From Peteryoungia algae (GTDB lineage Bacteria > Pseudomonadota > Alphaproteobacteria > Rhizobiales > Rhizobiaceae), in the NCBI RefSeq assembly GCF_030369675.1, contig NZ_CP128477.1:2956001-3020000 (forward strand): 64,000 nucleotides of DNA, written 5' to 3'. Under the pieces are notes generated by a model. It did not search any database, was not told where the DNA came from, and was given only the letters and a program-made list of their open reading frames with translations. The stretch's first letter is position 1, and the number at the start of each line of letters is the position of its first letter. This document shows, piece after piece, positions 1 to 64,000 of this stretch. The position numbers and the translations under genes were made by a program.

Positions 1-3
1 AAC

Positions 4-741
4 ATGTCCGAACTTCGCAACTATCAGAGCCGCACGGGTCAGACCCAGTCGGCCACGATGATCGACGAAGGTCTGCGCGCCTATATGCTGAAGGTCTACA
101 ACCTGATGGCACTGGGCCTCGCCATCACTGGTATCGCAGCCTTCGCCACCTTTCAGATGGCCGTTTCCAACGGCGAATTGACCGCGTTCGGCCAGGCCAT
201 CTTCCTGAGCCCGTTGAAGTGGGTGGTCATCCTGGCGCCGGTCGCCATGGTGTTCTTCCTGAGCTTCCGCATTCACAAGATGAGTGTCGCAGCCGCGCAG
301 ACAACCTTCTGGGTCTACGCCGCTATGATGGGTCTGTCCCTGTCGTCGATCTTCCTGATCTACACGGGTGCCAGCATCGTCCAGACCTTCTTCGTCACGG
401 CAGCTTCGTTCGGCGCCCTGTCGCTCTATGGCTACACGACCAAGCGTAATCTGTCGGCCATGGGCTCATTCCTGATGATGGGTCTCTTCGGTCTGATCAT
501 CGCTTCGCTGGTCAATCTGTTCATGGCTTCCTCGGCCCTGGACTTCGCGATCTCCGTGATTGGCGTGCTGATCTTCGCCGGTCTGACGGCTTACGACACC
601 CAGGCGATCAAGGAGTCCTACCACGAGAGCCACTCAAGCGAGATGGCAGGCCGCAACGCCATCATGGGTGCGCTGCGTCTCTATCTCGACTTCATCAACC
701 TCTTCCTGTTCATGCTGCGCTTCCTCGGAAACCGCGAGTAG
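4..741 (+). CDS. Bax inhibitor-1 / YccA family inner-membrane protein
   Basis: A 245-residue integral membrane protein of the BI-1 (UPF0005) family. About seven hydrophobic segments are visible, roughly at residues 33-53, 72-89, 100-121, 123-145, 153-175, 178-197 and 221-241. The family-typical YDTQ motif sits at 197-200, just after the sixth segment. The cytoplasmic N-terminus (1-30) is polar, as in rhizobial homologues. Characterised family members are pH-sensitive calcium leak channels or FtsH-associated proteins; the role of this copy is not shown by the sequence. The ATG at position 4 gives the normal family length, but its ribosome binding site lies outside the window, so the start cannot be tested. 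It is followed at once by a strong intrinsic terminator and appears to be transcribed alone. Confidence 0.93.
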   Translation: MSELRNYQSRTGQTQSATMIDEGLRAYMLKVYNLMALGLAITGIAAFATFQMAVSNGELTAFGQAIFLSPLKWVVILAPVAMVFFLSFRIHKMSVAAAQTTFWVYAAMMGLSLSSIFLIYTGASIVQTFFVTAASFGALSLYGYTTKRNLSAMGSFLMMGLFGLIIASLVNLFMASSALDFAISVIGVLIFAGLTAYDTQAIKESYHESHSSEMAGRNAIMGALRLYLDFINLFLFMLRFLGNRE

Positions 742-762
742 TCGATAGGGTCGACCCTCTGG

Positions 763-790
763 AAAACCCCGCTTCGGCGGGGTTTTTCTT
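763..790 (+). terminator. intrinsic terminator of the BI-1 gene
   Basis: A perfect 10-bp stem (AAAACCCCGC paired with GCGGGGTTTT) closes a TTCG tetraloop and is followed by a T-rich run. It starts 22 bases after the BI-1 stop codon. Confidence 0.9.
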
Positions 791-824
791 TGCCCGCACC
801 ACGGTCCATGCCTGCTGCAGACAT

Positions 825-856
825 AAAAAAACCTCCGGCTCTCGCCGGAGGTTTTT
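825..856 (-). terminator. bidirectional terminator after carD
   Basis: An 8-bp stem (CCTCCGGC with GCCGGAGG) is flanked by seven A on the left and five T on the right, so it can terminate in both directions. It lies 23 bases beyond the carD stop and is read as the carD terminator; it also backs up the BI-1 terminator. Confidence 0.85.
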
Positions 857-879
857 CCATGACCATGCACTGAAGCAGC

Positions 880-1455
880 TTACGCGGCTTCTTCTTCCTG
901 GGTATCGTCTTCCTCGACCGTCTTGCCACGCTTGGGGCCCTTGGCGAGGTTGACCTCGACAAGGCGAACGGCTTCCGTCTCGGACATCTTGTTCACGGCG
1001 GCGATTTCACGAGCCATACGATCAAGCGCGGCTTCGTAAAGCTGACGCTCGGAGTAAGACTGCTCGGGCTGGTTTTCGGCGCGGAACAGGTCACGAACAA
1101 CTTCAGCGATCGAGATCAGGTCACCGGAATTGATTTTGGCATCATATTCCTGCGCACGACGCGACCACATTGTGCGCTTCACACGGGCCTTGCCCTGCAC
1201 AACCTTCAACGCACGATCGACGAAATCAGTCTCGGACAGCTTGCGCATCCCGATGCTCACGGCCTTGGCGACCGGAACCTTCAGGCGCATCTTGTCCTTC
1301 TCGAAATCGATCACGAAAAGCTCAAGCTTCATGCCGGCGACTTCTTGCTCATCGATGGCGGTGATGGTACCCACGCCATGGGCGGGGTATACGATCGACT
1401 CGCCGGTCTTGAAACCGTGGCGCGCCGAGGAACTCTTTTTCTGCTGGGTCGTCAT
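880..1455 (-). CDS. carD: CarD family transcription regulator
   Basis: A 191-residue CarD/CdnL-type protein. CarD proteins bind the RNA polymerase beta subunit and stabilise open complexes, notably at rRNA promoters. The N-terminal RNA-polymerase-interacting (Tudor-like) domain covers roughly residues 12-75 and includes the segment around VYPAHGVGTI. The helical DNA-contacting part covers about 80-165. The C-terminus ends in an acidic tail. I chose the ATG at 1455 because the protein then begins just before the conserved domain and a GGGAG box lies about 12 bases upstream; the frame could run to 1581 but that extension looks non-coding. It is the last gene of a helicase, S4, fdxA, carD series but has 384 bases of its own upstream DNA, so it probably has its own promoter. 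Confidence 0.92.
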   Translation of the reverse strand: MTTQQKKSSSARHGFKTGESIVYPAHGVGTITAIDEQEVAGMKLELFVIDFEKDKMRLKVPVAKAVSIGMRKLSETDFVDRALKVVQGKARVKRTMWSRRAQEYDAKINSGDLISIAEVVRDLFRAENQPEQSYSERQLYEAALDRMAREIAAVNKMSETEAVRLVEVNLAKGPKRGKTVEEDDTQEEEAA

Positions 1456-1839
1456 TCTATTCAAATACTCCCTGTTTTGCTCCCGGCGAGATGCCGGCGC
1501 CGGGTCGGTCAGGCCCGGATGAGACGACAAGACTGCGAAACTTGTCATCCTGATCCAGTCCGTCACGCAGTTGAACATCACCTAGTCGCGACAGAGACAC
1601 GACACGAGCAGTGTCGCCGACGTCACAGAAATCGCGCTTTGGTGAAGTTGCTTTCGTGGTGGTTCAGGGCATAGCTATGCCGCAAAGTGGAACAGTTCCA
1701 AGAGGCTATCACAAAAAGACGAGGAAATCAATATTTTAGTGCAGTGCGCCACAATCGTGACGCACCGGACAACGAATCCGACTTTAAGTGATGGAATCGC
1801 ACGCAGGATCTGCGCCAGCCATCGACAGGAGGTGGCCTG
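1456..1839. other. carD upstream intergenic region
   Basis: No gene is visible in these 384 bases between fdxA and carD. The only structure that stands out is a perfect 14-bp palindrome, GGCATAGCTATGCC, at 1668-1681, about 213 bases upstream of the carD start. Some GANTC methylation-type sites also occur (for example GAATC near 1776 and 1793). I could not place a convincing sigma-70 promoter by eye. Confidence 0.5.
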
Positions 1840-2178
1840 TCAGTCTCCGGAGCCCGGATTTTCCGAGAAGAACTGCTCGAATTTGCCGTCGACGCCGTCC
1901 ATTTCCTTGGCTTCCGGCATCGGCTCCTTCTTCACCGTGATGTTCGGCCAGATCTTTGCGTAATCAGCATTGATTTTCAGCCACTTGTCGAGACCCGGCT
2001 CGGTATCGGGCTTGATCGCTTCAGCAGGACATTCCGGCTCGCACACGCCGCAGTCGATGCATTCATCCGGATGGATGACGAGAAAGTTCTCGCCCTCGTA
2101 GAAGCAATCGACGGGGCAGACCTCGACACAATCGGTATATTTGCAGCGAATGCAGTTGTCGGTGACGATATAGGTCAT
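1840..2178 (-). CDS. fdxA: 7Fe ferredoxin FdxA
   Basis: A 112-residue soluble electron carrier of the bacterial 7Fe-8S class. The first cluster region has cysteines at 9, 12, 17, 21 and 25; the second has the classic C-x2-C-x2-C-x3-C at 40, 43, 46 and 50. The long, mostly helical C-terminal extension (about 60-112) is typical of FdxA of alphaproteobacteria. The ATG at 2178 has GGAG seven bases upstream. It lies between the S4 protein gene and carD on the same strand, the usual rhizobial order. The redox partner cannot be deduced from the sequence. Confidence 0.96.
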
Positions 2179-2371
2179 GCGGCACTCCAGGATGACGTTC
2201 TCGAACGGCAGGCGAGGGGCGAATATTGGGTCATTCCGTCAGGGCTGACACCCCGCTCGGAAGGCTCGCGCCCCGCCGGAAAAATTCTGTCGGACGGCAT
2301 GTGAGCTAAAGCGGAATCCCGGCCAAGGCAAGGATAAACACCCTCAATTCTGGCGGCTTTGTAGAAATTTT

Positions 2372-2779
2372 CTAATCCGCAGACCAATCCGGCTCGCCGC
2401 GTAGATCATCAAGTGCGCGGCGCTCCTTTTTGGTCGGCCTCCCGGCTCCTGGAGCCCGAACACCCGGCTCAGAAGGTGTGAAGGGCTTCTTTTCAGGTGG
2501 AGGCGAGAAGTCCTCGTACAGGAGTTTGGCTTCCTCATAGGGCCCGCGCCTGTCGCCAGGCAGCTTCACGACAAGAACGAGTTTGCGTTCAGAAATGGCA
2601 ATCTCCAGCCTGTCACCGGGCTTGACCTGATAACTGACCTGGCGGACTTTCTGCCCATTGATACTGACGTGGCCAGCAGTCACGCACTCCTGCGCGAGAC
2701 TGCGTGATTTTGTCACACGGGCAAAGAAGAGCCACTTGTCGATGCGCTGACGCGAACCGCTCTGTGGCTTCTCCTTCAT
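2372..2779 (-). CDS. S4-domain RNA-binding protein (Hsp15/HslR-like)
   Basis: A 135-residue protein with an N-terminal S4 RNA-binding domain at about 11-70 (starting RIDKWLFFARVTKSR). It is followed by a basic, proline-rich tail with no recognisable domain. The closest characterised relative is E. coli Hsp15, which binds 50S subunits carrying nascent chains; whether this copy does the same is inferred from family only. Its ATG overlaps the helicase stop codon by one base (TAATG), so the two genes are almost certainly translationally coupled, which points to a shared RNA-related task. Confidence 0.9.
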   Translation of the reverse strand: MKEKPQSGSRQRIDKWLFFARVTKSRSLAQECVTAGHVSINGQKVRQVSYQVKPGDRLEIAISERKLVLVVKLPGDRRGPYEEAKLLYEDFSPPPEKKPFTPSEPGVRAPGAGRPTKKERRALDDLRGEPDWSAD

Positions 2780-5700
2780 TACTTCTTCAGCTGCTCCTTG
2801 AGAGCGGCAAGCTTGGCAAAGGGCGAATCCGGATCGAGCGGCTTTTCCTTGCGCGGCGGCTTTGCTTCGAAGCGGGCCGGCTGCGACTTGTTGTTGTCAC
2901 GCTCGGGACGCGGTCCGCGGTCCTTGCGATCGCCCCGATCCTGACGATCACCCTTGCCGGCGAACTTGCCGCGATTGTCGGAACGGCGATCGTCGCGACG
3001 GCCTTCGCCACGTTTCTCGCCAGCAGCCTCGGCACCTTCACGCGGCGCCGGATTGCGCTGGCCCTGCGGGCGACGATCACCACCGGGACGGCCGGCGCCA
3101 CGCTGGTTGTCACTACGGCCACCCGGACGCCAGAGAAGAACGGGCTTCGGCTCAGTCGGCTCGGCCGGCTGCTCTTCGGCAGCGGCAGGCTCGGCCACTT
3201 CAGCGGCAACCGCTGCAGCAGGCTCTTCGGTCACCGCAGCCGGTGCCTCGCCTTCGGCAGATGCCTCGGCGGATTGATCGGCATCATCGACGGCAACGTC
3301 GCTCTTTTCGGCAACCGCCGGAGCCTCAGCCGCCACAGAGCCGGTCTGTGCAGCAAGGAAGGCAGCAGCCTCTTCCGCCGAAACGCTGTCGGCACGATAG
3401 CCGAGACCCTTCAGGATCTCTTCCATGTCGTCAGGCGTCGCACCCAGAATGGAAAGCATGGCCGTCGTCGTCGTGAAGCGGCGGCCGTCATAGGCACCAT
3501 CAGGACGCGCCGGCGAACCCGGTTTCCACTGCAGCAGCGGGCGGATCAGGTCGGCGAGACGCTCGAGGATATCGATGCGAACAGCACGCTTGCCGAGGAA
3601 GCGGAAGCCTGCGAGCTTGTAGAACATGCGCTCGAAGCTCGGATCGGTGACCACCGAGGTGCGGCCAGCGGCGAGCACGGGGATCAGATCGCCGTAACCC
3701 GGCTTGTCGAGCCCGTCGTTCTTGAGCGCCCAGAGCAGTGTGATGAGCTCGGCCGGAGCCGGCTTGAGCAGTGCCGGCATGAAGATGTGGTAGGCGCCGA
3801 AGCGCACGCCATAGCGACGCATGGAGGCGCGACCATCCTGGTCGAGCGTCTTGACATCGTCTGCCACGTCACGCCGGAAGAGCACGCCGAGATTTTCAAC
3901 GAGCTGGAAGGCGAGGCCCTTGGCCAGACCCTGCAGATCTTCTGCGCGCGACAGGTCGTCGAGCGGCTTCAGCACAGTCGAGATATGGTGATTAACAAAG
4001 CGCTCGACACGCGCCGCGACATGGTCGCGCGCAATGCCGGTCAGCTGTTCATCGGCAAGCAGGATCACGCGCGGATGAAGAATATGGTCGGTACCGATGA
4101 GACGCGCCACCGGATCGCCCAGCCAACGCACAAGGCCATCGGATCCGATGACGAGGTCATTGTTGCCGGAAGCATGAAGGCGCGCAGCGCGCGCTTCGAA
4201 CTCGAGCGCCAACGCCTTGTAGGCGGCCGCCTGGACAGCCTTCGCGTCCGGCCCCTCCATGCCGGAGATCGGCGTGAACCGGAAACCGGCGAGTTGTCCC
4301 ATGGCATGGCCTTCCACGAAGACATCACCGTTCACACTGATTTCAGCTTCCAACATCGCATTCTCTCTCAAGCGCTTCATGAGCACAGATGTCCTGCGAT
4401 CAACAAAGCGTTTCGTCAACCGTTCATGTAACGCATCGGACAATCGGTCTTCGATTTCCCGCGTCTTTTCTTGCCAGTGTGTCGGATCGGCAAGCCAACC
4501 GGGTCGGTTCGACACATAGGTCCAAGTTCTAATCTGCGCAATCCGCGCCGACAGCGTATCGATCTCGCCATCAGTCCGATCTGCCCGCCGTACCTGTTCG
4601 CCGAGGAAATCCTCGTTGACGGTACCGCGCCTGACCAGATCGAAGTAGAGGCTCTGAATCAGATCTGCATGCTGTGCAGGTGTAATACGCCGATAGTCGG
4701 GCAGCGCACAGGCCTCCCAGAGCTTTTCGACGCGATCGGGTCGGTCGGTGATGTCGGATATCTCGGGATAGCGCGACAGATACTCCAGTGCCTGCTGGTC
4801 CGTCGCCGGCAGAGCGCGGGTCAATCCTTCGATGCGAGGCACCGCATCGAGACTTCGCTGCAGTCCCGCAATCGACGAAAAATCGAATCTTTCCGTCCGC
4901 CATTGCAGAACCTTGACCTGATCGAACTGATGCGTTTCCAGACGCTCCACCAACTCGTCGTCGAACGGATCGACACGCCCCGTCACGCCGAACGTGCCAT
5001 CCTTGATGTGGCGGCCGGCTCGCCCGGCGATCTGTCCGAGCTCGCCCGGATTGAGATTGCGGAACTGGTAGCCGTCGAACTTGCGGTCCTGGGCGAAGGC
5101 GACATGATCGACATCGAGGTTCAGGCCCATGCCGATGGCATCGGTCGCAACGAGGTATTCGACATCGCCTTCCTGATAGAGGCCAACCTGGGCATTGCGG
5201 GTCCGCGGGCTGAGCGCGCCGAGAACGACGGCTGCACCGCCACGCTGGCGGCGGATCAGCTCGGCGATCGCATAGACTTCGTCGGCGGAGAAGGCGACAA
5301 TCGCTGTGCGCTGCGGCAGGCGGGTGATTTTTTTCTGGCCGGCATAAAACAGCTGGGAGAGCCGTGGCCGCTCGACGATGGTAATCCCTGGCAGAAGCTG
5401 GATCAGGATCGACTTCATCGTTGCCGACCCAAGCAACAGCGTCTCCTCCCGTCCTCTCAGGTGAAGCAGGCGGTCGGTGAAGATGTGGCCACGCTCGAGG
5501 TCTCCAGCCAACTGGATTTCGTCAATCGCGACGAAGGCCGCTTTGGTCTCGCGCGGCATCGCCTCGACCGTGCAGACGGAAAACCGGGCATTCGGGGGGC
5601 TGATCTTCTCTTCGCCGGTGACCAGCGCGACATTCTGCGCACCGACCCGTTCGACGACACGCGTATAGACTTCGCGGGCAAGCAATCTCAGCGGCAATCC

Positions 5701-5820
5701 AATGATGCCGGACCCGTGCGCGACCATGCGTTCGATCGCAAAGTGGGTCTTGCCGGTATTGGTTGGCCCCAGCACAGCACTCACGCCGCGGCCACTCAGG
5801 ATCATGGGTTGGGTATTCAA
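2779..5820 (-). CDS. Suv3-like ATP-dependent RNA helicase with long disordered tail
   Basis: A 1013-residue superfamily 2 helicase of the mitochondrial SUV3 type. Motif I is GPTNTGKT (18-25), motif II DEIQ (100-103), motif III GSAT (131-134) and motif VI QIAGRAGR (263-270). The DEIQ box and the N-terminal position of the motor are typical of SUV3, an RNA helicase working with RNA-degrading enzymes. Residues from about 800 are low-complexity: first Ala/Glu/Pro-rich, then Arg/Gly/Asp-rich to the C-terminus, resembling disordered RNA-binding tails. The start is TTG at 5820 with GGAG seven bases upstream; an in-frame ATG five codons later is the alternative. The S4 protein follows with a one-base overlap. 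Confidence 0.9.
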   Translation of the reverse strand: MNTQPMILSGRGVSAVLGPTNTGKTHFAIERMVAHGSGIIGLPLRLLAREVYTRVVERVGAQNVALVTGEEKISPPNARFSVCTVEAMPRETKAAFVAIDEIQLAGDLERGHIFTDRLLHLRGREETLLLGSATMKSILIQLLPGITIVERPRLSQLFYAGQKKITRLPQRTAIVAFSADEVYAIAELIRRQRGGAAVVLGALSPRTRNAQVGLYQEGDVEYLVATDAIGMGLNLDVDHVAFAQDRKFDGYQFRNLNPGELGQIAGRAGRHIKDGTFGVTGRVDPFDDELVERLETHQFDQVKVLQWRTERFDFSSIAGLQRSLDAVPRIEGLTRALPATDQQALEYLSRYPEISDITDRPDRVEKLWEACALPDYRRITPAQHADLIQSLYFDLVRRGTVNEDFLGEQVRRADRTDGEIDTLSARIAQIRTWTYVSNRPGWLADPTHWQEKTREIEDRLSDALHERLTKRFVDRRTSVLMKRLRENAMLEAEISVNGDVFVEGHAMGQLAGFRFTPISGMEGPDAKAVQAAAYKALALEFEARAARLHASGNNDLVIGSDGLVRWLGDPVARLIGTDHILHPRVILLADEQLTGIARDHVAARVERFVNHHISTVLKPLDDLSRAEDLQGLAKGLAFQLVENLGVLFRRDVADDVKTLDQDGRASMRRYGVRFGAYHIFMPALLKPAPAELITLLWALKNDGLDKPGYGDLIPVLAAGRTSVVTDPSFERMFYKLAGFRFLGKRAVRIDILERLADLIRPLLQWKPGSPARPDGAYDGRRFTTTTAMLSILGATPDDMEEILKGLGYRADSVSAEEAAAFLAAQTGSVAAEAPAVAEKSDVAVDDADQSAEASAEGEAPAAVTEEPAAAVAAEVAEPAAAEEQPAEPTEPKPVLLWRPGGRSDNQRGAGRPGGDRRPQGQRNPAPREGAEAAGEKRGEGRRDDRRSDNRGKFAGKGDRQDRGDRKDRGPRPERDNNKSQPARFEAKPPRKEKPLDPDSPFAKLAALKEQLKK

Positions 5821-5981
5821 AGACCGCTCCGCTTGTCGGGACCGCGCGTCGTCCGCTATCCGGCGCCCTTGGCCAACAAATGGAGGCTGACAGGGGCAAA
5901 GGCAAGGCGCTTGCGGCGATCACCCCAGAATTCCGTCCAAACCCTTGATCAGAATCAGTTTTTGGTTGCGGGAACACTCTG

Positions 5982-6040
5982 GGAACGAATCAGCGACGAA
6001 TCATCGACTCGCCCGGATTCAGGCTTTGTTCACGGCTAGA
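5982..6040 (+). repeat. GANTC-rich intergenic repeat, copy A
   Basis: A 59-base element that aligns without gaps to 7725-7783, with 43 of 59 identical positions counted by eye. Fully shared blocks are GGAACGAATC, CGACGAATC, GACTC and TTTGTTCAC, at identical spacing. Both copies carry three GANTC sites at offsets 0, 11 and 19 (here 5987, 5998 and 6006). The two copies bracket the three-gene hydrolase operon in the same orientation. The function is unknown. Confidence 0.6.
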
Positions 6041-6134
6041 TGTCGATGCCCTGCCCCATGATCCCTACCATATCCTGAATCGAGAAATCCACTTCGCTGT
6101 CCCTCCACCGAGCAGAATGGCAGGTGGAACCTAT

Positions 6135-6160
6135 GGAACATTCGCACCGCGGCGCACGTT
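6135..6160 (+). promoter_or_regulatory. EcfG (RpoE2)-type general-stress promoter
   Basis: The -35 element GGAAC (6135-6139) and the -10 element CGTT (6157-6160) are separated by 17 bases. This matches the alphaproteobacterial EcfG/SigT consensus GGAAC-N16-17-CGTT. The hydrolase ATG at 6183 lies 22 bases downstream, leaving a short leader with the ribosome binding site. The upstream in-frame ATG at 6117 would precede the promoter, which is why it was rejected as a start. Confidence 0.72.
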
Positions 6161-6182
6161 GCTTTGGCCGAGGTACACTGCG

Positions 6183-7199
6183 ATGACACTTCAACCACCA
6201 CCTCCGGATTGGATCGGAAAAACTGACGCAGGACAGGAGTTTGTCCTGATTCATGGCATGGTCATGGCACCATCCTTCTGGCGGACCTATGCCCCGCAGC
6301 TCGCCCGGCACGGGCGAACGGCAGCCTACCCGCTTCCGGGGCACTATCCGTGGATTCTGGACGAGCCTGGCCAGGTGATCGGGCCCCATGACGTGGTCGA
6401 AGCCTATGCGACGGCAATCCGTCGCGATTTCGGCGGTCGCCCCGTCAACCTCATCGGTCACTCCACCGGCGGCTTCGTCTCGCTGCTCTTTGCGCTTCAT
6501 CATCCCGAATTGGTCAAGTCGATCACGCTGATCGGCGCCTTCGCCTGCGGACGTTTCGAGGGACAGGAGCGGCTGCCCGCGCGGCTGCTCCGGGTTCCGC
6601 GTGTCGGCGCCTTCCTGTTCGGTCAGTTCTTCCGTCGATGGATAGCCACCCAGGAACAGTTTCGCTGGGGGTCGATTGAATGTGTGTATGACAAGGGATG
6701 TCCCTGGCAGGACAATCGCGCGGTCGAGGCGATGGAAGATGTGCGTCTCGAGCTCAAGAGGGCGCGCCCGGAAGACATTGCAGCCTGTATCCGCTTCATG
6801 TCTGCGACCACGCTCGTCAAAGACCTGCCCCGCATCAGCGTCCCGGTACTGAACCTCGTCGGCGCCAATGATGCAATCGTTCCGCCGGCACACCAGCTAC
6901 GGGTTTCGAAACTTCTGCCTCAGGCACAAACCGTAATCCTGCGCGATTGCGGCCACCTTCCCATGGTCGAACATCAGGCCCGAACAGACCAAGCGATCTC
7001 GGCTTTCCTTTACGGTCTCTCGACGATGCCGGCCGCCTCGGCCCCATTGGCGCCTGCCTCGCGGCGCGCCTCGACAATCGCCGGACTGCACCGGCTTCTT
7101 GGCAGCCTGGCAGGACCGATGGAACAATCCGCAAGCCGTGGCGTTCTTTCGGCACAAGACTGGAATATCCACCACGGCTTAGGAGAGGGCCCCCAATGA
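6183..7199 (+). CDS. alpha/beta-fold hydrolase
   Basis: A 338-residue alpha/beta hydrolase without a signal peptide. It shows the oxyanion-loop HGMV near residue 24, a nucleophile elbow GHSTGG with Ser94, a GANDAIVPP segment supplying the acid, and CGHLPMVEH supplying the histidine. The last 60 residues after the histidine are an Ala/Ser/Pro-rich tail of no known fold. I chose ATG 6183, with GAGG nine bases upstream and downstream of an EcfG-like promoter. The substrate is unknown. The stop overlaps the start of the next gene by three bases, and the context (DUF3309 peptide, glycine-zipper lipoprotein, EcfG promoter) suggests a general-stress operon. Confidence 0.85.
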   Translation: MTLQPPPPDWIGKTDAGQEFVLIHGMVMAPSFWRTYAPQLARHGRTAAYPLPGHYPWILDEPGQVIGPHDVVEAYATAIRRDFGGRPVNLIGHSTGGFVSLLFALHHPELVKSITLIGAFACGRFEGQERLPARLLRVPRVGAFLFGQFFRRWIATQEQFRWGSIECVYDKGCPWQDNRAVEAMEDVRLELKRARPEDIAACIRFMSATTLVKDLPRISVPVLNLVGANDAIVPPAHQLRVSKLLPQAQTVILRDCGHLPMVEHQARTDQAISAFLYGLSTMPAASAPLAPASRRASTIAGLHRLLGSLAGPMEQSASRGVLSAQDWNIHHGLGEGPQ

Positions 7200-7348
7200 G
7201 TACCATTCTCATCGTCATACTAATTCTGCTGCTGATCGGCGTATTGCCGACCTGGGGGCATAGCCGCAGCTGGGGCTACGGCCCGTCCGGCGGCCTGGGC
7301 CTCGTACTTCTCATCCTCATCATCCTGATGTTGATGGGTCGAATTTGA
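7196..7348 (+). CDS. DUF3309 family small membrane peptide
   Basis: A 50-residue hydrophobic peptide with two membrane-compatible stretches (about 3-18 and 34-48) flanking a short polar loop containing HSRSWGYGPSGG. The sequence matches the DUF3309 family, whose members are about 50 residues long and common in alphaproteobacteria; their function is not known. The ATG overlaps the hydrolase stop (ATGA), indicating translational coupling. The longer frame beginning further upstream only shadows the hydrolase gene. Confidence 0.85.
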   Translation: MSTILIVILILLLIGVLPTWGHSRSWGYGPSGGLGLVLLILIILMLMGRI

Positions 7349-7388
7349 CCTGAAGCAACACCAACTCGACGTGAAAAGGTTTAAGACG

Positions 7389-7643
7389 ATGAAAAAGACC
7401 CTTTTGGCACTCGCATTGATCGCCCCACTCGCCGGCTGCACGGCGACCGAACGTGGTGCCGGCATCGGCGCTGCTTCCGGCGCCGTCATCGGCGGCGTGG
7501 CAACCGGTAATGTCCGCGGCGCAGCCATTGGTGCTGGCGTCGGTGGCGTTGCTGGCGCCCTTATCGGCAATTCGCAGGAACGCCGCGGCTACTGCGTCTA
7601 CCGCAACCGCTATGGCGAGACCTACGAAGCGCGCTGCCGCTAA
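7389..7643 (+). CDS. small glycine-zipper lipoprotein
   Basis: An 84-residue envelope protein. Residues 1-16 form a lipoprotein signal peptide ending in the lipobox LAGC, so acylation of the cysteine and envelope location are expected. It is followed by alternating Gly/Ala repeats (GAGIGAASGAVIGGVATG and similar), a glycine-zipper 2TM domain, and a short Arg/Tyr/Cys-rich end (YCVYRNRYGETYEARC). I chose ATG 7389 with AAGG about nine bases upstream, rather than the GTG six codons earlier. It is the third gene of the stress-type operon and is followed by a strong terminator. Confidence 0.85.
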   Translation: MKKTLLALALIAPLAGCTATERGAGIGAASGAVIGGVATGNVRGAAIGAGVGGVAGALIGNSQERRGYCVYRNRYGETYEARCR

Positions 7644-7658
7644 GAAGCATAACGAGAG

Positions 7659-7693
7659 AAAAGCCGCCGATCCCCAGGGCTCGGCGGCTTTTT
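7659..7693 (+). terminator. intrinsic terminator of the hydrolase-DUF3309-lipoprotein operon
   Basis: A 12-bp stem (AAAAGCCGCCGA with TCGGCGGCTTTT) around a 10-base loop, ending in a T run, 15 bases after the lipoprotein stop codon. Confidence 0.9.
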
Positions 7694-7724
7694 CGTACCC
7701 CGCGTTAACCTGTCGATCAAAGCC

Positions 7725-7783
7725 GGAACGAATCGACGACGAATCGCGGACTCCGTGGTCTTCCCGGTTTGTTCACCGCTATA
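7725..7783 (+). repeat. GANTC-rich intergenic repeat, copy B
   Basis: The second copy of the 59-base element at 5982-6040, in the same orientation. GANTC sites are at 7730, 7741 and 7749, with the same 0/11/19 spacing as copy A. The TTTGTTCAC block is at 7768-7776, again 43 bases from the start of the element. No gene follows it on the plus strand before the convergent phaB. Confidence 0.6.
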
Positions 7784-7917
7784 TATTGTTGAATAACAAT
7801 CGGTTAACCATAGAGAGCGGTGGATATTAGGAATTCCGCGCACGGTTTGAGGGTTCAATCGTGAACAGGAAGCCCGAGCCCTCCGCGTACGGCGCGATAC
7901 CGTTTCGGATCGATGTA

Positions 7918-7938
7918 AGGCCGGCGAAAGGCCGGCCT
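7918..7938 (-). terminator. possible weak terminator after phaB
   Basis: A perfect 8-bp stem (AGGCCGGC with GCCGGCCT) with a 5-base loop lies 23 bases beyond the phaB stop. Reading with phaB it is followed by only two T, so it may act as a weak or Rho-assisted terminator or as an mRNA-stabilising hairpin. Confidence 0.45.
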
Positions 7939-7961
7939 CGAAGTCACACCCTCTCCGTCGC

Positions 7962-8687
7962 TTACACGAAGAACTGGCCGCCATTGGCCGAAATCGTCGA
8001 TCCGGTGATGAAGCCGGCATCATCGGAAGCGAGGAAGACGACGCAACGCGCGATCTCCTCCGGTTCACCGAGCCGACCGACGGGGATCTGTGGAATGATC
8101 CGCTCGTTCAGCACCTTTTCCGGAATGGCGCGCACCATTTCTGTCCCGATATATCCCGGGCAGATGGCGTTGACGGTAATCCCCTTTGCCGCCCCTTCCT
8201 GGGCCAGCGCCTTGGTGAAGCCGAGATCGCCGGCCTTGGCGGCAGAATAGTTGGCCTGCCCCATCTGCCCCTTCTGGCCGTTGATCGAGGAGATGTTGAT
8301 GACACGCCCGAAGCTGCGATCGCGCATCCCGGTCCAGACCGGATGCGTCATGTTGAACAGACCGGTCAGGTTGGTGTTGATCACTTCGCCCCACTGGTCC
8401 GGCGTCATCTTGTGGAACATGGCGTCCCGCGTGATGCCCGCATTGTTGACCAGCACCTCGACCGGGCCGAGAGCCGCCTCGACCGCAGTGATCCCGTCGA
8501 CGCAGGCCTGATAGTTCGAGACGTCCCACTTGAAGACAGGAATGCCGGTTTCCGCCTCGAAGGCCTTGGCCTTCTCCTCGTTGCCGGCGAAGTTTGCGGC
8601 CACCTTGTAGCCGGCATTCTTCAAGGCGGTCGAGATAGCTGCACCTATTCCGCGCGTGCCGCCCGTCACCAAAGCCACTCTGCTCAT
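7962..8687 (-). CDS. phaB: acetoacetyl-CoA reductase PhaB
   Basis: A 241-residue NADPH-dependent short-chain dehydrogenase reducing acetoacetyl-CoA to (R)-3-hydroxybutyryl-CoA, the second step of polyhydroxybutyrate synthesis. It has the cofactor motif TGGTRGIG (8-15), NNAG (81-84) and the catalytic set Ser134, Tyr147 and Lys151. The segment ISSINGQKGQMGQANYSAAK is close to known PhaB proteins. The neighbouring upstream gene is the thiolase PhaA, 146 bases away on the same strand, which makes the assignment firm. The intervening gap contains a small TCCCGG/CCGGGA inverted repeat (8768-8786) that might separate expression of the two genes. Confidence 0.96.
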   Translation of the reverse strand: MSRVALVTGGTRGIGAAISTALKNAGYKVAANFAGNEEKAKAFEAETGIPVFKWDVSNYQACVDGITAVEAALGPVEVLVNNAGITRDAMFHKMTPDQWGEVINTNLTGLFNMTHPVWTGMRDRSFGRVINISSINGQKGQMGQANYSAAKAGDLGFTKALAQEGAAKGITVNAICPGYIGTEMVRAIPEKVLNERIIPQIPVGRLGEPEEIARCVVFLASDDAGFITGSTISANGGQFFV

Positions 8688-8833
8688 GCTGTCCTCCCCG
8701 TTTTTTCTATATGGTTTTCGTCTGGATCAATCGCTGCGGTTCCCGTCGCAACGGCATGGTCTGACCATCCCGGCTACCAACCGGGACAGAGTTCGCTGTT
8801 CAGTGGTGAGCGGTGCCATTCTGGCTGCCCGGA

Positions 8834-10015
8834 TCAGAAAGCCTCGAGGCACATGGCAACGCCCATGCCACCGCCGATGCAGAGCGTCGCGAGGCCCTTT
8901 TTGGCGCCACGGCGCTTCATCTCGAACAGAAGCGTGTTCAGAATACGCGCACCCGATGCGCCAACCGGGTGGCCGATCGCGATCGCACCTCCGTTGACGT
9001 TGACGATCGACGTATCCCAGCCGAGATCCTTGTTGACGGCGCAGGCCTGTGCCGCGAAGGCTTCGTTGGCCTCGACGAGGTCGAGATCGGAAATCTTCCA
9101 GCCGGCCTTTTCGAGCGCCTTGCGGGATGCGGGAATGGGGCCTGTGCCCATGATCTTCGGATCGACGCCGGCGGTGGCCCAGGAAACGATCCGGGCGAGA
9201 GGCGCAATACCACGACGCGATGCCTCGGCCTCGGTCATCAGCAGAGCGGCGGCGGCTCCGTCATTGAGGCCGGATGCGTTGCCGGCCGTGACCGAGCCTT
9301 CCTTGTCGAAGGCCGGCTTCAACTTCTGCATGCTTTCAAGCGTAGCACCGTGGCGGATGTATTCATCCTGGTCGACGGTGATGTCGCCCTTGCGGCTCGG
9401 CACGATAACCGAAACGATTTCATCCTTGAAACGGCCGGCGAGCTGCGCGGCTTCCGCCTTGTTCTGTGAGGCGACCGCGAATGCGTCCTGCTCCTCGCGG
9501 GTCAGCTGCCACTGGCGGGCGACGTTTTCTGCGGTCGTGCCCATGTGATAGCCGTAGAAAGCGTCCGTCAGGCCATCTTTGATCATGGTGTCGATCATCT
9601 TCATGTCGCCCATCTTCGTGCCGTTGCGCAGATGTGCGCAATGCGGCGCCATGGACATGGATTCCTGACCGCCTGCAATGATGATCCGGGCATCGCCAGC
9701 CGCAATCTGTTGCATGCCGATAGCAACGGCGCGCAGTCCCGAACCGCAAAGTTGGTTAAGCCCCCAGGCCGTGGCTTCCTGGGGTATGCCGGCTTTCATG
9801 GCGGCCTGCCGGGCCGGGTTCTGGCCCTGACCTGCAGTCAGGATCTGGCCGAGGATGACCTCATCGACTTCACCGGCCTCGACGCCCGCACGCTCCAGCA
9901 CGGCCTTGATGGCAATGGCGCCGAGGTCATGCGCCGCGACGGAGGCCAATGCCCCGTTGAAAGATCCGACCGGAGTTCTGGCAGCGCTCGCGATGACGAT
10001 GGACGGGGTGCTCAT
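8834..10015 (-). CDS. phaA: acetyl-CoA acetyltransferase (beta-ketothiolase) PhaA
   Basis: A 393-residue biosynthetic thiolase condensing two acetyl-CoA to acetoacetyl-CoA, the first step of PHB synthesis. The acyl-accepting cysteine is Cys90 ([10 protein letters not shown]). The C-terminal catalytic pair is His349 (GHPVGASG) and Cys379 (CIGGGMG). I chose ATG 10015, which has GAGGAG six bases upstream and gives the standard family length; the frame extends 20 codons further without support. The divergent phaR lies 224 bases away. No PHA synthase gene is in the window. Confidence 0.96.
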
Positions 10016-10239
10016 GGACGTCTCCTCGGGTTTTATGATTGAGAAGAAACTGACAAAGACTGTCGTCGGTGTCAAACAGGATAAACCCCGCGATCTCGTT
10101 CTTTGGTTGCGCTTGCCTGTCTTTCGTCAAATGCCGATCCTGCAACGCACAAAGAGATTGTCACCAGACTGAATTTGCGCTTACACTCCTCCCCGGGAAG
10201 AGCAAAAACAAACAGAAAACGACGGGTTAGGAGACCGAA
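10016..10239. promoter_or_regulatory. phaA-phaR divergent regulatory region
   Basis: This 224-base region must hold promoters for phaAB (minus) and phaR (plus). TGC-rich elements recur: TTGCGCTT at 10107-10114 and again at 10175-10182, and CTGCAACGCAC at about 10140-10150. PhaR proteins characterised in other bacteria bind TGC/GCA-rich DNA, so these are candidate operators. The assignment is inference only. Confidence 0.4.
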
Positions 10240-10818
10240 ATGGCAAAAGCCGATGGCGAAATCGTTATCAAGAAATACGCCAATCGACGCCTCTACAACA
10301 CCGGGACAAGCACCTATGTCACCCTCGAGGATCTGGCCAAGATGGTCAAGAAGGGGGAGGACTTCCTGGTGCAGGACGCCAAGTCCGGTGATGACATTAC
10401 ACATTCCGTTCTGACCCAGATCATTTTCGAGCAGGAATCGAAGACCGGCAACACGCTGCTGCCAATCTCGTTCCTGCGCCAGCTCATCAGCTATTATGGC
10501 GATCAGATGCAGATGGTCGTGCCGAGCTTTCTCGAGCATTCGATGAAGGCTTTCACCGAGCAGCAGACCCAGATGCGCGAGCAGATGACCAACGCCTTCG
10601 GCGACCATCCACTGTCCAAGAACATGCAAATGCCTATCCAGCTGTTGGAAGAGCAGGTGAAACGCAACACCGACATGTTCCAGCAGGCCATGCAGATGTT
10701 CTCGCCCTTCCTCGGCGGCCAGCAGCCTGCCAAGGAGACAAAGAAGGCGGAAGCCAAGGACATCGATGAACTCAAGGAGCAGTTGCGCTCCCTGCAGAAC
10801 AAGCTCGACAATCTTTGA
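10240..10818 (+). CDS. phaR: polyhydroxyalkanoate synthesis repressor PhaR
   Basis: A 192-residue PHB-responsive regulator. The N-terminal PHB/PHA accumulation DNA-binding domain covers about residues 5-66 (IVIKKYANRRLYNTGTSTYV onward). The PHB-accumulation regulatory domain follows, and a charged helix likely to coil makes up the C-terminus (about 165-192). Known PhaR proteins repress phasin and PHA genes and are released by binding to PHB. An AGGAG-like site (GGAGACC) precedes the ATG. It is divergent from phaA and ends at a strong terminator. Confidence 0.95.
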   Translation: MAKADGEIVIKKYANRRLYNTGTSTYVTLEDLAKMVKKGEDFLVQDAKSGDDITHSVLTQIIFEQESKTGNTLLPISFLRQLISYYGDQMQMVVPSFLEHSMKAFTEQQTQMREQMTNAFGDHPLSKNMQMPIQLLEEQVKRNTDMFQQAMQMFSPFLGGQQPAKETKKAEAKDIDELKEQLRSLQNKLDNL

Positions 10819-10825
10819 AGAAACT

Positions 10826-10850
10826 AAAGGCCCCGCGAGGGGCCTTTTTT
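10826..10850 (+). terminator. phaR terminator
   Basis: A 9-bp stem (AAAGGCCCC with GGGGCCTTT) closes a GCGA tetraloop and runs into six T. It lies between phaR and the convergent membrane-protein gene. Confidence 0.92.
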
Positions 10851-10860
10851 GATGGCGGGC

Positions 10861-11256
10861 TCAGAGCCCGATCGATACATCCCGGCCAGCTGCCCGGTTG
10901 GAGATCGTAAAGCCTGCGACGACATCGATGAAAGCGATGACCATCAGGCTGAAGAAGAGCTGTGTGGCTGCATCGCGCACGAGCAGGAATTCCACCAGGA
11001 ACCCGACAAAGACCAGCATCGACAGCATGTGGTTCATCAGTGAACCGCGACTACTCAGCGTAGACTTGAGCATCTCGAAAAACAGGCACACGAGGGCGGA
11101 GAGGATCACGAGATCACCCAGCGTCATCGTCCACACCGCCCCAGACAGCATCGGAACGGTCATGATCACGCCGGAAAAGGCGGTGACGCCGCTGCCGAGC
11201 ATGACGGCATTGTAGAAGATGAAGGGGACGATCATCAGCGGCACGGCAATCAGCAT
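10861..11256 (-). CDS. conserved four-helix inner-membrane protein
   Basis: A 131-residue hydrophobic protein with about four membrane segments (near 1-20, 26-62 with a break, 72-90 and 95-115) and a short charged C-terminus. I do not recognise a characterised family; similar-sized proteins are common as hypothetical membrane proteins in rhizobia. I chose ATG 11256 because AGGAAGGA lies just upstream and the extra 32 N-terminal codons of the open frame are polar and unlike a membrane protein. The gene sits alone between two terminators and converges with phaR. Confidence 0.72.
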   Translation of the reverse strand: MLIAVPLMIVPFIFYNAVMLGSGVTAFSGVIMTVPMLSGAVWTMTLGDLVILSALVCLFFEMLKSTLSSRGSLMNHMLSMLVFVGFLVEFLLVRDAATQLFFSLMVIAFIDVVAGFTISNRAAGRDVSIGL

Positions 11257-11336
11257 GCGGGATCCTTCCTGGAAATACGATCCCGCCCGGTTGAGCGGCA
11301 ATCGTCCCCGCGATTTAACTATGCCTAATCTGAAAT

Positions 11337-11362
11337 GAAAAGGCCGGCGCAAGCGCCGGCCC
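11337..11362 (-). terminator. rpmF terminator
   Basis: GGCCGGC and GCCGGCC arms around a GCAAGC loop are followed, reading with rpmF, by TTTT. It lies 29 bases beyond the rpmF stop. Confidence 0.8.
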
Positions 11363-11390
11363 TTCGAAACAGTCTATCAAAGCGCAGAAA

Positions 11391-11576
11391 TTATGCGCTT
11401 TCCTTCGGCGTCAGAACCTGACGACCGCGATACATACCGGTCTTCAGATCGATATGGTGCGGGCGGCGCAGTTCGCCGGAGTTCTTGTCTTCGACATAGG
11501 TCGATGCCTTCAGCGCGTCAGCAGAGCGGCGCATACCGCGCTTGGACGGGCTTGTTTTTCTTTTTGGTACAGCCAT
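11391..11576 (-). CDS. rpmF: 50S ribosomal protein L32
   Basis: A 61-residue, strongly basic protein beginning [18 protein letters not shown], the classic L32 N-terminus, and carrying the [13 protein letters not shown] segment of alphaproteobacterial L32. It lacks the zinc-binding cysteine pairs found in some other bacterial L32 proteins, which is normal for this class. It is one of the smallest genes here and is essential for the large ribosomal subunit. A terminator follows directly. Confidence 0.97.
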
Positions 11577-11732
11577 TTTCGTTACTCCACGTGACGGGCA
11601 AAACGGGTTTATTCGGCCTCGATGAGGCCGGGAAAAACCCGTCTCGAACTCGGAATTTGGCGGGCTTATACATGGCCGAAGTGGGTTTGACCAGTCCCCA
11701 GGTCACTTTTTTCGTATCTGGGACAGGCCCGA

Positions 11733-12380
11733 TCAGGCCTCATCCTCGGGTACGATCCAGGGCTCGGCGAGCGCCGCCTCTTCCCAGGCCCGCCAGGCCG
11801 GATGCGTACGCATCGCATCCATATAGGCTATCGTCTCGGCATCGCAAACCAGATCATAGGCGCTGAAGCGATTGACCACAGGCGCAAACATGGCGTCTGC
11901 GGCAGAGAATGCACCAAACAGGAAGGGGCCGCCGGAGCGATGAAGCATGTCGCGCCAGATCGTTTCGATCCGGGCAACATCGGCCGTGACACCGCCGGGC
12001 AATTCGATCGCCTTGATGGGGCGGCGCAGGTTCATCGGACAGGCACCGCGCAGAGCCCGAAAGCCGGACAGCATTTCCATGGAGATGGAGCGGGCCAGCG
12101 AGCGGCTCTCACGATCTGCAGGCCAAAGCCCGGCATCGGGGTAAACCTCGGCAACATATTCGATGATGGCAAGCGATTCCCAGACACGAACCGTACCATG
12201 GTGCAACACCGGCACCCGCCCAGTCGGCGACAATTCCAAAAAACGCGGATGGGTAGCACCTGGCCCGAACGGGATCAGTTCCTCGCGAAACGGAACTCCA
12301 GCTGCAGTCATTGCGATCCACGGCCGGAACGACCAGGAGGAATAGTTCTTGTTGGCGATGTAAAGAGTCAGTTCGTCCAT
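11733..12380 (-). CDS. glutathione S-transferase family protein
   Basis: A 215-residue soluble transferase. It has an N-terminal thioredoxin-like domain (about 1-80) with the conserved NKNYSSWSFRPW segment (11-22) and the glutathione-binding ES..II.EY region near 68-75, and an all-helical C-terminal domain (about 90-200). The family conjugates glutathione to electrophiles or acts as a reductase; the substrate here is unknown. I chose ATG 12380, with GGAG upstream; a longer frame adds 25 residues that do not fit the fold. It follows mtgA on the same strand with a 71-base gap. Confidence 0.9.
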   Translation of the reverse strand: MDELTLYIANKNYSSWSFRPWIAMTAAGVPFREELIPFGPGATHPRFLELSPTGRVPVLHHGTVRVWESLAIIEYVAEVYPDAGLWPADRESRSLARSISMEMLSGFRALRGACPMNLRRPIKAIELPGGVTADVARIETIWRDMLHRSGGPFLFGAFSAADAMFAPVVNRFSAYDLVCDAETIAYMDAMRTHPAWRAWEEAALAEPWIVPEDEA

Positions 12381-12451
12381 GACGCTCTCCGAACAGTTGA
12401 GCGCCAACCTAGACCCAAAGTCGGGTTGCGGACCAACGAAAGCTTCTGATC

Positions 12452-13192
12452 TCAATCATAAAGGCAGGTGATGTAATCACCCGAAGCGCGGGCCCGACGG
12501 TCCACGACGTTTGCCAGACGCTTGAGACCAGGTCCCGGCTTGCTCGCCACGCGGTCGATCGGATTGGGCAGGGAGACGGCAAGCAGTGCCGCCTGCTGAC
12601 GGCTGAGCTTTGCGGCAGAAGTTTTGAAATGGTATCGCGCGGCAGCCTCGATCCCGTAGATACCAGGGCCCCACTCCGCGACATTGAGATAGATCTCCAT
12701 CATGCGCTGCTTGGGCCAGACCGTATCAGCGGCCATGGCAAGTGGCAGCTCCAGGCCCTTGCGGACAAAGGATCGCCCGTTCCAGAGGAAAAGGTTCTTC
12801 GCCGTCTGCATCGGGATGGTGCTCGCACCCCGCGTCGCCTCTCCCGCCATCGCGTCGTCGATGACGGACTGGAGCTGGTTCCAGTCGACCCCGCCGTGAT
12901 TGCAGAACTGACCGTCCTCCGACATCATGACGGCGCGCACGAGATTGGGCGATATGTCCTCGAAATCGACCCATCGGCGGTCATACCCCTGCAGTGTCGC
13001 AAGATCCGCCAGCATCAAGGTGGACACCGGACGGACAAACTCCGCACGGTACAGCAGGATCAGCACATAGGGCCCAAGGAGCAAAAGAAGAAATGCGATG
13101 ACTACGGCCCGGATGATCCGGGGCCGCCGCCTCCGCTCTGCCGCCGGCGCAACCTGCTCGTCTTGCTTCAATGCCTCGACTTCCAGTATCAA
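12452..13192 (-). CDS. mtgA: monofunctional biosynthetic peptidoglycan transglycosylase MtgA
   Basis: A 246-residue inner-membrane glycosyltransferase of family GT51 that polymerises lipid II. There is a short basic cytoplasmic N-terminus, one membrane anchor (about 26-48) and a periplasmic GT51 domain. Family motifs are [12 protein letters not shown] with the catalytic Glu, [16 protein letters not shown], and [17 protein letters not shown]. There is no transpeptidase domain, so it is monofunctional. The annotated start is TTG at 13192 without a convincing ribosome binding site. Internal TTG or GTG starts a few codons later are possible, so the first 20 residues are uncertain. Confidence 0.93.
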
Positions 13193-13328
13193 TGAGGTGG
13201 GGCCGTGATCGATGATGATCCCTCTTAACGGCCCCGCGACGAAATGACCAGACGGGCCGCCGCCGGAAGCCCTTGTCCACTGTCAATTTCCCGTTGCCAG
13301 TCAGGGGGCAGCGTGCCAAATAGCCGGC

Positions 13329-14243
13329 ATGATCAAGAGCGCCGAGACCTTCGAACAGAGCTTGTCCGCCTATGCCGAGATCGTCGCGGCGAGGCTTGCC
13401 ACGCTGTTGGACGGAAGTCCACGTCCGGCGGAGATCGCGCGTCCCGGCCGGTTGATCCAAGCCATGCATTATGGCGCCCTCAATGGCGGGAAGCGGCTGC
13501 GCCCCTATCTCGTGATGCAGGCGACGCGCCTTTTCGGCGGAAACGACGATGCCGCCTTGCAGGTCGGTTGCGCACTCGAATGTCTGCACAGCTATTCCTT
13601 GGTCCATGACGACCTGCCGGCCATGGACGACGACGACCTGCGCCGCGGAAAGCCGACGGTGCACAAGCAGTACGACGAGGCGACCGCAATCCTCGCGGGC
13701 GATGGCCTGCTCACCTATGCCTTCGACATCATCGCGTCGCCGGAAACTCCCCTTCCCGACGCTGCCAAGGTGATGCTCGTGCTCGAGCTCTCGCGCGCAG
13801 CCGGAATTGGGGGAATGGCCGGTGGCCAGATGCTCGACCTTGCCGCCGACGAGGAACAGCCGGACGAGGAGGGCATCGTCAGACTTCAGGCCATGAAGAC
13901 GGGTGCGCTGCTGCGTTTTGCCTGCGAGGCGGGCGCCATCATCGCCAGTCGGCCTGCAGAAGATCGCGATCGCTTGCGCAGGTTCGGCGAGATCGTCGGC
14001 CGGGCCTTCCAGGTCGCTGACGATCTTCTCGATGTGACCTCGGATGCCGCGACCCTCGGCAAGGCAACCGGCAAGGACGCGGCTCGGGGAAAGGCAACTC
14101 TCGTCGGCCTCAGGGGCACGGACTGGGCGCGTGCGGAGCTGGACCGTCTTGTCGCCGAGGCCAATGCGCTGCTCGATCCCTACGGATCCGAAGCTGAGCC
14201 ACTAAAGGAAGCCGCCCATTTCATCGCCTACAGGAAGAAGTAA
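13329..14243 (+). CDS. ispA: short-chain polyprenyl diphosphate synthase (farnesyl-PP synthase)
   Basis: A 304-residue trans-isoprenyl diphosphate synthase that adds isopentenyl-PP to dimethylallyl/geranyl-PP. The first Asp-rich motif DDLPAMDDDD is at 94-103 and the second, DDLLD, at 231-235. GGKRLRP (53-59) binds the pyrophosphate. Length and motif spacing fit IspA-type farnesyl diphosphate synthases; geranylgeranyl synthase is the main alternative. The hisC start is one base after the stop, so the two are co-transcribed. The biosynthetic partner ispG is nearby at 16.8-18.1 kb. Confidence 0.9.
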   Translation: MIKSAETFEQSLSAYAEIVAARLATLLDGSPRPAEIARPGRLIQAMHYGALNGGKRLRPYLVMQATRLFGGNDDAALQVGCALECLHSYSLVHDDLPAMDDDDLRRGKPTVHKQYDEATAILAGDGLLTYAFDIIASPETPLPDAAKVMLVLELSRAAGIGGMAGGQMLDLAADEEQPDEEGIVRLQAMKTGALLRFACEAGAIIASRPAEDRDRLRRFGEIVGRAFQVADDLLDVTSDAATLGKATGKDAARGKATLVGLRGTDWARAELDRLVAEANALLDPYGSEAEPLKEAAHFIAYRKK

Positions 14244-14244
14244 G

Positions 14245-15300
14245 ATGAGCCGTTTCTGGTCGTCCGCCGTCCACGCGCTGGAGCCCTATGTCGCCGGCGA
14301 ACAGCCGAAGATCCCAGGCCTCGTGAAGCTCAACACGAACGAGAGCCCCTACGGACCGTCGCAACAGGTGCTGGACGCGATCGCAGCGACATCGGGCGAC
14401 CGTCTGCGCCTCTATCCCGATCCGGCCTCCACGGGCCTGCGTGAGGCAATCGCCAAGCGCTACGGCCTGACGATGGACGAGGTTTTTGTCGGCAATGGCT
14501 CGGACGAAGTCCTGGCCTTTACCTTCGCCGCCCTGCTCAAGCACGACGCACCCCTGCTCTACCCTGATATCACCTACAGCTTCTACAAGACCTATGCCCG
14601 GCTGTTCGAGGTGAAGGTCGAGGAGATCGCGCTGGATGACGGCCTGCAGGTCCGCATCGGCGATTTCGATCGCCCCTGCGGCGCCATCATCCTTGCCAAT
14701 CCCAATGCACCGACCGGTATCGCACTGCCTCTCTCGGACATCGAGAGGCTTGTCGCCGCCCACCCGGATCAGGTCGTCGTCATCGATGAAGCCTATGTCG
14801 ACTTCGGCGCCGAGACCGCAGCATCGCTGATCCCGCGCCATGAGAATCTGCTCGTCGTCCAGACCTTCTCCAAGTCCCGCTCGCTCGCAGGCCTCCGCGT
14901 CGGTTTCGCACTTGGCCAACGACCGTTGATCGAGGCGCTGGAGCGAATGAAGGACAGCTTCAACTCCTATCCGGTCGACATGATCGCCCAGGCGGCTGCG
15001 ACAGCCTCGATCGAGGATGAGACCTGGTTCGAAGAAGCCCGTGGCAAGATCATCGCCAATCGCGAGATGGTGACCGAGGCGCTCCGATCGCGCGGCTTCG
15101 AGGTCCTCCCGTCCAAAACCAACTTCGTCTTTGCCCGCCACCCGGCGCACGAGGGGGCCGATCTTCAGAAGGGTCTCCGCGAGCGCGCTGTTCTGGTCCG
15201 GCACTTCAACAAGCCGCGCATTTCCGATTTTCTCCGCGTGACCATCGGCACGACAGAGGAATGCCATCAGTTTCTGAAGGCAATCGATCAAATCATCTGA
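14245..15300 (+). CDS. hisC: histidinol-phosphate aminotransferase
   Basis: A 351-residue class I/II PLP aminotransferase converting imidazole-acetol phosphate and glutamate to histidinol phosphate. The N-terminal KLNTNESPYGPS (28-39) is the HisC hallmark. The cofactor lysine is Lys210 in TFSKSRSLAGLRVG, and ANPNAPTG (151-158) and DEAYVDF (181-187) bind PLP. It starts one base after ispA and is probably translated with it. Rhizobial genomes often carry more than one hisC-like gene, so its main substrate could also be an aromatic 2-oxo acid. Confidence 0.93.
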   Translation: MSRFWSSAVHALEPYVAGEQPKIPGLVKLNTNESPYGPSQQVLDAIAATSGDRLRLYPDPASTGLREAIAKRYGLTMDEVFVGNGSDEVLAFTFAALLKHDAPLLYPDITYSFYKTYARLFEVKVEEIALDDGLQVRIGDFDRPCGAIILANPNAPTGIALPLSDIERLVAAHPDQVVVIDEAYVDFGAETAASLIPRHENLLVVQTFSKSRSLAGLRVGFALGQRPLIEALERMKDSFNSYPVDMIAQAAATASIEDETWFEEARGKIIANREMVTEALRSRGFEVLPSKTNFVFARHPAHEGADLQKGLRERAVLVRHFNKPRISDFLRVTIGTTEECHQFLKAIDQII

Positions 15301-15363
15301 CGTGTGCCGATTGCCGCAAGCGTCTAATCTCCGGCTTATCGCAGCGTAAACCGGAGCCCTGCC

Positions 15364-15996
15364 GTGACCGTCATTCTTGAACACTGGCCGCAGGTCGTGG
15401 CCGCCTATCTCGTTTATCTTGTCGCGGTCCTGAGCCCCGGACCGGCGACCATGGCGATCGCGTCTGCTTCACTCGGCCAGGGACGTCGGCACGGACTGAC
15501 GATCGCAGCCGGCATCTTCTGTGGCTCCATGACCTGGGCGATCGCCGCCGCTCTCGGCCTTGCCGCCATACTCTCGCAATATGCGCAGGCCCTGATCCTG
15601 ATGCGGATCCTCGGCGGTCTCTATCTGCTCTATCTCGCCTGGCGCGCGTTCCGCTCCGCTGCAAGCCGGATCGACCCGCTTCGCATCAGCAAGGCAGCAG
15701 CGAGCCTCAAGCGCACCTTTCTCATGGGCTATGCGATCCACCTGACGAACCCCAAGGCGATCTTCGCCTGGTTGGCCATCATTTCGCTCGGCCTGCCGGC
15801 CGGCGCGACGCCGCTCGCGGTCGCCATCATCGTCTGCGGCTGCCTCGCGACCGGCTTCACCATCTTCATGGGCTATGCGCTGCTGTTCTCGACCTCCGGC
15901 GCACTCCGCATCTACCGCGCAGCGCGTCGCTATATCGACGGGACGCTTGCCGTCCTCTTCACCTTGGCCGGCGTCAAGCTGCTCACCTTCCGCTGA
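15364..15996 (+). CDS. LysE/RhtB family amino-acid exporter
   Basis: A 210-residue inner-membrane protein with about six hydrophobic segments and the family signature near the N-terminus (LSPGPATMAIASASLGQGRR, residues about 24-43). The conserved NPKAIFAW segment is in the middle. Family members export lysine, threonine, homoserine or related metabolites; the substrate cannot be told from sequence. The start is GTG 15364 with GGAG eight bases upstream. It follows hisC by 63 bases and may be part of the same transcript. Confidence 0.9.
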   Translation: MTVILEHWPQVVAAYLVYLVAVLSPGPATMAIASASLGQGRRHGLTIAAGIFCGSMTWAIAAALGLAAILSQYAQALILMRILGGLYLLYLAWRAFRSAASRIDPLRISKAAASLKRTFLMGYAIHLTNPKAIFAWLAIISLGLPAGATPLAVAIIVCGCLATGFTIFMGYALLFSTSGALRIYRAARRYIDGTLAVLFTLAGVKLLTFR

Positions 15997-16000
15997 AACG

Positions 16001-16028
16001 AAAAAGGCGCCGCACGGATGCAGCGCCT
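16001..16028 (-). terminator. terminator of the OmpA-lipoprotein gene
   Basis: A 10-bp stem with one wobble pair (AGGCGCCGCA with TGCAGCGCCT) around a CGGA loop is followed, on the minus strand, by TTTTT. It lies between the convergent LysE and OmpA genes. Confidence 0.82.
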
Positions 16029-16051
16029 CTGTTCCAGCACGGGTGTAGATC

Positions 16052-16717
16052 TCAGCCCTGGGTGAGCGGAGAGATCTGGATTTCCACGCGACGGTTCTGT
16101 GCGCGGCCATCCGGTGTGGCGTTCGAAGCGACCGGCTGGTTCGGGCCGAAGCCGACAGCCGAAACGCGCCGGGGATCGACGCCCTGGCTGTTGAGATACC
16201 CGGCAACCGACATGGCACGGCGTTCGGACAGACCCTGGTTATAGGCCTGACTGCCGGTCGAATCGGTATGGCCGTTGATGTCGACCAGCGTGCGGTCGAA
16301 CTTGCGCAGCACGATCGCAACCGAATTCAAGGTCGGGTAGAACTGCGGAAGCACCGCATCCTGATCCGTGTTGAAGGTGATATTCGACGGCATGTTGAGG
16401 ATGATGCGGTCGCCGACGCGGGTGACCGAAATGCCGGTGCCCTGCAACTGGGCGCGCAGTTCCGACTCCTGCTGGTCCATATAGTTGCCGATCGCGCCAC
16501 CTGCGAGCGCACCGACGCCAGCACCGATCAGTGCCGCATTACGACGGCCAACGGGCGAACCGCCGACGGCCAGACCACCGAGCGCGCCAACCGCCGCACC
16601 GATGGCAGCGCCACCAGCGGTGTTGGACACCTTTTGCTGGCCGGTATAGGGGTCGGTCGTCGTGCAGGCGCTGAGATAGGTCGCGCACAGCGCGAGGATA
16701 GCGAACTTCTTGATCAT
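16052..16717 (-). CDS. OmpA-family glycine-zipper lipoprotein (YiaD-like)
   Basis: A 221-residue outer-membrane lipoprotein. It has a signal peptide with lipobox LSAC (Cys18), and a glycine-zipper region (about 35-80, with GGAAIGAAVGALGGLAVGG). The C-terminal OmpA-like peptidoglycan-binding domain (about 105-215) contains the signature NGHTDSTGSQAYNQGLSERR, followed by SAVGFGPNQPVASN and NRRVEI. It should tether the outer membrane to peptidoglycan. I chose ATG 16717 with GGAGGGA upstream, which puts the signal peptide at the true N-terminus; the longer frame adds 13 polar residues. It is transcribed alone and has its own terminator. Confidence 0.94.
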   Translation of the reverse strand: MIKKFAILALCATYLSACTTTDPYTGQQKVSNTAGGAAIGAAVGALGGLAVGGSPVGRRNAALIGAGVGALAGGAIGNYMDQQESELRAQLQGTGISVTRVGDRIILNMPSNITFNTDQDAVLPQFYPTLNSVAIVLRKFDRTLVDINGHTDSTGSQAYNQGLSERRAMSVAGYLNSQGVDPRRVSAVGFGPNQPVASNATPDGRAQNRRVEIQISPLTQG

Positions 16718-16792
16718 GCTCGGTGTCCCTCCAGGATTCGGCTGATCATCCGTCAACCGTGAAATTGCGGCAATAAAAAGTTGCCGCCAAGC

Positions 16793-18058
<1,266 letters not shown>

Positions 18059-18181
18059 GGCTGTTTCTCTGCAAGCCTCAATCGCCATGGAGGTGGATCA
18101 AAGCCGTTCGCTTGTCAACCGCCAGCCTCCCGAGCTGCAGTCACATCCGCATGTCAGGCCTGAAGCCCGTCGGGCCACATC

Positions 18182-19375
18182 TCAGTGGCCCGTCGCCCTG
18201 TCAGCATGGCGGGCAAGCCTGGAAAGAGCCAGAACGACGATCAGCAACGAGGGGATCGCCGTGTAGACCGTCGACAGCGAGGTGTATTCGGCAATGAAGC
18301 CGATCAACGAGGGCGCGAAGAGGATGCCCGAATAGCCCATGGTGGTGACAACGGCGAGCCCGACACCCGGCGCAAGCCCGGGAATATTGCCGCCGGCGGA
18401 AAAGGCGATTGGCACCATGTTCGAGATCCCGATGCCGGTGATGGCAAAACCGATCAGCGCCAGCGTCACATCGCCGGACTGACCCGCGATGACAAGGCCG
18501 ATGATCGCCGCAACACCGCAGAAGCGCAGGGTGTTGACCGCACCGAACCGGTCTCGAACGAAATCGCCTGCAAATCGGCAGACGGCCATGGTGAAGGAGA
18601 AAGCGGCAAAGGCAAAGCCGGACATTTCGGTCGAGGCATTCAGCTCGTTGCGCAGATAGAGGGCGCTCCAGTCGAGCACGGTCCCTTCGGGGATCATGCA
18701 GAAGAGGGCGATCGTCCCGATTAGCCAGGGCAGTGGCGTCATCGGCAGCTTGGCCTTGGCCGGCTCATCGGTGGCATGCGGCGCATCAGCCAGGATCATC
18801 GGGCGTGCCACAAGAAACAGGACGAGGCAGACAGCCGCAAGCAACAGCACATGGCCGAAGGCGCCGAGCGTGGCAATCAGGAAACCGCCCGTCGCGGCAC
18901 CGCAAAGCCCACCCAGGCTCCAGAAAGCGTGGCAGGAAGACATGATCGAACGGCGCATGTTACGCTCGACCTCGACGGCATTCGCATTCATCGCCACATC
19001 CATCGCCCCGGTCAGGCCGCCAAACAGGAAGATGGCAACGGCGCCCGTCCAGATATTGTCTACCAACGTCACGAGCACGATGGTCGGGATGAACAGCAGC
19101 GTGGCGATCTCGACCACGCGACGCGACCCGTAGCGGGCGATCTGCATGCCCGCGATCGGCATCATCACCAGCGAGCCGATGCCGAACACGAAGATCATCA
19201 CACCGAGCAACAGCTCTGTAAGGCCGAGCGCCTGAGAGAAGAACGGGATCTTCGGCGCCCAGGCACCGATGACGAGGCCGTTCAGGAAAAACAGCAGCGC
19301 GACCGCAACCCTCTCCCGGGTGACGATGGGCGCCGGTAACGCCGAAGTTTGGATAGTCTGTGAAATGTCGTTCAT
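18182..19375 (-). CDS. MFS transporter (YbjJ-like)
   Basis: A 397-residue permease with about twelve hydrophobic segments and a central charged loop. The first segment includes LNGLVIGAWAPKIPFFSQALGLTE, and AGMQIARYGSRRVVE matches the loop 2-3 MFS signature. The overall pattern resembles the YbjJ/FucP-like branch of the major facilitator superfamily. The substrate is unknown. The gene is monocistronic, with about 120 bases on the ispG side and 200 bases on the upstream side, divergent from the DMT transporter gene. Confidence 0.88.
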   Translation of the reverse strand: MNDISQTIQTSALPAPIVTRERVAVALLFFLNGLVIGAWAPKIPFFSQALGLTELLLGVMIFVFGIGSLVMMPIAGMQIARYGSRRVVEIATLLFIPTIVLVTLVDNIWTGAVAIFLFGGLTGAMDVAMNANAVEVERNMRRSIMSSCHAFWSLGGLCGAATGGFLIATLGAFGHVLLLAAVCLVLFLVARPMILADAPHATDEPAKAKLPMTPLPWLIGTIALFCMIPEGTVLDWSALYLRNELNASTEMSGFAFAAFSFTMAVCRFAGDFVRDRFGAVNTLRFCGVAAIIGLVIAGQSGDVTLALIGFAITGIGISNMVPIAFSAGGNIPGLAPGVGLAVVTTMGYSGILFAPSLIGFIAEYTSLSTVYTAIPSLLIVVLALSRLARHADRATGH

Positions 19376-19577
19376 GGCCTGCTCCCAGAGTCGGGCGCAC
19401 TGTAATTAAATCGATTTAGACGGCAATCTCGGAGCGCAAACCGAATTGTAAATTTTTGTTTCGATCGACAACAATTGGAAGGCCGCCAGACGGGATTGAC
19501 AGACGGATGGAGAGCTCCGACACATGGTGTCCGATGCAATGATCGCTCGGCACCGCCCCACCTGAAAGATACCCCTT

Positions 19578-20456
19578 GTGAAAACCGCAGTTGGCGCTGG
19601 AATCCTGCTCTCCAGTTTCGCTTACCTCTGCTTCGCCACGCACGACGCAATGATCAAGCTGCTCGTGGAGTCCACGACGGTCTGGCAGATCCTGTTTTCT
19701 CGGAGCATCGTGATCCTGCTGGGATGCTTCATCCTGGGCGGCCGGTCACTGGCGCGCGAGACGGTGACCTCCCCCGCACTGCGTCCGATGATGTTGCGAA
19801 GCCTCTTCCTGCTCGCCGCCTGGCTCTGCTACTTCAACGCGGCCAAGCATCTGCCGCTTGCAGACCTGACGACGCTTTATTTTGCGGCCCCGATCGCCGC
19901 GATCCTGCTGGCGATCCCGATCCTTGGCGAAAGAGCGCCGCCCAGCAGCTGGATCGCCGTCCTGACCGGCTTCGTCGGCGTTGTCGTCGCGAGCAACCCG
20001 ACGGGGCTGACCATTGGCTGGCCTGTTTATCTCGCGCTGGTGGCCGCCGTCTGCTGGGCAATCGCGACGACCCTCCTCCGCACCACCAGCCAGAGCGCCA
20101 GCAGCATGGTCCAGATGACCATGACCAATGTCTTCTTCCTGTTACTGACCACACCCATGGCTTTGATGTCATGGACCATGCCGAGCGGAGGCGCACAAAT
20201 CCTGTTGCTCGCGGTCGGCTTCATCGGGGGGCTCGGCCAGATCAGTTTCTTCGAGGCGCTGCGCCGCGCGCCGATCTCGGTGATTGCGCCGCTCGAATAC
20301 ACTGCGCTGATCTGGGCCTTCATCCTCGGTTACGCAATCTGGCGTGACGTACCCGGTCCGAATGTCTGGGCAGGCGCCGTGCTCATTGCCAGCGCCGGCC
20401 TGATCATTCTCTTTGCCGCCCGTCGACGCATGCCCTCTCAGGATCTCGACAGATAA
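19578..20456 (+). CDS. EamA/DMT family transporter
   Basis: A 292-residue inner-membrane transporter with ten predicted segments arranged as two EamA repeats (about 5-135 and 150-285). Residues YFAAPIAAILLAIPILGE in the first repeat and EYTALIWAFILGYAIW in the second are typical. Family members move metabolites such as amino acids or purines; the substrate is unknown. The start is GTG 19578, the first in-frame start before the first helix. Its 3' end overlaps the 3' end of the convergent M20 amidohydrolase gene by 19 bases, and no terminator is visible between them. Confidence 0.88.
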   Translation: MKTAVGAGILLSSFAYLCFATHDAMIKLLVESTTVWQILFSRSIVILLGCFILGGRSLARETVTSPALRPMMLRSLFLLAAWLCYFNAAKHLPLADLTTLYFAAPIAAILLAIPILGERAPPSSWIAVLTGFVGVVVASNPTGLTIGWPVYLALVAAVCWAIATTLLRTTSQSASSMVQMTMTNVFFLLLTTPMALMSWTMPSGGAQILLLAVGFIGGLGQISFFEALRRAPISVIAPLEYTALIWAFILGYAIWRDVPGPNVWAGAVLIASAGLIILFAARRRMPSQDLDR

Positions 20457-21601
20457 CGCTCCGCAAGCTCCACCCAGAAGGTGGTGCCGACAGGCAGGAT
20501 GTCATCGTTGAAGTCGTAACGCGGATGGTGCAGCGGCGGATCATCAGGCGTGCGCTGGGTGCCCAGGAAAAAATAGGTGCCCGGCCGCTCTGCCAGCATA
20601 TAGCCGAAGTCTTCACTGCCCATCATTGGCCGTGGCAGATCGTAGACTTTGTCCTGTCCGGCAAAGCTCACGGCAAGATTGCGGACGAAGTCCGTTTCCG
20701 CCTTGTGGTTGACGGTCGGGTCATAACCGCGCTGGTAGTCGATCGTGACGCCCATACCATAGCTTGCCGCCTGACCTTCCGCCACCGCACGGATCCGCTG
20801 CTCCAGCTGATCGCGAACCTTGGGATCGAAGGAGCGGATCGAAAGCACCATCTCTGCCCTTTCCGGAATGACGTTGCTCGCGGCACCGGCATGGAAGCCA
20901 CCGACGGTAATCACGGTCGGGTCAAGCGGATGGATGTTGCGCGAGACGATCGTCTGCAGAGCCATGACGATCGATGCGCCACAAACGATGGGATCGGCAG
21001 TTGATTGTGGCTCCGCACCGTGACCACCACGGCCGTTCACGGTGATCTTGCACTCGTCGACGGCCGCCATGATCGGGCCTTCCCGCAGAGCGAAATGGCC
21101 AAACGCAATGTCCGGATCATTATGGAGCGCAAACACCGCGTCACAGGGAAAGCGATCGAAAAGCCCATCCTCGATCATGATGCGCGCACCACCGAAGTTT
21201 TCCTCGGCAGGCTGGAAGATCAGGTGGATCACCCCGTCGAAGTTGCGTCGCTCGGCAAGGATCTTGGCTGCGCCGAGCAGCATTGCGGTGTGGCCGTCGT
21301 GACCGCAGGCATGCATGACACCCGGTATCTCGCTGGCATAGGGCAACCCGGTCTCTTCGAGGATGGGCAGCGCGTCGAAATCGGCCCTGATGCCGATACT
21401 CCGGTTATTCAACCCGTTCCGCAGCGTCGCCACCACGCCGGTGGTCGCAAGCCCGCGCGTCACCTCGTAGCCGAGGGCGACCAGCTGTTCTGCCACATAG
21501 TCCGACGTGTTGAATTCCGACAGGCCGATCTCTGGGAACCGATGCAGATGGTGGCGCGTCGCAAGCACTTCGGCCATCACATTGGGAGCCTGGATCGTCA
21601 T
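20438..21601 (-). CDS. M20 family amidohydrolase (hippurate hydrolase-like)
   Basis: A 387-residue metal-dependent amidohydrolase of the M20D class, which hydrolyses N-acyl amino acids and similar amides. Metal-site motifs are HACGHDGHTAMLLGAAKIL (near 100), a PAEENFGGAR segment (near 130) with the catalytic glutamate, and MGSEDFGYML near residue 350. I chose ATG 21601, which has AAAGG eight bases upstream; the 48-residue upstream extension overlaps the divergent regulator gene and is unlikely. The TetR/BetI-like regulator starts 138 bases away on the other strand and may control it. Confidence 0.92.
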   Translation of the reverse strand: MTIQAPNVMAEVLATRHHLHRFPEIGLSEFNTSDYVAEQLVALGYEVTRGLATTGVVATLRNGLNNRSIGIRADFDALPILEETGLPYASEIPGVMHACGHDGHTAMLLGAAKILAERRNFDGVIHLIFQPAEENFGGARIMIEDGLFDRFPCDAVFALHNDPDIAFGHFALREGPIMAAVDECKITVNGRGGHGAEPQSTADPIVCGASIVMALQTIVSRNIHPLDPTVITVGGFHAGAASNVIPERAEMVLSIRSFDPKVRDQLEQRIRAVAEGQAASYGMGVTIDYQRGYDPTVNHKAETDFVRNLAVSFAGQDKVYDLPRPMMGSEDFGYMLAERPGTYFFLGTQRTPDDPPLHHPRYDFNDDILPVGTTFWVELAERYLSRS

Positions 21602-21738
21602 GGGCAATACCTTTCGGTCGTCTGCAGGGATGTTCGTGAAAGCACCGACTGTGGCACTTGCCGACGAGCTGTTCAACCGTGTAAAAAAGTGAGACGCGGC
21701 CCGGAAGCCGCGCACCATCCCGAGCCGGAGTTGCCTGC

Positions 21739-22398
21739 ATGACACGACGCACGTTCCAGCGTGCCGGTGAAGCCGAGCGTCGAAAAGACCTGATCGCAGC
21801 GACCCTGGACAGCGTATCCGAGCACGGGCTGGAAGGTGCGACCGTGCGCGACATTGCGGCCCGTGCCGGCGTAACCGGAGGCCTCATCCGACACTACTTC
21901 TCCGGCAAGGATGAGATGATTCAGACGGCCTACAGGGAAATGCTGGCCGGCATGACCGGGACTGCGGTGGATGCCATGGCGGAGGCCGGCGATGACCCTC
22001 GGCGACGCCTCCACGACTTCATCGTTGCAAATGTCAGTCCACCGATCGCGGATCCCAAGGCGCTGTCCCTCTGGGCGGCCTTCGTTGGTCGGGTCCGGTC
22101 AGACGAAGAACTCGCCCGTATTCATCGGGAGAACTATCTCATCTTCATCGGGATCCTCCAGGGATTGGTGGATGCTCTCTTGACCGCTTGCCAGCACAAG
22201 CCAGCTTTCTCCGAAGGACGACACCTCGCAGTCGCCATCAACGGGCTGATCGACGGCTTGTGGCTGGAAAATTCGCTGGCCAGCGATCTTTTCGACGAAA
22301 GGCGCCTTTCAGACATCGCGCTCGACGCTGTCGAAGCCTTGCTCGGCGGCCTGTCGCTTCGAGACGGGACGCTCGAACCGTCATGCGGTGGCGGCTGA
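21739..22398 (+). CDS. TetR/AcrR family regulator, BetI-like
   Basis: A 219-residue repressor-type protein. The N-terminal helix-turn-helix (about 15-60) contains EHGLEGATVRDIAARAGVTG and LIRHYFSGKDEM, close to BetI and related C-terminal-domain class 6 regulators. The helical ligand-binding part follows (about 80-205). BetI-class proteins respond to choline or betaine derivatives, but no betaine genes are nearby. Its likely targets are itself and the divergent M20 amidohydrolase gene, separated by 137 bases. The final five residues are glycine-rich. Confidence 0.86.
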   Translation: MTRRTFQRAGEAERRKDLIAATLDSVSEHGLEGATVRDIAARAGVTGGLIRHYFSGKDEMIQTAYREMLAGMTGTAVDAMAEAGDDPRRRLHDFIVANVSPPIADPKALSLWAAFVGRVRSDEELARIHRENYLIFIGILQGLVDALLTACQHKPAFSEGRHLAVAINGLIDGLWLENSLASDLFDERRLSDIALDAVEALLGGLSLRDGTLEPSCGGG

Positions 22399-22738
22399 GA
22401 GAGAGCCCTGGCTTAGGCCTTGATTTGAGGTCCGTCGACGTCAGCGGCAGATCGGTCGCGGCCGACGGAGCGAAGCGGCGTCGCTGCCAGCGTGCAGGCC
22501 CGCACCCCCCTTGGCCAGAGGCTTGAAATAAGGCATAAAAATGCCAATTCACCTGACAAGAAGCCAAAGTCGCCTACAGAGGTTCCATCGCAACCGGTAA
22601 CCCGTCGTATTACGGCCTTTTTCTGCCTCGATTGTTGGTCAACGGCCCGATTGTGTGCAATGAGGCGCCATGCCGACGTCCGGACGGTTCGAACCCGGCG
22701 GCCTTCAACTTAACCACCGAACCGAGAACTTACTCTTC
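22399..22738. other. ndvB upstream region
   Basis: These 340 bases lie between the TetR gene and the chosen ndvB start and hold no other convincing gene. They should contain the ndvB promoter and a long leader. No terminator for the TetR gene is visible, and I could not place -35/-10 elements with confidence. Confidence 0.5.
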
Positions 22739-25700
22739 ATGACGCTGCATGTCCCATCGCGTGACCTCGAAACCAAGCAGATCGACCACAACGATTCCAT
22801 TCGCTCTGCCTATTTCACGATCGAGGAGTTGCGGGAGAGCGCCGCGTCGCTCGCGCTGAACGGTGCAGCCGAACTGCCCGGCCTGATGGATTTCGACTTC
22901 GCCGCCCGTCACAAGGAAAACGAGCGCGAGATCCTGCGCGTCTACCGCGCAACGGCTGCGGACGTCGAGGCCGGTGCCACGATCACGCCCGCCGCCGAAT
23001 GGCTGCTGGACAATCACTACATCATCGAGGAAGCAATCCAGGAAGTTCGCCGCGACTTCCCGAAGAAGTTCTATCGCCAGCTACCGACGATGAAGGTTGG
23101 TCAGCGCGAAATTCCGCGGACCATGGCACTCGCCTGGCTCTACGTTGCCCATACCCATTCCACCGTCAGCCAGGAAAGCATGACGGCACTGGTCGAGGGA
23201 TACCAGGAACATCAGACGCTGGAGATCGGTGAGCTCTGGGCTCTGCCGTCCATCGTGCGCTTCGTGCTGGTCGAAAACCTTCGCCGCATTGCAACCCGCG
23301 TCGATCGCTCGCGACGGATGCGCCGCCGCGCAAACGAAGTGGCCGACGAGATCATCCGCCTGAACGATCCCGTCGCAGCCGCGACCTATCTCAGACAGAT
23401 CGAACAGCTTGCCGACGACAACACGTTTGCGACCCAGTTCCTCTATCGCCTGCGCAATGGTTCGCAGAACACGAGCTTTGCGGTGGAATGGCTGGAAAGC
23501 CGCCTGGAGGCCGCCGGCCGGACCGCCGAAGAGGCGATGGACGCAGAGCACAACCGCCTTTCCTCCGGCAATGTGACCATGGGCAACATTGTTCGTGGCC
23601 TGCGCGAGATCGACGACAAGGAGTGGTCGGTCTGGGTTGAGGATGTCAGCCATGTCGACCGGGTCCTTGGGCAACATACCGATTACCGCCAGCTCGACTT
23701 CGGCTCGCGCAACACCTACCGAAACACGATCGAAAGGCTGGCGCGCCGATGCGACCTGTCCGAGATCGAGATCGCCCAGACGGCGATCGATGTGGCAACG
23801 CAGGCAGCCGGCCCGGACGGCCGGCTTGACGTTGGAAGCTATCTTGTCGGCAGCCGCCGTACAGAGCTCGAAAACGCCATTGGCTATAGCCAGCCCCTGT
23901 CCCGCATCGTCACCGACTTCATCAAGCGGCTGAACTGGTTCTCGATCGCCATACCCGTGGTCGCGCTGACGATCACGGCGCTTGCTGTCATCGGCTACTT
24001 CCTCGACCAGGCAGGTCTGCCAACCTCGCTGGTCCTGATCTTGCTGATCCTGGTTTCCCTGCCTGTATCGGAAGGGGCGACTGGCCTCTTCAATACGCTT
24101 GTGACGTACTTCGTCAAACCGTTCCGCCTGACCGGCTACGAGTTCAAGGAAGGCATCCCGCAAGAGGCGCGCACCCTTGTCGTCGTGCCCTGCATGATCA
24201 CCAAGCGCGACGATGTCGATGAACTCGTCCGCAATCTGGAAGTTCACTATCTGACCAATCCACACGGCGAGATCTACTTCGCCCTGCTCAGCGACTGGAA
24301 GGACAGCGACACAGAGGAATCCTCAGCCGACCTGGAAGTCCTCGAATATGCCAAGCGCGAGGTAGCCCATCTCAACGGACGCTACGACTTTGCTGGCAAG
24401 ACACGCTTCTATCTCATGCATCGCCGCCGCCTCTACAACGAAGCAGAAGGCTGCTGGATGGGCTGGGAGCGCAAGCGTGGCAAGCTGCACGAGTTGAACC
24501 TGCTGCTGCGTGGCGACCGCGACACCTCCTATCTGCCGGGCGCGAACACCGTGCCGGAAAACATTCGCTACGTGATGACGCTCGACGCCGACACGCGCCT
24601 GATGCGCGATGCCGTCACCAAGCTCGTCGGAAAGATGCACCACCCGATCAACCGTCCTGTGCATGACGAGGAAACGGGCCGCGTGATCAGCGGCTACGGC
24701 GTGCTGCAGCCCCGCGTCACGCCCTCGCTGACAACAGGCAAGGATGCATCGGTTTTCCAGCGCATCTTCTCGATGAACCGCGGTCTGGATCCTTACGTCT
24801 TCACCGTATCCGACGTCTATCAGGACATCACCGGCGAGGGCACCTTCACCGGCAAGGGGCTTTATGACGTCGATGCCTTCGAGACCGCGATCAAGGGCAG
24901 GATCGACGAGAACAGCGTCCTCAGCCACGATTTGCTGGAAGGCTCGTTCGCCCGTTGTGCCCTCGTCACCGATGTCGAGCTCGTCGAGGACTTTCCGACA
25001 CGCTACGAGGTGGAAATCTCGCGCCAGCATCGCTGGGCCCGCGGCGATTGGCAGCTCATTCCTTATATCGGCGATACGAGCCGCGGCATCACCAGCCTCG
25101 GCCGCTGGAAAATGGTCGACAACCTGCGCCGCTCGCTGACCCCGATCGCATGGTACGCCGCCTCGGTTCTCGGCTGGGCCACGATGGAACCCGTCGGCGC
25201 CACGATCTGGCAGTTGCTGCTGATTTTCAGTCTTTTTGTCGCCCCGACGATCTCGCTCCTCTCCGGCATCGTGCCGCGTCAGACCGACATCGTCCCGGCC
25301 GCCCATTTCCAGACGCTCTGGTCGGAAGTCCGTTCGATCAATGCCCAGGTGGCGCTGCGCATCGTGTTCATCGCCGACAATGCCTGCATGATGGCCGATG
25401 CTATCGTTCGCTCGCTCTACCGCATGCTGGTGAGCCGCAAGCTGCTTCTCGAATGGCGCACGGCCGCCAGCGTGCAGTCGGCGGCCCAGGGCACGATCGC
25501 GTCCTACTATCACAACATGCGCCATGCTCCGATCCTGGCCATCCTGTCGGTCGGCGTGGCCGCCCTGCCCGGTGGCTACGGCTATCTGATCGGCCTTCCC
25601 TTCGCCTTCCTCTGGGTTCTCTCCCCGCTGCTCGCCTGGTATGTCAGCCAGTCGGCCGAGACGGAAGACAGTCTGGAAGTCCCGGAAAACGTCTCCTACG

Positions 25701-28700
25701 AACTGCGCAAGATCGCGCGCCGCACCTGGCGTTATTACGAGACCTTCACCACGGCCGGCGACAACTACCTGCCGCCAGACAATTTCCAGGAAACGCCCGA
25801 GCCGATCATCGCGCACCGGACCTCGCCAACGAATATCGGCGTCTACCTTCTCTCGGTCGTATCCGCCCGCCATTTCGGCTGGCTGAGCTTCGAGCAGACC
25901 ATCGAGCGTATGGAGCAGACGATCTCCACCGTTGAACGGATGGAGAAGTATCGCGGCCACCTCTACAACTGGTATTATACCGACACCCTGAACACTCTCG
26001 GCCCCCGCTACGTTTCGGCAGTCGACAGCGGCAACCTTGCCGGTCACCTGATTGCGATTTCCTCTGCCTGCCGAGAATGGGCAGAGGCGCCGTCAGCGCA
26101 TCTCCAGGGCAATCTCGACGGAATAGGCGATGTCGGCGGCATCCTTCTGGAAATACTTGGCCAGCTTCCCGATGACCGCAAGACGGTACGCCCCCTGCGT
26201 CGTCGCCTGGAAGAGCGCATCATCGGCTTCAACACCGCACTGGTCGCCGTCAAGCGCGAGCATGAATTCGCCTCGATCCGCATCATCAATCTGGCGGTTC
26301 TGGCGCGCGACGTCCAGAAACTGGCAGCCAACCTGCATCATGAAGTGCGCTCGGAGCAGAGCGCCGAAGTCGTTCGCTGGACGGAATCACTCGTCTCGGT
26401 CTGCGAAGCCCATATCTCCGACACGGCCTTCGACCTGTCGAACATCGATCCGCTGCGCCAGCGCTTGAGCCAGCTGTCCGAGCGCGCACGCAGCATCGCA
26501 TTCTCGATGGACTTCACCTTCCTCTTCCGCCCGGAGCGACGCCTGTTGTCGATCGGCTACCGTGTCGACGCTCGCGAACTGGACGAGGCCTGCTACGATC
26601 TGCTCGCTTCCGAGTGCCGCCTGACCAGCCTGTTTGCCATCGCAAAGGGCGACCTGCCGACGGAACACTGGTATCGCCTCGGCCGCCAGGTCGTGCCGAT
26701 CGGAGCCCGCGCCGCGCTGATCTCCTGGTCAGGTTCGATGTTCGAATACCTGATGCCCCCGCTCGTCATGCAGGAGCGCCAGGGTGGCATTCTCAACCAG
26801 ACCAACAATCTGATCGTCATCGAGCAGATGAACCATGGTCGTCGGCTGAACATTCCCTGGGGCATTTCAGAAGCGGCCTTCAATGCCCGCGACCACGAAA
26901 TGAACTATCAGTACACCAACTTCGGGGTGCCGACGCTCGGCCTGAAGCGTGGCCTCGGCCAGAATGCCGTCATTGCGCCCTATGCCTCCATCCTGGCGAG
27001 CCAGTATTACCCGGAAGCCGCGCTCGAAAACCTGAAGCGCCTGCGTAAGCTCGGCGCGCTGGGGGCATATGGTTTCCACGACGCCGTCGACTTCACGCCG
27101 ACGCGCCTGCCCGACGGCAAGAAATGCGCGGTTGTCTACAATTATTACGCCCACCACCATGGCATGTCGATCGCGGCAATTGCCAACGTCGCCTTCAACG
27201 GTCGCCTGCGCGCGCTCTTCCATGCCGATCCGGTGATCGAAGCCGCCGAACTGCTCCTGCAGGAAAAGACCCCGCGCGAAATCCCCGTGATGAGCGCGAA
27301 ATACGAACCGCAGACGCCGGGCAAGGGCCAGGCCGATCTTCTGCGCGCCGAAATTCGGACCGTTGAAGATCCGACCACGAAGGATCGGGAAGTCGTCTTC
27401 CTGTCGAACGGCCACTACTCGGTGATGCTGACGGCGACCGGCTCGGGCTTCTCCCGCTGGAACGGCCAATCGGTCACCCGTTGGAAACCCGACACGACGG
27501 AAGATCGCTGGGGCACATTCATCTTCCTTCGGGACATGAGCTCGAACCAGTGGTGGTCGACGACAGCGGCACCCCGGCGCGCCGCGGAAGAAGAGACCAA
27601 GGTCATCTTCGGTGACGACAAGGCCGAATTCTTCAAGACCGTCGGCGATATCTCGACGTCAGTGGAATGCATCGTCGGCACCGAGCATGATGCCGAAGGC
27701 CGCCGATTGACGATCCTGAACACCGGGACCGAAGACCGCTATATCGAAGTCACCTCCTACACCGAACCAGTTCTCGCCTTCGAGGACAGCGACAACGCCC
27801 ATCCGCTCTTCTCGCGCATGTTCGTGAAGACCGAATTCGGTCGCCGCCGGGACGTCATTCGCGCCGAGCGCAACAAGCGCAGCCCGTCGGATCCCGATAT
27901 TTGCGTCGCCCATCTCGTGGTCGACAGCGCAGGCCAGGGCCGTCCGACGGAGTTCGAGACCGATCGCCGCAAGTTCCTCGGCCGCGGCCGGACACTCGGC
28001 GAAGCCGCAGCCTTCGATCCGGGCGCGAACCTGTCCGGAACGGAGGGCTTCACGCTTGACCCGATCCTCAGCCTGCGCCGCGTCGTGCGCGTACCGGCCG
28101 GCAAGAAGGTTCAGGTCATCTTCTGGACCATGGCCGCACCGAACCGCGAGGAAATCGACCAGGCGATCGAACGCTACCGTCATCCCGACGCCTTCAGCCA
28201 TGAGCTGATCCATGCCTGGACCCGCGCCCAGGTGGAGCTCCGCCACATTGGCATCACCTCGCAACAGGCAGCCGCCTTCCAGCATCTCGGCCGCTATCTC
28301 GTCTATCCGGACAATCACCTGCGGGCAGACCCTGAAACGGTCCGCAAGAGTCTCCGGTCGCAATCCGCCCTATGGCCCATGGCGATCTCCGGCGACTATC
28401 CGATCTTCGCGCTGCGCATAAACGACGACATGGACATGGACATTGCGCGTGAAGCGATGAGTGCCCTGGAGTATCTCCGCCGCCGCGGCGTCGTCGCCGA
28501 TCTCGCAATCATCAATGAGCGCGCGACATCCTATGCCCAGGACATGCAGCATGCGCTCGACCAGATGGCCGACAACCTGCGCCATCGTTTGCCGGGCGGC
28601 CGCCAGCATGTCTTCACCATCCGCGACGATCTCCAGGACGAGGGCGCAACGCTTTCCGTGCTTGCGGCAGCCCGCGTCGTTCTGCACACCCGCAACGGCA

Positions 28701-31252
28701 AGATCGTCGATCAGGTGAACCGCGCCGTCTCGCTTTTCGCCACACCTCGCACCATCGACGGCGAGGTCGAATGGGCCGGCCTGCCGCCGGCGCAGTCAAC
28801 GCCAGCCGAGACACCGGGCAATGTGGACGGCTCCGACCTCGACTTCTGGAATGGAATCGGAGGCTTCTCGAAGGACGGCGCGGAATACGTGGTACGTCTG
28901 GATGGCACCGCTACGACCCCGCACCCGTGGATCAACGTGATTGCCAACGAGAGCTTCGGCTTCCACGTCTCCGCGGAAGGCGCAGGCTTCACCTGGAGTC
29001 AGAATTCCCGCGACTACCAGATCACCCTCTGGACCAATGATCCCGTCATAAACCGCCCAGGCGAAGCATTCTACGTATCGGACCTCGTCAGCGGTCGTGC
29101 CTATGCGACAGTGAGCGCGCTCAATCTCGATCCGGCAGCAAGGTTCGAGGCGCGTCACGGCCTCGGCTACTCGACCTTTATCAGCCACCACGGTGACCTG
29201 GAGATCGAACTGACACAAACGGTGGATCGCGACCGCCCGGTCAAGCTCTCGAAGATCCGTTTGAAGAATATCAGCGGAACAGCCCGAAAGTTCCGTGTCT
29301 ATGGCTACGCGGAATGGGTGCTGGGCAACAACCCGGCCCGCACGGCCCCCTTTGTTCTTTCGACCTTTGACGAGCAGACCGGCACCCTTCTCGCGTCCAA
29401 CCCCTATGACATCAACTACTCCGGCCGTTTCGCCTTTCTGGCAGGCCCGGAACAGCCGGAAGGCTATACGACGAGCCGCCGCGAATTCATCGGTCGCAAC
29501 GGCACGATCAAGCTGCCACAGGCCGTCGCCCGGGCCTCTACCCTGGCGGGTTCGATTGAAAGCGAGAGCGATCCCTGCGCGGCGATCGCCTTCGACATAG
29601 AACTTGCTCCCGGTCAGTCCCGCGACATGACCTTCCTGCTCGGAGAAACCGACACGGCAGAAGCTGCGACTGATCTGGTGAAATCGGTTCGCGCAGCGGG
29701 CTTCGAGACGATCCTGAAGACAAATCGCGACTTCTGGACCGGCTTTACCGGCAAGCTCTCGGTGGCAACCGGCGACAAGGCTTTCGACAACCTCGTCAAT
29801 CGCTGGCTTCCCTATCAGGCACTCGCCTGCCGGATCTTTGCCCGTGCCGGTTTCTACCAGGCGAGCGGAGCCTATGGCTTCCGCGATCAGTTGCAGGACA
29901 CGCTGGCCTTCCTCACGGTCGAGCCGCAACTGGCCCGTCGCCAGATCCTGACGGCCGCAGCGCGTCAGTTCGTCGAAGGCGATGTTCAGCACTGGTGGTT
30001 GCCACAGACGGGCGCCGGCGTACGCACCCTGATTTCCGACGACGTCGTCTGGCTCGCCTATGCTGTCGATCAGTATGTGACCGCCACGGCCGACGATCAG
30101 ATTCTCGCGGAACAGATCCCGTTCCTGGACGGGCCAGAGCTGACGGAGGGCCAGCACGACAGCTTCTTCCTGCCCAGCACAGCAGCCGAGACCGCTGATC
30201 TCTACGAACATGCTGCCCGCGCGCTCGATCTTGCCGTCAGCAGGACCGGCGAGCACGGCCTGCCACTGATCCTCGGTGGTGACTGGAACGACGGCATGAA
30301 CCGTGTCGGCATCGATGGCCGCGGCGAAAGTGTCTGGCTCGGCTGGCTGCTCGCCGCCACGCTCGAACGCTTCAATGTCTACGCCGAGAAACGGGGCGAC
30401 CGCGATCGCAGCCTTCGCTGGAGTGCCCACGTCGTCAATCTCAAGGCAGCACTTGAAACGGCGGGCTGGGACGGCGATCACTATCGTCGCGGCTATTTCG
30501 ACGATGGCTCGCCGCTCGGGTCGAACGAGTCGCTACAGTGCCAGATCGATTCCATCGCGCAGTCCTGGAGCGTCCTATCGGGCGTCGGCGACCCCACCCA
30601 TACGAGCATGGCATTGGATGCGGCCGTCTCCAGGCTCGTGGACACGGAAAGCGGGATCGTCCGTCTCTTCACCCCGGCCTTCGACAAACCGTTGATCGAT
30701 CCGGGCTATATAGGCGCCTATCCTCTCGGTGTGCGCGAGAACGGTGGTCAATATACCCACGCCGCGATCTGGCTGGGGCTATCGCTGGTCAGGGCCGGCC
30801 GTCTTGCTGACGCCTGGCGCGTCTTCGAAATGCTCAACCCGGTCAACCATGCCCGCACGGCGGAGGAAGCCGAGCGTTACCGTGTCGAACCCTATGTAGT
30901 CGCAGCCGATATCTATGGCGGCGAAGGCTATGCGGGCCGCGGCGGCTGGACCTGGTACACGGGCTCTGCCGGCTGGCTGTACCGCTTTGCCGTGGAAGGC
31001 TTCCTTGGCATTCGCCGCAAGGGCAATGACATCATGGTCAGCCCCAGCCTGCCCGAGCATTGGCAGAGCTTCAGGGCAAAGGTGGAGATCGACGGCCGCA
31101 CGATCGATGTCGATGTCAAGCGAAACGCAACTGGCTATGACGTGACGCTCGACGGCAAGCCCCAGGGGGCTACCCAGGACACACCCGGACCGTCCGCTCC
31201 GCCACCGGCCAGGAAGCTCGCGCGAAAGCCGAAGGTCAAGGCAGCCGAATAA
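22739..31252 (+). CDS. ndvB: cyclic beta-1,2-glucan synthase NdvB/ChvB
   Basis: A 2837-residue inner-membrane enzyme that makes cyclic beta-1,2-glucans from UDP-glucose, starting on itself as protein primer. These glucans serve osmotic adaptation and plant or host interaction. The GT84 synthase part holds membrane segments (near 400-460, 820-860 and 945-980), the acidic motif DADT (Asp616, Asp618) and QHRWARGDW (763-771). The C-terminal part is a GH94-type phosphorylase domain that trims chain length, with DWNDGMN (2515-2521) containing the catalytic Asp. The central region corresponds to the cyclising part of known synthases. The start at ATG 22739 gives the usual length; an upstream in-frame ATG at 22670 would add 23 residues. 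No frameshift is seen in 8.5 kb. The exporter gene ndvA is 4.7 kb downstream. Confidence 0.97.
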   Translation: MTLHVPSRDLETKQIDHNDSIRSAYFTIEELRESAASLALNGAAELPGLMDFDFAARHKENEREILRVYRATAADVEAGATITPAAEWLLDNHYIIEEAIQEVRRDFPKKFYRQLPTMKVGQREIPRTMALAWLYVAHTHSTVSQESMTALVEGYQEHQTLEIGELWALPSIVRFVLVENLRRIATRVDRSRRMRRRANEVADEIIRLNDPVAAATYLRQIEQLADDNTFATQFLYRLRNGSQNTSFAVEWLESRLEAAGRTAEEAMDAEHNRLSSGNVTMGNIVRGLREIDDKEWSVWVEDVSHVDRVLGQHTDYRQLDFGSRNTYRNTIERLARRCDLSEIEIAQTAIDVATQAAGPDGRLDVGSYLVGSRRTELENAIGYSQPLSRIVTDFIKRLNWFSIAIPVVALTITALAVIGYFLDQAGLPTSLVLILLILVSLPVSEGATGLFNTLVTYFVKPFRLTGYEFKEGIPQEARTLVVVPCMITKRDDVDELVRNLEVHYLTNPHGEIYFALLSDWKDSDTEESSADLEVLEYAKREVAHLNGRYDFAGKTRFYLMHRRRLYNEAEGCWMGWERKRGKLHELNLLLRGDRDTSYLPGANTVPENIRYVMTLDADTRLMRDAVTKLVGKMHHPINRPVHDEETGRVISGYGVLQPRVTPSLTTGKDASVFQRIFSMNRGLDPYVFTVSDVYQDITGEGTFTGKGLYDVDAFETAIKGRIDENSVLSHDLLEGSFARCALVTDVELVEDFPTRYEVEISRQHRWARGDWQLIPYIGDTSRGITSLGRWKMVDNLRRSLTPIAWYAASVLGWATMEPVGATIWQLLLIFSLFVAPTISLLSGIVPRQTDIVPAAHFQTLWSEVRSINAQVALRIVFIADNACMMADAIVRSLYRMLVSRKLLLEWRTAASVQSAAQGTIASYYHNMRHAPILAILSVGVAALPGGYGYLIGLPFAFLWVLSPLLAWYVSQSAETEDSLEVPENVSYELRKIARRTWRYYETFTTAGDNYLPPDNFQETPEPIIAHRTSPTNIGVYLLSVVSARHFGWLSFEQTIERMEQTISTVERMEKYRGHLYNWYYTDTLNTLGPRYVSAVDSGNLAGHLIAISSACREWAEAPSAHLQGNLDGIGDVGGILLEILGQLPDDRKTVRPLRRRLEERIIGFNTALVAVKREHEFASIRIINLAVLARDVQKLAANLHHEVRSEQSAEVVRWTESLVSVCEAHISDTAFDLSNIDPLRQRLSQLSERARSIAFSMDFTFLFRPERRLLSIGYRVDARELDEACYDLLASECRLTSLFAIAKGDLPTEHWYRLGRQVVPIGARAALISWSGSMFEYLMPPLVMQERQGGILNQTNNLIVIEQMNHGRRLNIPWGISEAAFNARDHEMNYQYTNFGVPTLGLKRGLGQNAVIAPYASILASQYYPEAALENLKRLRKLGALGAYGFHDAVDFTPTRLPDGKKCAVVYNYYAHHHGMSIAAIANVAFNGRLRALFHADPVIEAAELLLQEKTPREIPVMSAKYEPQTPGKGQADLLRAEIRTVEDPTTKDREVVFLSNGHYSVMLTATGSGFSRWNGQSVTRWKPDTTEDRWGTFIFLRDMSSNQWWSTTAAPRRAAEEETKVIFGDDKAEFFKTVGDISTSVECIVGTEHDAEGRRLTILNTGTEDRYIEVTSYTEPVLAFEDSDNAHPLFSRMFVKTEFGRRRDVIRAERNKRSPSDPDICVAHLVVDSAGQGRPTEFETDRRKFLGRGRTLGEAAAFDPGANLSGTEGFTLDPILSLRRVVRVPAGKKVQVIFWTMAAPNREEIDQAIERYRHPDAFSHELIHAWTRAQVELRHIGITSQQAAAFQHLGRYLVYPDNHLRADPETVRKSLRSQSALWPMAISGDYPIFALRINDDMDMDIAREAMSALEYLRRRGVVADLAIINERATSYAQDMQHALDQMADNLRHRLPGGRQHVFTIRDDLQDEGATLSVLAAARVVLHTRNGKIVDQVNRAVSLFATPRTIDGEVEWAGLPPAQSTPAETPGNVDGSDLDFWNGIGGFSKDGAEYVVRLDGTATTPHPWINVIANESFGFHVSAEGAGFTWSQNSRDYQITLWTNDPVINRPGEAFYVSDLVSGRAYATVSALNLDPAARFEARHGLGYSTFISHHGDLEIELTQTVDRDRPVKLSKIRLKNISGTARKFRVYGYAEWVLGNNPARTAPFVLSTFDEQTGTLLASNPYDINYSGRFAFLAGPEQPEGYTTSRREFIGRNGTIKLPQAVARASTLAGSIESESDPCAAIAFDIELAPGQSRDMTFLLGETDTAEAATDLVKSVRAAGFETILKTNRDFWTGFTGKLSVATGDKAFDNLVNRWLPYQALACRIFARAGFYQASGAYGFRDQLQDTLAFLTVEPQLARRQILTAAARQFVEGDVQHWWLPQTGAGVRTLISDDVVWLAYAVDQYVTATADDQILAEQIPFLDGPELTEGQHDSFFLPSTAAETADLYEHAARALDLAVSRTGEHGLPLILGGDWNDGMNRVGIDGRGESVWLGWLLAATLERFNVYAEKRGDRDRSLRWSAHVVNLKAALETAGWDGDHYRRGYFDDGSPLGSNESLQCQIDSIAQSWSVLSGVGDPTHTSMALDAAVSRLVDTESGIVRLFTPAFDKPLIDPGYIGAYPLGVRENGGQYTHAAIWLGLSLVRAGRLADAWRVFEMLNPVNHARTAEEAERYRVEPYVVAADIYGGEGYAGRGGWTWYTGSAGWLYRFAVEGFLGIRRKGNDIMVSPSLPEHWQSFRAKVEIDGRTIDVDVKRNATGYDVTLDGKPQGATQDTPGPSAPPPARKLARKPKVKAAE

Positions 31253-31260
31253 CCAAAACG

Positions 31261-31294
31261 AAAAAGGCCCCGCCAGCGATGGCGGGGCCTTTTT
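31261..31294. terminator. bidirectional terminator between ndvB and pyc
   Basis: A perfect 14-bp stem (AAAAAGGCCCCGCC with GGCGGGGCCTTTTT) around a 6-base loop. The A and T runs at both edges let it serve ndvB (plus) and pyc (minus). Confidence 0.93.
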
Positions 31295-31317
31295 CTTGTC
31301 CGATGGCGGGTCGGCCG

Positions 31318-34300
31318 TCAGGCCGAGTAGACGATCAACAGATCCTTGGCATCGATCTGGTCGCCGATATGGACCAGGACCTCCGAAATCGTGCCGTCGC
31401 GATCGGCATGCAGGGCCGTCTCCATCTTCATTGCTTCGATAGAGAGCAGCACGTCACCCGACTTGACCGTCTGGCCGGCTGAAACAGCAACCGTCGAGAT
31501 GACGCCCGGCATGGGCGCACCGAGATGAGCCGCATTGCCGGTCTCGGCCTTGCGACGGACAGCGCTGCCGGAAGCACCATGAGCCCGATCCGGCACCTTG
31601 ATGCGGCGCGGCTGGCCATTCAGTTCAAAGAACACGGTGACCATGCCCTTTTCATCGGTGCGGCCGAGCGCCTGATTGACGATGACCAGCGTCTTGCCCT
31701 TCTCGAGATCGAGGAACAGTTCCTGGCCGGCGGGCATGCCGTAGAAATATTCCGGCGTCGGAATGACAGAGACCGGGCCGTATGTGTCGGCTGCCAATGC
31801 GTAATCTGTGAAGACCTTCGGATACATCAGATACGAAGCGAATTCGAAATCCGTCACGTCCCGACCCAGCTTTTCCTCGATCACCTTGCGTTCGGCGTCG
31901 AGATCCGCCGGCGGCAGCAGCGAGCCGGGCACGGCCGTGTACGGCTGCTCGCCCTTCAGCACCTTCTTCTGCAACGCTTCCGGCCAACCACCCGGAGGCT
32001 GGCCAAGATCACCCTTGAGCATCGAGACGACCGAGTCCGGGAAGGCAATGTCCTTGGCCGGATCCTCGACGTCGGAGACAGAGAGATCCTGGCTCACCAT
32101 CATCAGGGCCATATCGCCGACGACCTTGGAGGACGGCGTTACCTTGACGATATCGCCGAACATCTGGTTGGCATCTGCATAGGCCTGAGCGACTTCGTGC
32201 CAGCGTGTCTCGAGACCGAGCGAGCGAGCCTGCTCCTTGAGGTTGGTGAACTGCCCGCCTGGCATTTCATGCAGGTAGACCTCCGAGGCCGGTCCCTTCA
32301 GATCGCTTTCGAAGGCGGCATACTGGGTGCGCACGGCCTCCCAATAGAAGGACAGACGGCGGATCCAATGCGGATCGAGACCCGGATCGCGTTCGGAGCC
32401 ACGCAGCGCCTCGACGATCGAGCCGAGGCACGGCTGCGACGTGTTGCCGGAGAAGGCATCCATGGCAGCATCCACCGCATCGACCCCGGCCTCCACGGCG
32501 GCAAGCACGGTCGCAGCACCAATGCCGGATGTGTCATGCGTGTGGAAGTGAATTGGCAGGCTCGTCGCTTCGCGCAGCGCCTTGAACAGCACCTTGGCCG
32601 CAGCTGGTTTCAGAAGGCCCGCCATGTCCTTGACCGCGATGATATGCGCACCGGCCTTTTCCAGGTCAGCAGCGAGCGCCGTGTAGTATTTCAGATCATA
32701 CTTCGGACGGGCAGAGTTCAGCAGGTCGCCTGTGTAGCAGATGGTCGCTTCGCAGAGCTTGTTCTCTTCGATGACCGCATCCATCGACACGCGCATGTTG
32801 TCGACCCAGTTCAGGCAGTCGAACACGCGGAAGAGGTCGATGCCGCCCCTGGCAGCCTGACGAACGAAGTACTTCACCACATTGTCGGGGTAATTCTTGT
32901 AGCCGACGCCGTTGGCACCGCGCAGCAGCATCTGCAAGAGCAGGTTCGGTGCCCCCTCACGAACCAGCGCCAGACGTTCCCACGGGTCTTCCGTCAGGAA
33001 GCGCATGGAAACGTCGAAGGTGGCGCCACCCCAGCATTCGAGCGACAGGAGGTTCGGCAGCGCCCGCGCATAGGTGTCGGCAATCTTGGCGATGTCATGC
33101 GTGCGAACACGCGTGGCAAGCAGCGACTGGTGACCATCGCGCATGGTCGTGTCCGTCATCAGGATGCGCTTCTCGTTCCGCATCCAGTCGCCGAATTTCT
33201 TTGGGCCCAGCTCGTCGAGCAGCTGTTTCGTGCCCGGCTTGATGTCTGCATCGATAAAGGGAACGACCGGCACGGCAGCATCGGCCGGCGGCTTGGGCCG
33301 CCCCTTCACTTCCGGGTGGCCGTTGACCGTCACATCAGCAAGATAGGTCAAGAGCTTCGTCGCACGGTCCTGGCGCTTCACCTGCTGGAACAGCTCCGGC
33401 GTCGTGTCGATGAAGCGGGTCGTGTAGGAATTGTCGCGGAAGCTCGGATGGCCGATAATCGCTTCGAGGAAGGTGAGGTTGGTCGCAACGCCGCGGATAC
33501 GGAATTCGCGCAGCGCGCGGTCCATGCGGCTGATCGCCTCCTGCGCGGTACTGCCCGACGCCGTCACCTTGACCAGAAGCGGGTCGTAATAGCGGGTGAT
33601 GATCGCACCTGAATAGGCCGTGCCACCATCGAGACGGATACCGAAGCCGGCGGCCGAACGATAGGCGGTGATCCGGCCATAATCCGGAATGAAGTTCTGC
33701 TCAGGGTCTTCCGTGGTGATGCGGCACTGCAGGGCGTGGCCATTGAGCCGGATATCGGCCTGCTTCGGAACGCCGGATCCGGGCGTGCCGATCGCGTGAC
33801 CATCGAGGATGTGAATCTGCGCCTTCACGATGTCGATGCCTGTCACGACTTCCGTGACGGTATGCTCGACCTGGATGCGCGGATTGACCTCGATAAAGTA
33901 GAATTTGCCGGTATCGGCATCCATCAGGTATTCGACGGTGCCGGCGCCGATGTAATTGGTAGCCTTGGCGATTTTCAGCGAATAGTCGGCGAGCTCCTGG
34001 CGCTGCGCTTCGTTGAGATAGGGTGCCGGCGCACGCTCGACGACCTTCTGGTTGCGGCGCTGGATCGAGCAGTCACGCTCGAAGAGATGCACGACATTAC
34101 CATGGGTGTCGCCGAGGATCTGGCTCTCGACGTGGCGGGCACGCTCCACGAGCTTTTCGAGATAGACCTCGTCCTTGCCAAACGCTGCCATGGCCTCGCG
34201 CTTGCCCTCGGTCACTTCGCGCAGCAAGTCCTTTGGATCGCGAATGGCGCGCATGCCACGCCCGCCACCGCCCCAGGAGGCCTTGAGCATGACCGGGTAG

Positions 34301-34779
34301 CCGACCTCTGCCGCGAGGCGATGGATTTCGGCCTCGTCGTCCGGCAGCGGATTGGTCGCGGGTACGACTGGCACACCGACGCTGATCGCGAGATTGCGCG
34401 CCGCGACCTTGTTGCCAAGCTGCCGCATCGTGTCGCTCTTCGGACCGATGAAGATGAGGCCTGCATCGTTGCAGGCATCCACGAATTCGGGACTTTCCGA
34501 CAGGAGACCATAGCCCGGGTGGATGGCATCCGCGCCGGAAAGCTTGGCGACCCGAATGATCTCCTCGATCGACAGGTAGCTTTCGATCGGTCCGAGATCC
34601 CTCGCCAGGTGTGGACCTCGACCAACCTGATAACTTTCATCCGCCTTGAAGCGGTGCAGCGCGAGTTTGTCCTCCTCGGCCCAGATGGCGACCGTTTTCA
34701 GACCGAGCTCATTGGCGGCGCGAAAGACGCGGATCGCGATTTCCGAACGATTGGCGACAAGGATCTTGGATATTGGCAA
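31318..34779 (-). CDS. pyc: pyruvate carboxylase
   Basis: A 1153-residue single-chain biotin enzyme that carboxylates pyruvate to oxaloacetate. The biotin-carboxylase/ATP-grasp part covers about 1-460 (ILVANRSEIAIRVFRA at the start, SWGGGGRGMRAI in the glycine loop). The carboxyltransferase domain is about 530-830 (DTTMRDGHQSLLATRVRT). The biotinyl domain is at the C-terminus, with the carrier Lys at about 1118 in EAMKME. The start is TTG 34779 with GGGGAG six bases upstream; this gives the known rhizobial length and removes 13 non-conserved residues of the longer frame. It is transcribed towards ndvB, and the luxR-type gene is 123 bases upstream on the same strand. Confidence 0.96.
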   Translation of the reverse strand: MPISKILVANRSEIAIRVFRAANELGLKTVAIWAEEDKLALHRFKADESYQVGRGPHLARDLGPIESYLSIEEIIRVAKLSGADAIHPGYGLLSESPEFVDACNDAGLIFIGPKSDTMRQLGNKVAARNLAISVGVPVVPATNPLPDDEAEIHRLAAEVGYPVMLKASWGGGGRGMRAIRDPKDLLREVTEGKREAMAAFGKDEVYLEKLVERARHVESQILGDTHGNVVHLFERDCSIQRRNQKVVERAPAPYLNEAQRQELADYSLKIAKATNYIGAGTVEYLMDADTGKFYFIEVNPRIQVEHTVTEVVTGIDIVKAQIHILDGHAIGTPGSGVPKQADIRLNGHALQCRITTEDPEQNFIPDYGRITAYRSAAGFGIRLDGGTAYSGAIITRYYDPLLVKVTASGSTAQEAISRMDRALREFRIRGVATNLTFLEAIIGHPSFRDNSYTTRFIDTTPELFQQVKRQDRATKLLTYLADVTVNGHPEVKGRPKPPADAAVPVVPFIDADIKPGTKQLLDELGPKKFGDWMRNEKRILMTDTTMRDGHQSLLATRVRTHDIAKIADTYARALPNLLSLECWGGATFDVSMRFLTEDPWERLALVREGAPNLLLQMLLRGANGVGYKNYPDNVVKYFVRQAARGGIDLFRVFDCLNWVDNMRVSMDAVIEENKLCEATICYTGDLLNSARPKYDLKYYTALAADLEKAGAHIIAVKDMAGLLKPAAAKVLFKALREATSLPIHFHTHDTSGIGAATVLAAVEAGVDAVDAAMDAFSGNTSQPCLGSIVEALRGSERDPGLDPHWIRRLSFYWEAVRTQYAAFESDLKGPASEVYLHEMPGGQFTNLKEQARSLGLETRWHEVAQAYADANQMFGDIVKVTPSSKVVGDMALMMVSQDLSVSDVEDPAKDIAFPDSVVSMLKGDLGQPPGGWPEALQKKVLKGEQPYTAVPGSLLPPADLDAERKVIEEKLGRDVTDFEFASYLMYPKVFTDYALAADTYGPVSVIPTPEYFYGMPAGQELFLDLEKGKTLVIVNQALGRTDEKGMVTVFFELNGQPRRIKVPDRAHGASGSAVRRKAETGNAAHLGAPMPGVISTVAVSAGQTVKSGDVLLSIEAMKMETALHADRDGTISEVLVHIGDQIDAKDLLIVYSA

Positions 34780-34902
34780 TTCGGTCTCCCCAAAACGATA
34801 TGCCAGGGCATTGTGCACCTGCGAAGAAAACTCATAGCGCGTTGTTTTAGGAAGTTCAATTTGCCTTGGTCAACCGCCGTGAAGATTCCGCGCACCCGGA
34901 GC

Positions 34903-35640
34903 TCAGGTTACCAGCCCGAGTCGGAACGACAGCGCCACCACATGCTGCCTGTTCTTCGCATTCAGCTTGTCCTGAATACCATTCATGTACCAGTCGACGG
35001 TATGATTGGAGATCTTCAGGATCTTGCTGATCTCATTGGAGGTCAGTCCATCCGCCAGATAGTTCAGAACTTCCATTTCCCGCCGGGTCATCCGCGTATC
35101 CATCGGTTTGACCGCGTCCATCTCATTTGCAAACTTGAATTCGACGAGCCGCCAGTAGGCCTTCTTCGCCACCGCATCGAACAGGGTGATCTCGGTCGGC
35201 GACAGATCGACGGGGCGCCCGCCGACAGTCATGTTGCCGAGCAGACCTGTGCGGCCGTGGACGGGGAAGATGTACCCGTCCAGCAGGCCAAACCGCATGC
35301 TGTCGCTCAGCATGCGCTCCATGCGCTTGCGGTGCGGATCAGCCCGGAAGGCGTACAGCGCATCGCGCCAGCGAAAGCCGGCCTGCGCTTGGCCAAGATA
35401 CCGGATGGTAGGATCGATCAACACATATTTCTTGGCGATGTAGAGCTGCGGCCACCCGTCGGGCCACTCCCCTGTCAACACCAGGTTCATCGGATTCTCG
35501 TCGGGTTTCGGCTGGCGGACGACCCCGTAATACTGGAAGCCGTAACTCCGGACCAACTTTTCGAGCTCGGAGATCACCTCGGCCGCTGATCGGAACTCGT
35601 CGACGACCACCAGGAAATGCAATAATTGATTGATATTCAC
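34903..35640 (-). CDS. LuxR-type regulator with autoinducer-binding domain (LuxR solo)
   Basis: A 245-residue regulator with the two-domain layout of quorum-sensing LuxR proteins. The N-terminal autoinducer-binding domain (about 15-170) keeps the positions conserved in TraR/LuxR: Trp63, Tyr67, Asp76, Pro77, Trp91 and Gly118. The C-terminal GerE/LuxR helix-turn-helix (about 183-240) includes TRREMEVLNYLADGLTSNEI and HTVDWYMNGI. This pattern predicts binding of an N-acyl-homoserine lactone or related ligand. No LuxI-type synthase is in the window, so it is a solo here. It lies between pyc (downstream, same strand) and ndvA (divergent), so both are candidate targets. A 21-bp inverted repeat in the divergent gap is a possible binding site. 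Confidence 0.92.
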   Translation of the reverse strand: MNINQLLHFLVVVDEFRSAAEVISELEKLVRSYGFQYYGVVRQPKPDENPMNLVLTGEWPDGWPQLYIAKKYVLIDPTIRYLGQAQAGFRWRDALYAFRADPHRKRMERMLSDSMRFGLLDGYIFPVHGRTGLLGNMTVGGRPVDLSPTEITLFDAVAKKAYWRLVEFKFANEMDAVKPMDTRMTRREMEVLNYLADGLTSNEISKILKISNHTVDWYMNGIQDKLNAKNRQHVVALSFRLGLVT

Positions 35641-35808
35641 AAAATCTCTCCGAACTACGCGGCTGAAATATCATTAAAAAGCCACGAGCCGCGTCTTTGT
35701 CGTCAACTCGAAGCAATTTGAAGTTTTAGCGTCAATTGGGGTTTTTGGAAACTGGATACGGCAGATCAACAGCGCGCTATGCAAAGACCAAAAAGACTGG
35801 AAAGCGGG

Positions 35809-35829
35809 CCGGATCTTGCGAAGATCTGG
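35809..35829. promoter_or_regulatory. inverted repeat between luxR-type gene and ndvA (candidate operator)
   Basis: CCGGATCTT (35809-35817) and AAGATCTGG (35821-35829) form 9-base arms with one mismatch around GCG. It is the clearest dyad in the 274-base luxR/ndvA intergenic region and sits 85 bases before the ndvA start. Size fits a regulator dimer site. Which protein binds is not known; the adjacent LuxR-type regulator is the obvious candidate. Confidence 0.45.
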
Positions 35830-35914
35830 CTCTCGCATTAGGCATCCTAGCGGGCCGTTCAAACTGACGAGCCCCAGCAATCGACGCGGAAATCGCGGTC
35901 CCACGCAAAGGTGA

Positions 35915-37666
35915 ATGCAGTTGACCCTGCTACAAGTATATTTCAAGGCCCTGAAATACCTTGCAAGCTACAGATTGCGGGTTTCACTCGTCGTCGCAGC
36001 GAACATCGTTCTTGCCGTCATCACGATCCTGGAGCCGATCCTCTTCGGGCGCATCGTCGATGCGATTTCCGAAAAGAAGGATGCCACTGGCATCCTGATC
36101 GCCTGGGGCTGCTTCGGCGTATTCAACACCGTCGCCTATGTGCTCGTCGCCCGACAGGCGGACCGCCTAGCGCATGGTCGCCGAGCCGATCTTCTGACGG
36201 AATCCTTTGCCAAGATCATTTCCATGCCTCTCAGCTGGCACCACCAGCGTGGCACCTCGAACGCCCTGCATACCTTGTTGCGCGCAGGCGAGACACTGTT
36301 CGGCCTTTGGCTGGAATTCATGCGGACTCATCTCGCGACCGCGGTTGCCCTGACCCTGCTGCTCCCGACAGCCTTCTCGATGGACGTGCGGCTGACGACC
36401 GTCCTGGTGGTGCTGGCCATCCTCTACGTCATCATCGGGCGAACGGTTATGGGGAAGACCAAGGAGGGGCAGGCCTCGGTGGAGGGGCACTATCACACGG
36501 TCTTTTCCCATGTGAGCGACTCGATCAGCAACGTCTCGGTCCTGCACAGCTACAACCGCATCGAGGCAGAGACCCGAGCGCTGAAGGAATATACGACCAA
36601 GCTGCTCTCGGCCCAGTATCCGGTGCTCGACTGGTGGGCACTGGCCGGCGCCCTGAACCGCATCGCCTCGACGCTCTCGATGCTTGTCATCCTCGTGATC
36701 GGCACACTTCTGGTCCAGCGGGGCGAATTGAAGGTGGGCGACATCATTGCCTTCACCGGCTTTGCCACCCTTCTGATCGGGCGCCTCGATCAGATGATCA
36801 CCTTCGTCAACCAGATCTTCGAGGCGCGCTCCAAGCTGGAAGACTTCTACAAGCTGGAGGATGCCGTTCAGGAGCGCGAAGAACGCGCCGGTGCGGCAGA
36901 CCTCGAGCAGGTGCGCGGCGATGTGGAGTTCCGGGGTGTCTCCTTCGATTTCGCCTCCACCACGCAAGGCGTACGCAACATTTCCTTCCAGGCCCGTGCA
37001 GGACAGACGGTCGCCATTGTCGGCCCGACGGGCGCCGGCAAGACCACGCTCATCAACCTCCTGCAGCGGGTTTACGATCCCCAGGCGGGCCAGATCCTGA
37101 TTGATGGACAGGACATCGCCAAGGTGACACGCAAGTCGCTGCGCCATGCGATTGCGACCGTTTTCCAGGACGCCGGTCTGTTGAACCGCTCGATCAAGGA
37201 AAACATCCGCCTGGGGCGCGAAGACGCAACCGAGGAAGAAATCATTCAGGCGGCAGAGGCGGCCGCAGCGACGGACTTCATCGAAAGCCGCATGATCGGC
37301 TACGACACCCATGTCGGGGAACGCGGCAATCGCCTGTCGGGCGGGGAGCGCCAGCGTATAGCGATCGCCCGCGCAATCCTCAAGAACGCGCCGATCCTTG
37401 TACTCGATGAAGCAACGAGCGCGCTCGATGTCGAAACCGAGGCTCGTGTGAAGGAAGCGATCGACCGGCTGCGCAAGAACCGCACAACCTTCATCATTGC
37501 CCACCGCCTCTCGACGATTCGTGAGGCCGATCTTGTCGTCTTCCTCGACCATGGCCAGGTAATCGAAATGGGCAATTACGACCAGCTGAGCGCGCTCGGC
37601 GGCCGATTCACCTCGCTGCTGCGTACCAGTGGTCTGCTCAAGGAAGAACCAAGCCCGGCAATCTGA
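35915..37666 (+). CDS. ndvA: beta-(1,2)-glucan export ABC transporter NdvA/ChvA
   Basis: A 583-residue half-transporter with fused membrane and ATPase domains, acting as a homodimer in the inner membrane to export cyclic beta-1,2-glucan. Six membrane segments occupy about 20-290. The ATPase part has Walker A GPTGAGKT (370-377), signature LSGGERQRIAIARA (near 478) and Walker B ILVLDEATSALD. The N-terminus MQLTLLQVYFKALKYLA is distinctive of NdvA/ChvA. ATG 35915 follows an AAAGGTG site. The synthase ndvB is on the same strand upstream, but pyc and a luxR-type gene on the other strand lie between, so ndvA must have its own promoter. Ten bases separate its end from the convergent photolyase gene. 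Confidence 0.96.
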   Translation: MQLTLLQVYFKALKYLASYRLRVSLVVAANIVLAVITILEPILFGRIVDAISEKKDATGILIAWGCFGVFNTVAYVLVARQADRLAHGRRADLLTESFAKIISMPLSWHHQRGTSNALHTLLRAGETLFGLWLEFMRTHLATAVALTLLLPTAFSMDVRLTTVLVVLAILYVIIGRTVMGKTKEGQASVEGHYHTVFSHVSDSISNVSVLHSYNRIEAETRALKEYTTKLLSAQYPVLDWWALAGALNRIASTLSMLVILVIGTLLVQRGELKVGDIIAFTGFATLLIGRLDQMITFVNQIFEARSKLEDFYKLEDAVQEREERAGAADLEQVRGDVEFRGVSFDFASTTQGVRNISFQARAGQTVAIVGPTGAGKTTLINLLQRVYDPQAGQILIDGQDIAKVTRKSLRHAIATVFQDAGLLNRSIKENIRLGREDATEEEIIQAAEAAAATDFIESRMIGYDTHVGERGNRLSGGERQRIAIARAILKNAPILVLDEATSALDVETEARVKEAIDRLRKNRTTFIIAHRLSTIREADLVVFLDHGQVIEMGNYDQLSALGGRFTSLLRTSGLLKEEPSPAI

Positions 37667-37676
37667 GGCTTTGGGA

Positions 37677-39215
37677 TCAGATGCTGTTGAGGCTTCCAAG
37701 TAGCTCGGTCGCATGCCTGCGGATCGCATCTTGCTTGAACGGATCCATGCGCCGCCACGTCGCATACATGTTCGAAAGCCGCGGATTGCGCGCAAGCTTT
37801 TCCGTGTTGCGATCGAGGAAATCCCAGTAGAGCGCATTGAAAGGACAGGCTTTGGGCCCGGTCGTCAGTTTCGGGTCGTAGCGACAGGCTCCGCAGAAAT
37901 TGCTCATCCGGTCGATGTATTTGCCACTCGCCGCGTAAGGCTTGCTCGCCATGATGCCGCCATCGCCATAGAGCGCCATGCCGAGCGTATTCGGCAGCTC
38001 GACCCACTCATAGGCATCGGAATAGACGGCAAGATACCATTCGCAGACCTCCGTCGGGTCGATCCCCGCCAGCATGGCGAAGTTGCCGGTCACCATCAGC
38101 CGCTGGATGTGGTGCGAATAGGCGTGTTCGATCGTGTCCCCGATGGCACCGGCCATGCAGGCCATGTCTGTCTTTGCCGTCCAGTACATCTGCGGCAGCG
38201 GACGCGAGGCAGAGAGATGGTTGAGACCGGCATAGTCGGGCATCTCGGTCCAGTAGATCCCGCGCACATATTCACGCCAGCCGAGGATCTGGCGGATGAA
38301 GCCCTCGACGGCATTGAGCGGCGCAAGCCCCTCGAACCACACCGCCTCTGCCCGCCGGATAACGTCGATCGGAAGCAGCAGGCCGGCATTCACGTAGGAT
38401 GAGATCAGCGAGTGGTAGAGAAAGGGCTCGCCCTTGACCATCGCGTCCTGATAGTCGCCGAAAGCGGGCAGGATCTCGTCGATGAACTGCTGCAGCTCGC
38501 TCTCGGCCTGAGCCGCGGTGACGGCAAAATGGAAGCTGTCGAGCGAGCCCATGTGATCGCTAAAACGCTCATCGATCATCGCCAGAACCGATGTCGTGAT
38601 CACATCCTTGGCGTGGCTGATCCGCTTCGGCCCCTTCAGCCCCTCGGCCGGTGGCTTGCGGTTTTCGGCATCGTAATTCCATTTGCCGCCAACAGGATCC
38701 TCGCCTTCCAGAAGCACCCGGTGGCGCCGGCGCATGTCGCGATAGAAATACTCCATGCGCAGCTGCTTGCGACCCTTGCGCCATTCGCGGAAGTCTTCGA
38801 TGGAACAGAGAAAGCGATCATCTTCCCGGATCTCGACCGGCACACCCAGGGACGTTTCCCAGCCTCTCATGTCCTCTGACAGGCGCCACTCCCCGCATTC
38901 CGTCGCGATGACGGACGATGCCCCGCTGGCGGCAAGCGCACGCGCAAGCTCGCCTTTCAGGCTCTGGGAGTTCTCAGGGTCGTCGAGCGTCACATAGCGC
39001 ACCTCGAAACCCTTGCCCCTCAGCTCTTCGGCGAAATGCCGCATGGCGGAAAAGAGAAAGGCGATCTTCTTCTTGTGGTGCTTCACATAGGTCGCTTCGC
39101 TCATGACCTCCGCCATGAGAACGATCGACGTCTCCGGATCCGCATCGGCAAGAGCAGACAGCGAGTGGCTCAGCTGATCGCCAAGAACGAGATGAATGCG
39201 GGAGGGCTTTACCAT
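37677..39215 (-). CDS. FeS-BCP class (6-4) photolyase, PhrB-like
   Basis: A 512-residue flavoprotein of the bacterial cryptochrome/photolyase family with an iron-sulfur cluster. Four cysteines, Cys353, Cys441, Cys444 and Cys457, repeat the spacing of the [4Fe-4S] ligands of Agrobacterium PhrB (350, 438, 441, 454) with a constant +3 offset. The N-terminal DUF/Rossmann antenna domain begins IHLVLGDQLS. The FAD-binding helical domain includes REYVRGIYW and the HHIQRLMVTGNFAML segment. PhrB repairs (6-4) photoproducts by light. ATG 39215 overlaps the end of the upstream SDR gene by seven bases, so the two are coupled. Confidence 0.94.
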   Translation of the reverse strand: MVKPSRIHLVLGDQLSHSLSALADADPETSIVLMAEVMSEATYVKHHKKKIAFLFSAMRHFAEELRGKGFEVRYVTLDDPENSQSLKGELARALAASGASSVIATECGEWRLSEDMRGWETSLGVPVEIREDDRFLCSIEDFREWRKGRKQLRMEYFYRDMRRRHRVLLEGEDPVGGKWNYDAENRKPPAEGLKGPKRISHAKDVITTSVLAMIDERFSDHMGSLDSFHFAVTAAQAESELQQFIDEILPAFGDYQDAMVKGEPFLYHSLISSYVNAGLLLPIDVIRRAEAVWFEGLAPLNAVEGFIRQILGWREYVRGIYWTEMPDYAGLNHLSASRPLPQMYWTAKTDMACMAGAIGDTIEHAYSHHIQRLMVTGNFAMLAGIDPTEVCEWYLAVYSDAYEWVELPNTLGMALYGDGGIMASKPYAASGKYIDRMSNFCGACRYDPKLTTGPKACPFNALYWDFLDRNTEKLARNPRLSNMYATWRRMDPFKQDAIRRHATELLGSLNSI

Positions 39216-39925
39216 TCGATGGGCTGGCCGTCATAAGCGAAGAAGCCACCCGTCTGCGCCGGCTCGAGCCGATCCAGCACGGAAAGCATCCTTGCCACGC
39301 TCTCCGACGGCTGGATCCGGTCATGCCCCTTGGAAATGCCACCCGAGAAACCGGTATCCACTGATCCCGGATGCAGCGTCACCACCACACTCTTCGGCCG
39401 AAGCCTTGCAATTTCAATCGCCGAGGTCCGGGTGATCTGGTTCAGCGCCGCCTTGGCCGAGCGATAGGAAATCCAGCCGCCGAGCTTGTTATCACCGATC
39501 GAACCGACCCGCGCCGAAAGCGTCGCGAAGACGCTCTTGCCTTCATTGGAAAGCAGGGGCCCGAAATACTTCAGTGCCAGCGCTGGTCCAATCGCGTTCA
39601 GCGCGAACTGCGCCGCCATCACATGTGCCTGGATCGCCTTGATCGTCTTTTCCGGACCATTGCCGTCGATGACGAGCGCACCCGTCGCGCAGATCACCAG
39701 ATCGAACTTCAACTCCGCCTCGGAGAGCCGGGCTGCGGCGGCACCGACGCTGGCCTCGTCCGTAATGTCAAAGCCATCGCGGCTGCGCGACAGTTCCACG
39801 ACAGAGCCACATGCGGAGTCGGCCTTGATCGCCTCGACAAGAGCGCCCCCGATCCCTCCGCTCGCTCCGAGCACCAACGCACGGTAGCCGGGGTTGAGGG
39901 AGGTCATTCCAGAAAAGTCGGTCAT
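39209..39925 (-). CDS. SDR family oxidoreductase (CsgA-like)
   Basis: A 238-residue short-chain dehydrogenase/reductase. The cofactor motif is a GASGGIGG variant near residue 22-29, which fits NAD(P) binding. The catalytic-type Tyr/Lys pair lies in SYRSAKAALNQ (near 150). NAG is replaced by ATGALV, a deviation seen in the C-factor-like branch. The substrate is unknown. ATG 39925 has AGGAG six bases upstream. Its end overlaps the photolyase start by seven bases, an arrangement suggesting co-expression with DNA repair or light response rather than a shared reaction. Confidence 0.87.
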   Translation of the reverse strand: MTDFSGMTSLNPGYRALVLGASGGIGGALVEAIKADSACGSVVELSRSRDGFDITDEASVGAAAARLSEAELKFDLVICATGALVIDGNGPEKTIKAIQAHVMAAQFALNAIGPALALKYFGPLLSNEGKSVFATLSARVGSIGDNKLGGWISYRSAKAALNQITRTSAIEIARLRPKSVVVTLHPGSVDTGFSGGISKGHDRIQPSESVARMLSVLDRLEPAQTGGFFAYDGQPIEW

Positions 39926-39992
39926 CGCTAACTCCTGCAAGGTCACCGCTACCCACTACGGCAGGCAGCCCGACCGGATCAGGCAGATTGCC

Positions 39993-40799
39993 TCAGAGGG
40001 GCACAACGGCACCCGAGAAGGCCGGCATCTGGCCGGGATCGATCTCCATCAGCTGGCAGATGAGCCCCGCAATTTCGGTTTGCTTGATCGGCGTATCACG
40101 CTCGAGCCGGAACCCGACCGTGTAAAACGGCACCTCGGTCTCCTCTGGCGTCGGCCCCGCATGATTGCCATCGTCACCCATGCCATGATCGGCGGTGACG
40201 ATCACCGTGTAGCCGGCCTCGACCCAGCCCGGCAGATGTCGCGCAAGAAGGTCGCCCTGCATCCGAGCCGCATTTCGGTAGCCGATGCTGTCGCCCCCAT
40301 GCTTGTGGCCGGCATCGTCGACATTCATGGGGTGAAGCAGGAGAAAGTCCGGCGCCTTGGTATGGACCAGCCATTCTGCATCGGCGAAGAGATGGCTGTC
40401 CGGATAGTGATCGTCCCAGTAGAAGAGGCCATGCGTAATGTCACCGGCACCGTCGATCAGGATCCGGTCGCGATGGCGGTTGAACGGGAAGGAGACATAG
40501 AGCTCCGAGACCCAGTGATAGGCAGCCGCCGCCGTGACCATTCCCTGGGCGCGGGCGCGGGCAAAGAGATTGTCACCGATCGACCGGCGCACCACTCCGT
40601 TGCTGACGACGCCGTGGTCAACGGGCCGACGTCCCGTCAACAAGGTTTCGTAGAGCGGCCGGGACATGGCGGGCAGCTCGCAAGTCAGCTTGCGGACATC
40701 GGCCCGACCGGCCAGGACGAGGCCTTCCATATAGCCGAGACAGGTACGGGCCACGTCGTAACGCAGCCCGTCGAGAACGATCAAGATCACTTTGCGCAT
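39993..40799 (-). CDS. alkaline-phosphatase-superfamily phosphodiesterase/nucleotide pyrophosphatase
   Basis: A 268-residue protein of the type I phosphodiesterase/nucleotide pyrophosphatase family. The metal site begins with VILIVLDGLRYD near the N-terminus and continues with TADHGMGDDGNHAG (near 195), typical of this superfamily. A Thr in the LLTGRRP segment may be the nucleophile. No signal peptide is visible, so it is probably cytoplasmic; the substrate is unknown. I chose ATG 40799, which starts directly at the conserved MRKVIL; an ATG four codons upstream is equally possible. The photolyase-SDR pair follows 67 bases downstream on the same strand. Confidence 0.82.
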   Translation of the reverse strand: MRKVILIVLDGLRYDVARTCLGYMEGLVLAGRADVRKLTCELPAMSRPLYETLLTGRRPVDHGVVSNGVVRRSIGDNLFARARAQGMVTAAAAYHWVSELYVSFPFNRHRDRILIDGAGDITHGLFYWDDHYPDSHLFADAEWLVHTKAPDFLLLHPMNVDDAGHKHGGDSIGYRNAARMQGDLLARHLPGWVEAGYTVIVTADHGMGDDGNHAGPTPEETEVPFYTVGFRLERDTPIKQTEIAGLICQLMEIDPGQMPAFSGAVVPL

Positions 40800-40845
40800 G
40801 GCAGGCACCATGCCACGCCATGTGTGAAACGCAAGCGACAGCGCA

Positions 40846-41703
40846 TCAGAGGATCGGCTTGCCGCCGGTCACCGCAATCGTCGCGCCGGAAACATAGCTC
40901 GAAAGCGGATCGGCCAGCATCACATAGGCCGTCTGCAATTCGGCGGGCTGGCCCGGGCGCCCCATGGGCACCTGCTTGCCGAAGTTCTTCACCGATTCCT
41001 CGGGCATGGTCGACGGGATGAGCGGTGTCCAGATCGGGCCGGGTGCCACCGCGTTTGCACGAATCTTCCTGTCGGCCAGCATCTGCGCAAGACCCGCGGT
41101 AAAGTTCTGGATCGCACCCTTGGTGGTCGCATAGGCGAGCAGGGAAGGGTTCGGGCTATCCGAATTGATGGACGCCGTATTGATGATCGAACCACCATTC
41201 TTCATGTGCGCAACGGCAGCCTTGGTCAGATAGAACATTGCATGGATATTGACGCGGAAGGTAAGCTCCCATTCTTCATCAGGGATCTCGGAAATGTCGC
41301 TGAAACTCGCCTGATGGGCAGCATTGTTGACGAGGATATCGACACCGCCGAGTTGACGAACCGCCGTGTCAACGATCTCGCGACAGTGATCCGCATTCTG
41401 TATGTCGCCCCGGACCAGCACGGCCTTGCGGCCGGCCCTTTCGATCCAGCCGGCAGTTTCCTTGGCGTCCTCGTCTTCCTCGATATAGGAAATCAGCACA
41501 TCGGCGCCTTCGCGGGCATAGGCGATCGCTACCGCCCGGCCGATTCCGCTGTCACCGCCGGTGATGATTGCGTTGAGCCCTTCCAGCTTCCCCGAACCCT
41601 TGTAACTCTCCTCGCCATGATCCGGCCTCGGGGTCATGTCCGAGGTGCGCCCCGGCATCGGAACTTTTTTCTGCGAAAATGGAGGTGTCGGATAGTCGGC
41701 CAT
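40846..41703 (-). CDS. SDR family oxidoreductase (YghA-like, stress-associated)
   Basis: A 285-residue classical-extended short-chain dehydrogenase with a long N-terminal arm (about 1-40, PTPPFSQKKVPMPGRTSDM) that is diagnostic of the YghA/general-stress group. Cofactor motif TGGDSGIGRA (near 50), NNAAHQ (near 130) and the catalytic Tyr/Lys in YATTKGAI are present. The substrate is unknown. ATG 41703 has GAGGAGA six bases before it. A GGAAC-N16-GGTT element at 41735-41760 suggests EcfG control, which fits the family's association with general stress in rhizobia. Confidence 0.9.
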   Translation of the reverse strand: MADYPTPPFSQKKVPMPGRTSDMTPRPDHGEESYKGSGKLEGLNAIITGGDSGIGRAVAIAYAREGADVLISYIEEDEDAKETAGWIERAGRKAVLVRGDIQNADHCREIVDTAVRQLGGVDILVNNAAHQASFSDISEIPDEEWELTFRVNIHAMFYLTKAAVAHMKNGGSIINTASINSDSPNPSLLAYATTKGAIQNFTAGLAQMLADRKIRANAVAPGPIWTPLIPSTMPEESVKNFGKQVPMGRPGQPAELQTAYVMLADPLSSYVSGATIAVTGGKPIL

Positions 41704-41734
41704 GGGTCTTCTCCTCGTTGATGTGTCGAGGGTC

Positions 41735-41760
41735 AAACCGATGAGCCATGGATGGGTTCC
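41735..41760 (-). promoter_or_regulatory. EcfG-like promoter of the YghA-type SDR gene
   Basis: On the minus strand GGAAC (41760-41756) and GGTT (41739-41736) are separated by 16 bases, near the consensus GGAAC-N16-17-CGTT. It lies about 33 bases upstream of the SDR start codon, a sensible distance. One -10 base deviates, so confidence is moderate. Confidence 0.55.
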
Positions 41761-41778
41761 GGGCGAATAGCCGCTATG

Positions 41779-41810
41779 AAACAGATGGCCGGCATAGTGC
41801 CGGCCATCTG
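41779..41810 (-). terminator. terminator of the galactoside operon
   Basis: A perfect 12-bp stem (CAGATGGCCGGC with GCCGGCCATCTG) around a 5-base loop lies 12 bases beyond the GH42 stop. Reading with the operon it is followed by TTTCAT, a short T tract. Confidence 0.75.
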
Positions 41811-41821
41811 GAGATCACCGA

Positions 41822-43752
41822 TCAGGCGCGCCAGGCGGCAACCGCCTGCGGCTTCAACACCGCCTCCCCGAGCAGCGGATCAGCTCCCTCGGGAAGGGGC
41901 CAGTTTTCGGTCCCATAATTGAATGCGAAGACGAGGTCGCCACGGCGTCGGAGACGGATAGAATCTGGGACGCGCAGGGTCGCAACGCCTGCCTTCTTCG
42001 TCGCGAGTTCCAGCACCTCGGCCAGAAGTTCAGCATCGGCCCAGCAGGCGAGATAGAGCGTCTTTCCCTTTCCGGTCAGCGCCGGATCACCGTTCTCGAA
42101 GGTGGCGAGAACCGAAGCCGAGGTCTCGATATATTCCCGCCAGCGAATGGCCCGGCCCGAAACGGCGCCGGACACACCATCCGAGAGCCCCGGTCGCATC
42201 GAGGAGACCTGGATCACGCGATTGCCGGTCAAATTACCAAGCGGACCGGGCGGCAGCATGTCCGGAATACGGAAATTGCGGTCGCGCGAACCTGTGCGGG
42301 CGCCGATGACGACGACACCCTCCACTTTTTCGAGTTCCGCCTGCGCCGCTTCGCTGACTTCCGTCATACAGGGCACGACGACAAGCGGGTAACCTTCCAG
42401 CGAAGCGCCCGGACGAACGAAATCCACGTTGAGGCCAAGATGGCGCAGCGCCTCGTACCAGCGGAAGCAGAGTTCCTCGTAGCGGAAATCCTTGCCCTGC
42501 GGCTGGATCATCGTCGACCAGTAGCTCTGGTAGTCGAAAACGAGCGCGACAGGTGCCTGGCTCGTTTCAGGAAGCGCGCCGAGCGCCGCCAGCTCCTCCG
42601 AGACCTGCATGGCCTCGCGGCCGCCCGGCGACCATTCGTCGAGACCCGGCAGGTTCAGCCCAGCATGCATCTGTTCCTGCGCGAACGGTGCCTGGCGCCA
42701 GCGGAAATAGCTGACGACGTCAGCACCATGCGCCAGCGCTTCCCATGTCCACAGCCGCACCATGCCGGGCTTCGGCACGGGGTTCCACGGTGCCCAATTC
42801 ACCGGGCCCGGCTGCTGCTCCATCACCCAGAAGCGACCCTTGCCGACGGCACGGTAGAGATCGTGGTGATAGGGAGCGATATCCGGGTGCGAGGTCTCGG
42901 CCCAGCGATTGCGCTCTTCTTCCGTGAACGGAAACTTCTCGACGAAGCCGATCGGATAGCTGTCCCAGGAGGCGAGATCGAGGTTGTCGCCGACCTTGAA
43001 GTGGTCGAAATCCGAGACGAAGCCCATGAAGTTATGGGTGATCCAGCGGCCTGGCGAATGCTTGCGGATGATCTCGCACTGCATCTTGTCGTAAGCCGCG
43101 ACCTGATCCGAATGGAAGCGCCAGAAATCAAGACGGGTTGCCGGGTTCGGCTCCGTGACTGTGAGGTTGGGAAGAGCGACGTCGTCGAAGCTCGACAATT
43201 CCATCGACCAGAACACTGATCCCCAGGCTTCGTTCAGCTGATCGCTCGACTGGTAGCGCAGACGCAACCAGCGCTTGAAGCTTTTCAGATCCTCCGGTCC
43301 CCAGGAAATCGTCGTATCGTGGCAGCCGTATTCGTTGTCGGTCTGCCAGCCAACGATGCCGGGGTGTTCGCCGTAGCGCTTGGCGACGATCTCGACGATC
43401 CGGGCACTCTCCTTCCACCAGGTCTCCGACGAGAAGGTGTAATGCCGGCGAGAACCGAAGCCGCGCGGGCGGCCCTGTTCGTCATAGGGAATGATGTCGG
43501 GGCACTCGTCCACCAGCCACTTGGGTGGGGTGGCGGTCGGCGTGCCGAGCACGACCCTTAGCCCGGCTTCGTGCAGCACATCGATCGCGCGGTCGAGCCA
43601 TTCGAAGGTGAATGTTCCGCGCAAAGGTTCGAGGCGGGACCAGGCAAACTCACCGATGCGCACGAAGGAAATGCCGAGTTCACGCATCCGGCGCGCGTCG
43701 GTTCGCCACCGGTTTTCATCCCAGTGTTCCGGATAGTAGCAGACGCCCAGCA

Positions 43753-43753
<1 letters not shown>
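41822..43753 (-). CDS. GH42 beta-galactosidase
   Basis: A 643-residue glycoside hydrolase of family 42. It begins LGVCYYPEHWDENRW, the family N-terminus. The acid/base is Glu141 in QTDNEYGCHD and the nucleophile Glu312 in FWVMEQQPG, followed by the trimerisation and C-terminal beta domains. It has no signal peptide, so it acts on imported galactosides. The start overlaps the stop of the ABC ATPase gene by one base (TAATG). It is the last gene of an importer operon that also encodes a GH36 alpha-galactosidase. Confidence 0.95.
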
Positions 43754-44836
<1,083 letters not shown>

Positions 44837-44844
<8 letters not shown>

Positions 44845-46942
44845 GGGTCTTGCCTCCCTTGATCGCTTCGAGTTCGAGGAGAAGAGCACTTTCGGGTGTC
44901 AGCATCGGCAGCGGCAGCCCGGCAAGTCCGGCACTGGAAAGCGCGAAAGTGACAGCCCCGGAAAGCAGCGCTTTCTGACCCTCGGAGATACGGATGAATT
45001 GTGGCTCTGCCGGCAGCACGGACTTGATCCGCCATTGGCCGCCGAACTGCGTTACCTGCTCGGGCAGGCGCAAGGGTGCTGGCTGTTCCCCCACCATTTG
45101 CGGCCCCTGGGCGACGACAAGCACGATCTTCTCGGCCGAAGCCGCACCCCAGACGTATCGACCATCGATAGGCTCCATCCGGAAACCGGCGCCCGGCGCG
45201 TGGAAGAGGTGGCGCAGCTGCTTGTAGCGCTCGATATAGACCTTGAGCTCGGCGCGCTCTTCGTCGGTCAGGTCCAGCGGGTTGAGCTCGACGCCGAGGT
45301 GATAGCCCATCGCCACCAGCGCCCGGAAGGCAAGCGTGTGGCGGCGCCCGGTCTGATGGTTGGGCGACGCAGAAATATGGCTGCCCAGGATTTCCGGCGG
45401 CACGAAGACGGATGCGCCACGCTGTATCTCCAGCCTTTCCAGTGCGTCCGTGCAGTCCGACGTCCAGACGCGGTGCGTACGGGCGAGCGCACCGTAATCG
45501 ATCCGTCCCCCGCCCGACGCGCAGCTCTCGATCTCGACATCGGGATGGGCGGCGCGAATGCGATCCATCAGCGCATAGACCGCACGCGTCTGCGCGGCAA
45601 TCTTCGCCTTTCCGTCACGACCACCCGCATGGGTGAGATCGCGATTCATGTCCCACTTGATGTAGGACACCGCGTGCTGGGAGAGCACCGCGTCGATCTT
45701 GCCGAATAGATAGTCGGAGACCTCAGCGCGCGTCAGATTGAGCACCAGCTGCGTGCGCGATTCGAGAACCGGACGACCCTCGATGGTCAGCGCCCAGTCC
45801 GGATGCGCCTTGTAGAGATCCGAAACAGGATTGACCATTTCCGGCTCGAACCAGATGCCGAACTGCATGCCAAGCCCGGTAACATGGTCGACCAATGGTT
45901 TCAGGCCATCAGGGTATTTGCGCGCATCGATGTCCCAGTCGCCAAGACTGGTCGTGTCGTCGTCGCGCTTGCCAAACCAGCCGTCATCCAGCACGAAGCG
46001 CTCGATGCCGAGTTCAGCGGCAGCCGTCGCCTGGGCCTTCAACGAATCCATCTGGTGGCCGAAGTAATTGCCTTCCCAGGTATTGAGCGTGACGGGCCGC
46101 GGCGTCATCGTGCCACCCGGCCAGGTGATCAGTTCTTCGCGCACGAAGGCGTGGAAGTCTTCCGCATCCGCACCGGCATAGGCAATCGGGCTCTCATAGC
46201 TTTCGCCCGGTGCGAGGATGATCTCGCCGGGCTCGAACAACTCTCCGAGATGCACGAGGCGCTGGCCATCATCTGTCCGGTCGATCACCATCTGGTGGTT
46301 GCCGCTGAAGCCGAGCGTCACGCCGAAGATCTGGGTTTCGCTTTCGATGAACAGCATCGGGAAGCGGTCGTGTGATGTGCGGCCACGGCGGTTTTCCTGA
46401 ATCCAGGTACCATTGCCGAGAAGCTCACGCCGCGTCTGGAATTCCCGACCCCAGATCCCGGTGAAGCTCATCACCTGCAAGTCACCCGCAGGCGCAAGAA
46501 ATGTCCCGGCCATGCAGCGGTCCAGCTGGTAGTCCGTCTCGCCCCGGTTCGTCAGCTTCGTCGCCATCGATATGAGACCTGACGGGTGGGCTGTGAGCGT
46601 AATCGAAAGCGACAGCTTGGCCACGGGGTCGAGACCCGCAAGAATGGTCCGATGCCCGTCCCGGGAGAATTCCCAATTGCCGAACTGGGCGATGAAATCG
46701 CGTCCACCGCGATGGCCTGATATCGCCGGCCATCCAAAGAAGCCCATGCCACCAGTCGGCAGCAGAACCGCTGACGGCACTGCAACGTCCATACCGTTGA
46801 CGCGGCTCGACCGCTCGATCTCGAAGAGCGGATCAGTTTCTGCGGGTTCTGTTCCGAACGACAGGATTTCGGGCATGCCCAGTTCCGGCAGGCGCAGGCT
46901 CAGCGCCAGTTGCCCGGAATCGATGGTGACAATCTTGCTCAT
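44837..46942 (-). CDS. GH36 alpha-galactosidase
   Basis: A 701-residue cytoplasmic glycoside hydrolase of family 36 cleaving alpha-galactosides such as melibiose or raffinose-type sugars. The N-terminal beta-supersandwich covers about 1-285. The catalytic barrel has LDDGWFGKRDDD (318-329) and the nucleophile Asp431 in KWDMNRD. It also has SCASGGGRIDYG (473-484) and the acid/base Asp496 in TSDCTDALERLEIQ. The ATG at 46942 overlaps the upstream permease stop (ATGA). The 97 extra residues of the longer frame only shadow the permease gene. Presence inside a LacFG-like importer operon suggests the imported sugars carry alpha-galactosyl ends. Confidence 0.95.
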
Positions 46943-47790
46943 CCCTTGGTCGCTCCGAGTGTAAGGCCAGCGATGAAGTGGCGCTGCATCAGGAAAAACA
47001 TCGCAACCGGCGGCAAGGCCGCGACGATCGAACCGGCAGAGACGAGATGCCATGCGGCGACCCATTGGCCGTTCAGCGAATAGAGACCCGCCGTCACTGG
47101 CATGGCGTGCTGGCCCTGCACCAGGACCGTCGCCCAGAAGTAGTCGTTCCAGACGAAGGTGAAGATCAGCACCGACAGGGCAGCGATCGCCGGGCGCATC
47201 AGCGGCAACACGATGTAGCGGAAGATCCGCCATTCCGAGACGCCCTCAACGCGGGCAGACTCAATCAGTGCGAAGGGCAGGCCCTTGATGAAATTGCGCA
47301 TGAAGAGCGTGCAGAACCCGGTCTGGAAGGCGACGTGGAACAACACGAGACCCATCGTGGTATCGTAGAGACCCGCGCGCAGCGTCATGTCCCGTACCGG
47401 AACCATCAGGATCTGGAACGGGATGAAATTGCCAGCGACGAACATGAAGAACAGGACGAGATTGCCCTTGAACTTGTAGACCGCGAGCGCAAAGCCGGTG
47501 AGGCAGGAGAGTGCGACAGCCCCGATGGCCGTCGGGATCGTTACCTTGAACGAATTCAGGATGTAGTAGCCGATCGGCGAATTGTTGAAGACGGCCGAAT
47601 AGTTCTCGAAACCGGCGAACCCGGAGGGAATGCCGAAATAATTGCCGGCTGCGAGGTCGCCGGCCGGGCGAACCGACGTGATGGCGACGCCGATCAGCGG
47701 CAGAAGCCAGAGGAAAAGCGCCACCGGCAGCAGGATCTTGTAGGCCATCTGCGCAAGCGGGGAGGCCTTCTGGATCGGAGTGGGGAACAT
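46939..47790 (-). CDS. carbohydrate ABC transporter permease (MalG/LacG type)
   Basis: A 283-residue inner-membrane permease with six hydrophobic segments and the binding-protein-dependent transport motif EAA-like loop (ESARVEGVSEWRIFRYIVLPLMRP, near 190-213). The family position is CUT1. It couples to the other permease and the ATPase of this operon. Start and stop overlap its neighbours (TGATG with the upstream permease, ATGA with GH36), so stoichiometric synthesis is likely. The gene order resembles the lacEFG transporter of Agrobacterium/Ensifer. Confidence 0.94.
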   Translation of the reverse strand: MFPTPIQKASPLAQMAYKILLPVALFLWLLPLIGVAITSVRPAGDLAAGNYFGIPSGFAGFENYSAVFNNSPIGYYILNSFKVTIPTAIGAVALSCLTGFALAVYKFKGNLVLFFMFVAGNFIPFQILMVPVRDMTLRAGLYDTTMGLVLFHVAFQTGFCTLFMRNFIKGLPFALIESARVEGVSEWRIFRYIVLPLMRPAIAALSVLIFTFVWNDYFWATVLVQGQHAMPVTAGLYSLNGQWVAAWHLVSAGSIVAALPPVAMFFLMQRHFIAGLTLGATKG

Positions 47791-48698
47791 CAGGCGTTCC
47801 TTTCCTGGGCGAGCATGCGGACGATGAAGAGCGAGATGAAGACGATCATGATCAGGAACAGCACGACCGCAATCGACGCGCCGTAGCCCATGCGGAAGCC
47901 GTATTCGGAGAGCGCCTGCTCATACATGAAGTAGGACAGCACCGAACTCGAGCCGTAAGGGCCGCCGGCTGTCATGATCGAAACGAGGTCGAAGGAGCGC
48001 AGCGAGCCGATGACGGTCACCACCATGGCAATGAAGGTTGCCGGCGCGAGCTGCGGCAGGATCACGTACCAGAGCAGCTTCAGCCCCTTGGCGCCATCCA
48101 TTCGGGCGGCTTCCACCTGCTCATGATTGATGTTGTTGAGACCCGTCAGGTAGAGGATCATGCAATAGGCTGTCTGCGGCCAGAGACCCGCGACGATGAT
48201 ACCGTAGGTGACGTAACGCTCGTCGGCGAGCACCGCGATCTGCTCGCCCAACAGCACTTCCGTAAGCTTGGAAAACAGGCCGAAATCCGGGGCATAAAAC
48301 CAGGTGAACATCAGGCCGACAACGACCTGGCTGATCACGAAGGGAAAGAAGAACATCGACTTGTAGAGCCGTATGCCGGTGACGGTCTGGTTGAGGAAGA
48401 GCGCGACGGCAAGGCCCGCCGGGATCGACAGCAGGTAGAGCACCAGCCAGATCAGGTTGTTGTAGAGCGACGTGTAGAAGGTGTCGTCGTCGAGGAGCTC
48501 GACATAATTGCCGGCGCCGATCCAGGTCATGGCGCCGAGACCGTCCCAATCGTGGAAGCTGATCCAGATCGACTCGAAGATCGGGACAAGCACGTAGACC
48601 AGGAACATCAGCATGCCGGGCGCCAGGAACAGGAAAGGCGCGAGCGTCTGCTGGTTTCGCTTCCAGAAGCCGGACGATGAAGGAACGGTGTTGCTCAT
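47790..48698 (-). CDS. carbohydrate ABC transporter permease (MalF/LacF type)
   Basis: A 302-residue inner-membrane permease with six segments, the first at about 20-42. The coupling EAA loop is EQVEAARMDGAKGLKLLWYVILPQL (near 188-212). I chose ATG 48698, with AGAGGTG about six bases upstream; the frame extends 22 codons into the intergenic hairpin region without support. It forms a heterodimer with the next gene product. An mRNA hairpin separates it from the binding-protein gene, which probably lowers its expression relative to that protein. Confidence 0.93.
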   Translation of the reverse strand: MSNTVPSSSGFWKRNQQTLAPFLFLAPGMLMFLVYVLVPIFESIWISFHDWDGLGAMTWIGAGNYVELLDDDTFYTSLYNNLIWLVLYLLSIPAGLAVALFLNQTVTGIRLYKSMFFFPFVISQVVVGLMFTWFYAPDFGLFSKLTEVLLGEQIAVLADERYVTYGIIVAGLWPQTAYCMILYLTGLNNINHEQVEAARMDGAKGLKLLWYVILPQLAPATFIAMVVTVIGSLRSFDLVSIMTAGGPYGSSSVLSYFMYEQALSEYGFRMGYGASIAVVLFLIMIVFISLFIVRMLAQERNA

Positions 48699-48732
48699 GG
48701 CGGCACCTCTGAGAAAACAGGATACGGCAACC

Positions 48733-48766
48733 GGATGCCATGGGCCCAGGGAGACCCACAGCACCC
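48733..48766 (-). other. intercistronic hairpin after the galactoside-binding protein gene
   Basis: GGATGCCATGGG (48733-48744) and CCCACAGCACCC (48755-48766) pair over 12 bp, with three G-U wobbles in the minus-strand RNA. There is no T run, so it is probably an RNA-stabilising or processing element behind the binding-protein cistron rather than a terminator. Confidence 0.5.
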
Positions 48767-48786
48767 GGCGCAGGGAGCTTTATCGC

Positions 48787-50019
48787 TTACTTGTAAACGC
48801 GGGCGCGGACCTTTTCGAGCCGCTCCAGGATGGCGTCCAGACGATCCGGCTTGACCATGAACTCCTGGAAGCCTTCCATGCCGGCCTTTGCCATTTCGGC
48901 ATTGGCGTCGCGGTCGTAGAACTGCGCGAGCGCATAAGCGTTCGACAGCATCTCGAAACCGGCCTTCAGGAACGGATCAGCCGGCTTTTCGGCCTGGTTG
49001 TTGACCGGCAGCTGCCCGAGCGTGGCGTTCATCTTGCTCTGGGCTTCCGGCGAAGCGAGGTAGGCGAGGAACTTCTTCGCATCTTCCTTGTTCTTCGCGC
49101 CCGACGGGATGTGGAAGGTGTCGGTCGGAGCCTCTTCAGACATCGGGATGCCCGCTGTGATTTCCGGGAACTGCATGAAGCCGATCTGGTCTTCCTTCAA
49201 CCCGCCGTCCTTCATCGTGGCCACGGCGAAGTTGCCCATCAGATACATGGCCGCCTGGCCCTGGACCATCTGCGGGATGGCATCCTGCCAGTCGATCGCG
49301 GCATGGTTCTCGTTGAAGTATCCGGCCTTGACCAGCTCGCCCCACTTCTCGAACACGGCCTTCACGCGCGGATCCGTATAAGGAACCTTGCCGGAGGTCA
49401 CGTCCATGTGGAACTCATAGCCGTTGACGCGCAGGTTCAGATAGTCGAACCAGCCGCCCGTCGGCCACAGCGCCTTGGTGCCGATGGTGATCGGGGTAAC
49501 GCCGGCAGACTTCAGCTTTTCGCAAGCAGCAAGAAATTCCGTCCAGTTCTTCGGCGGCTCGATGCCCTGTTCGGCGAAGATGTCCTTACGATAGTAGATA
49601 CCCCACTGGTAGTAGGTGTAGGGAACGCCCCATTTCTTGCCGTCGATGGTCATGGAGGCGGAAGCCGACTTCAGCTGGTCGTTCAGGCCATTGGCCTCCC
49701 AGACATCCGAAACGTCTTCGAACAGACCTGCCTTGACGAAGGGCTCCATGCGGTTGCCGGCATACCATGCGGCAACATCGGGAGCGTCAGCGGTCAGGAA
49801 GTTGCGGATGGCAGATTTGTAGCCTTCGTGGTCGAAGTTGTTCCACTTGACCGTGATATCGGGGTTGGCCTTCTGGAAATCAGCGATCAACTCTTCCATC
49901 GCCTTCTTCGGCGCCGGATCCGATTGGTCGGAATTGAGAACGATTTCACCGGCAAACGCGGTGGAAGACAGAAGGGCAGCACCCAGAGCAATGCTGCTCA
50001 GGCTTTTGAAAAAGGTCAT
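48787..50019 (-). CDS. sugar ABC transporter substrate-binding protein (LacE-like)
   Basis: A 410-residue periplasmic solute-binding protein of the CUT1 (MalE-like, family 1) type. A Sec signal peptide covers 1-23 (MTFFKSLSSIALGAALLSSTAFA). The mature protein starts GEIVLNSDQSDPAPKKAMEE and shows aromatic residues (for example YYQWGIYY) typical of sugar pockets. I chose ATG 50019 with GGGAGGA six bases upstream; the upstream 52 codons of the frame are promoter DNA. It is the first gene of the galactoside importer operon and is divergent from the AraC regulator. The substrate is inferred to be an alpha- or beta-galactoside from the two glycosidases encoded downstream. Confidence 0.93.
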   Translation of the reverse strand: MTFFKSLSSIALGAALLSSTAFAGEIVLNSDQSDPAPKKAMEELIADFQKANPDITVKWNNFDHEGYKSAIRNFLTADAPDVAAWYAGNRMEPFVKAGLFEDVSDVWEANGLNDQLKSASASMTIDGKKWGVPYTYYQWGIYYRKDIFAEQGIEPPKNWTEFLAACEKLKSAGVTPITIGTKALWPTGGWFDYLNLRVNGYEFHMDVTSGKVPYTDPRVKAVFEKWGELVKAGYFNENHAAIDWQDAIPQMVQGQAAMYLMGNFAVATMKDGGLKEDQIGFMQFPEITAGIPMSEEAPTDTFHIPSGAKNKEDAKKFLAYLASPEAQSKMNATLGQLPVNNQAEKPADPFLKAGFEMLSNAYALAQFYDRDANAEMAKAGMEGFQEFMVKPDRLDAILERLEKVRARVYK

Positions 50020-50165
50020 GTTTTCCTCCCTATGACCGTTACGCAGTCCATATGCGGAGCTTGTGGCCCCGGATCCCACCGGAATTGTCAGCTCATCTTG
50101 ATCATCCGACTCAAACCCGTAATAATCCACCGAGTTTCGGCCTAAGTTTTCCGGGATCCTAAGAT
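50020..50165. promoter_or_regulatory. divergent promoter region, galactoside operon / araC-type gene
   Basis: These 146 bases separate the binding-protein gene from the AraC-type regulator. They should hold both promoters and the AraC-protein sites. GGATCC-containing blocks recur (near 50072 and 50153), but I could not define direct repeats with confidence. Confidence 0.4.
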
Positions 50166-51089
50166 TTGGAACCATTAGAGACAGTGCTTCGCGATGAATC
50201 CGTTCCTGTTCATCCCGATCACGATCCGCGCCATCCCCTGGTTGTCTTCGGCGACCACCGCTTTTGCGCCGGCGAAAGCATGACAGTGCACAAGATGGCC
50301 GGGCCGCACATGCACAGCCAGATCGAGCTGAACTTCGTGCTGACAGGCGCCATGACCTATTGGTTCGATGGCCGTGAACTGACCGTCGATGAGGGCAGGC
50401 TCTGCCTCTTCTGGGGTATGATTCCGCATCAGGTCATCGACCGGCGGGAGGGCACTCAGTTCATCTGCCTCTATGTACCCATGTCTGTTTTCCTTGGTCT
50501 GGCCAACCTCAACCGGTTTCGCGACGCAGTCTTCCGGGGCGCCATGATCGAGGCCTTGGAGATCCGCTCTTATGATCGGGACATTTTCGAGCGCTGGCGC
50601 CAGGAACTGCTCGCTGGCGATCCCGACCTGATGGAGATCGTCCGCAACGAGTTGACCGCGCGTGTGCTCAGGATCGAACGGGAAGGCTGGCGCGATCTGC
50701 GCGAAGAAGGGTCGGCAATTGCCAATTTCAGTACCAATGAAAGCGAGCGCGTCGAGCATATCGAACGCATGCTGCGCTTCATCGCTGAACACGCATTGGA
50801 AGAGATTTCGTCAGAGGATGTCGGGCGCGATGTGGGCCTGCATCCGAATTACGCGATGGCGATCTTCAAGCGGGCCGTTGGGCACACCATCAACCAGGCA
50901 ATCGTCCGCCATCGTCTCGATACCGCGCAATCGCTGCTGATTTCGACCGACCTGTCGATTACAGACGTGGCCTTCGAGAGTGGATTCGGTTCGGCCTCTC
51001 GCTTTTATGAGGCCTTTGCCGGTCGCTTCCGGGAAAAGCCGAAGGCCTTCCGCCGACGCATGCGATCGAAGGGGCTTCCGCCGACCTGA
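50166..51089 (+). CDS. AraC family transcriptional regulator
   Basis: A 307-residue regulator. The N-terminal cupin-like sugar-sensing domain (about 20-150) includes GPHMHSQIELNFVLTGAMTY. The C-terminal AraC DNA-binding domain (about 195-300) has two helix-turn-helix units, including ISSEDVGRDVGLHPNYAMAIFKRAVG and SITDVAFESGFGSASRFYEAF. It resembles MelR/RafR-type activators, fitting a role in the divergent galactoside operon. The open frame begins with TTG at 50166 and lacks a clear ribosome binding site; an internal GTG or the ATG at residue 39 are alternatives, so the N-terminus is uncertain. Confidence 0.9.
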   Translation: MEPLETVLRDESVPVHPDHDPRHPLVVFGDHRFCAGESMTVHKMAGPHMHSQIELNFVLTGAMTYWFDGRELTVDEGRLCLFWGMIPHQVIDRREGTQFICLYVPMSVFLGLANLNRFRDAVFRGAMIEALEIRSYDRDIFERWRQELLAGDPDLMEIVRNELTARVLRIEREGWRDLREEGSAIANFSTNESERVEHIERMLRFIAEHALEEISSEDVGRDVGLHPNYAMAIFKRAVGHTINQAIVRHRLDTAQSLLISTDLSITDVAFESGFGSASRFYEAFAGRFREKPKAFRRRMRSKGLPPT

Positions 51090-51101
51090 ATAGCATTTGC
51101 A

Positions 51102-52190
51102 TCAACGATCGGCGATCGCGGATAGTCTCGGCATGGGGACACCCGGGCACCAGTCGCGGAAACCGATGATGCGACGAACGATCTTTTCCGGATGATGTCC
51201 GGCAATGTCTCGCAGCCGGTGGTCGAGATAGGGATTGCCGAACCGCTCCAGCGTCGTTTCAACATAGGCCTCGGCCTCATCACCCAGTTCATGCATCCGG
51301 AAACCGGGCACCACCTCGTTGCGATAGATCTGCTGGAGTTCCGCGCGGATCGCCGTGTCGGCAAGGATGTCCTTGACGCACTCCGCCTCGGGTCGCCCTT
51401 CTCTCATCCAGCGATCCGCAAGAACCGTGTGGCCGAGATTGAGAATATGCAACTTCAGCCTCTCGTAGGGTGTCAGATCAGCGACCACCTTGATGCAAGG
51501 ATGTTCGCACGGAAGGATGAGGCCAGTCTGCCGCTCGATCGCCCAGATCGCGTAGGGCTCGGCAATCGCACCCGCCGGCTCGATCGGCTCGGACACGATG
51601 CGATCGACGAGTGTGTTGCCCCAGACGACCCGCTTCGTCAGCCAGGAAATAAATGCCTCGTCAGGCGTGTGACGGCCAGCAAGATCGACGACGAGACGCT
51701 GAAGCACTTCGCCATTCCGCGAAATCAGTTCGCAGGGCAGAATTGTCAACGGCATGCCGCCGCCGCGAAAGCGCGCGTGGAGGAGCGCCAGAAGCTTCAT
51801 CGGGAAGGAACGCGGAACGCCGTTGACGCCGTCTCCATCGACAAGCGCATACCCCATGTCGCCTGTATTGCTGAGCACGACCCTCGCCTCTTCGACAAAG
51901 ATCCGGGTGACTTCGTCCCAGTCCTTTGCTGTGGACAGCGATCGGGTTACCGACCGTACGCGCAGCGCCCGCTCAACCGGCGTTCCACCTTCGAGGCCCC
52001 GGATAATCACCGGGTACCCCTCCGGCGCAGAGATCGCGCCTATCCGCCCCGCCCGCGTGGGGTCGCCGCTTGTCTGGACCACGGTGATCGACCCGATTGC
52101 ATGTCCTGACTCCATCGCCTCGCTGACGAAGAGGTCGGCATGCGCCTGAAGAAACCGGCTCGTGCCGAATTGCAGGATGGGCGTGCTCAT
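51102..52190 (-). CDS. mannitol-dehydrogenase-family oxidoreductase (tagaturonate/fructuronate reductase-like)
   Basis: A 362-residue polyol-dehydrogenase-family enzyme. The N-terminal Rossmann part begins ILQFGTSRFLQAHADLF. The C-terminal domain carries the catalytic pattern Lys246, Asn251 and His254 (KLHILNLGH). Related enzymes (UxaB, UxuB) reduce D-tagaturonate or D-fructuronate to D-altronate or D-mannonate. It is shorter than E. coli UxaB (about 480 residues). It starts three bases after gntR on the same strand and lies opposite the uxaA gene, so reduction of D-tagaturonate to D-altronate, the UxaA substrate, is the natural inference. Confidence 0.85.
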   Translation of the reverse strand: MSTPILQFGTSRFLQAHADLFVSEAMESGHAIGSITVVQTSGDPTRAGRIGAISAPEGYPVIIRGLEGGTPVERALRVRSVTRSLSTAKDWDEVTRIFVEEARVVLSNTGDMGYALVDGDGVNGVPRSFPMKLLALLHARFRGGGMPLTILPCELISRNGEVLQRLVVDLAGRHTPDEAFISWLTKRVVWGNTLVDRIVSEPIEPAGAIAEPYAIWAIERQTGLILPCEHPCIKVVADLTPYERLKLHILNLGHTVLADRWMREGRPEAECVKDILADTAIRAELQQIYRNEVVPGFRMHELGDEAEAYVETTLERFGNPYLDHRLRDIAGHHPEKIVRRIIGFRDWCPGVPMPRLSAIADR

Positions 52191-52193
52191 GGC

Positions 52194-53081
52194 TCAGACG
52201 GTCTCCTGTATGGATTGCAACAGCGTCTCGCGTGCCGACTTGAGATGTTGACGGCAGGCCTTTTCGACTTTCGCTGGATCGCGGGAAAACAGCGCCTGGA
52301 TGTAATCGAGATGCTCTTCCAGCGCCCGCTGGTTTCGGGCCCGCGCATTCGTCTTGTTCCACTGGTAGTGATAGTGAAAGACGATCGTGATGATGTCGTA
52401 GAAGTCGATGATGAAGCGGTTGCTCGATGCTTTCTGGACGAGCAGGTGGAAGCGCTCGTCCAGCTCCGAGAAGTCCATGTAGCGATTGTCGATATCGGCA
52501 AGCAGTGCATGATGTTGCGCTTCGACCAGCCGAAGCTCGGCCCAAGCCGGGTGATCCTCGGCCAGATGGACGAAACTCGCCGCCGAGCGGAGCTCGAACA
52601 TTTCGCGCACTTCTGTCAGTTCCAACGCAAATTCTCGGGTAAAGCCCTTGAGCACCCAATGGCTGTTCGGCCGCTTCTCGATGAGCCCGAAACGACTGAA
52701 GCGAATGAGAAATTCCCGCACGCTCGTGGTACCGATGCCGATTTCACGGGCAAGTTCCAGCTCGTTGATCTGCATGCCCGGCTGTGCGCCGCCGGCGAGG
52801 ATGCGGCGCATGAAACTGCGCTCGATGATCTCGGAGAGTGAACTCGTTTCCTCATCGGGAAAATAGTCAGACCCGATCGGCCGACGCAGTACGGTCTTGG
52901 AGCGCTTGTCCCAGGCGACGAGCCCCGCTTCGCCGAGCCGGGTGAGCACCGTGCGTACGGTCGTGCGGCTCACGCTCAACAGACCACAGAGCTCCGGTTC
53001 CGAGGGAAGCGTATCCGTCTCCTCGATCAGCTTCAGCGTGCGATTATAGGCGTCCTTGAAGACGGTGTTCTGCTTGGCCAT
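52194..53081 (-). CDS. GntR-family regulator with two winged-helix domains and FCD domain
   Basis: A 295-residue regulator with an unusual layout. The first GntR-like winged helix is at about 8-66 (SEPELCGLLSVSRTTVRTVL). The second is at about 82-146 (LELAREIGIGTTSVREFL). The FCD ligand-binding domain is about 152-280. FadR-class proteins normally have only one winged helix. I chose ATG 53081, with AGG about seven bases upstream, so both domains are complete. The tagaturonate-reductase-like gene follows with a three-base gap, and uxaA is divergent. It probably controls the sugar-acid genes on both sides; palindromes resembling TTTATCGATAAA in the divergent gap are candidate operators. Confidence 0.92.
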   Translation of the reverse strand: MAKQNTVFKDAYNRTLKLIEETDTLPSEPELCGLLSVSRTTVRTVLTRLGEAGLVAWDKRSKTVLRRPIGSDYFPDEETSSLSEIIERSFMRRILAGGAQPGMQINELELAREIGIGTTSVREFLIRFSRFGLIEKRPNSHWVLKGFTREFALELTEVREMFELRSAASFVHLAEDHPAWAELRLVEAQHHALLADIDNRYMDFSELDERFHLLVQKASSNRFIIDFYDIITIVFHYHYQWNKTNARARNQRALEEHLDYIQALFSRDPAKVEKACRQHLKSARETLLQSIQETV

Positions 53082-53230
53082 GGATCTGCCTGGGTTGATG
53101 TGATGCGGGGCTTTGGCCCTTCGCCTCTTGGCGCAAGACGCGAGCCCGCGCAATACCGCCGATTGCGGTGGCCTTTCCTTCTCTGCTCTCGGGTTTTCGC
53201 CCTCCCGCTCCCTGCTGGAGCAAATTGTTC

Positions 53231-53278
53231 TTTATCGATAGCATACCCATTGACGAGAAACTGTCTATTGCCGATAAA
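53231..53278. promoter_or_regulatory. candidate operator pair for the tandem-HTH GntR regulator
   Basis: In the 246-base gntR/uxaA gap lie TTTATCGATAGC (53231-53242) and ATTGCCGATAAA (53267-53278). They match the 12-base palindrome TTTATCGATAAA at 10 and 9 positions, and their centres are 36 bases apart. An exact copy of the palindrome lies before the transporter operon at 56448-56459. Confidence 0.6.
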
Positions 53279-53327
53279 AGACAAAACACAGGATCCGGTG
53301 CAGCCGGACACATGGGAGAAACATCAG

Positions 53328-54833
53328 GTGTCGAAACCAGCCTGCATCCTGCTGTCGCAGGACGACAATGTCGCCGTGACCACCGTTGCAATCGAGGCGG
53401 GGCACGTGCTGCCCGGCGGCGCGCCGGCAGCGGCAAAGATTGATCCCGGCCACAAGGTTGCGGTGAGAGCCATTCGCAAGGGCGAACCTGTCGTCAAATA
53501 TGCCCAGGCGATCGGCCGTGCCACCACGGACATTGCCGCAGGCGAGCATGTCCATTCCCACAATCTCGCCTTCGATGAAGATCGCCTGTCCGTCACCGGG
53601 CTCGCCCAGCCCGAAAACGCAACCGCAGCCGACAAGGGCCGCACCTTCCTGGGCTATCGCCGCGCCGACGGCCGTGCCGCGACCCGCAACTATATCGGCA
53701 TCATCGCCAGCGTAAACTGTTCCACCACGGTCTGCCGCGCGATCGCGGAAGCCGCCAACCGCACCATCCTGCCGCATTACGAGGGCATCGACGGCTTCGT
53801 GCCGATTGTCCACGATCAGGGCTGTGGCATGAGCTCGACCGGCGACGGCATGCGCACGCTGCATCGAACGATAGCCGGCTACACGAGGCATGTGAATTTC
53901 GGCGGCGTGCTGATGGTCGGTCTTGGCTGCGAGGTCAATCAGCTGACGCTATACGGCCAGAGCGGCGCCGGAGCCTCCAAGCGCCACTTCAACATCCAGG
54001 ACGCCGGCGGATCCCGTCGCGCGGTCGAGAACGCGCTTTCGATCCTCAAAGAGATCGCAGCCGAGGTCGGTACGATGCGCCGCGAACCGATTTCCGTCAG
54101 CGAGATTATCGTGGGACTGCAATGCGGCGGGTCGGACGGTCTGTCCGGCATCACAGCCAACCCGGCCCTCGGCGTGGCTGTCGATATCCTGGCCGGTGCC
54201 GGCGGCACGGCCATCCTGTCGGAGACCTCGGAGATCTATGGCGCCGAACACTTGCTGAGAAGCCGTGCGGTCAACGAGCAGGTCGCGGTCAAGCTGGACG
54301 GGCTGATCTCCTGGTGGGAGGCCTATGTCGCCCAGCACGGCGCCTCGCTGGACAACAACCCCTCTCCCGGCAACAAGAAGGGCGGCCTCACCACCATTCT
54401 CGAAAAATCGCTCGGGGCCGTCGCCAAGGGTGGGCGCTCGCCGCTGACAGCCGTCTACAACTACGCTGAACGCGTCACCGAACATGGCCTCGTCTTCATG
54501 GACACTCCCGGCTACGACCCGGTCTCCGCGACCGGCCAGGTGGCAGGGGGCGCCAATGTGATTGCCTTCACCACAGGCCGCGGCTCCTGTTTCGGCTCAC
54601 GCCCCGTGCCTTCGATCAAGCTGACGAGCAACACCGCGCTCTATAAATCGATGGAAGAGGACATGGACATCGACTGCGGCGTCATCGCCACGGGTGACGC
54701 CAGCGTCGCGGGCCTCGGCCGGAACATCTTCGACCTGATCATCGACACAGCCTCGGGCCAGAAGACCAAGAGCGAACTCTTCGGCTATGGCGACAACGAA
54801 TTCGTGCCGTGGCACCTGGGTGCCACGCTCTGA
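53328..54833 (+). CDS. uxaA: UxaA family altronate dehydratase
   Basis: A 501-residue dehydratase of the UxaA/GarD family. An N-terminal SAF domain covers about 1-95. The metal-dependent catalytic part starts at GYRRADGRAATRNYIGI and holds conserved cysteines in HDQGCGM, GLGCEVNQ, LQCGGSDGLSG and GRGSCFGSRPVPS. Family enzymes dehydrate D-altronate to 2-keto-3-deoxygluconate or act on related aldonates. The start is GTG 53328 with GGGAGA about eight bases before it; this gives the family length and excludes 76 codons of promoter DNA. The AKR gene follows 28 bases later. With the tagaturonate-reductase-like and LgoD-like genes it forms a coherent pathway. Confidence 0.92.
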   Translation: MSKPACILLSQDDNVAVTTVAIEAGHVLPGGAPAAAKIDPGHKVAVRAIRKGEPVVKYAQAIGRATTDIAAGEHVHSHNLAFDEDRLSVTGLAQPENATAADKGRTFLGYRRADGRAATRNYIGIIASVNCSTTVCRAIAEAANRTILPHYEGIDGFVPIVHDQGCGMSSTGDGMRTLHRTIAGYTRHVNFGGVLMVGLGCEVNQLTLYGQSGAGASKRHFNIQDAGGSRRAVENALSILKEIAAEVGTMRREPISVSEIIVGLQCGGSDGLSGITANPALGVAVDILAGAGGTAILSETSEIYGAEHLLRSRAVNEQVAVKLDGLISWWEAYVAQHGASLDNNPSPGNKKGGLTTILEKSLGAVAKGGRSPLTAVYNYAERVTEHGLVFMDTPGYDPVSATGQVAGGANVIAFTTGRGSCFGSRPVPSIKLTSNTALYKSMEEDMDIDCGVIATGDASVAGLGRNIFDLIIDTASGQKTKSELFGYGDNEFVPWHLGATL

Positions 54834-54861
54834 CCTCGACAACTGGGATCCGGAAATCAGC

Positions 54862-55881
54862 ATGAAAACGAGACGCATCGGCAAGACTGCCCTCGAAGTG
54901 ACAGAATACTCCTTCGGCACGGCACCGCTTGGCGGCCTCTACCGGCCCTGCCCCCGAGATACTGGCATCGCGACTCTGCAAGCGGCCTGGGATCATGGCA
55001 TCCGCTATTTCGACACCGCTCCGCATTACGGTTTCGGCCAGGCGGAGCGTTATGTCGGCGACTTCCTGCGCGACAAGCCGGAGGACAGCTATGTGCTGTC
55101 CACCAAGGTCGGCCGCCTCCTGGCACCGGTGCCGAAGGACCAGATTCCGAATGTCGGTTTCGTCGATCCTCTGCCCTTCAAGCTGGTCTATGATTACAGC
55201 TATGACGGCATCATGCGCTCGGTCGATTTCAGCTACGCCCGGCTCGGCCTGAACCGCATCGACATTCTCTATGTCCACGACATCGGCGTCTATACCCACG
55301 GCCGCGAAGCCAACGACCGCTACGTGAAGCAATTGCGAGACGGTGGCTACAAGGCCCTCGACCAGCTGAAATCCTCAGGTGCAATCAAGGCCTTCGGCCT
55401 CGGCGTCAACGAGGTGCCGGCCTGCCTCGAAATGATGGCCGACATTGACATCGATGTCATCCTGATGGCGGGCCGCTATTCGCTGCTCGATCGCTCCGCC
55501 GTCGAAGAACTGCTGCCGCTCTGCGAGAAGCGCGGCACGTCGATCACGGCTGGCGGTGTATTCAACTCCGGCATCCTGGCGACGGGCGCGGTTCCGGGCG
55601 CCCATTTCGATTACGCCCCGGCAACGGACGAGGTCCTCGCCAAGGTGCGCGCCATGGAGGAACTTGCAGCAAACGCCGGCAAGCCGCTTGCCCAGTTTGC
55701 GCTGCAGTTTCCGCTGCATCATCCGGCCGTTGCCTCCGTCATCATCGGTACGGCAAAGCCGGAAAGCCTTGATCGCAACATGGCATTGACGACCGAAGAA
55801 CTGCCGGGATCCGCCTTTGCCCCGTTCGAAACCCACACTCTCGTTGCACCGCCGCTCGGCGATGCCGCTGTCAGAGAATAG
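54862..55881 (+). CDS. aldo/keto reductase, aldose 1-dehydrogenase type (L-galactose/L-fucose dehydrogenase-like)
   Basis: A 339-residue NAD(P)-dependent aldo/keto reductase. It starts TRRIGKTALEVTEYSFGTAPLGG. The catalytic Asp-Tyr-Lys-His set is visible as YFDTAPHYGFGQ, STKVGRLL and YVHDIG. This branch includes D-threo-aldose 1-dehydrogenase, L-fucose dehydrogenase and plant-type L-galactose dehydrogenase, which oxidise C1 of sugars with L-galacto configuration to lactones. ATG 54862 has GGAAA eight bases upstream. It lies between uxaA and fucU, so oxidation of L-galactose or L-fucose is strongly suggested. The exact sugar needs a test. Confidence 0.9.
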   Translation: MKTRRIGKTALEVTEYSFGTAPLGGLYRPCPRDTGIATLQAAWDHGIRYFDTAPHYGFGQAERYVGDFLRDKPEDSYVLSTKVGRLLAPVPKDQIPNVGFVDPLPFKLVYDYSYDGIMRSVDFSYARLGLNRIDILYVHDIGVYTHGREANDRYVKQLRDGGYKALDQLKSSGAIKAFGLGVNEVPACLEMMADIDIDVILMAGRYSLLDRSAVEELLPLCEKRGTSITAGGVFNSGILATGAVPGAHFDYAPATDEVLAKVRAMEELAANAGKPLAQFALQFPLHHPAVASVIIGTAKPESLDRNMALTTEELPGSAFAPFETHTLVAPPLGDAAVRE

Positions 55882-55890
55882 GAGCGCGCC

Positions 55891-56337
55891 ATGTTGAAGG
55901 GCATCCATCCCCTGCTCGGACCCGACCTGCTGCATGCCATCGCGACCATGGGCCATGGAGACGAGATCGTGATTGCCGACGGCAATTTTCCGGCAAGCAC
56001 CATGGGGCCGCCGGTAATCCGCGCCGATGGCGTCGGCGCCGTGGAGATCCTGGAGGCAATCCTTGCCCACATGCCGCTCGACCAGTTCGTCGAGGATGCG
56101 GCCTGGCGCATGCAGGTCGTCGGCGATCCGCATGCGGTACCGGAGATCTGCGCCGAATTCCAGGCGATGATCACGAAACTGGCCGGCGACGTACAGCTGG
56201 AAAGTCTTGAGCGCTTCGCCTTTTACCAGCGCGCACAAACGGCGGCCTACATCGTCGCGACCACGGAATTACGGATCTACGGCAACGTCATCCTGAAGAA
56301 GGGCGTCGTGTATCCCGAAGAAATTCACCGGGTCTGA
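55891..56337 (+). CDS. fucU: RbsD/FucU family sugar mutarotase (L-fucose mutarotase)
   Basis: A 148-residue protein of the RbsD/FucU family, which interconverts sugar anomers. The N-terminal MLKGIHPLLGPDLLHAIATM and GHGDEIVIADGNFPA match FucU, including the catalytic His/Asp region. TTELRIYGNVILKKGVV closes the protein. FucU acts on L-fucose and accepts other L-galacto sugars, providing the anomer used by the adjacent aldose dehydrogenase. The ATG has AGGAG about seven bases upstream and is nine bases after the AKR stop, in the same operon. Confidence 0.94.
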   Translation: MLKGIHPLLGPDLLHAIATMGHGDEIVIADGNFPASTMGPPVIRADGVGAVEILEAILAHMPLDQFVEDAAWRMQVVGDPHAVPEICAEFQAMITKLAGDVQLESLERFAFYQRAQTAAYIVATTELRIYGNVILKKGVVYPEEIHRV

Positions 56338-56429
56338 TAGAAGCGCGGAATACCCTGAAAACAAGGGCGAAAGGGCTTCGGAGGAGACCATTTTTGTCCG
56401 CTTGCATTCTCCAGAATGCTGGAGTAGCG

Positions 56430-56459
56430 TGCCTCGATAAAATGTTTTTTATCGATAAA
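56430..56459 (+). promoter_or_regulatory. palindromic operator before the sugar transporter genes
   Basis: The perfect palindrome TTTATCGATAAA is at 56448-56459. An imperfect copy with the intact half CGATAAA lies just upstream (56430-56441, 9 of 12 matches), centre to centre 18 bases. The site is 69 bases before the binding-protein start and is shared with the gntR/uxaA gap. A hairpin-forming CTCCAG-AATG-CTGGAG (56409-56424) precedes it. Confidence 0.62.
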
Positions 56460-56528
56460 GATCTACCTGGTTGCGTGCTGCGGGTTGATCTCACCGGAGG
56501 AACAGGACGCGTTGAGAGGAGAACCACA

Positions 56529-57515
56529 ATGACCATTCTGAAGAGCATGACTCGCCGCGCCCTGATGGGGATCGCCGGCGCTGCAATGATGACGTCGATG
56601 ATGCCGGCCGCATCCTTCGCCCAGGACGTAACCATTCCGATCATCGTCAAGGACACCACGTCCTTCTACTGGCAGATCGTGCTCGCCGGCGCTCGCCAGG
56701 CCGGCAAGGACCTTGGCGTGAGCGTGCCTGAACTCGGCGCCCAGTCGGAGTCCGACATCAACGGTCAGATCAGCATCCTGGAGAATGCAGTGGCTGGCAG
56801 CCCTGCAGCTGTCGTCATCTCGCCAACCGAATTCAAGGCACTCGGCAAGCCGATCGACGAAGCTGCCAAGTCGGTTCCGATCATCGGCATCGATTCCGGT
56901 GCGGATTCCGAGGCATTCACCTCGTTCTTGACCACCGACAACGTTCAGGGCGGCCGCATCGCGGCTGACGGCCTGGCAGCAGCAATCAAAGAAGCAACCG
57001 GCAAGGAGGAAGGCGAAGTCGCCATCATCACCAGTCTGCCGGGCGTCGGTTCGCTCGACCAGCGCCGTGAAGGCTTCCTCGACCAGATGAAGACGAAGTA
57101 TCCGGGCATCACGATCGTCGTCGACCGCTTCGCCGATGGTCAGGCTACAACCGGCCTCAACATGATGACCGACTTGATCACCGCAAACCCGAATATCGTT
57201 GGCGTCTTCGCCTCGAACCTGATCATGGCACAGGGCGTCGGCCAGGCGATCGCCGAAAACAAGCTCGGCGACAAGATCAAGGTCATCGGCTTCGACTCGG
57301 ATGAAAAGACCGTCGGCTTCCTCAAGGAAGGCGTTCTCGCCGGCCTCGTTGTCCAGGATCCCTACCGCATGGGCTACGACGGCGTGAAGACGGCGCTCGC
57401 GGTGTCCAAGGGCGAAAAGGTCGAGACCTTCGTCGACACCGGCGCAAATCTCGTGACCCAGGCCAATATGGCTGAGCCCAAGATGGATGCCCTTCTGAAC
57501 CCGAAGGTCAACTGA
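56529..57515 (+). CDS. sugar ABC transporter substrate-binding protein (RbsB-like)
   Basis: A 328-residue periplasmic binding protein of the ribose/galactose type (Peripla_BP_4). A signal peptide covers about 1-32, ending ASFAQ; the RR near its start is followed by a hydrophobic core that fits either Sec or Tat export. The mature part shows the ribose-binding fold: PIIVKDTTSFYWQIVLAGARQAG, SPTEFKAL, GIDSGAD, GVFASNLIMAQG and VIGFDSDE. ATG 56529 has GAGGAG seven bases upstream. It has a 191-base leader with its own palindromic operator, so it likely has its own promoter in addition to readthrough from fucU. The substrate is inferred to be a hexose such as L-galactose or L-fucose. Confidence 0.93.
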   Translation: MTILKSMTRRALMGIAGAAMMTSMMPAASFAQDVTIPIIVKDTTSFYWQIVLAGARQAGKDLGVSVPELGAQSESDINGQISILENAVAGSPAAVVISPTEFKALGKPIDEAAKSVPIIGIDSGADSEAFTSFLTTDNVQGGRIAADGLAAAIKEATGKEEGEVAIITSLPGVGSLDQRREGFLDQMKTKYPGITIVVDRFADGQATTGLNMMTDLITANPNIVGVFASNLIMAQGVGQAIAENKLGDKIKVIGFDSDEKTVGFLKEGVLAGLVVQDPYRMGYDGVKTALAVSKGEKVETFVDTGANLVTQANMAEPKMDALLNPKVN

Positions 57516-57523
57516 TCGAACTG

Positions 57524-57555
57524 CCGGCACGCGCGGCGTCCGTCGCGCGTGCCGG
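57524..57555 (+). other. intercistronic hairpin after the RbsB-like gene
   Basis: A perfect 12-bp stem (CCGGCACGCGCG with CGCGCGTGCCGG) around an 8-base loop begins nine bases after the binding-protein stop. No T run follows. Such hairpins usually stabilise the 5' binding-protein message and lower expression of downstream transporter genes. Confidence 0.65.
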
Positions 57556-57616
57556 ACCGGAAACGGCGGGCGCGGGAGGCGTCGGCCGCTTTCCCTGACT
57601 TGAGGGAGGAATGGAC

Positions 57617-59170
57617 ATGACTTCGCTGCACGATGTGAGCCACCGGCACGACGACCAGCCGGAACTGCGGGAGACCGATCGCATCCCGCCGGGAACGCCG
57701 ATCCTCGAACTCGTCGGCCTGCAGAAGAAGTATGGCGCCGTGGAGGCGCTTAAGCCCGCAACGATCAGCTTCCTGGCCGGTGAAATCCATGCCATCGTCG
57801 GCGAAAACGGAGCCGGGAAATCCACCCTCATCAAGCTTTTGACCGGTGTCATCCCGCGCACATCAGGCGAGATACGCTGGTGCGGCAAGAACGTGGCGCT
57901 GGCGACACCCAATGAAGCGATCAATCGCGGCATCAACGCCGTGCATCAGGAGGTCGTGCTTTGCGCGCACCTGACGGTTGCCGCGAACATGTTCCTGGGC
58001 GACGAAATTTCCTCAGGCGGCATCATGCGCCAACGGGCCATGACGACCGCTGCCCAGAACGTGCTCGACGACCTCGGTTTCAATCTTCCTGCCGGCGAGA
58101 TCCTCGGCAATCTGACGATCGGCCAGCAGCAACTGGTCGCTACGGCCCGAGCCGCGATGCGCGGGATCCGTTTCCTGATCTTCGACGAGCCGACGGCTTA
58201 CCTCACTCGGCAGGAATCGGCCCAGCTCTTCCGCCTCATCCGGCGCCTGCAGTCGGAAGGCGTGACAATCGTCTATATCAGCCATCGCATGGAAGAGGTC
58301 TTCGAACTCGCTGACCGCGTCTCGGTTCTGCGCGACGGCACCCATGTCGGCACACGCCTGATTGGCGAGACCGACGATGCCGAACTCATTTCGCTGATGA
58401 TCAACCGCTCGATCGAGCAGATCTACCACAAGGAAAAGCTGCCGATCGGCGAGACCATTCTCGAAACGAAGGGTCTTTCCGGTCCCGGTTTTTCGGATGT
58501 CTCGCTGTCGGTCCGCTCGGGCGAGATCGTCGGCCTCTACGGACTGATCGGCGCCGGCCGCAGTGAATTTGCACTCGGCCTCTATGGCCGCCACAAATGC
58601 AGCGCCGGCGATGTCTTCTGGGACGGCAAGAAGGTCGTCATCGCCACCGAGCGCAAGGCAATGGATCTCGGAATTGCGCTCGCACCAGAAAGCCGGCGCG
58701 ACCAGGGTCTTTGCCTCAATCTGCCGATCGGCCTCAACATCAACCTGCCGGTCTTCGGTCGCTTGAGCCGGGGCCTCACCATCAGTCGAAAGCTTGAAGC
58801 GGGGAATGCCGACAAGCAAATCGATGACCTCATGATCAAGACCCCGACCCGGGCTGTACTCGCCTCGGCCATGTCGGGCGGCAATCAGCAGAAGATCGTC
58901 ATCGGCAAATGGTTGAGCCATGGCGCGCGCCTCTTCATCTTCGACGAGCCCACCGTGGGCGTCGATGTCGGCACCAAGGCGGAAATCTACCGCCTTTTCG
59001 CCGAGCTCCTGAAGCAGGGCGCCGGCATTATCCTGATCTCGTCATACCTGCCGGAGGTCTACGAGCTGGCAGACCGTCTGCACGTGTTCCGCCAGGGCAG
59101 GCTGGTGGCGAGCCACGACTATCGAAGCGCATCGCATGAAGACGTGCTGACAGAGGCGATCGGCGTCTGA
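57617..59170 (+). CDS. sugar ABC transporter ATP-binding protein (RbsA-like, two ATPase domains)
   Basis: A 517-residue protein with two fused ABC ATPase domains, the CUT2 arrangement. The first domain has Walker A GENGAGKST (near 67), a signature-like LTIGQQQLV and Walker B FLIFDEPTAYL. The second has signature MSGGNQQK and Walker B IFDEPTVGVD; its Walker A site is degenerate (GLIGAGRSEF), which is normal for this class. I chose ATG 57617, seven bases after GGAGG; the ATG at 57611 directly abuts that site. It powers uptake with the permease at 59.2 kb. Confidence 0.93.
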   Translation: MTSLHDVSHRHDDQPELRETDRIPPGTPILELVGLQKKYGAVEALKPATISFLAGEIHAIVGENGAGKSTLIKLLTGVIPRTSGEIRWCGKNVALATPNEAINRGINAVHQEVVLCAHLTVAANMFLGDEISSGGIMRQRAMTTAAQNVLDDLGFNLPAGEILGNLTIGQQQLVATARAAMRGIRFLIFDEPTAYLTRQESAQLFRLIRRLQSEGVTIVYISHRMEEVFELADRVSVLRDGTHVGTRLIGETDDAELISLMINRSIEQIYHKEKLPIGETILETKGLSGPGFSDVSLSVRSGEIVGLYGLIGAGRSEFALGLYGRHKCSAGDVFWDGKKVVIATERKAMDLGIALAPESRRDQGLCLNLPIGLNINLPVFGRLSRGLTISRKLEAGNADKQIDDLMIKTPTRAVLASAMSGGNQQKIVIGKWLSHGARLFIFDEPTVGVDVGTKAEIYRLFAELLKQGAGIILISSYLPEVYELADRLHVFRQGRLVASHDYRSASHEDVLTEAIGV

Positions 59171-59220
59171 GACGAGATCCCCGCAAACAACGACACGAAA
59201 AGACGACTGGGAGGACAATG

Positions 59221-60192
59221 ATGAGCACCGACACTACAGAGACCAAGGTCGCGCCGAAGAGGGGCATGAGCATCCTTTTCAGCCTCACTCTGCTTGGGCT
59301 CCTGCTCTTCCTGTGGCTGCTTCTCGGCTTTGCGACCAACAGCTTCTGGACCCCGAACAACATCAGCAATCTGCTGCGCCAGGGTTCGATGACGGCGATC
59401 CTTGCCGTCGGGCAGACATTCGTCATCATCACAGCCGGCATCGACCTTTCGGTCGGTGCCGTCGTCGGCTTTGCCAGTGTCATTTTGGCCTGGCTCCTGG
59501 CAGCCGGTCTGCCTGTCTGGCTTGCGATCATCTTGACGCTCCTGATGGGTGCCGCGATCGGCAGCTTCCACGCCTTTGGCATCGTCCGCATGGGTCTGCC
59601 GGCCTTCATCATCACGCTGGCCACACTCACTTCGCTGCGCGGTATCGGTCTTTTGATCACCAACGGTTCGACCATCTCGATCTCCAACGACGCCTTCACG
59701 AACTTCGCTCGCGCCGATTTCCTCGGCGTACCCAGCCTGTTCTGGATGGTCATCGTCGTTGCCGTGCCTGCCTATATCTTCCTGCACCTGAGCCGCTGGG
59801 GACGCTATCTCTTTGCGGTCGGCTCCAACGGTGAAGCGGCCCGCCTCTCGGGCGTCAACGTCAACCGCACGATCTACATGGCTTATATCCTGTCCTCGAC
59901 CTGCGCGGCCTTTGTCGGCATCCTGCTGGCCTCGCGCATCGGGATCGGCAACGCCACCCAGGCGGAAGGCTGGGAATTGCAGGCGATCGCATCTTCGGTT
60001 ATCGGCGGTACCAGCCTCTTCGGCGCCGTCGGTTCGGTGCAGGGTCCACTGCTCGGCGCCTTCATTCTGGCGACGATCAACAACGGCGCCAACCTGATGA
60101 ACGTCAACTCCTTCTGGCAGCGCATCATCACCGGTGCCCTGATTATCCTGATCGTCTACTTCGACCAGCTCCGCCGCCGTGGCAGCCGCTGA
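59221..60192 (+). CDS. sugar ABC transporter permease (RbsC-like)
   Basis: A 323-residue inner-membrane permease of the ribose/xylose (CUT2) type with eight to ten hydrophobic segments. The family segments ITAGIDLSVGAVVGFASV and RRGSR at the C-terminus are present, as is GSNGEAARLSGVNVNRTIYMAYILS, the permease loop contacting the ATPase. ATG 59221 lies six bases after GGAGG; the adjoining ATG 59218 is the alternative. It is the last gene before an intrinsic terminator, so the zinc dehydrogenase gene further on is expressed only by readthrough or its own promoter. Confidence 0.93.
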   Translation: MSTDTTETKVAPKRGMSILFSLTLLGLLLFLWLLLGFATNSFWTPNNISNLLRQGSMTAILAVGQTFVIITAGIDLSVGAVVGFASVILAWLLAAGLPVWLAIILTLLMGAAIGSFHAFGIVRMGLPAFIITLATLTSLRGIGLLITNGSTISISNDAFTNFARADFLGVPSLFWMVIVVAVPAYIFLHLSRWGRYLFAVGSNGEAARLSGVNVNRTIYMAYILSSTCAAFVGILLASRIGIGNATQAEGWELQAIASSVIGGTSLFGAVGSVQGPLLGAFILATINNGANLMNVNSFWQRIITGALIILIVYFDQLRRRGSR

Positions 60193-60206
60193 GAGTTTCC
60201 CAAGGT

Positions 60207-60237
60207 GGGGGTGCCGCGAATGGCATCCCCTTTTTTT
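60207..60237 (+). terminator. intrinsic terminator between permease and zinc dehydrogenase gene
   Basis: GGGGGTGCC (60207-60215) pairs with GGCATCCCC (60222-60230) through one wobble, and seven T follow. The next gene starts only 36 bases later on the same strand. Confidence 0.82.
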
Positions 60238-60272
60238 GTCAAGATCTTGCCGGGCAGCCGAAAGGAACCAAC

Positions 60273-61289
60273 ATGAAGGCCGCATTGTGTGTCGAACCGG
60301 GCCGTCTCGAAATCGTCGATCGCGATCCGGCGCCGCGTCCAGGAGCGGGTGAAGCTCGCATCGCCATCAGCCATGTCGGTATATGCGGCACCGACTACCA
60401 CATCTTCGAGGGCAAGCACCCCTTCCTCGAATACCCGCGCGTGATGGGCCACGAGATCTCGGCCACCATCGTGGAGGCTGGCGAAGGGGTCGACCTGCCG
60501 GCCGGCATGAAGGTCATCGTCAACCCCTACATCGCCTGTGGCACCTGCATCGCCTGCCGCAAGGAAAAACCCAACTGCTGCACGAACATTCGTGTGCTGG
60601 GCGTGCATGGCGATGGCGCCATGTGCGAGGAGATCACGGTGCCGTCGGGCAATCTCTATCCGGCAGGCGATCTTTCACCGGAAGCCGCCGCCACGGTCGA
60701 ATTCCTGGCGATCGGCGCCCATGCCGTCCGCCGATCCATGGCCCCCTCGGGCTCACGGGCGCTGGTGATCGGCGCCGGCCCCATCGGACTTGGCACGGCG
60801 ATCTTCGCGCGCATAGCTGGCCACGCGGTGACCCTGCTCGATACCAGCCAGGAACGCCTGAAAATGGCAGCCGATCGCCTCGGCTTCTCGACAGGACTGC
60901 TGGCCGATGAGGGCCTGGAAGCTTCGGTCGAGGAACTCACCGGGGGAGACGGCTTCGACGTTGTCTTTGACGCTACGGGCTATCGACCCTCGATGGAACG
61001 CGCCTTCCGCTTCGTTGCCCATGGGGGAAGCCTCGTGCTCGTCAGCGTCGTGAAGGAGGACATCACCTTCTCCGATCCGGAATTTCACAAACGCGAGATG
61101 ATGCTGATTGGCAGCCGCAACGCGACCCGCATCGACTTCGATCACGTCCGCAAGTCCATCGCCGAAGGACGTGTGCCGATCGACCAGTTGATCACGCACC
61201 GCACGACCATGGCGGATCTCGCAACGGATCTGCCGCGCTGGGCGCGCGAGAAATCGGGCCTGATCAAGGCTCTCATCAAGATCGGCTGA
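60273..61289 (+). CDS. zinc-dependent sugar-acid dehydrogenase, L-galactonate 5-dehydrogenase-like (LgoD/YjjN)
   Basis: A 338-residue zinc MDR dehydrogenase. Catalytic zinc ligands are Cys38 and His60/Glu61 (GICGTD and MGHE). The structural zinc site is Cys89, Cys92, Cys95 and Cys103. The NAD-binding motif GAGPIGLG is at 167-174. Segments such as NCCTNIRVLGVHGDG, HAVRRSMAP and FSDPEFHKREMMLIGSRNAT closely resemble E. coli YjjN/LgoD, as I recall it, which oxidises L-galactonate to D-tagaturonate. That activity would link the AKR step to the tagaturonate-reductase-like and UxaA steps encoded nearby. The ATG has AAAGGAA upstream. L-fuconate or L-idonate remain alternative substrates. Confidence 0.88.
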   Translation: MKAALCVEPGRLEIVDRDPAPRPGAGEARIAISHVGICGTDYHIFEGKHPFLEYPRVMGHEISATIVEAGEGVDLPAGMKVIVNPYIACGTCIACRKEKPNCCTNIRVLGVHGDGAMCEEITVPSGNLYPAGDLSPEAAATVEFLAIGAHAVRRSMAPSGSRALVIGAGPIGLGTAIFARIAGHAVTLLDTSQERLKMAADRLGFSTGLLADEGLEASVEELTGGDGFDVVFDATGYRPSMERAFRFVAHGGSLVLVSVVKEDITFSDPEFHKREMMLIGSRNATRIDFDHVRKSIAEGRVPIDQLITHRTTMADLATDLPRWAREKSGLIKALIKIG

Positions 61290-61305
61290 TCGCCGAGACG
61301 CAAGA

Positions 61306-61333
61306 AAGGGCCCGCAGCTTCGCCGGGGCCCTT
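61306..61333. terminator. terminator between zinc dehydrogenase and esterase genes
   Basis: An 8-bp perfect stem (AAGGGCCC with GGGCCCTT) with a 12-base loop lies between convergent genes. Reading on the minus strand it ends in TTTCTT, on the plus strand in CTTCGC, so it acts better for the esterase gene. Confidence 0.65.
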
Positions 61334-61352
61334 CGCATTTGCTGTGCCTGCA

Positions 61353-61961
61353 TTAGGCCTTCTGCAGGAAGGCGGTGATCGCATCGACCTCGCCTTGCGA
61401 GATCTCGTGCCCGCCGTGATGCAGGAAAGTCTCGACCCGAGCGCCTTGCGCCCCGAAGTAGGCCGTCAGACGCTCGGTGAGCGGCAACGGGCAAATCGGA
61501 TCGCGCTGGCCGGCAGTGATCAATACCGAAAGTGATGCGAGCCGCGGCTGCGCCGGCGGATTGAACGGGATCAGCGGATGCATCAGCACCGCCCGATCGA
61601 AGAGATCGGGAGCTTCGAACAAGACGGAAGCCAGGATATTCGCCCCGTTCGAGTAACCAAGCCCGTAGATCGGGCGATCCGGGTTGTTCTCCTTGTGGGA
61701 GCGGATGAAGGCGGCCATCTGGCTGGTCCTCTGGGCGAGGTCGGCCATGTCGTATACGCCTTCGCCGGCCCGCTTGAAGAAGCGGGCAGCCCCGTATTCG
61801 GAGACGTCACCGCGCGGCGAGACGATGCCGGCCTCTGGCAGGATCCGGTTCACGAAGCCCGGAAACTGATGTTCGTCTCCGCCGGTACCATGAAAGGTGA
61901 AGACCAGCGGTGCAGCACCCTGCGGGGCCTGGGAATGATGGATATAGCTGTCGATTGCCAT
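61353..61961 (-). CDS. MhqD-like carboxylesterase/dienelactone hydrolase-family protein
   Basis: A 202-residue alpha/beta hydrolase of the phospholipase/carboxylesterase type. The oxyanion-loop HGTGGDE is near 24-30. The triad is Ser104 (GYSNG), Asp154 (GQRDPICP) and His185 (HHGGHE). The closest functional model is MhqD of Bacillus, which is encoded with a hydroquinone dioxygenase as here. ATG 61961 has GGAGGA about six bases upstream. The dioxygenase gene is immediately upstream on the same strand (62-base gap). Confidence 0.9.
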   Translation of the reverse strand: MAIDSYIHHSQAPQGAAPLVFTFHGTGGDEHQFPGFVNRILPEAGIVSPRGDVSEYGAARFFKRAGEGVYDMADLAQRTSQMAAFIRSHKENNPDRPIYGLGYSNGANILASVLFEAPDLFDRAVLMHPLIPFNPPAQPRLASLSVLITAGQRDPICPLPLTERLTAYFGAQGARVETFLHHGGHEISQGEVDAITAFLQKA

Positions 61962-62023
61962 GATGGTTCCTCCACAAGAGGGGACAATGCCTTCAAGTTC
62001 AGGCATCGCCCCCCTCTGTGCGA

Positions 62024-62953
62024 TTAGTCCTGGATCGGGGGCAGTTGCGCTTCGATCTGCGAGCGATACTGCTGGTAGCGGGTCGGCAGCTTCAACGCCT
62101 CACCGAGATGAGCGGTGTCTTCGTCTCGGTTGAAACCGGGTTCATTCGTGGCGATCTCGAACAGCACGCCGCCCGGCGTGCGGAAGTAGATCGCCCAGAA
62201 GTAGTCGCGGTCGATGACAGGTGTGACCTGGTAGCCCGTGTCGAGAAGCGCCTTGCGGACTTCGAGCTGTGCCGCACGGTCTTCGACCGCAAAGGCAACG
62301 TGGTGGACCGAACCCGCACCCTGCATGGCACGCGATGCACCCGGCAGGACTTCGAGATCGATATAGTCGGCGCCATTGCCGCCTGGAACCGCGTAGCGAA
62401 TGAAATCGCCCTGGTTGTCAACCGGCTGATAGCCCATGAACTTCAGGAGTTCGCCGGTGGCACCTTCATCGCGCAACCGCATGGTCACACCCCGGAAGCC
62501 ATGGATCCCTTCGGAAATCCCGACCGGACCGGCAAACGGCACACGGCTGTCACCATCGACTTCCGCAAGCGCAAAACCGTCGCCATCGGGCCCGGCAAAA
62601 CGCAGACGATTCTCACCGAAGAGGGAGTAGGCACCGAGGTCCTTCACGCCTTCCTTCGACAATCTTTCTTGCCAGAAGCCGAGCGTGCCCTTCGGTACGG
62701 AGAACACCGTTTCCGAAACTTCACCGGCACCGCGACCACCCTTGCCCATATTGGCAAAGGGGAAATAGGTCATGACCGACCCGGCATTGCCGACTTCGTC
62801 GCCATAATAGAGATGGTAGACATCGGGAGCATCGAAGTTGACGGTCTTCTTGACCCGGCGCAAACCGAGGGTCTTTGTGAAGAAGCTGTTGTTTTCCTGG
62901 GCATCCGCAGCCATCGAGGTAACGTGATGCAGGCCTTTGATCTGGGTAAGCAT
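62024..62953 (-). CDS. VOC-family ring-cleaving dioxygenase (MhqO-like)
   Basis: A 309-residue vicinal-oxygen-chelate protein with two halves, resembling hydroquinone-cleaving MhqO/LinE-type enzymes. Likely metal ligands are His in GLHHVTS near the start, His in VHHVAFAV in the second half, and Glu in LFEIATNEPGF. ATG 62953 has AAAGGATC before it; the eight extra codons of the frame are unsupported. It lies with the MhqD-like esterase in one operon, suggesting detoxification of quinones or hydroquinones. The divergent LysR regulator is 121 bases away. Confidence 0.92.
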   Translation of the reverse strand: MLTQIKGLHHVTSMAADAQENNSFFTKTLGLRRVKKTVNFDAPDVYHLYYGDEVGNAGSVMTYFPFANMGKGGRGAGEVSETVFSVPKGTLGFWQERLSKEGVKDLGAYSLFGENRLRFAGPDGDGFALAEVDGDSRVPFAGPVGISEGIHGFRGVTMRLRDEGATGELLKFMGYQPVDNQGDFIRYAVPGGNGADYIDLEVLPGASRAMQGAGSVHHVAFAVEDRAAQLEVRKALLDTGYQVTPVIDRDYFWAIYFRTPGGVLFEIATNEPGFNRDEDTAHLGEALKLPTRYQQYRSQIEAQLPPIQD

Positions 62954-63034
62954 GGCTGATCCTTTCCCGGCACTCACGCCGGTCTTGTTCTGTTGGATCG
63001 AATATAGGTCATGGCTTTCTGCATGATAATGTCT

Positions 63035-63057
63035 GTAATATTGCGAATATTGTTACA
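63035..63057. promoter_or_regulatory. candidate LysR-type operator
   Basis: The perfect dyad AATATT-GCG-AATATT (63037-63051), flanked by TGT and TGTTACA, lies between the divergent LysR and dioxygenase genes. It fits the T-N11-A design of LysR-type sites and is 24 bases before the lysR start. Confidence 0.6.
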
Positions 63058-63074
63058 TTTGGAGCAACAATCAC

Positions 63075-63986
63075 ATGGGCGAAGTCGAGGCGATCCGGAC
63101 GTTCCTGGCGGTCGCACAGCATAGCAGCTTCAGTGCGGCTGCGCGCCTTCTCGGCATGACAGCGGCTTCGGTTACCCGGACCATCTCCGCACTGGAGGAA
63201 CAGCTGGGCGTTCAGCTTCTGCTGCGAACCACGCGGAAAGTTTCGCTGACCTCGGCCGGCGCCGCCTATGCCGCCCGCGTCGCCCCACTGGTTGAGGGAC
63301 TTGCCCGGGCGGCGGAGGAAACGCGGGATCTGCAAAAGGTGACTGCCGGCTCGATCCGCGTATCGGCGCCGATGTCGCTTGGCCTGAAGGTATTGCCGAC
63401 CGTGTTGTCACAGTTCGCGATCATTCATCCGAAGACGAGTGTCGCAATTGAACTCTCGGACCGTTTCGTCGACATCCTCGATGAGAACTACGACCTGGCG
63501 ATCCGGATCTCGGGGCCCCCGACCGACAAGTCGACGATCTGGCGCAAGATCCGTCCCGTGCCCCGTCTTCTCGTGGCCTCACCATCCTATCTCGCGAAAC
63601 ACGGCACACCGAAGCTTCCCGAAGACCTCGCGACACTCGAATGCCTGAGCTACCACGACCATTCGAAAACCGAGACCTGGGAGCTGAGCAGGCCGGGCCA
63701 GACACGAACTGTGGATGCCAGGGGCCGCTTTTCGATCAACAACGGTGATTTTCTCTGCCGCCTGGCCGCCGCCGGGGAGGGAATTGCCTTGCTGCCACGT
63801 TTCATTGTCGAGGACGACCTGCGCGCGGGCACCCTGGTCGAGGTCCTGCCGGGGTGGACGACGCCGGAAATCTGGCTGACGCTATACTACCCGCCCTACG
63901 AACAGCTCCCCCTGCGGGTCGCGACGTTCTCGGACTTCTTCGAGGCCTTCGTCAAGGAGAGCTGGGACGGCGGCCAGTCCTCCTGA
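63075..63986 (+). CDS. LysR family transcriptional regulator
   Basis: A 303-residue LysR-type regulator. The N-terminal winged helix-turn-helix (about 1-60) begins EVEAIRTFLAVAQHSSFSAAARLLGMTAASVTRTI. The periplasmic-binding-protein-like effector domain covers about 88-295. The ATG has GGAG ten bases upstream. It is divergent from the MhqO-MhqD pair with a palindrome between them, so it probably senses an aromatic or quinone signal and controls those genes; in Bacillus the comparable genes are under a MarR-type regulator instead. No gene follows before the window ends. Confidence 0.93.
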   Translation: MGEVEAIRTFLAVAQHSSFSAAARLLGMTAASVTRTISALEEQLGVQLLLRTTRKVSLTSAGAAYAARVAPLVEGLARAAEETRDLQKVTAGSIRVSAPMSLGLKVLPTVLSQFAIIHPKTSVAIELSDRFVDILDENYDLAIRISGPPTDKSTIWRKIRPVPRLLVASPSYLAKHGTPKLPEDLATLECLSYHDHSKTETWELSRPGQTRTVDARGRFSINNGDFLCRLAAAGEGIALLPRFIVEDDLRAGTLVEVLPGWTTPEIWLTLYYPPYEQLPLRVATFSDFFEAFVKESWDGGQSS

Positions 63987-64000
63987 TCGGCTTAGCGGTC

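Follow-up and report, generated by a model that had tools for sequence, protein, structure and literature searches.

One of the closest described systems is the lgu cluster of Luteolibacter LG18, reported to be a dual L-glucose/L-galactose pathway with the reaction order L-galactose dehydrogenase, L-galactonate dehydrogenase, tagaturonate reductase, altronate dehydratase, 2-keto-3-deoxygluconate (KDG) kinase and KDPG aldolase (PMC12632266). The LguA enzyme of this cluster is reported to oxidise L-galactose and to be inactive on L-fucose or D-arabinose, and C5 inversion of L-galactonate, with both redox enzymes acting before the UxaA-type step, is described there for E. coli as well as Luteolibacter (PMC12632266). 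The authors report that they found no organism whose Lgu orthologues lack just the L-glucose epimerase, a set that would serve L-galactose and not L-glucose (PMC12632266). L-galactose and L-galactonate dehydrogenases leading to D-tagaturonate are also cited for Phocaeicola (Bacteroides) vulgatus (BVU_0219/BVU_0222; cited in PMC12632266), an organism of a different phylum likened here by described reactions, not by sequence. In E. coli, lgoD, uxaB and uxaA are dispersed, and the gene for the galactonate symporter LgoT lies by lgoD.

Related genes have also been described for other sugars. SMc02772-SMc02775 of Sinorhizobium (S.) meliloti were published as a putative L-fucose system on the basis of ligand binding and induction: SMc02774 binds L-fucose with a Kd of 3.6 nM, no test of L-galactose being reported there, and D-fucose, pyruvate and L-fucose were found to induce expression of the gene (PMC3454389). 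Growth of S. meliloti on L-fucose and D-arabinose is recorded as well (PMC4207669 Table 2). The non-phosphorylating L-fucose/D-arabinose pathways of Herbaspirillum and Paraburkholderia comprise an aldo-keto reductase (for D-arabinose), an AltD-family dehydratase and a mutarotase, and the schemes as described need no LgoD- or UxaB-type enzyme (PMC6336799, PMC11199699). The published enzymes include an aldo-keto reductase acting on D-arabinose, L-fucose and L-galactose, a D-arabinonate dehydratase of the AltD family, and one AltD-family enzyme with some activity on D-altronate, L-galactonate and L-fuconate; D-arabinonate or D-arabinose/L-fucose is sometimes preferred by AltD-family and aldo-keto reductase homologues (PMC6336799). 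A literature search returned no title or abstract opening on rhizobial L-galactose catabolism. The original prediction that no rhizobial version had been described nevertheless needs correction, as the S. meliloti genes had already been published as those of a putative L-fucose system (PMC3454389).

A nine-gene locus and its counterparts

The locus occupies 51102..61289 of the window, the whole stretch of 64,000 nucleotides of Peteryoungia algae DNA that was analysed. The ORF list, Pfam and NCBIfam place its nine genes where the original prediction had them and bear out the families to which they had been assigned. All nine genes have an identical order in the 7/7 relative loci returned by one genome scan, so the arrangement is not due to chance. 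The likeness to Luteolibacter LG18 is one of reaction order only, the Lgu sequences lying outside the comparison. Unlike the lgu cluster, whose regulator is annotated Btr (PMC12632266), the Peteryoungia locus holds an ABC importer, FucU and a GntR regulator, with the kinase and the aldolase outside. The likeness to E. coli LgoD-UxaB-UxaA is one of sequence: the zinc dehydrogenase shares 43% identity with LgoD, the reductase clades with UxaB and the dehydratase belongs to the same family. In the cluster of S. meliloti Ak57 (SMc02770-SMc02775 region), orthologues of the importer, aldo-keto reductase, dehydratase, regulator and zinc dehydrogenase are arranged as they are here, but FucU and the short reductase are absent.

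Neither the ORF list nor Pfam revealed a lactonase, KDG kinase or aldolase in the locus, so the first description of the pathway as near-complete requires that some steps be spontaneous or encoded at a distance. Genes of the KDG kinase and KDPG aldolase families lie outside the locus, with predicted activities: the genome has one KdgK-like gene (42% identity, at 3837319) and two PF01081 (KDPG-aldolase family) matches. It also has one distant amidohydrolase match, and an amidohydrolase gene adjoins the cluster in four importer-containing relatives (L056, L058, L066 and L068). KDF-dehydrogenase-like (KDFDH-like) and FAA-hydrolase genes are located at 2.08 Mb, 0.9 Mb from the locus. Six proteins match MR_MLE_C; an enolase-type L-fuconate dehydratase was not found among the four strongest, the name of fuconate dehydratase being absent from the PDB matches listed for them.

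Predicted enzymes, importer and operator

The zinc dehydrogenase (60273..61289, + strand; ADH_N and ADH_zinc_N) is 43.5% identical to E. coli LgoD over 336 aa (263 bits) and 30.8% identical to RspB (148 bits), in agreement with its first description as LgoD/YjjN-like. In a tree with seven E. coli references it clades with LgoD (support 97/90), although the alternative of grouping with RspB is formally unrejected (p-AU 0.08). The predicted activity, from sequence, is that of an L-galactonate 5-dehydrogenase.

The reductase (51102..52190, - strand; Mannitol_dh and Mannitol_dh_C) has 361 aa, about 120 residues fewer than the 483 aa of E. coli UxaB. It lies in a clade with UxaB (support 100/95, with long branches flagged) in a tree that holds UxaB, UxuB and YdfI/MtlK-like enzymes and leaves out arabinitol dehydrogenases, and grouping with UxuB is rejected (p-AU 1.2e-6). 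The NCBIfam tagaturonate reductase model gives 204 bits vs 59 for the fructuronate reductase model. This score is below the cut-off of NF002969 (359 bits) and the full length is also missed, so that the protein is, as judged by these models, a short UxaB-like variant outside that curated family; it is predicted to be a D-tagaturonate reductase. The Lys-Asn-His pattern noticed at the outset is real, K245, N250 and H253 being invariant in eight short reductases as well as in E. coli UxaB and UxuB. Since it is common to both, the pattern alone cannot separate UxaB from UxuB; that separation, for which a phylogeny had been proposed, comes from the tree.

The UxaA/AltD-family dehydratase (53328..54833, + strand), with its start placed at GTG 53328, carries SAF, GD_AH_second and GD_AH_C domains. 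It is 35.6% identical to E. coli UxaA and 38.2% to GarD, which is slightly closer, and reaches 370 bits with the galactarate model of NCBIfam (cut-off 731). It is the sole PF04295 match of the genome. Its specificity for D-altronate is predicted from context. A role of the UxaA and UxaB homologues in galacturonate use was considered and judged unlikely: the only other mannitol-dehydrogenase protein of the genome is YdfI/MtlK-like, and the genome encodes a protein related to PDB 4ggb/4hpn, which we take to be the galactarolactone cycloisomerase used in oxidative galacturonate breakdown.

The aldo-keto reductase (54862..55881, + strand; PF00248) is predicted to be an L-galactose/L-fucose 1-dehydrogenase. 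In a comparison with solved structures, which leaves out the named bacterial L-fucose/D-arabinose enzymes, L-galactose dehydrogenases take the first five places (1.1e-33 to 1.7e-26; next 1.2e-15). The FucU-type mutarotase (55891..56337, + strand) scores above the PF05025 cut-off (140 bits) and at 121 bits vs a cut-off of 141 with the NCBIfam L-fucose mutarotase model NF011949. A second FucU copy was rejected as an L-fucose locus: it adjoins a ROK regulator and a CUT2 transporter, presumably the fructose (frc) operon. The CUT2 importer (56529..60192, + strand) consists of a sugar-binding protein (56529..57515), an ATP-binding protein (57611..59170; PF00005) and a permease (59218..60192; PF02653). 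The binding protein is a close relative of PDB 4rxt (Arad_9553; 545 bits), the ligand of which we take to be D-arabinose. It is 88% identical to the protein of S. meliloti Ak57, which has the published SMc02774 residues at 6/6 positions, and is by these identities the orthologue of SMc02774. A structure model of it (mean pLDDT 47.6) was too poor for use.

The GntR/FCD regulator gene (~52194..53081, - strand; PF00392 and PF07729), whose ATG start at 53081 follows from a conserved alignment, is apparently co-transcribed with that of the reductase, the gap being a few bases. A putative promoter (53250..53283, + strand: TTGACG, 17 nt, GATAAA) is overlapped at 53262-53283 by the palindrome TGTCTATTGCCGATAAAAGACA, a candidate GntR operator. 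The promoter/palindrome block is conserved across 14 aligned intergenic regions, and the exact palindrome pattern recurs at orthologous loci. In the window the palindrome has one match at ≤3 mismatches, against a mean of 0.00 over 100 shuffles; the stretch at 2.08 Mb has no copy at ≤4 mismatches. A consensus promoter scan did not list the TTGACG/GATAAA pair of the + strand and listed a - strand pair instead.

Linkage in relatives

In 40 neighbourhoods of related aldo-keto reductases, counted uncorrected for relatedness, the short reductase is found in 11, the zinc dehydrogenase alongside in all 11. The dehydratase is found in 17 (16 with the zinc dehydrogenase), and its association with the reductase is non-significant (p 0.15). 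The short reductase is missing from 13/24 zinc-dehydrogenase clusters; three of the 13 genomes concerned carry one elsewhere and 10 have none, and 2/4 importer clusters without the trio of zinc dehydrogenase, reductase and dehydratase belong to genomes without any short reductase. Where the cluster lacks the dehydratase, the genome has it elsewhere in 8/8 cases; this has little weight, because a copy is present in every one of the 35 genomes searched.

The trio is a recurring stand-alone module with varied importers. It occurs apart from the CUT2 importer described here in three loci (L133, L138 and L154) and next to TRAP importers in Thioclava, Paroceanicella and Thalassospira; ten loci from the plasmid collection were chosen by hand from longer lists. 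On the Thioclava and Paroceanicella plasmids the trio is directly followed by a gene for a sugar kinase that shares 35% and 45% of its residues with KdgK of E. coli, which supports an altronate/KDG route. By annotation, a Sphingomonas plasmid has the same catalytic set with a FucP importer, a rhamnose-mutarotase-type mutarotase and an IclR regulator. This Sphingomonas locus (L202) encodes an SDR 59% identical to the KDFDH-like protein, an amidohydrolase, an aldo-keto reductase, UxaA halves, the reductase and the zinc dehydrogenase. A KDFDH-like gene follows that of the zinc dehydrogenase in L055, L059, L063, L144 and L156; genes for both the L-galactose and the L-fucose branch are present in L144 and, without the dehydratase, in L156.

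Proposed pathway and alternative substrates

We consider it likely that the locus encodes an L-galactose pathway, with import and first oxidation probably shared with L-fucose. L-galactose would be imported by the CUT2 ABC transporter, its anomers interconverted by FucU and its C1 oxidised by the aldo-keto reductase to a lactone, which would open spontaneously or by the action of a distant lactonase. C5 oxidation of L-galactonate by the LgoD-type enzyme would give D-tagaturonate, which the short UxaB-type reductase would convert to D-altronate, a net C5 inversion of L-galactonate. Dehydration by the UxaA-type enzyme would then yield KDG, passed to the Entner-Doudoroff route by the KDG kinase and KDPG aldolase encoded elsewhere. 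The divergent GntR regulator probably acts at the conserved palindrome over the dehydratase-gene promoter. L-fucose (and D-arabinose) probably share import and first oxidation, their acids leaving through other genes. We infer these activities, the inducer and the physiological substrate from gene families and context. We know of no process other than C5 inversion of L-galactonate that would require the two redox enzymes before a UxaA-type dehydration. Other bacteria are known to use this chemistry, of which the locus most likely represents a variant. The proposal of L-galactose degradation gains from the LgoD and UxaB phylogenies and from the KdgK-like gene that two relatives have behind the trio. 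Exclusivity for L-galactose is not supported, given the nanomolar Kd for L-fucose of the S. meliloti orthologue and the induction of its gene by D- and L-fucose (PMC3454389). Weighing against the reading as a whole are the 13/24 zinc-dehydrogenase clusters without the short reductase, 10 of them in genomes devoid of it, the non-significant link between reductase and dehydratase, the lack of a lactonase gene in the locus, the slightly greater likeness of the dehydratase to GarD, and the published preferences of AltD-family and aldo-keto reductase homologues (PMC6336799).

A role for L-fucose (or D-arabinose) only appears unlikely. The aldo-keto reductase would then act as an L-fucose dehydrogenase, with L-fuconate (D-arabinonate) dehydrated by the UxaA-type enzyme; the remaining steps would fall to the KDFDH-like and hydrolase proteins of the 2.08 Mb stretch, and the zinc dehydrogenase and reductase would represent side activities. 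This would accord with ligand binding by the SMc02774 orthologue (PMC3454389), with growth of S. meliloti on both sugars (PMC4207669), with the published D-arabinonate dehydratase and broad aldo-keto reductase (PMC6336799), and with the KDFDH-like genes of this genome and of five relatives; as none of the four enolase-superfamily proteins searched has a fuconate dehydratase among the names of its listed matches, this dehydration could be the work of the UxaA-type enzyme. However, the LgoD- and UxaB-type enzymes would be left without a task, and it is because two conserved enzymes become roleless that L-fucose as sole substrate is kept at low weight. Moreover, the zinc dehydrogenase is linked to the reductase and dehydratase in a module that ends, in two relatives, in a KdgK-like kinase, KDPG is unreachable for acids without a C6-hydroxyl, and the candidate operator is absent from the 2.08 Mb stretch.

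More serious, if still tentative, is the possibility that one importer, mutarotase, aldose dehydrogenase and UxaA-type dehydratase serve both L-galactose and L-fucose. The LgoD-type and short UxaB-type enzymes would form a detachable 'C5-inversion' cassette, shuffled among importers, mutarotases and regulators across Alphaproteobacteria, which sends only the C6-hydroxyl acid into the Entner-Doudoroff route. Loci with genes of both branches (L202, L144 and L156) and the C2-C4 configuration common to D-altronate, L-galactonate and D-arabinonate would fit this arrangement, as would the AltD-family activity noted above (PMC6336799). Yet the two gene sets are 0.9 Mb apart in the genome itself, the D-arabinose and L-fucose clusters of P. 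mimosarum are each reported to be induced by their own sugar only (PMC6336799), and Luteolibacter LguA is inactive on L-fucose and D-arabinose (PMC12632266). It is very improbable that the locus chiefly serves a sugar acid taken up from outside (L-galactonate, or a different hexonate, for instance L-gulonate), with the aldo-keto reductase incidental. The trio and TRAP importers of Thioclava, Paroceanicella and Thalassospira, with no aldo-keto reductase in the stretch shown, would suit such a role, and E. coli LgoD reportedly accepts L-gulonate too. An L-gulonate route, however, would need a mannonate dehydratase in place of the UxaA-type enzyme. The CUT2 importer, FucU and aldo-keto reductase are, moreover, kept within the locus in 7/7 close relatives, and the S. 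meliloti binding protein takes neutral sugars (PMC3454389).

If the L-galactose reading is correct, Rhizobiaceae, perhaps including S. meliloti, where the importer was named for L-fucose, would possess an L-galactose pathway, which would connect bacteria living with roots or algae to a rare plant and algal sugar that occurs in ascorbate synthesis and in red-algal galactans. By analogous genes, such clusters would be candidates for the L-galactose-only role sought by the Luteolibacter authors (PMC12632266), and they would illustrate how a short cassette for epimerisation could divert a single sugar out of a set of look-alikes. With the binding protein of a relative as query, a protein search did not list S. 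meliloti by name in the 120 best matches; the S. meliloti Ak57 locus was located in a plasmid record.

The locus and its predicted L-galactose route

The nine genes at 51102-61289, encoding a short reductase, a GntR/FCD regulator, a UxaA/AltD-type dehydratase, an aldo-keto reductase (AKR), FucU, the binding protein, ATPase and permease of a CUT2 importer and a zinc dehydrogenase, lie where the original prediction placed them, and domain and family profile matches bear out every family that it named. The genome carrying the window (2956001-3020000) is one contig of 4.4 Mb. A route for L-galactose built on an LgoD-UxaB-UxaA core, in which the zinc dehydrogenase, reductase and dehydratase (the trio) would lead from L-galactonate through D-tagaturonate and D-altronate to KDG, is a well-supported prediction for this locus. 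Uptake and first oxidation of L-fucose probably run through the locus as well. The chemistry is already known, and the locus is a variant of it: the paper that describes an L-galactose pathway in Luteolibacter (PMC12632266) also cites it for Phocaeicola vulgatus and for E. coli. Judged by title or abstract start, none of the papers listed is on a rhizobial L-galactose pathway; the closest-looking title is 10.1111/mmi.14259.

The zinc dehydrogenase shares 43.5% identity with E. coli LgoD across 336 residues and 30.8% with RspB. In a tree of 27 such proteins and seven E. coli relatives, with long branches flagged, it falls into a clade with LgoD (support 97/90) that leaves RspB outside, as predicted; the topology joining it to RspB with LgoD excluded is not rejected (p-AU 0.08). 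The reductase is a short form that scores 204 bits as a tagaturonate reductase versus 59 as a fructuronate reductase, below the curated cut-off of 359. Its proposed kinship with UxaB was upheld: 22 such proteins group with E. coli UxaB (100/95), the alternative topology that places them with UxuB is rejected (p-AU 1.2e-6), and UxuB, YdfI, four rhizobial UxuB-like proteins and the genome's own MtlK-like protein fall outside. The Lys-Asn-His residues are invariant in the reductase set and are shared by UxuB. A protein search at E 1e-3 gave 4534 reductase homologues, the wider family included; where organisms are named among the best 120, they are Ensifer/Sinorhizobium, Shinella, Pararhizobium, Rhizobium and Agrobacterium, and the proteins carry the labels "mannitol dehydrogenase family", "tagaturonate reductase", "altronate oxidoreductase" and "D-mannonate oxidoreductase".

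The dehydratase, the only PF04295 protein of the genome, is 35.6% identical to E. coli UxaA and 38.2% to GarD. Membership of the UxaA/AltD family does not fix its substrate, since a Herbaspirillum member is reported to be a D-arabinonate dehydratase whose efficiency on D-altronate is lower by a factor of about 6,700, and an AKR from Paraburkholderia to accept D-arabinose, L-fucose and L-galactose (PMC6336799). The five best solved relatives of the window AKR are all L-galactose dehydrogenases. Elsewhere the genome has one KdgK-like kinase (42%), two PF01081 aldolase matches and a second FucU copy, part of an apparent fructose operon.

A reductase scan of genome contigs recovered seven related loci, including those of Peteryoungia aggregata, Rhizobium rhizophilum and Agrobacterium albertimagni, and all seven keep the order of the nine genes. 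The reductase (51102-52190) is clearly more divergent among them than the eight surrounding genes (80-84% versus 89-99% identity to the window). Another genome of the genus in the collection (G107) is without such an AKR at E 1e-40. Adjoining the locus, the flank at 47790-51089 holds a sugar ABC binding protein (48787-50175, minus strand) followed by a permease-like ORF, and a divergent AraC-type regulator (50166-51089, plus strand); the binding protein and AraC gene are retained in all seven relatives.

Linkage of the trio within and beyond Rhizobiaceae

The AKR search covered 199 genomes of the family, of which 122 matched at E 1e-40 and 30 besides the window at 63% identity or more; 29 of these 30 and 11 weaker ones make up the 40 neighbourhoods opened. 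The zinc dehydrogenase is present in 24. It accompanies the short reductase in all 11 neighbourhoods that have one (Fisher p 0.0012) and the dehydratase in 16 of 17 (p 0.0002), and reductase and dehydratase co-occur in 7 of 11 (p 0.15), all three values being uncorrected for kinship. A dehydratase search of 35 genomes gave a single copy in 34 and two copies in the remaining one; where the AKR cluster contains it at 72% identity or more (17 genomes), there is no copy elsewhere. Eight of the 24 zinc-dehydrogenase clusters are without it and all eight genomes carry a copy elsewhere, which adds little because all 35 genomes have a copy. In two loci (L130, L143) this non-cluster copy adjoins UxuB- and UxaC-like genes, the setting expected of an altronate dehydratase.

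The model is weakest in the 10 genomes that lack a short reductase: this enzyme is missing from 13 of the 24 zinc-dehydrogenase clusters, and only three of those 13 genomes have one elsewhere. In nine of the 10, long proteins of the mannitol-DH family match weakly, two or three per genome, and G057 has one such match; in G138 and G045 one long match is of UxuB type and adjoins UxuA.

The trio also behaves as a unit. Four AKR clusters with an orthologous importer (L049, L050, L075, L076) are without the whole trio. Two of these four genomes encode a dehydratase-zinc dehydrogenase-reductase-GntR group at another site (L133, L138), and a search of the remaining two (G149, G063) turned up no short reductase. 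G084 carries its zinc dehydrogenase-GntR-reductase group separately (L194). Class-wide, 5 of 385 genomes, counting that of the window, have the short reductase; it adjoins the zinc dehydrogenase in three of the other four. Among ten named loci picked by hand, the five from the zinc-dehydrogenase search (59 records) include the reductase in three and the dehydratase in four, and the five from the reductase search (51 records) include the zinc dehydrogenase in five and the dehydratase in three. In loci of Thioclava and Paroceanicella the trio is accompanied by a TRAP importer, GntR and a sugar kinase that shares 35% and 45% identity, respectively, with E. coli KdgK; these loci give the strongest support for KDG as the end product of the trio. 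In G083, a genome without a good KdgK match elsewhere, a PfkB-type kinase (28-29%) adjoins the GntR gene of the cluster.

A Mesorhizobium huakuii plasmid (L199, 5024-10011) has a zinc dehydrogenase (64%), a GntR gene and a distant importer; the 19 kb shown contain no reductase and no dehydratase. In Paracoccus seriniphilus (L207, 1-8000) genes for a sugar ABC importer, a sulfatase, an SMP-30 lactonase, a rhamnose-mutarotase-type protein and an amidohydrolase lie ahead of the cluster, hinting at a sulfated algal polysaccharide as source.

A candidate operator

Upstream of the dehydratase, at 53262-53283, is a block with TGTCTATTGCCGATAAAAGACA, the candidate GntR operator; it is conserved for the most part in 14 aligned intergenic regions, with one base more in L058. 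The pattern occurs once in the window (0.00 expected). Exact copies are present in 39 of 197 loci, a set in which some places are represented by more than one overlapping locus; in L066 and L068 the pattern lies upstream of the reductase, and one-mismatch forms occur in L069, L070, L072, L074 and the unlinked L194 module. None was found at up to 4 mismatches in L093 or L169-L171, a set that covers kdgK and the first aldolase. The candidate operator is a trait of the rhizobial form, because the independent clusters show none (L144, L155 and L156 at up to 4 mismatches; L201-L203, L206 and L207 at up to 3, on the one strand scanned).

L-fucose and the proposed lower branches

The genes of Sinorhizobium meliloti Ak57 run hpaI, GntR, altronate dehydratase, AKR, binding protein, ATPase, permease, zinc dehydrogenase and phaZ, a cluster without the short reductase. 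Gene order suggests SMc02771 and SMc02776 as the counterparts of the zinc dehydrogenase and dehydratase in S. meliloti 1021. The Ak57 binding protein is 88% identical to that of the window (56529..57515, plus strand) and has Q33, K42, R180, N231, Q277 and N329, the six positions derived from the printed residues of SMc02774 (PMC3454389). SMc02774 is reported to bind L-fucose (3.6 nM) and L-rhamnose (1.6 uM), D-fucose and pyruvate not being bound; the reported inducers of the gene are D-fucose, pyruvate and L-fucose (PMC3454389).

KDF-dehydrogenase-like genes, which would belong to an L-fucose branch, follow the zinc dehydrogenase in L055, L059 and L063 and lie within L144 and L156. In the genome of the window, a 20-kb stretch at 2.08 Mb carries amidohydrolase, IclR, KDF-dehydrogenase-like and FAA-hydrolase genes, together with a polyamine-type-looking ABC importer and hydrolases, and no match to the AKR, dehydratase or binding protein of the locus. 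A Sphingomonas plasmid unites FucP, an SDR (59% to the KDF-dehydrogenase-like protein), an amidohydrolase, AKR, split UxaA, reductase, a rhamnose-mutarotase-type protein, zinc dehydrogenase and IclR in one cluster. We read the upper steps as common to L-galactose and L-fucose and the lower branches as separate.

The split dehydratase, two adjacent annotated genes, is that of Sphingomonas parapaucimobilis (L202, 5683-7214). L056 (5407-6213) and S. meliloti (L198, 743-1543) carry a gene for an HpcH/HpaI-type aldolase on the GntR/reductase side of the cluster, with a homologous ORF in 12 other opened loci and none in the window. Outside the window, L169 (G000:C1:2560001-2580000) encodes a member of the enolase superfamily that, among solved structures, best matches 3,6-anhydro-L-galactonate cycloisomerase (5xd7, 586 bits) and is surrounded by a CUT2 importer, an aldehyde-dehydrogenase-like ORF, a zinc dehydrogenase, an SDR and a DUF1537-like kinase ORF (named by eye); it is possibly an agar-sugar locus in a Rhizobiaceae genome. 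The Ak57 record, CP090106.1 (L198), is titled plasmid pSymB and looks like a mislabelled chromosome, because it is 3.7 Mb long and carries trpAB, accD and phaZ.
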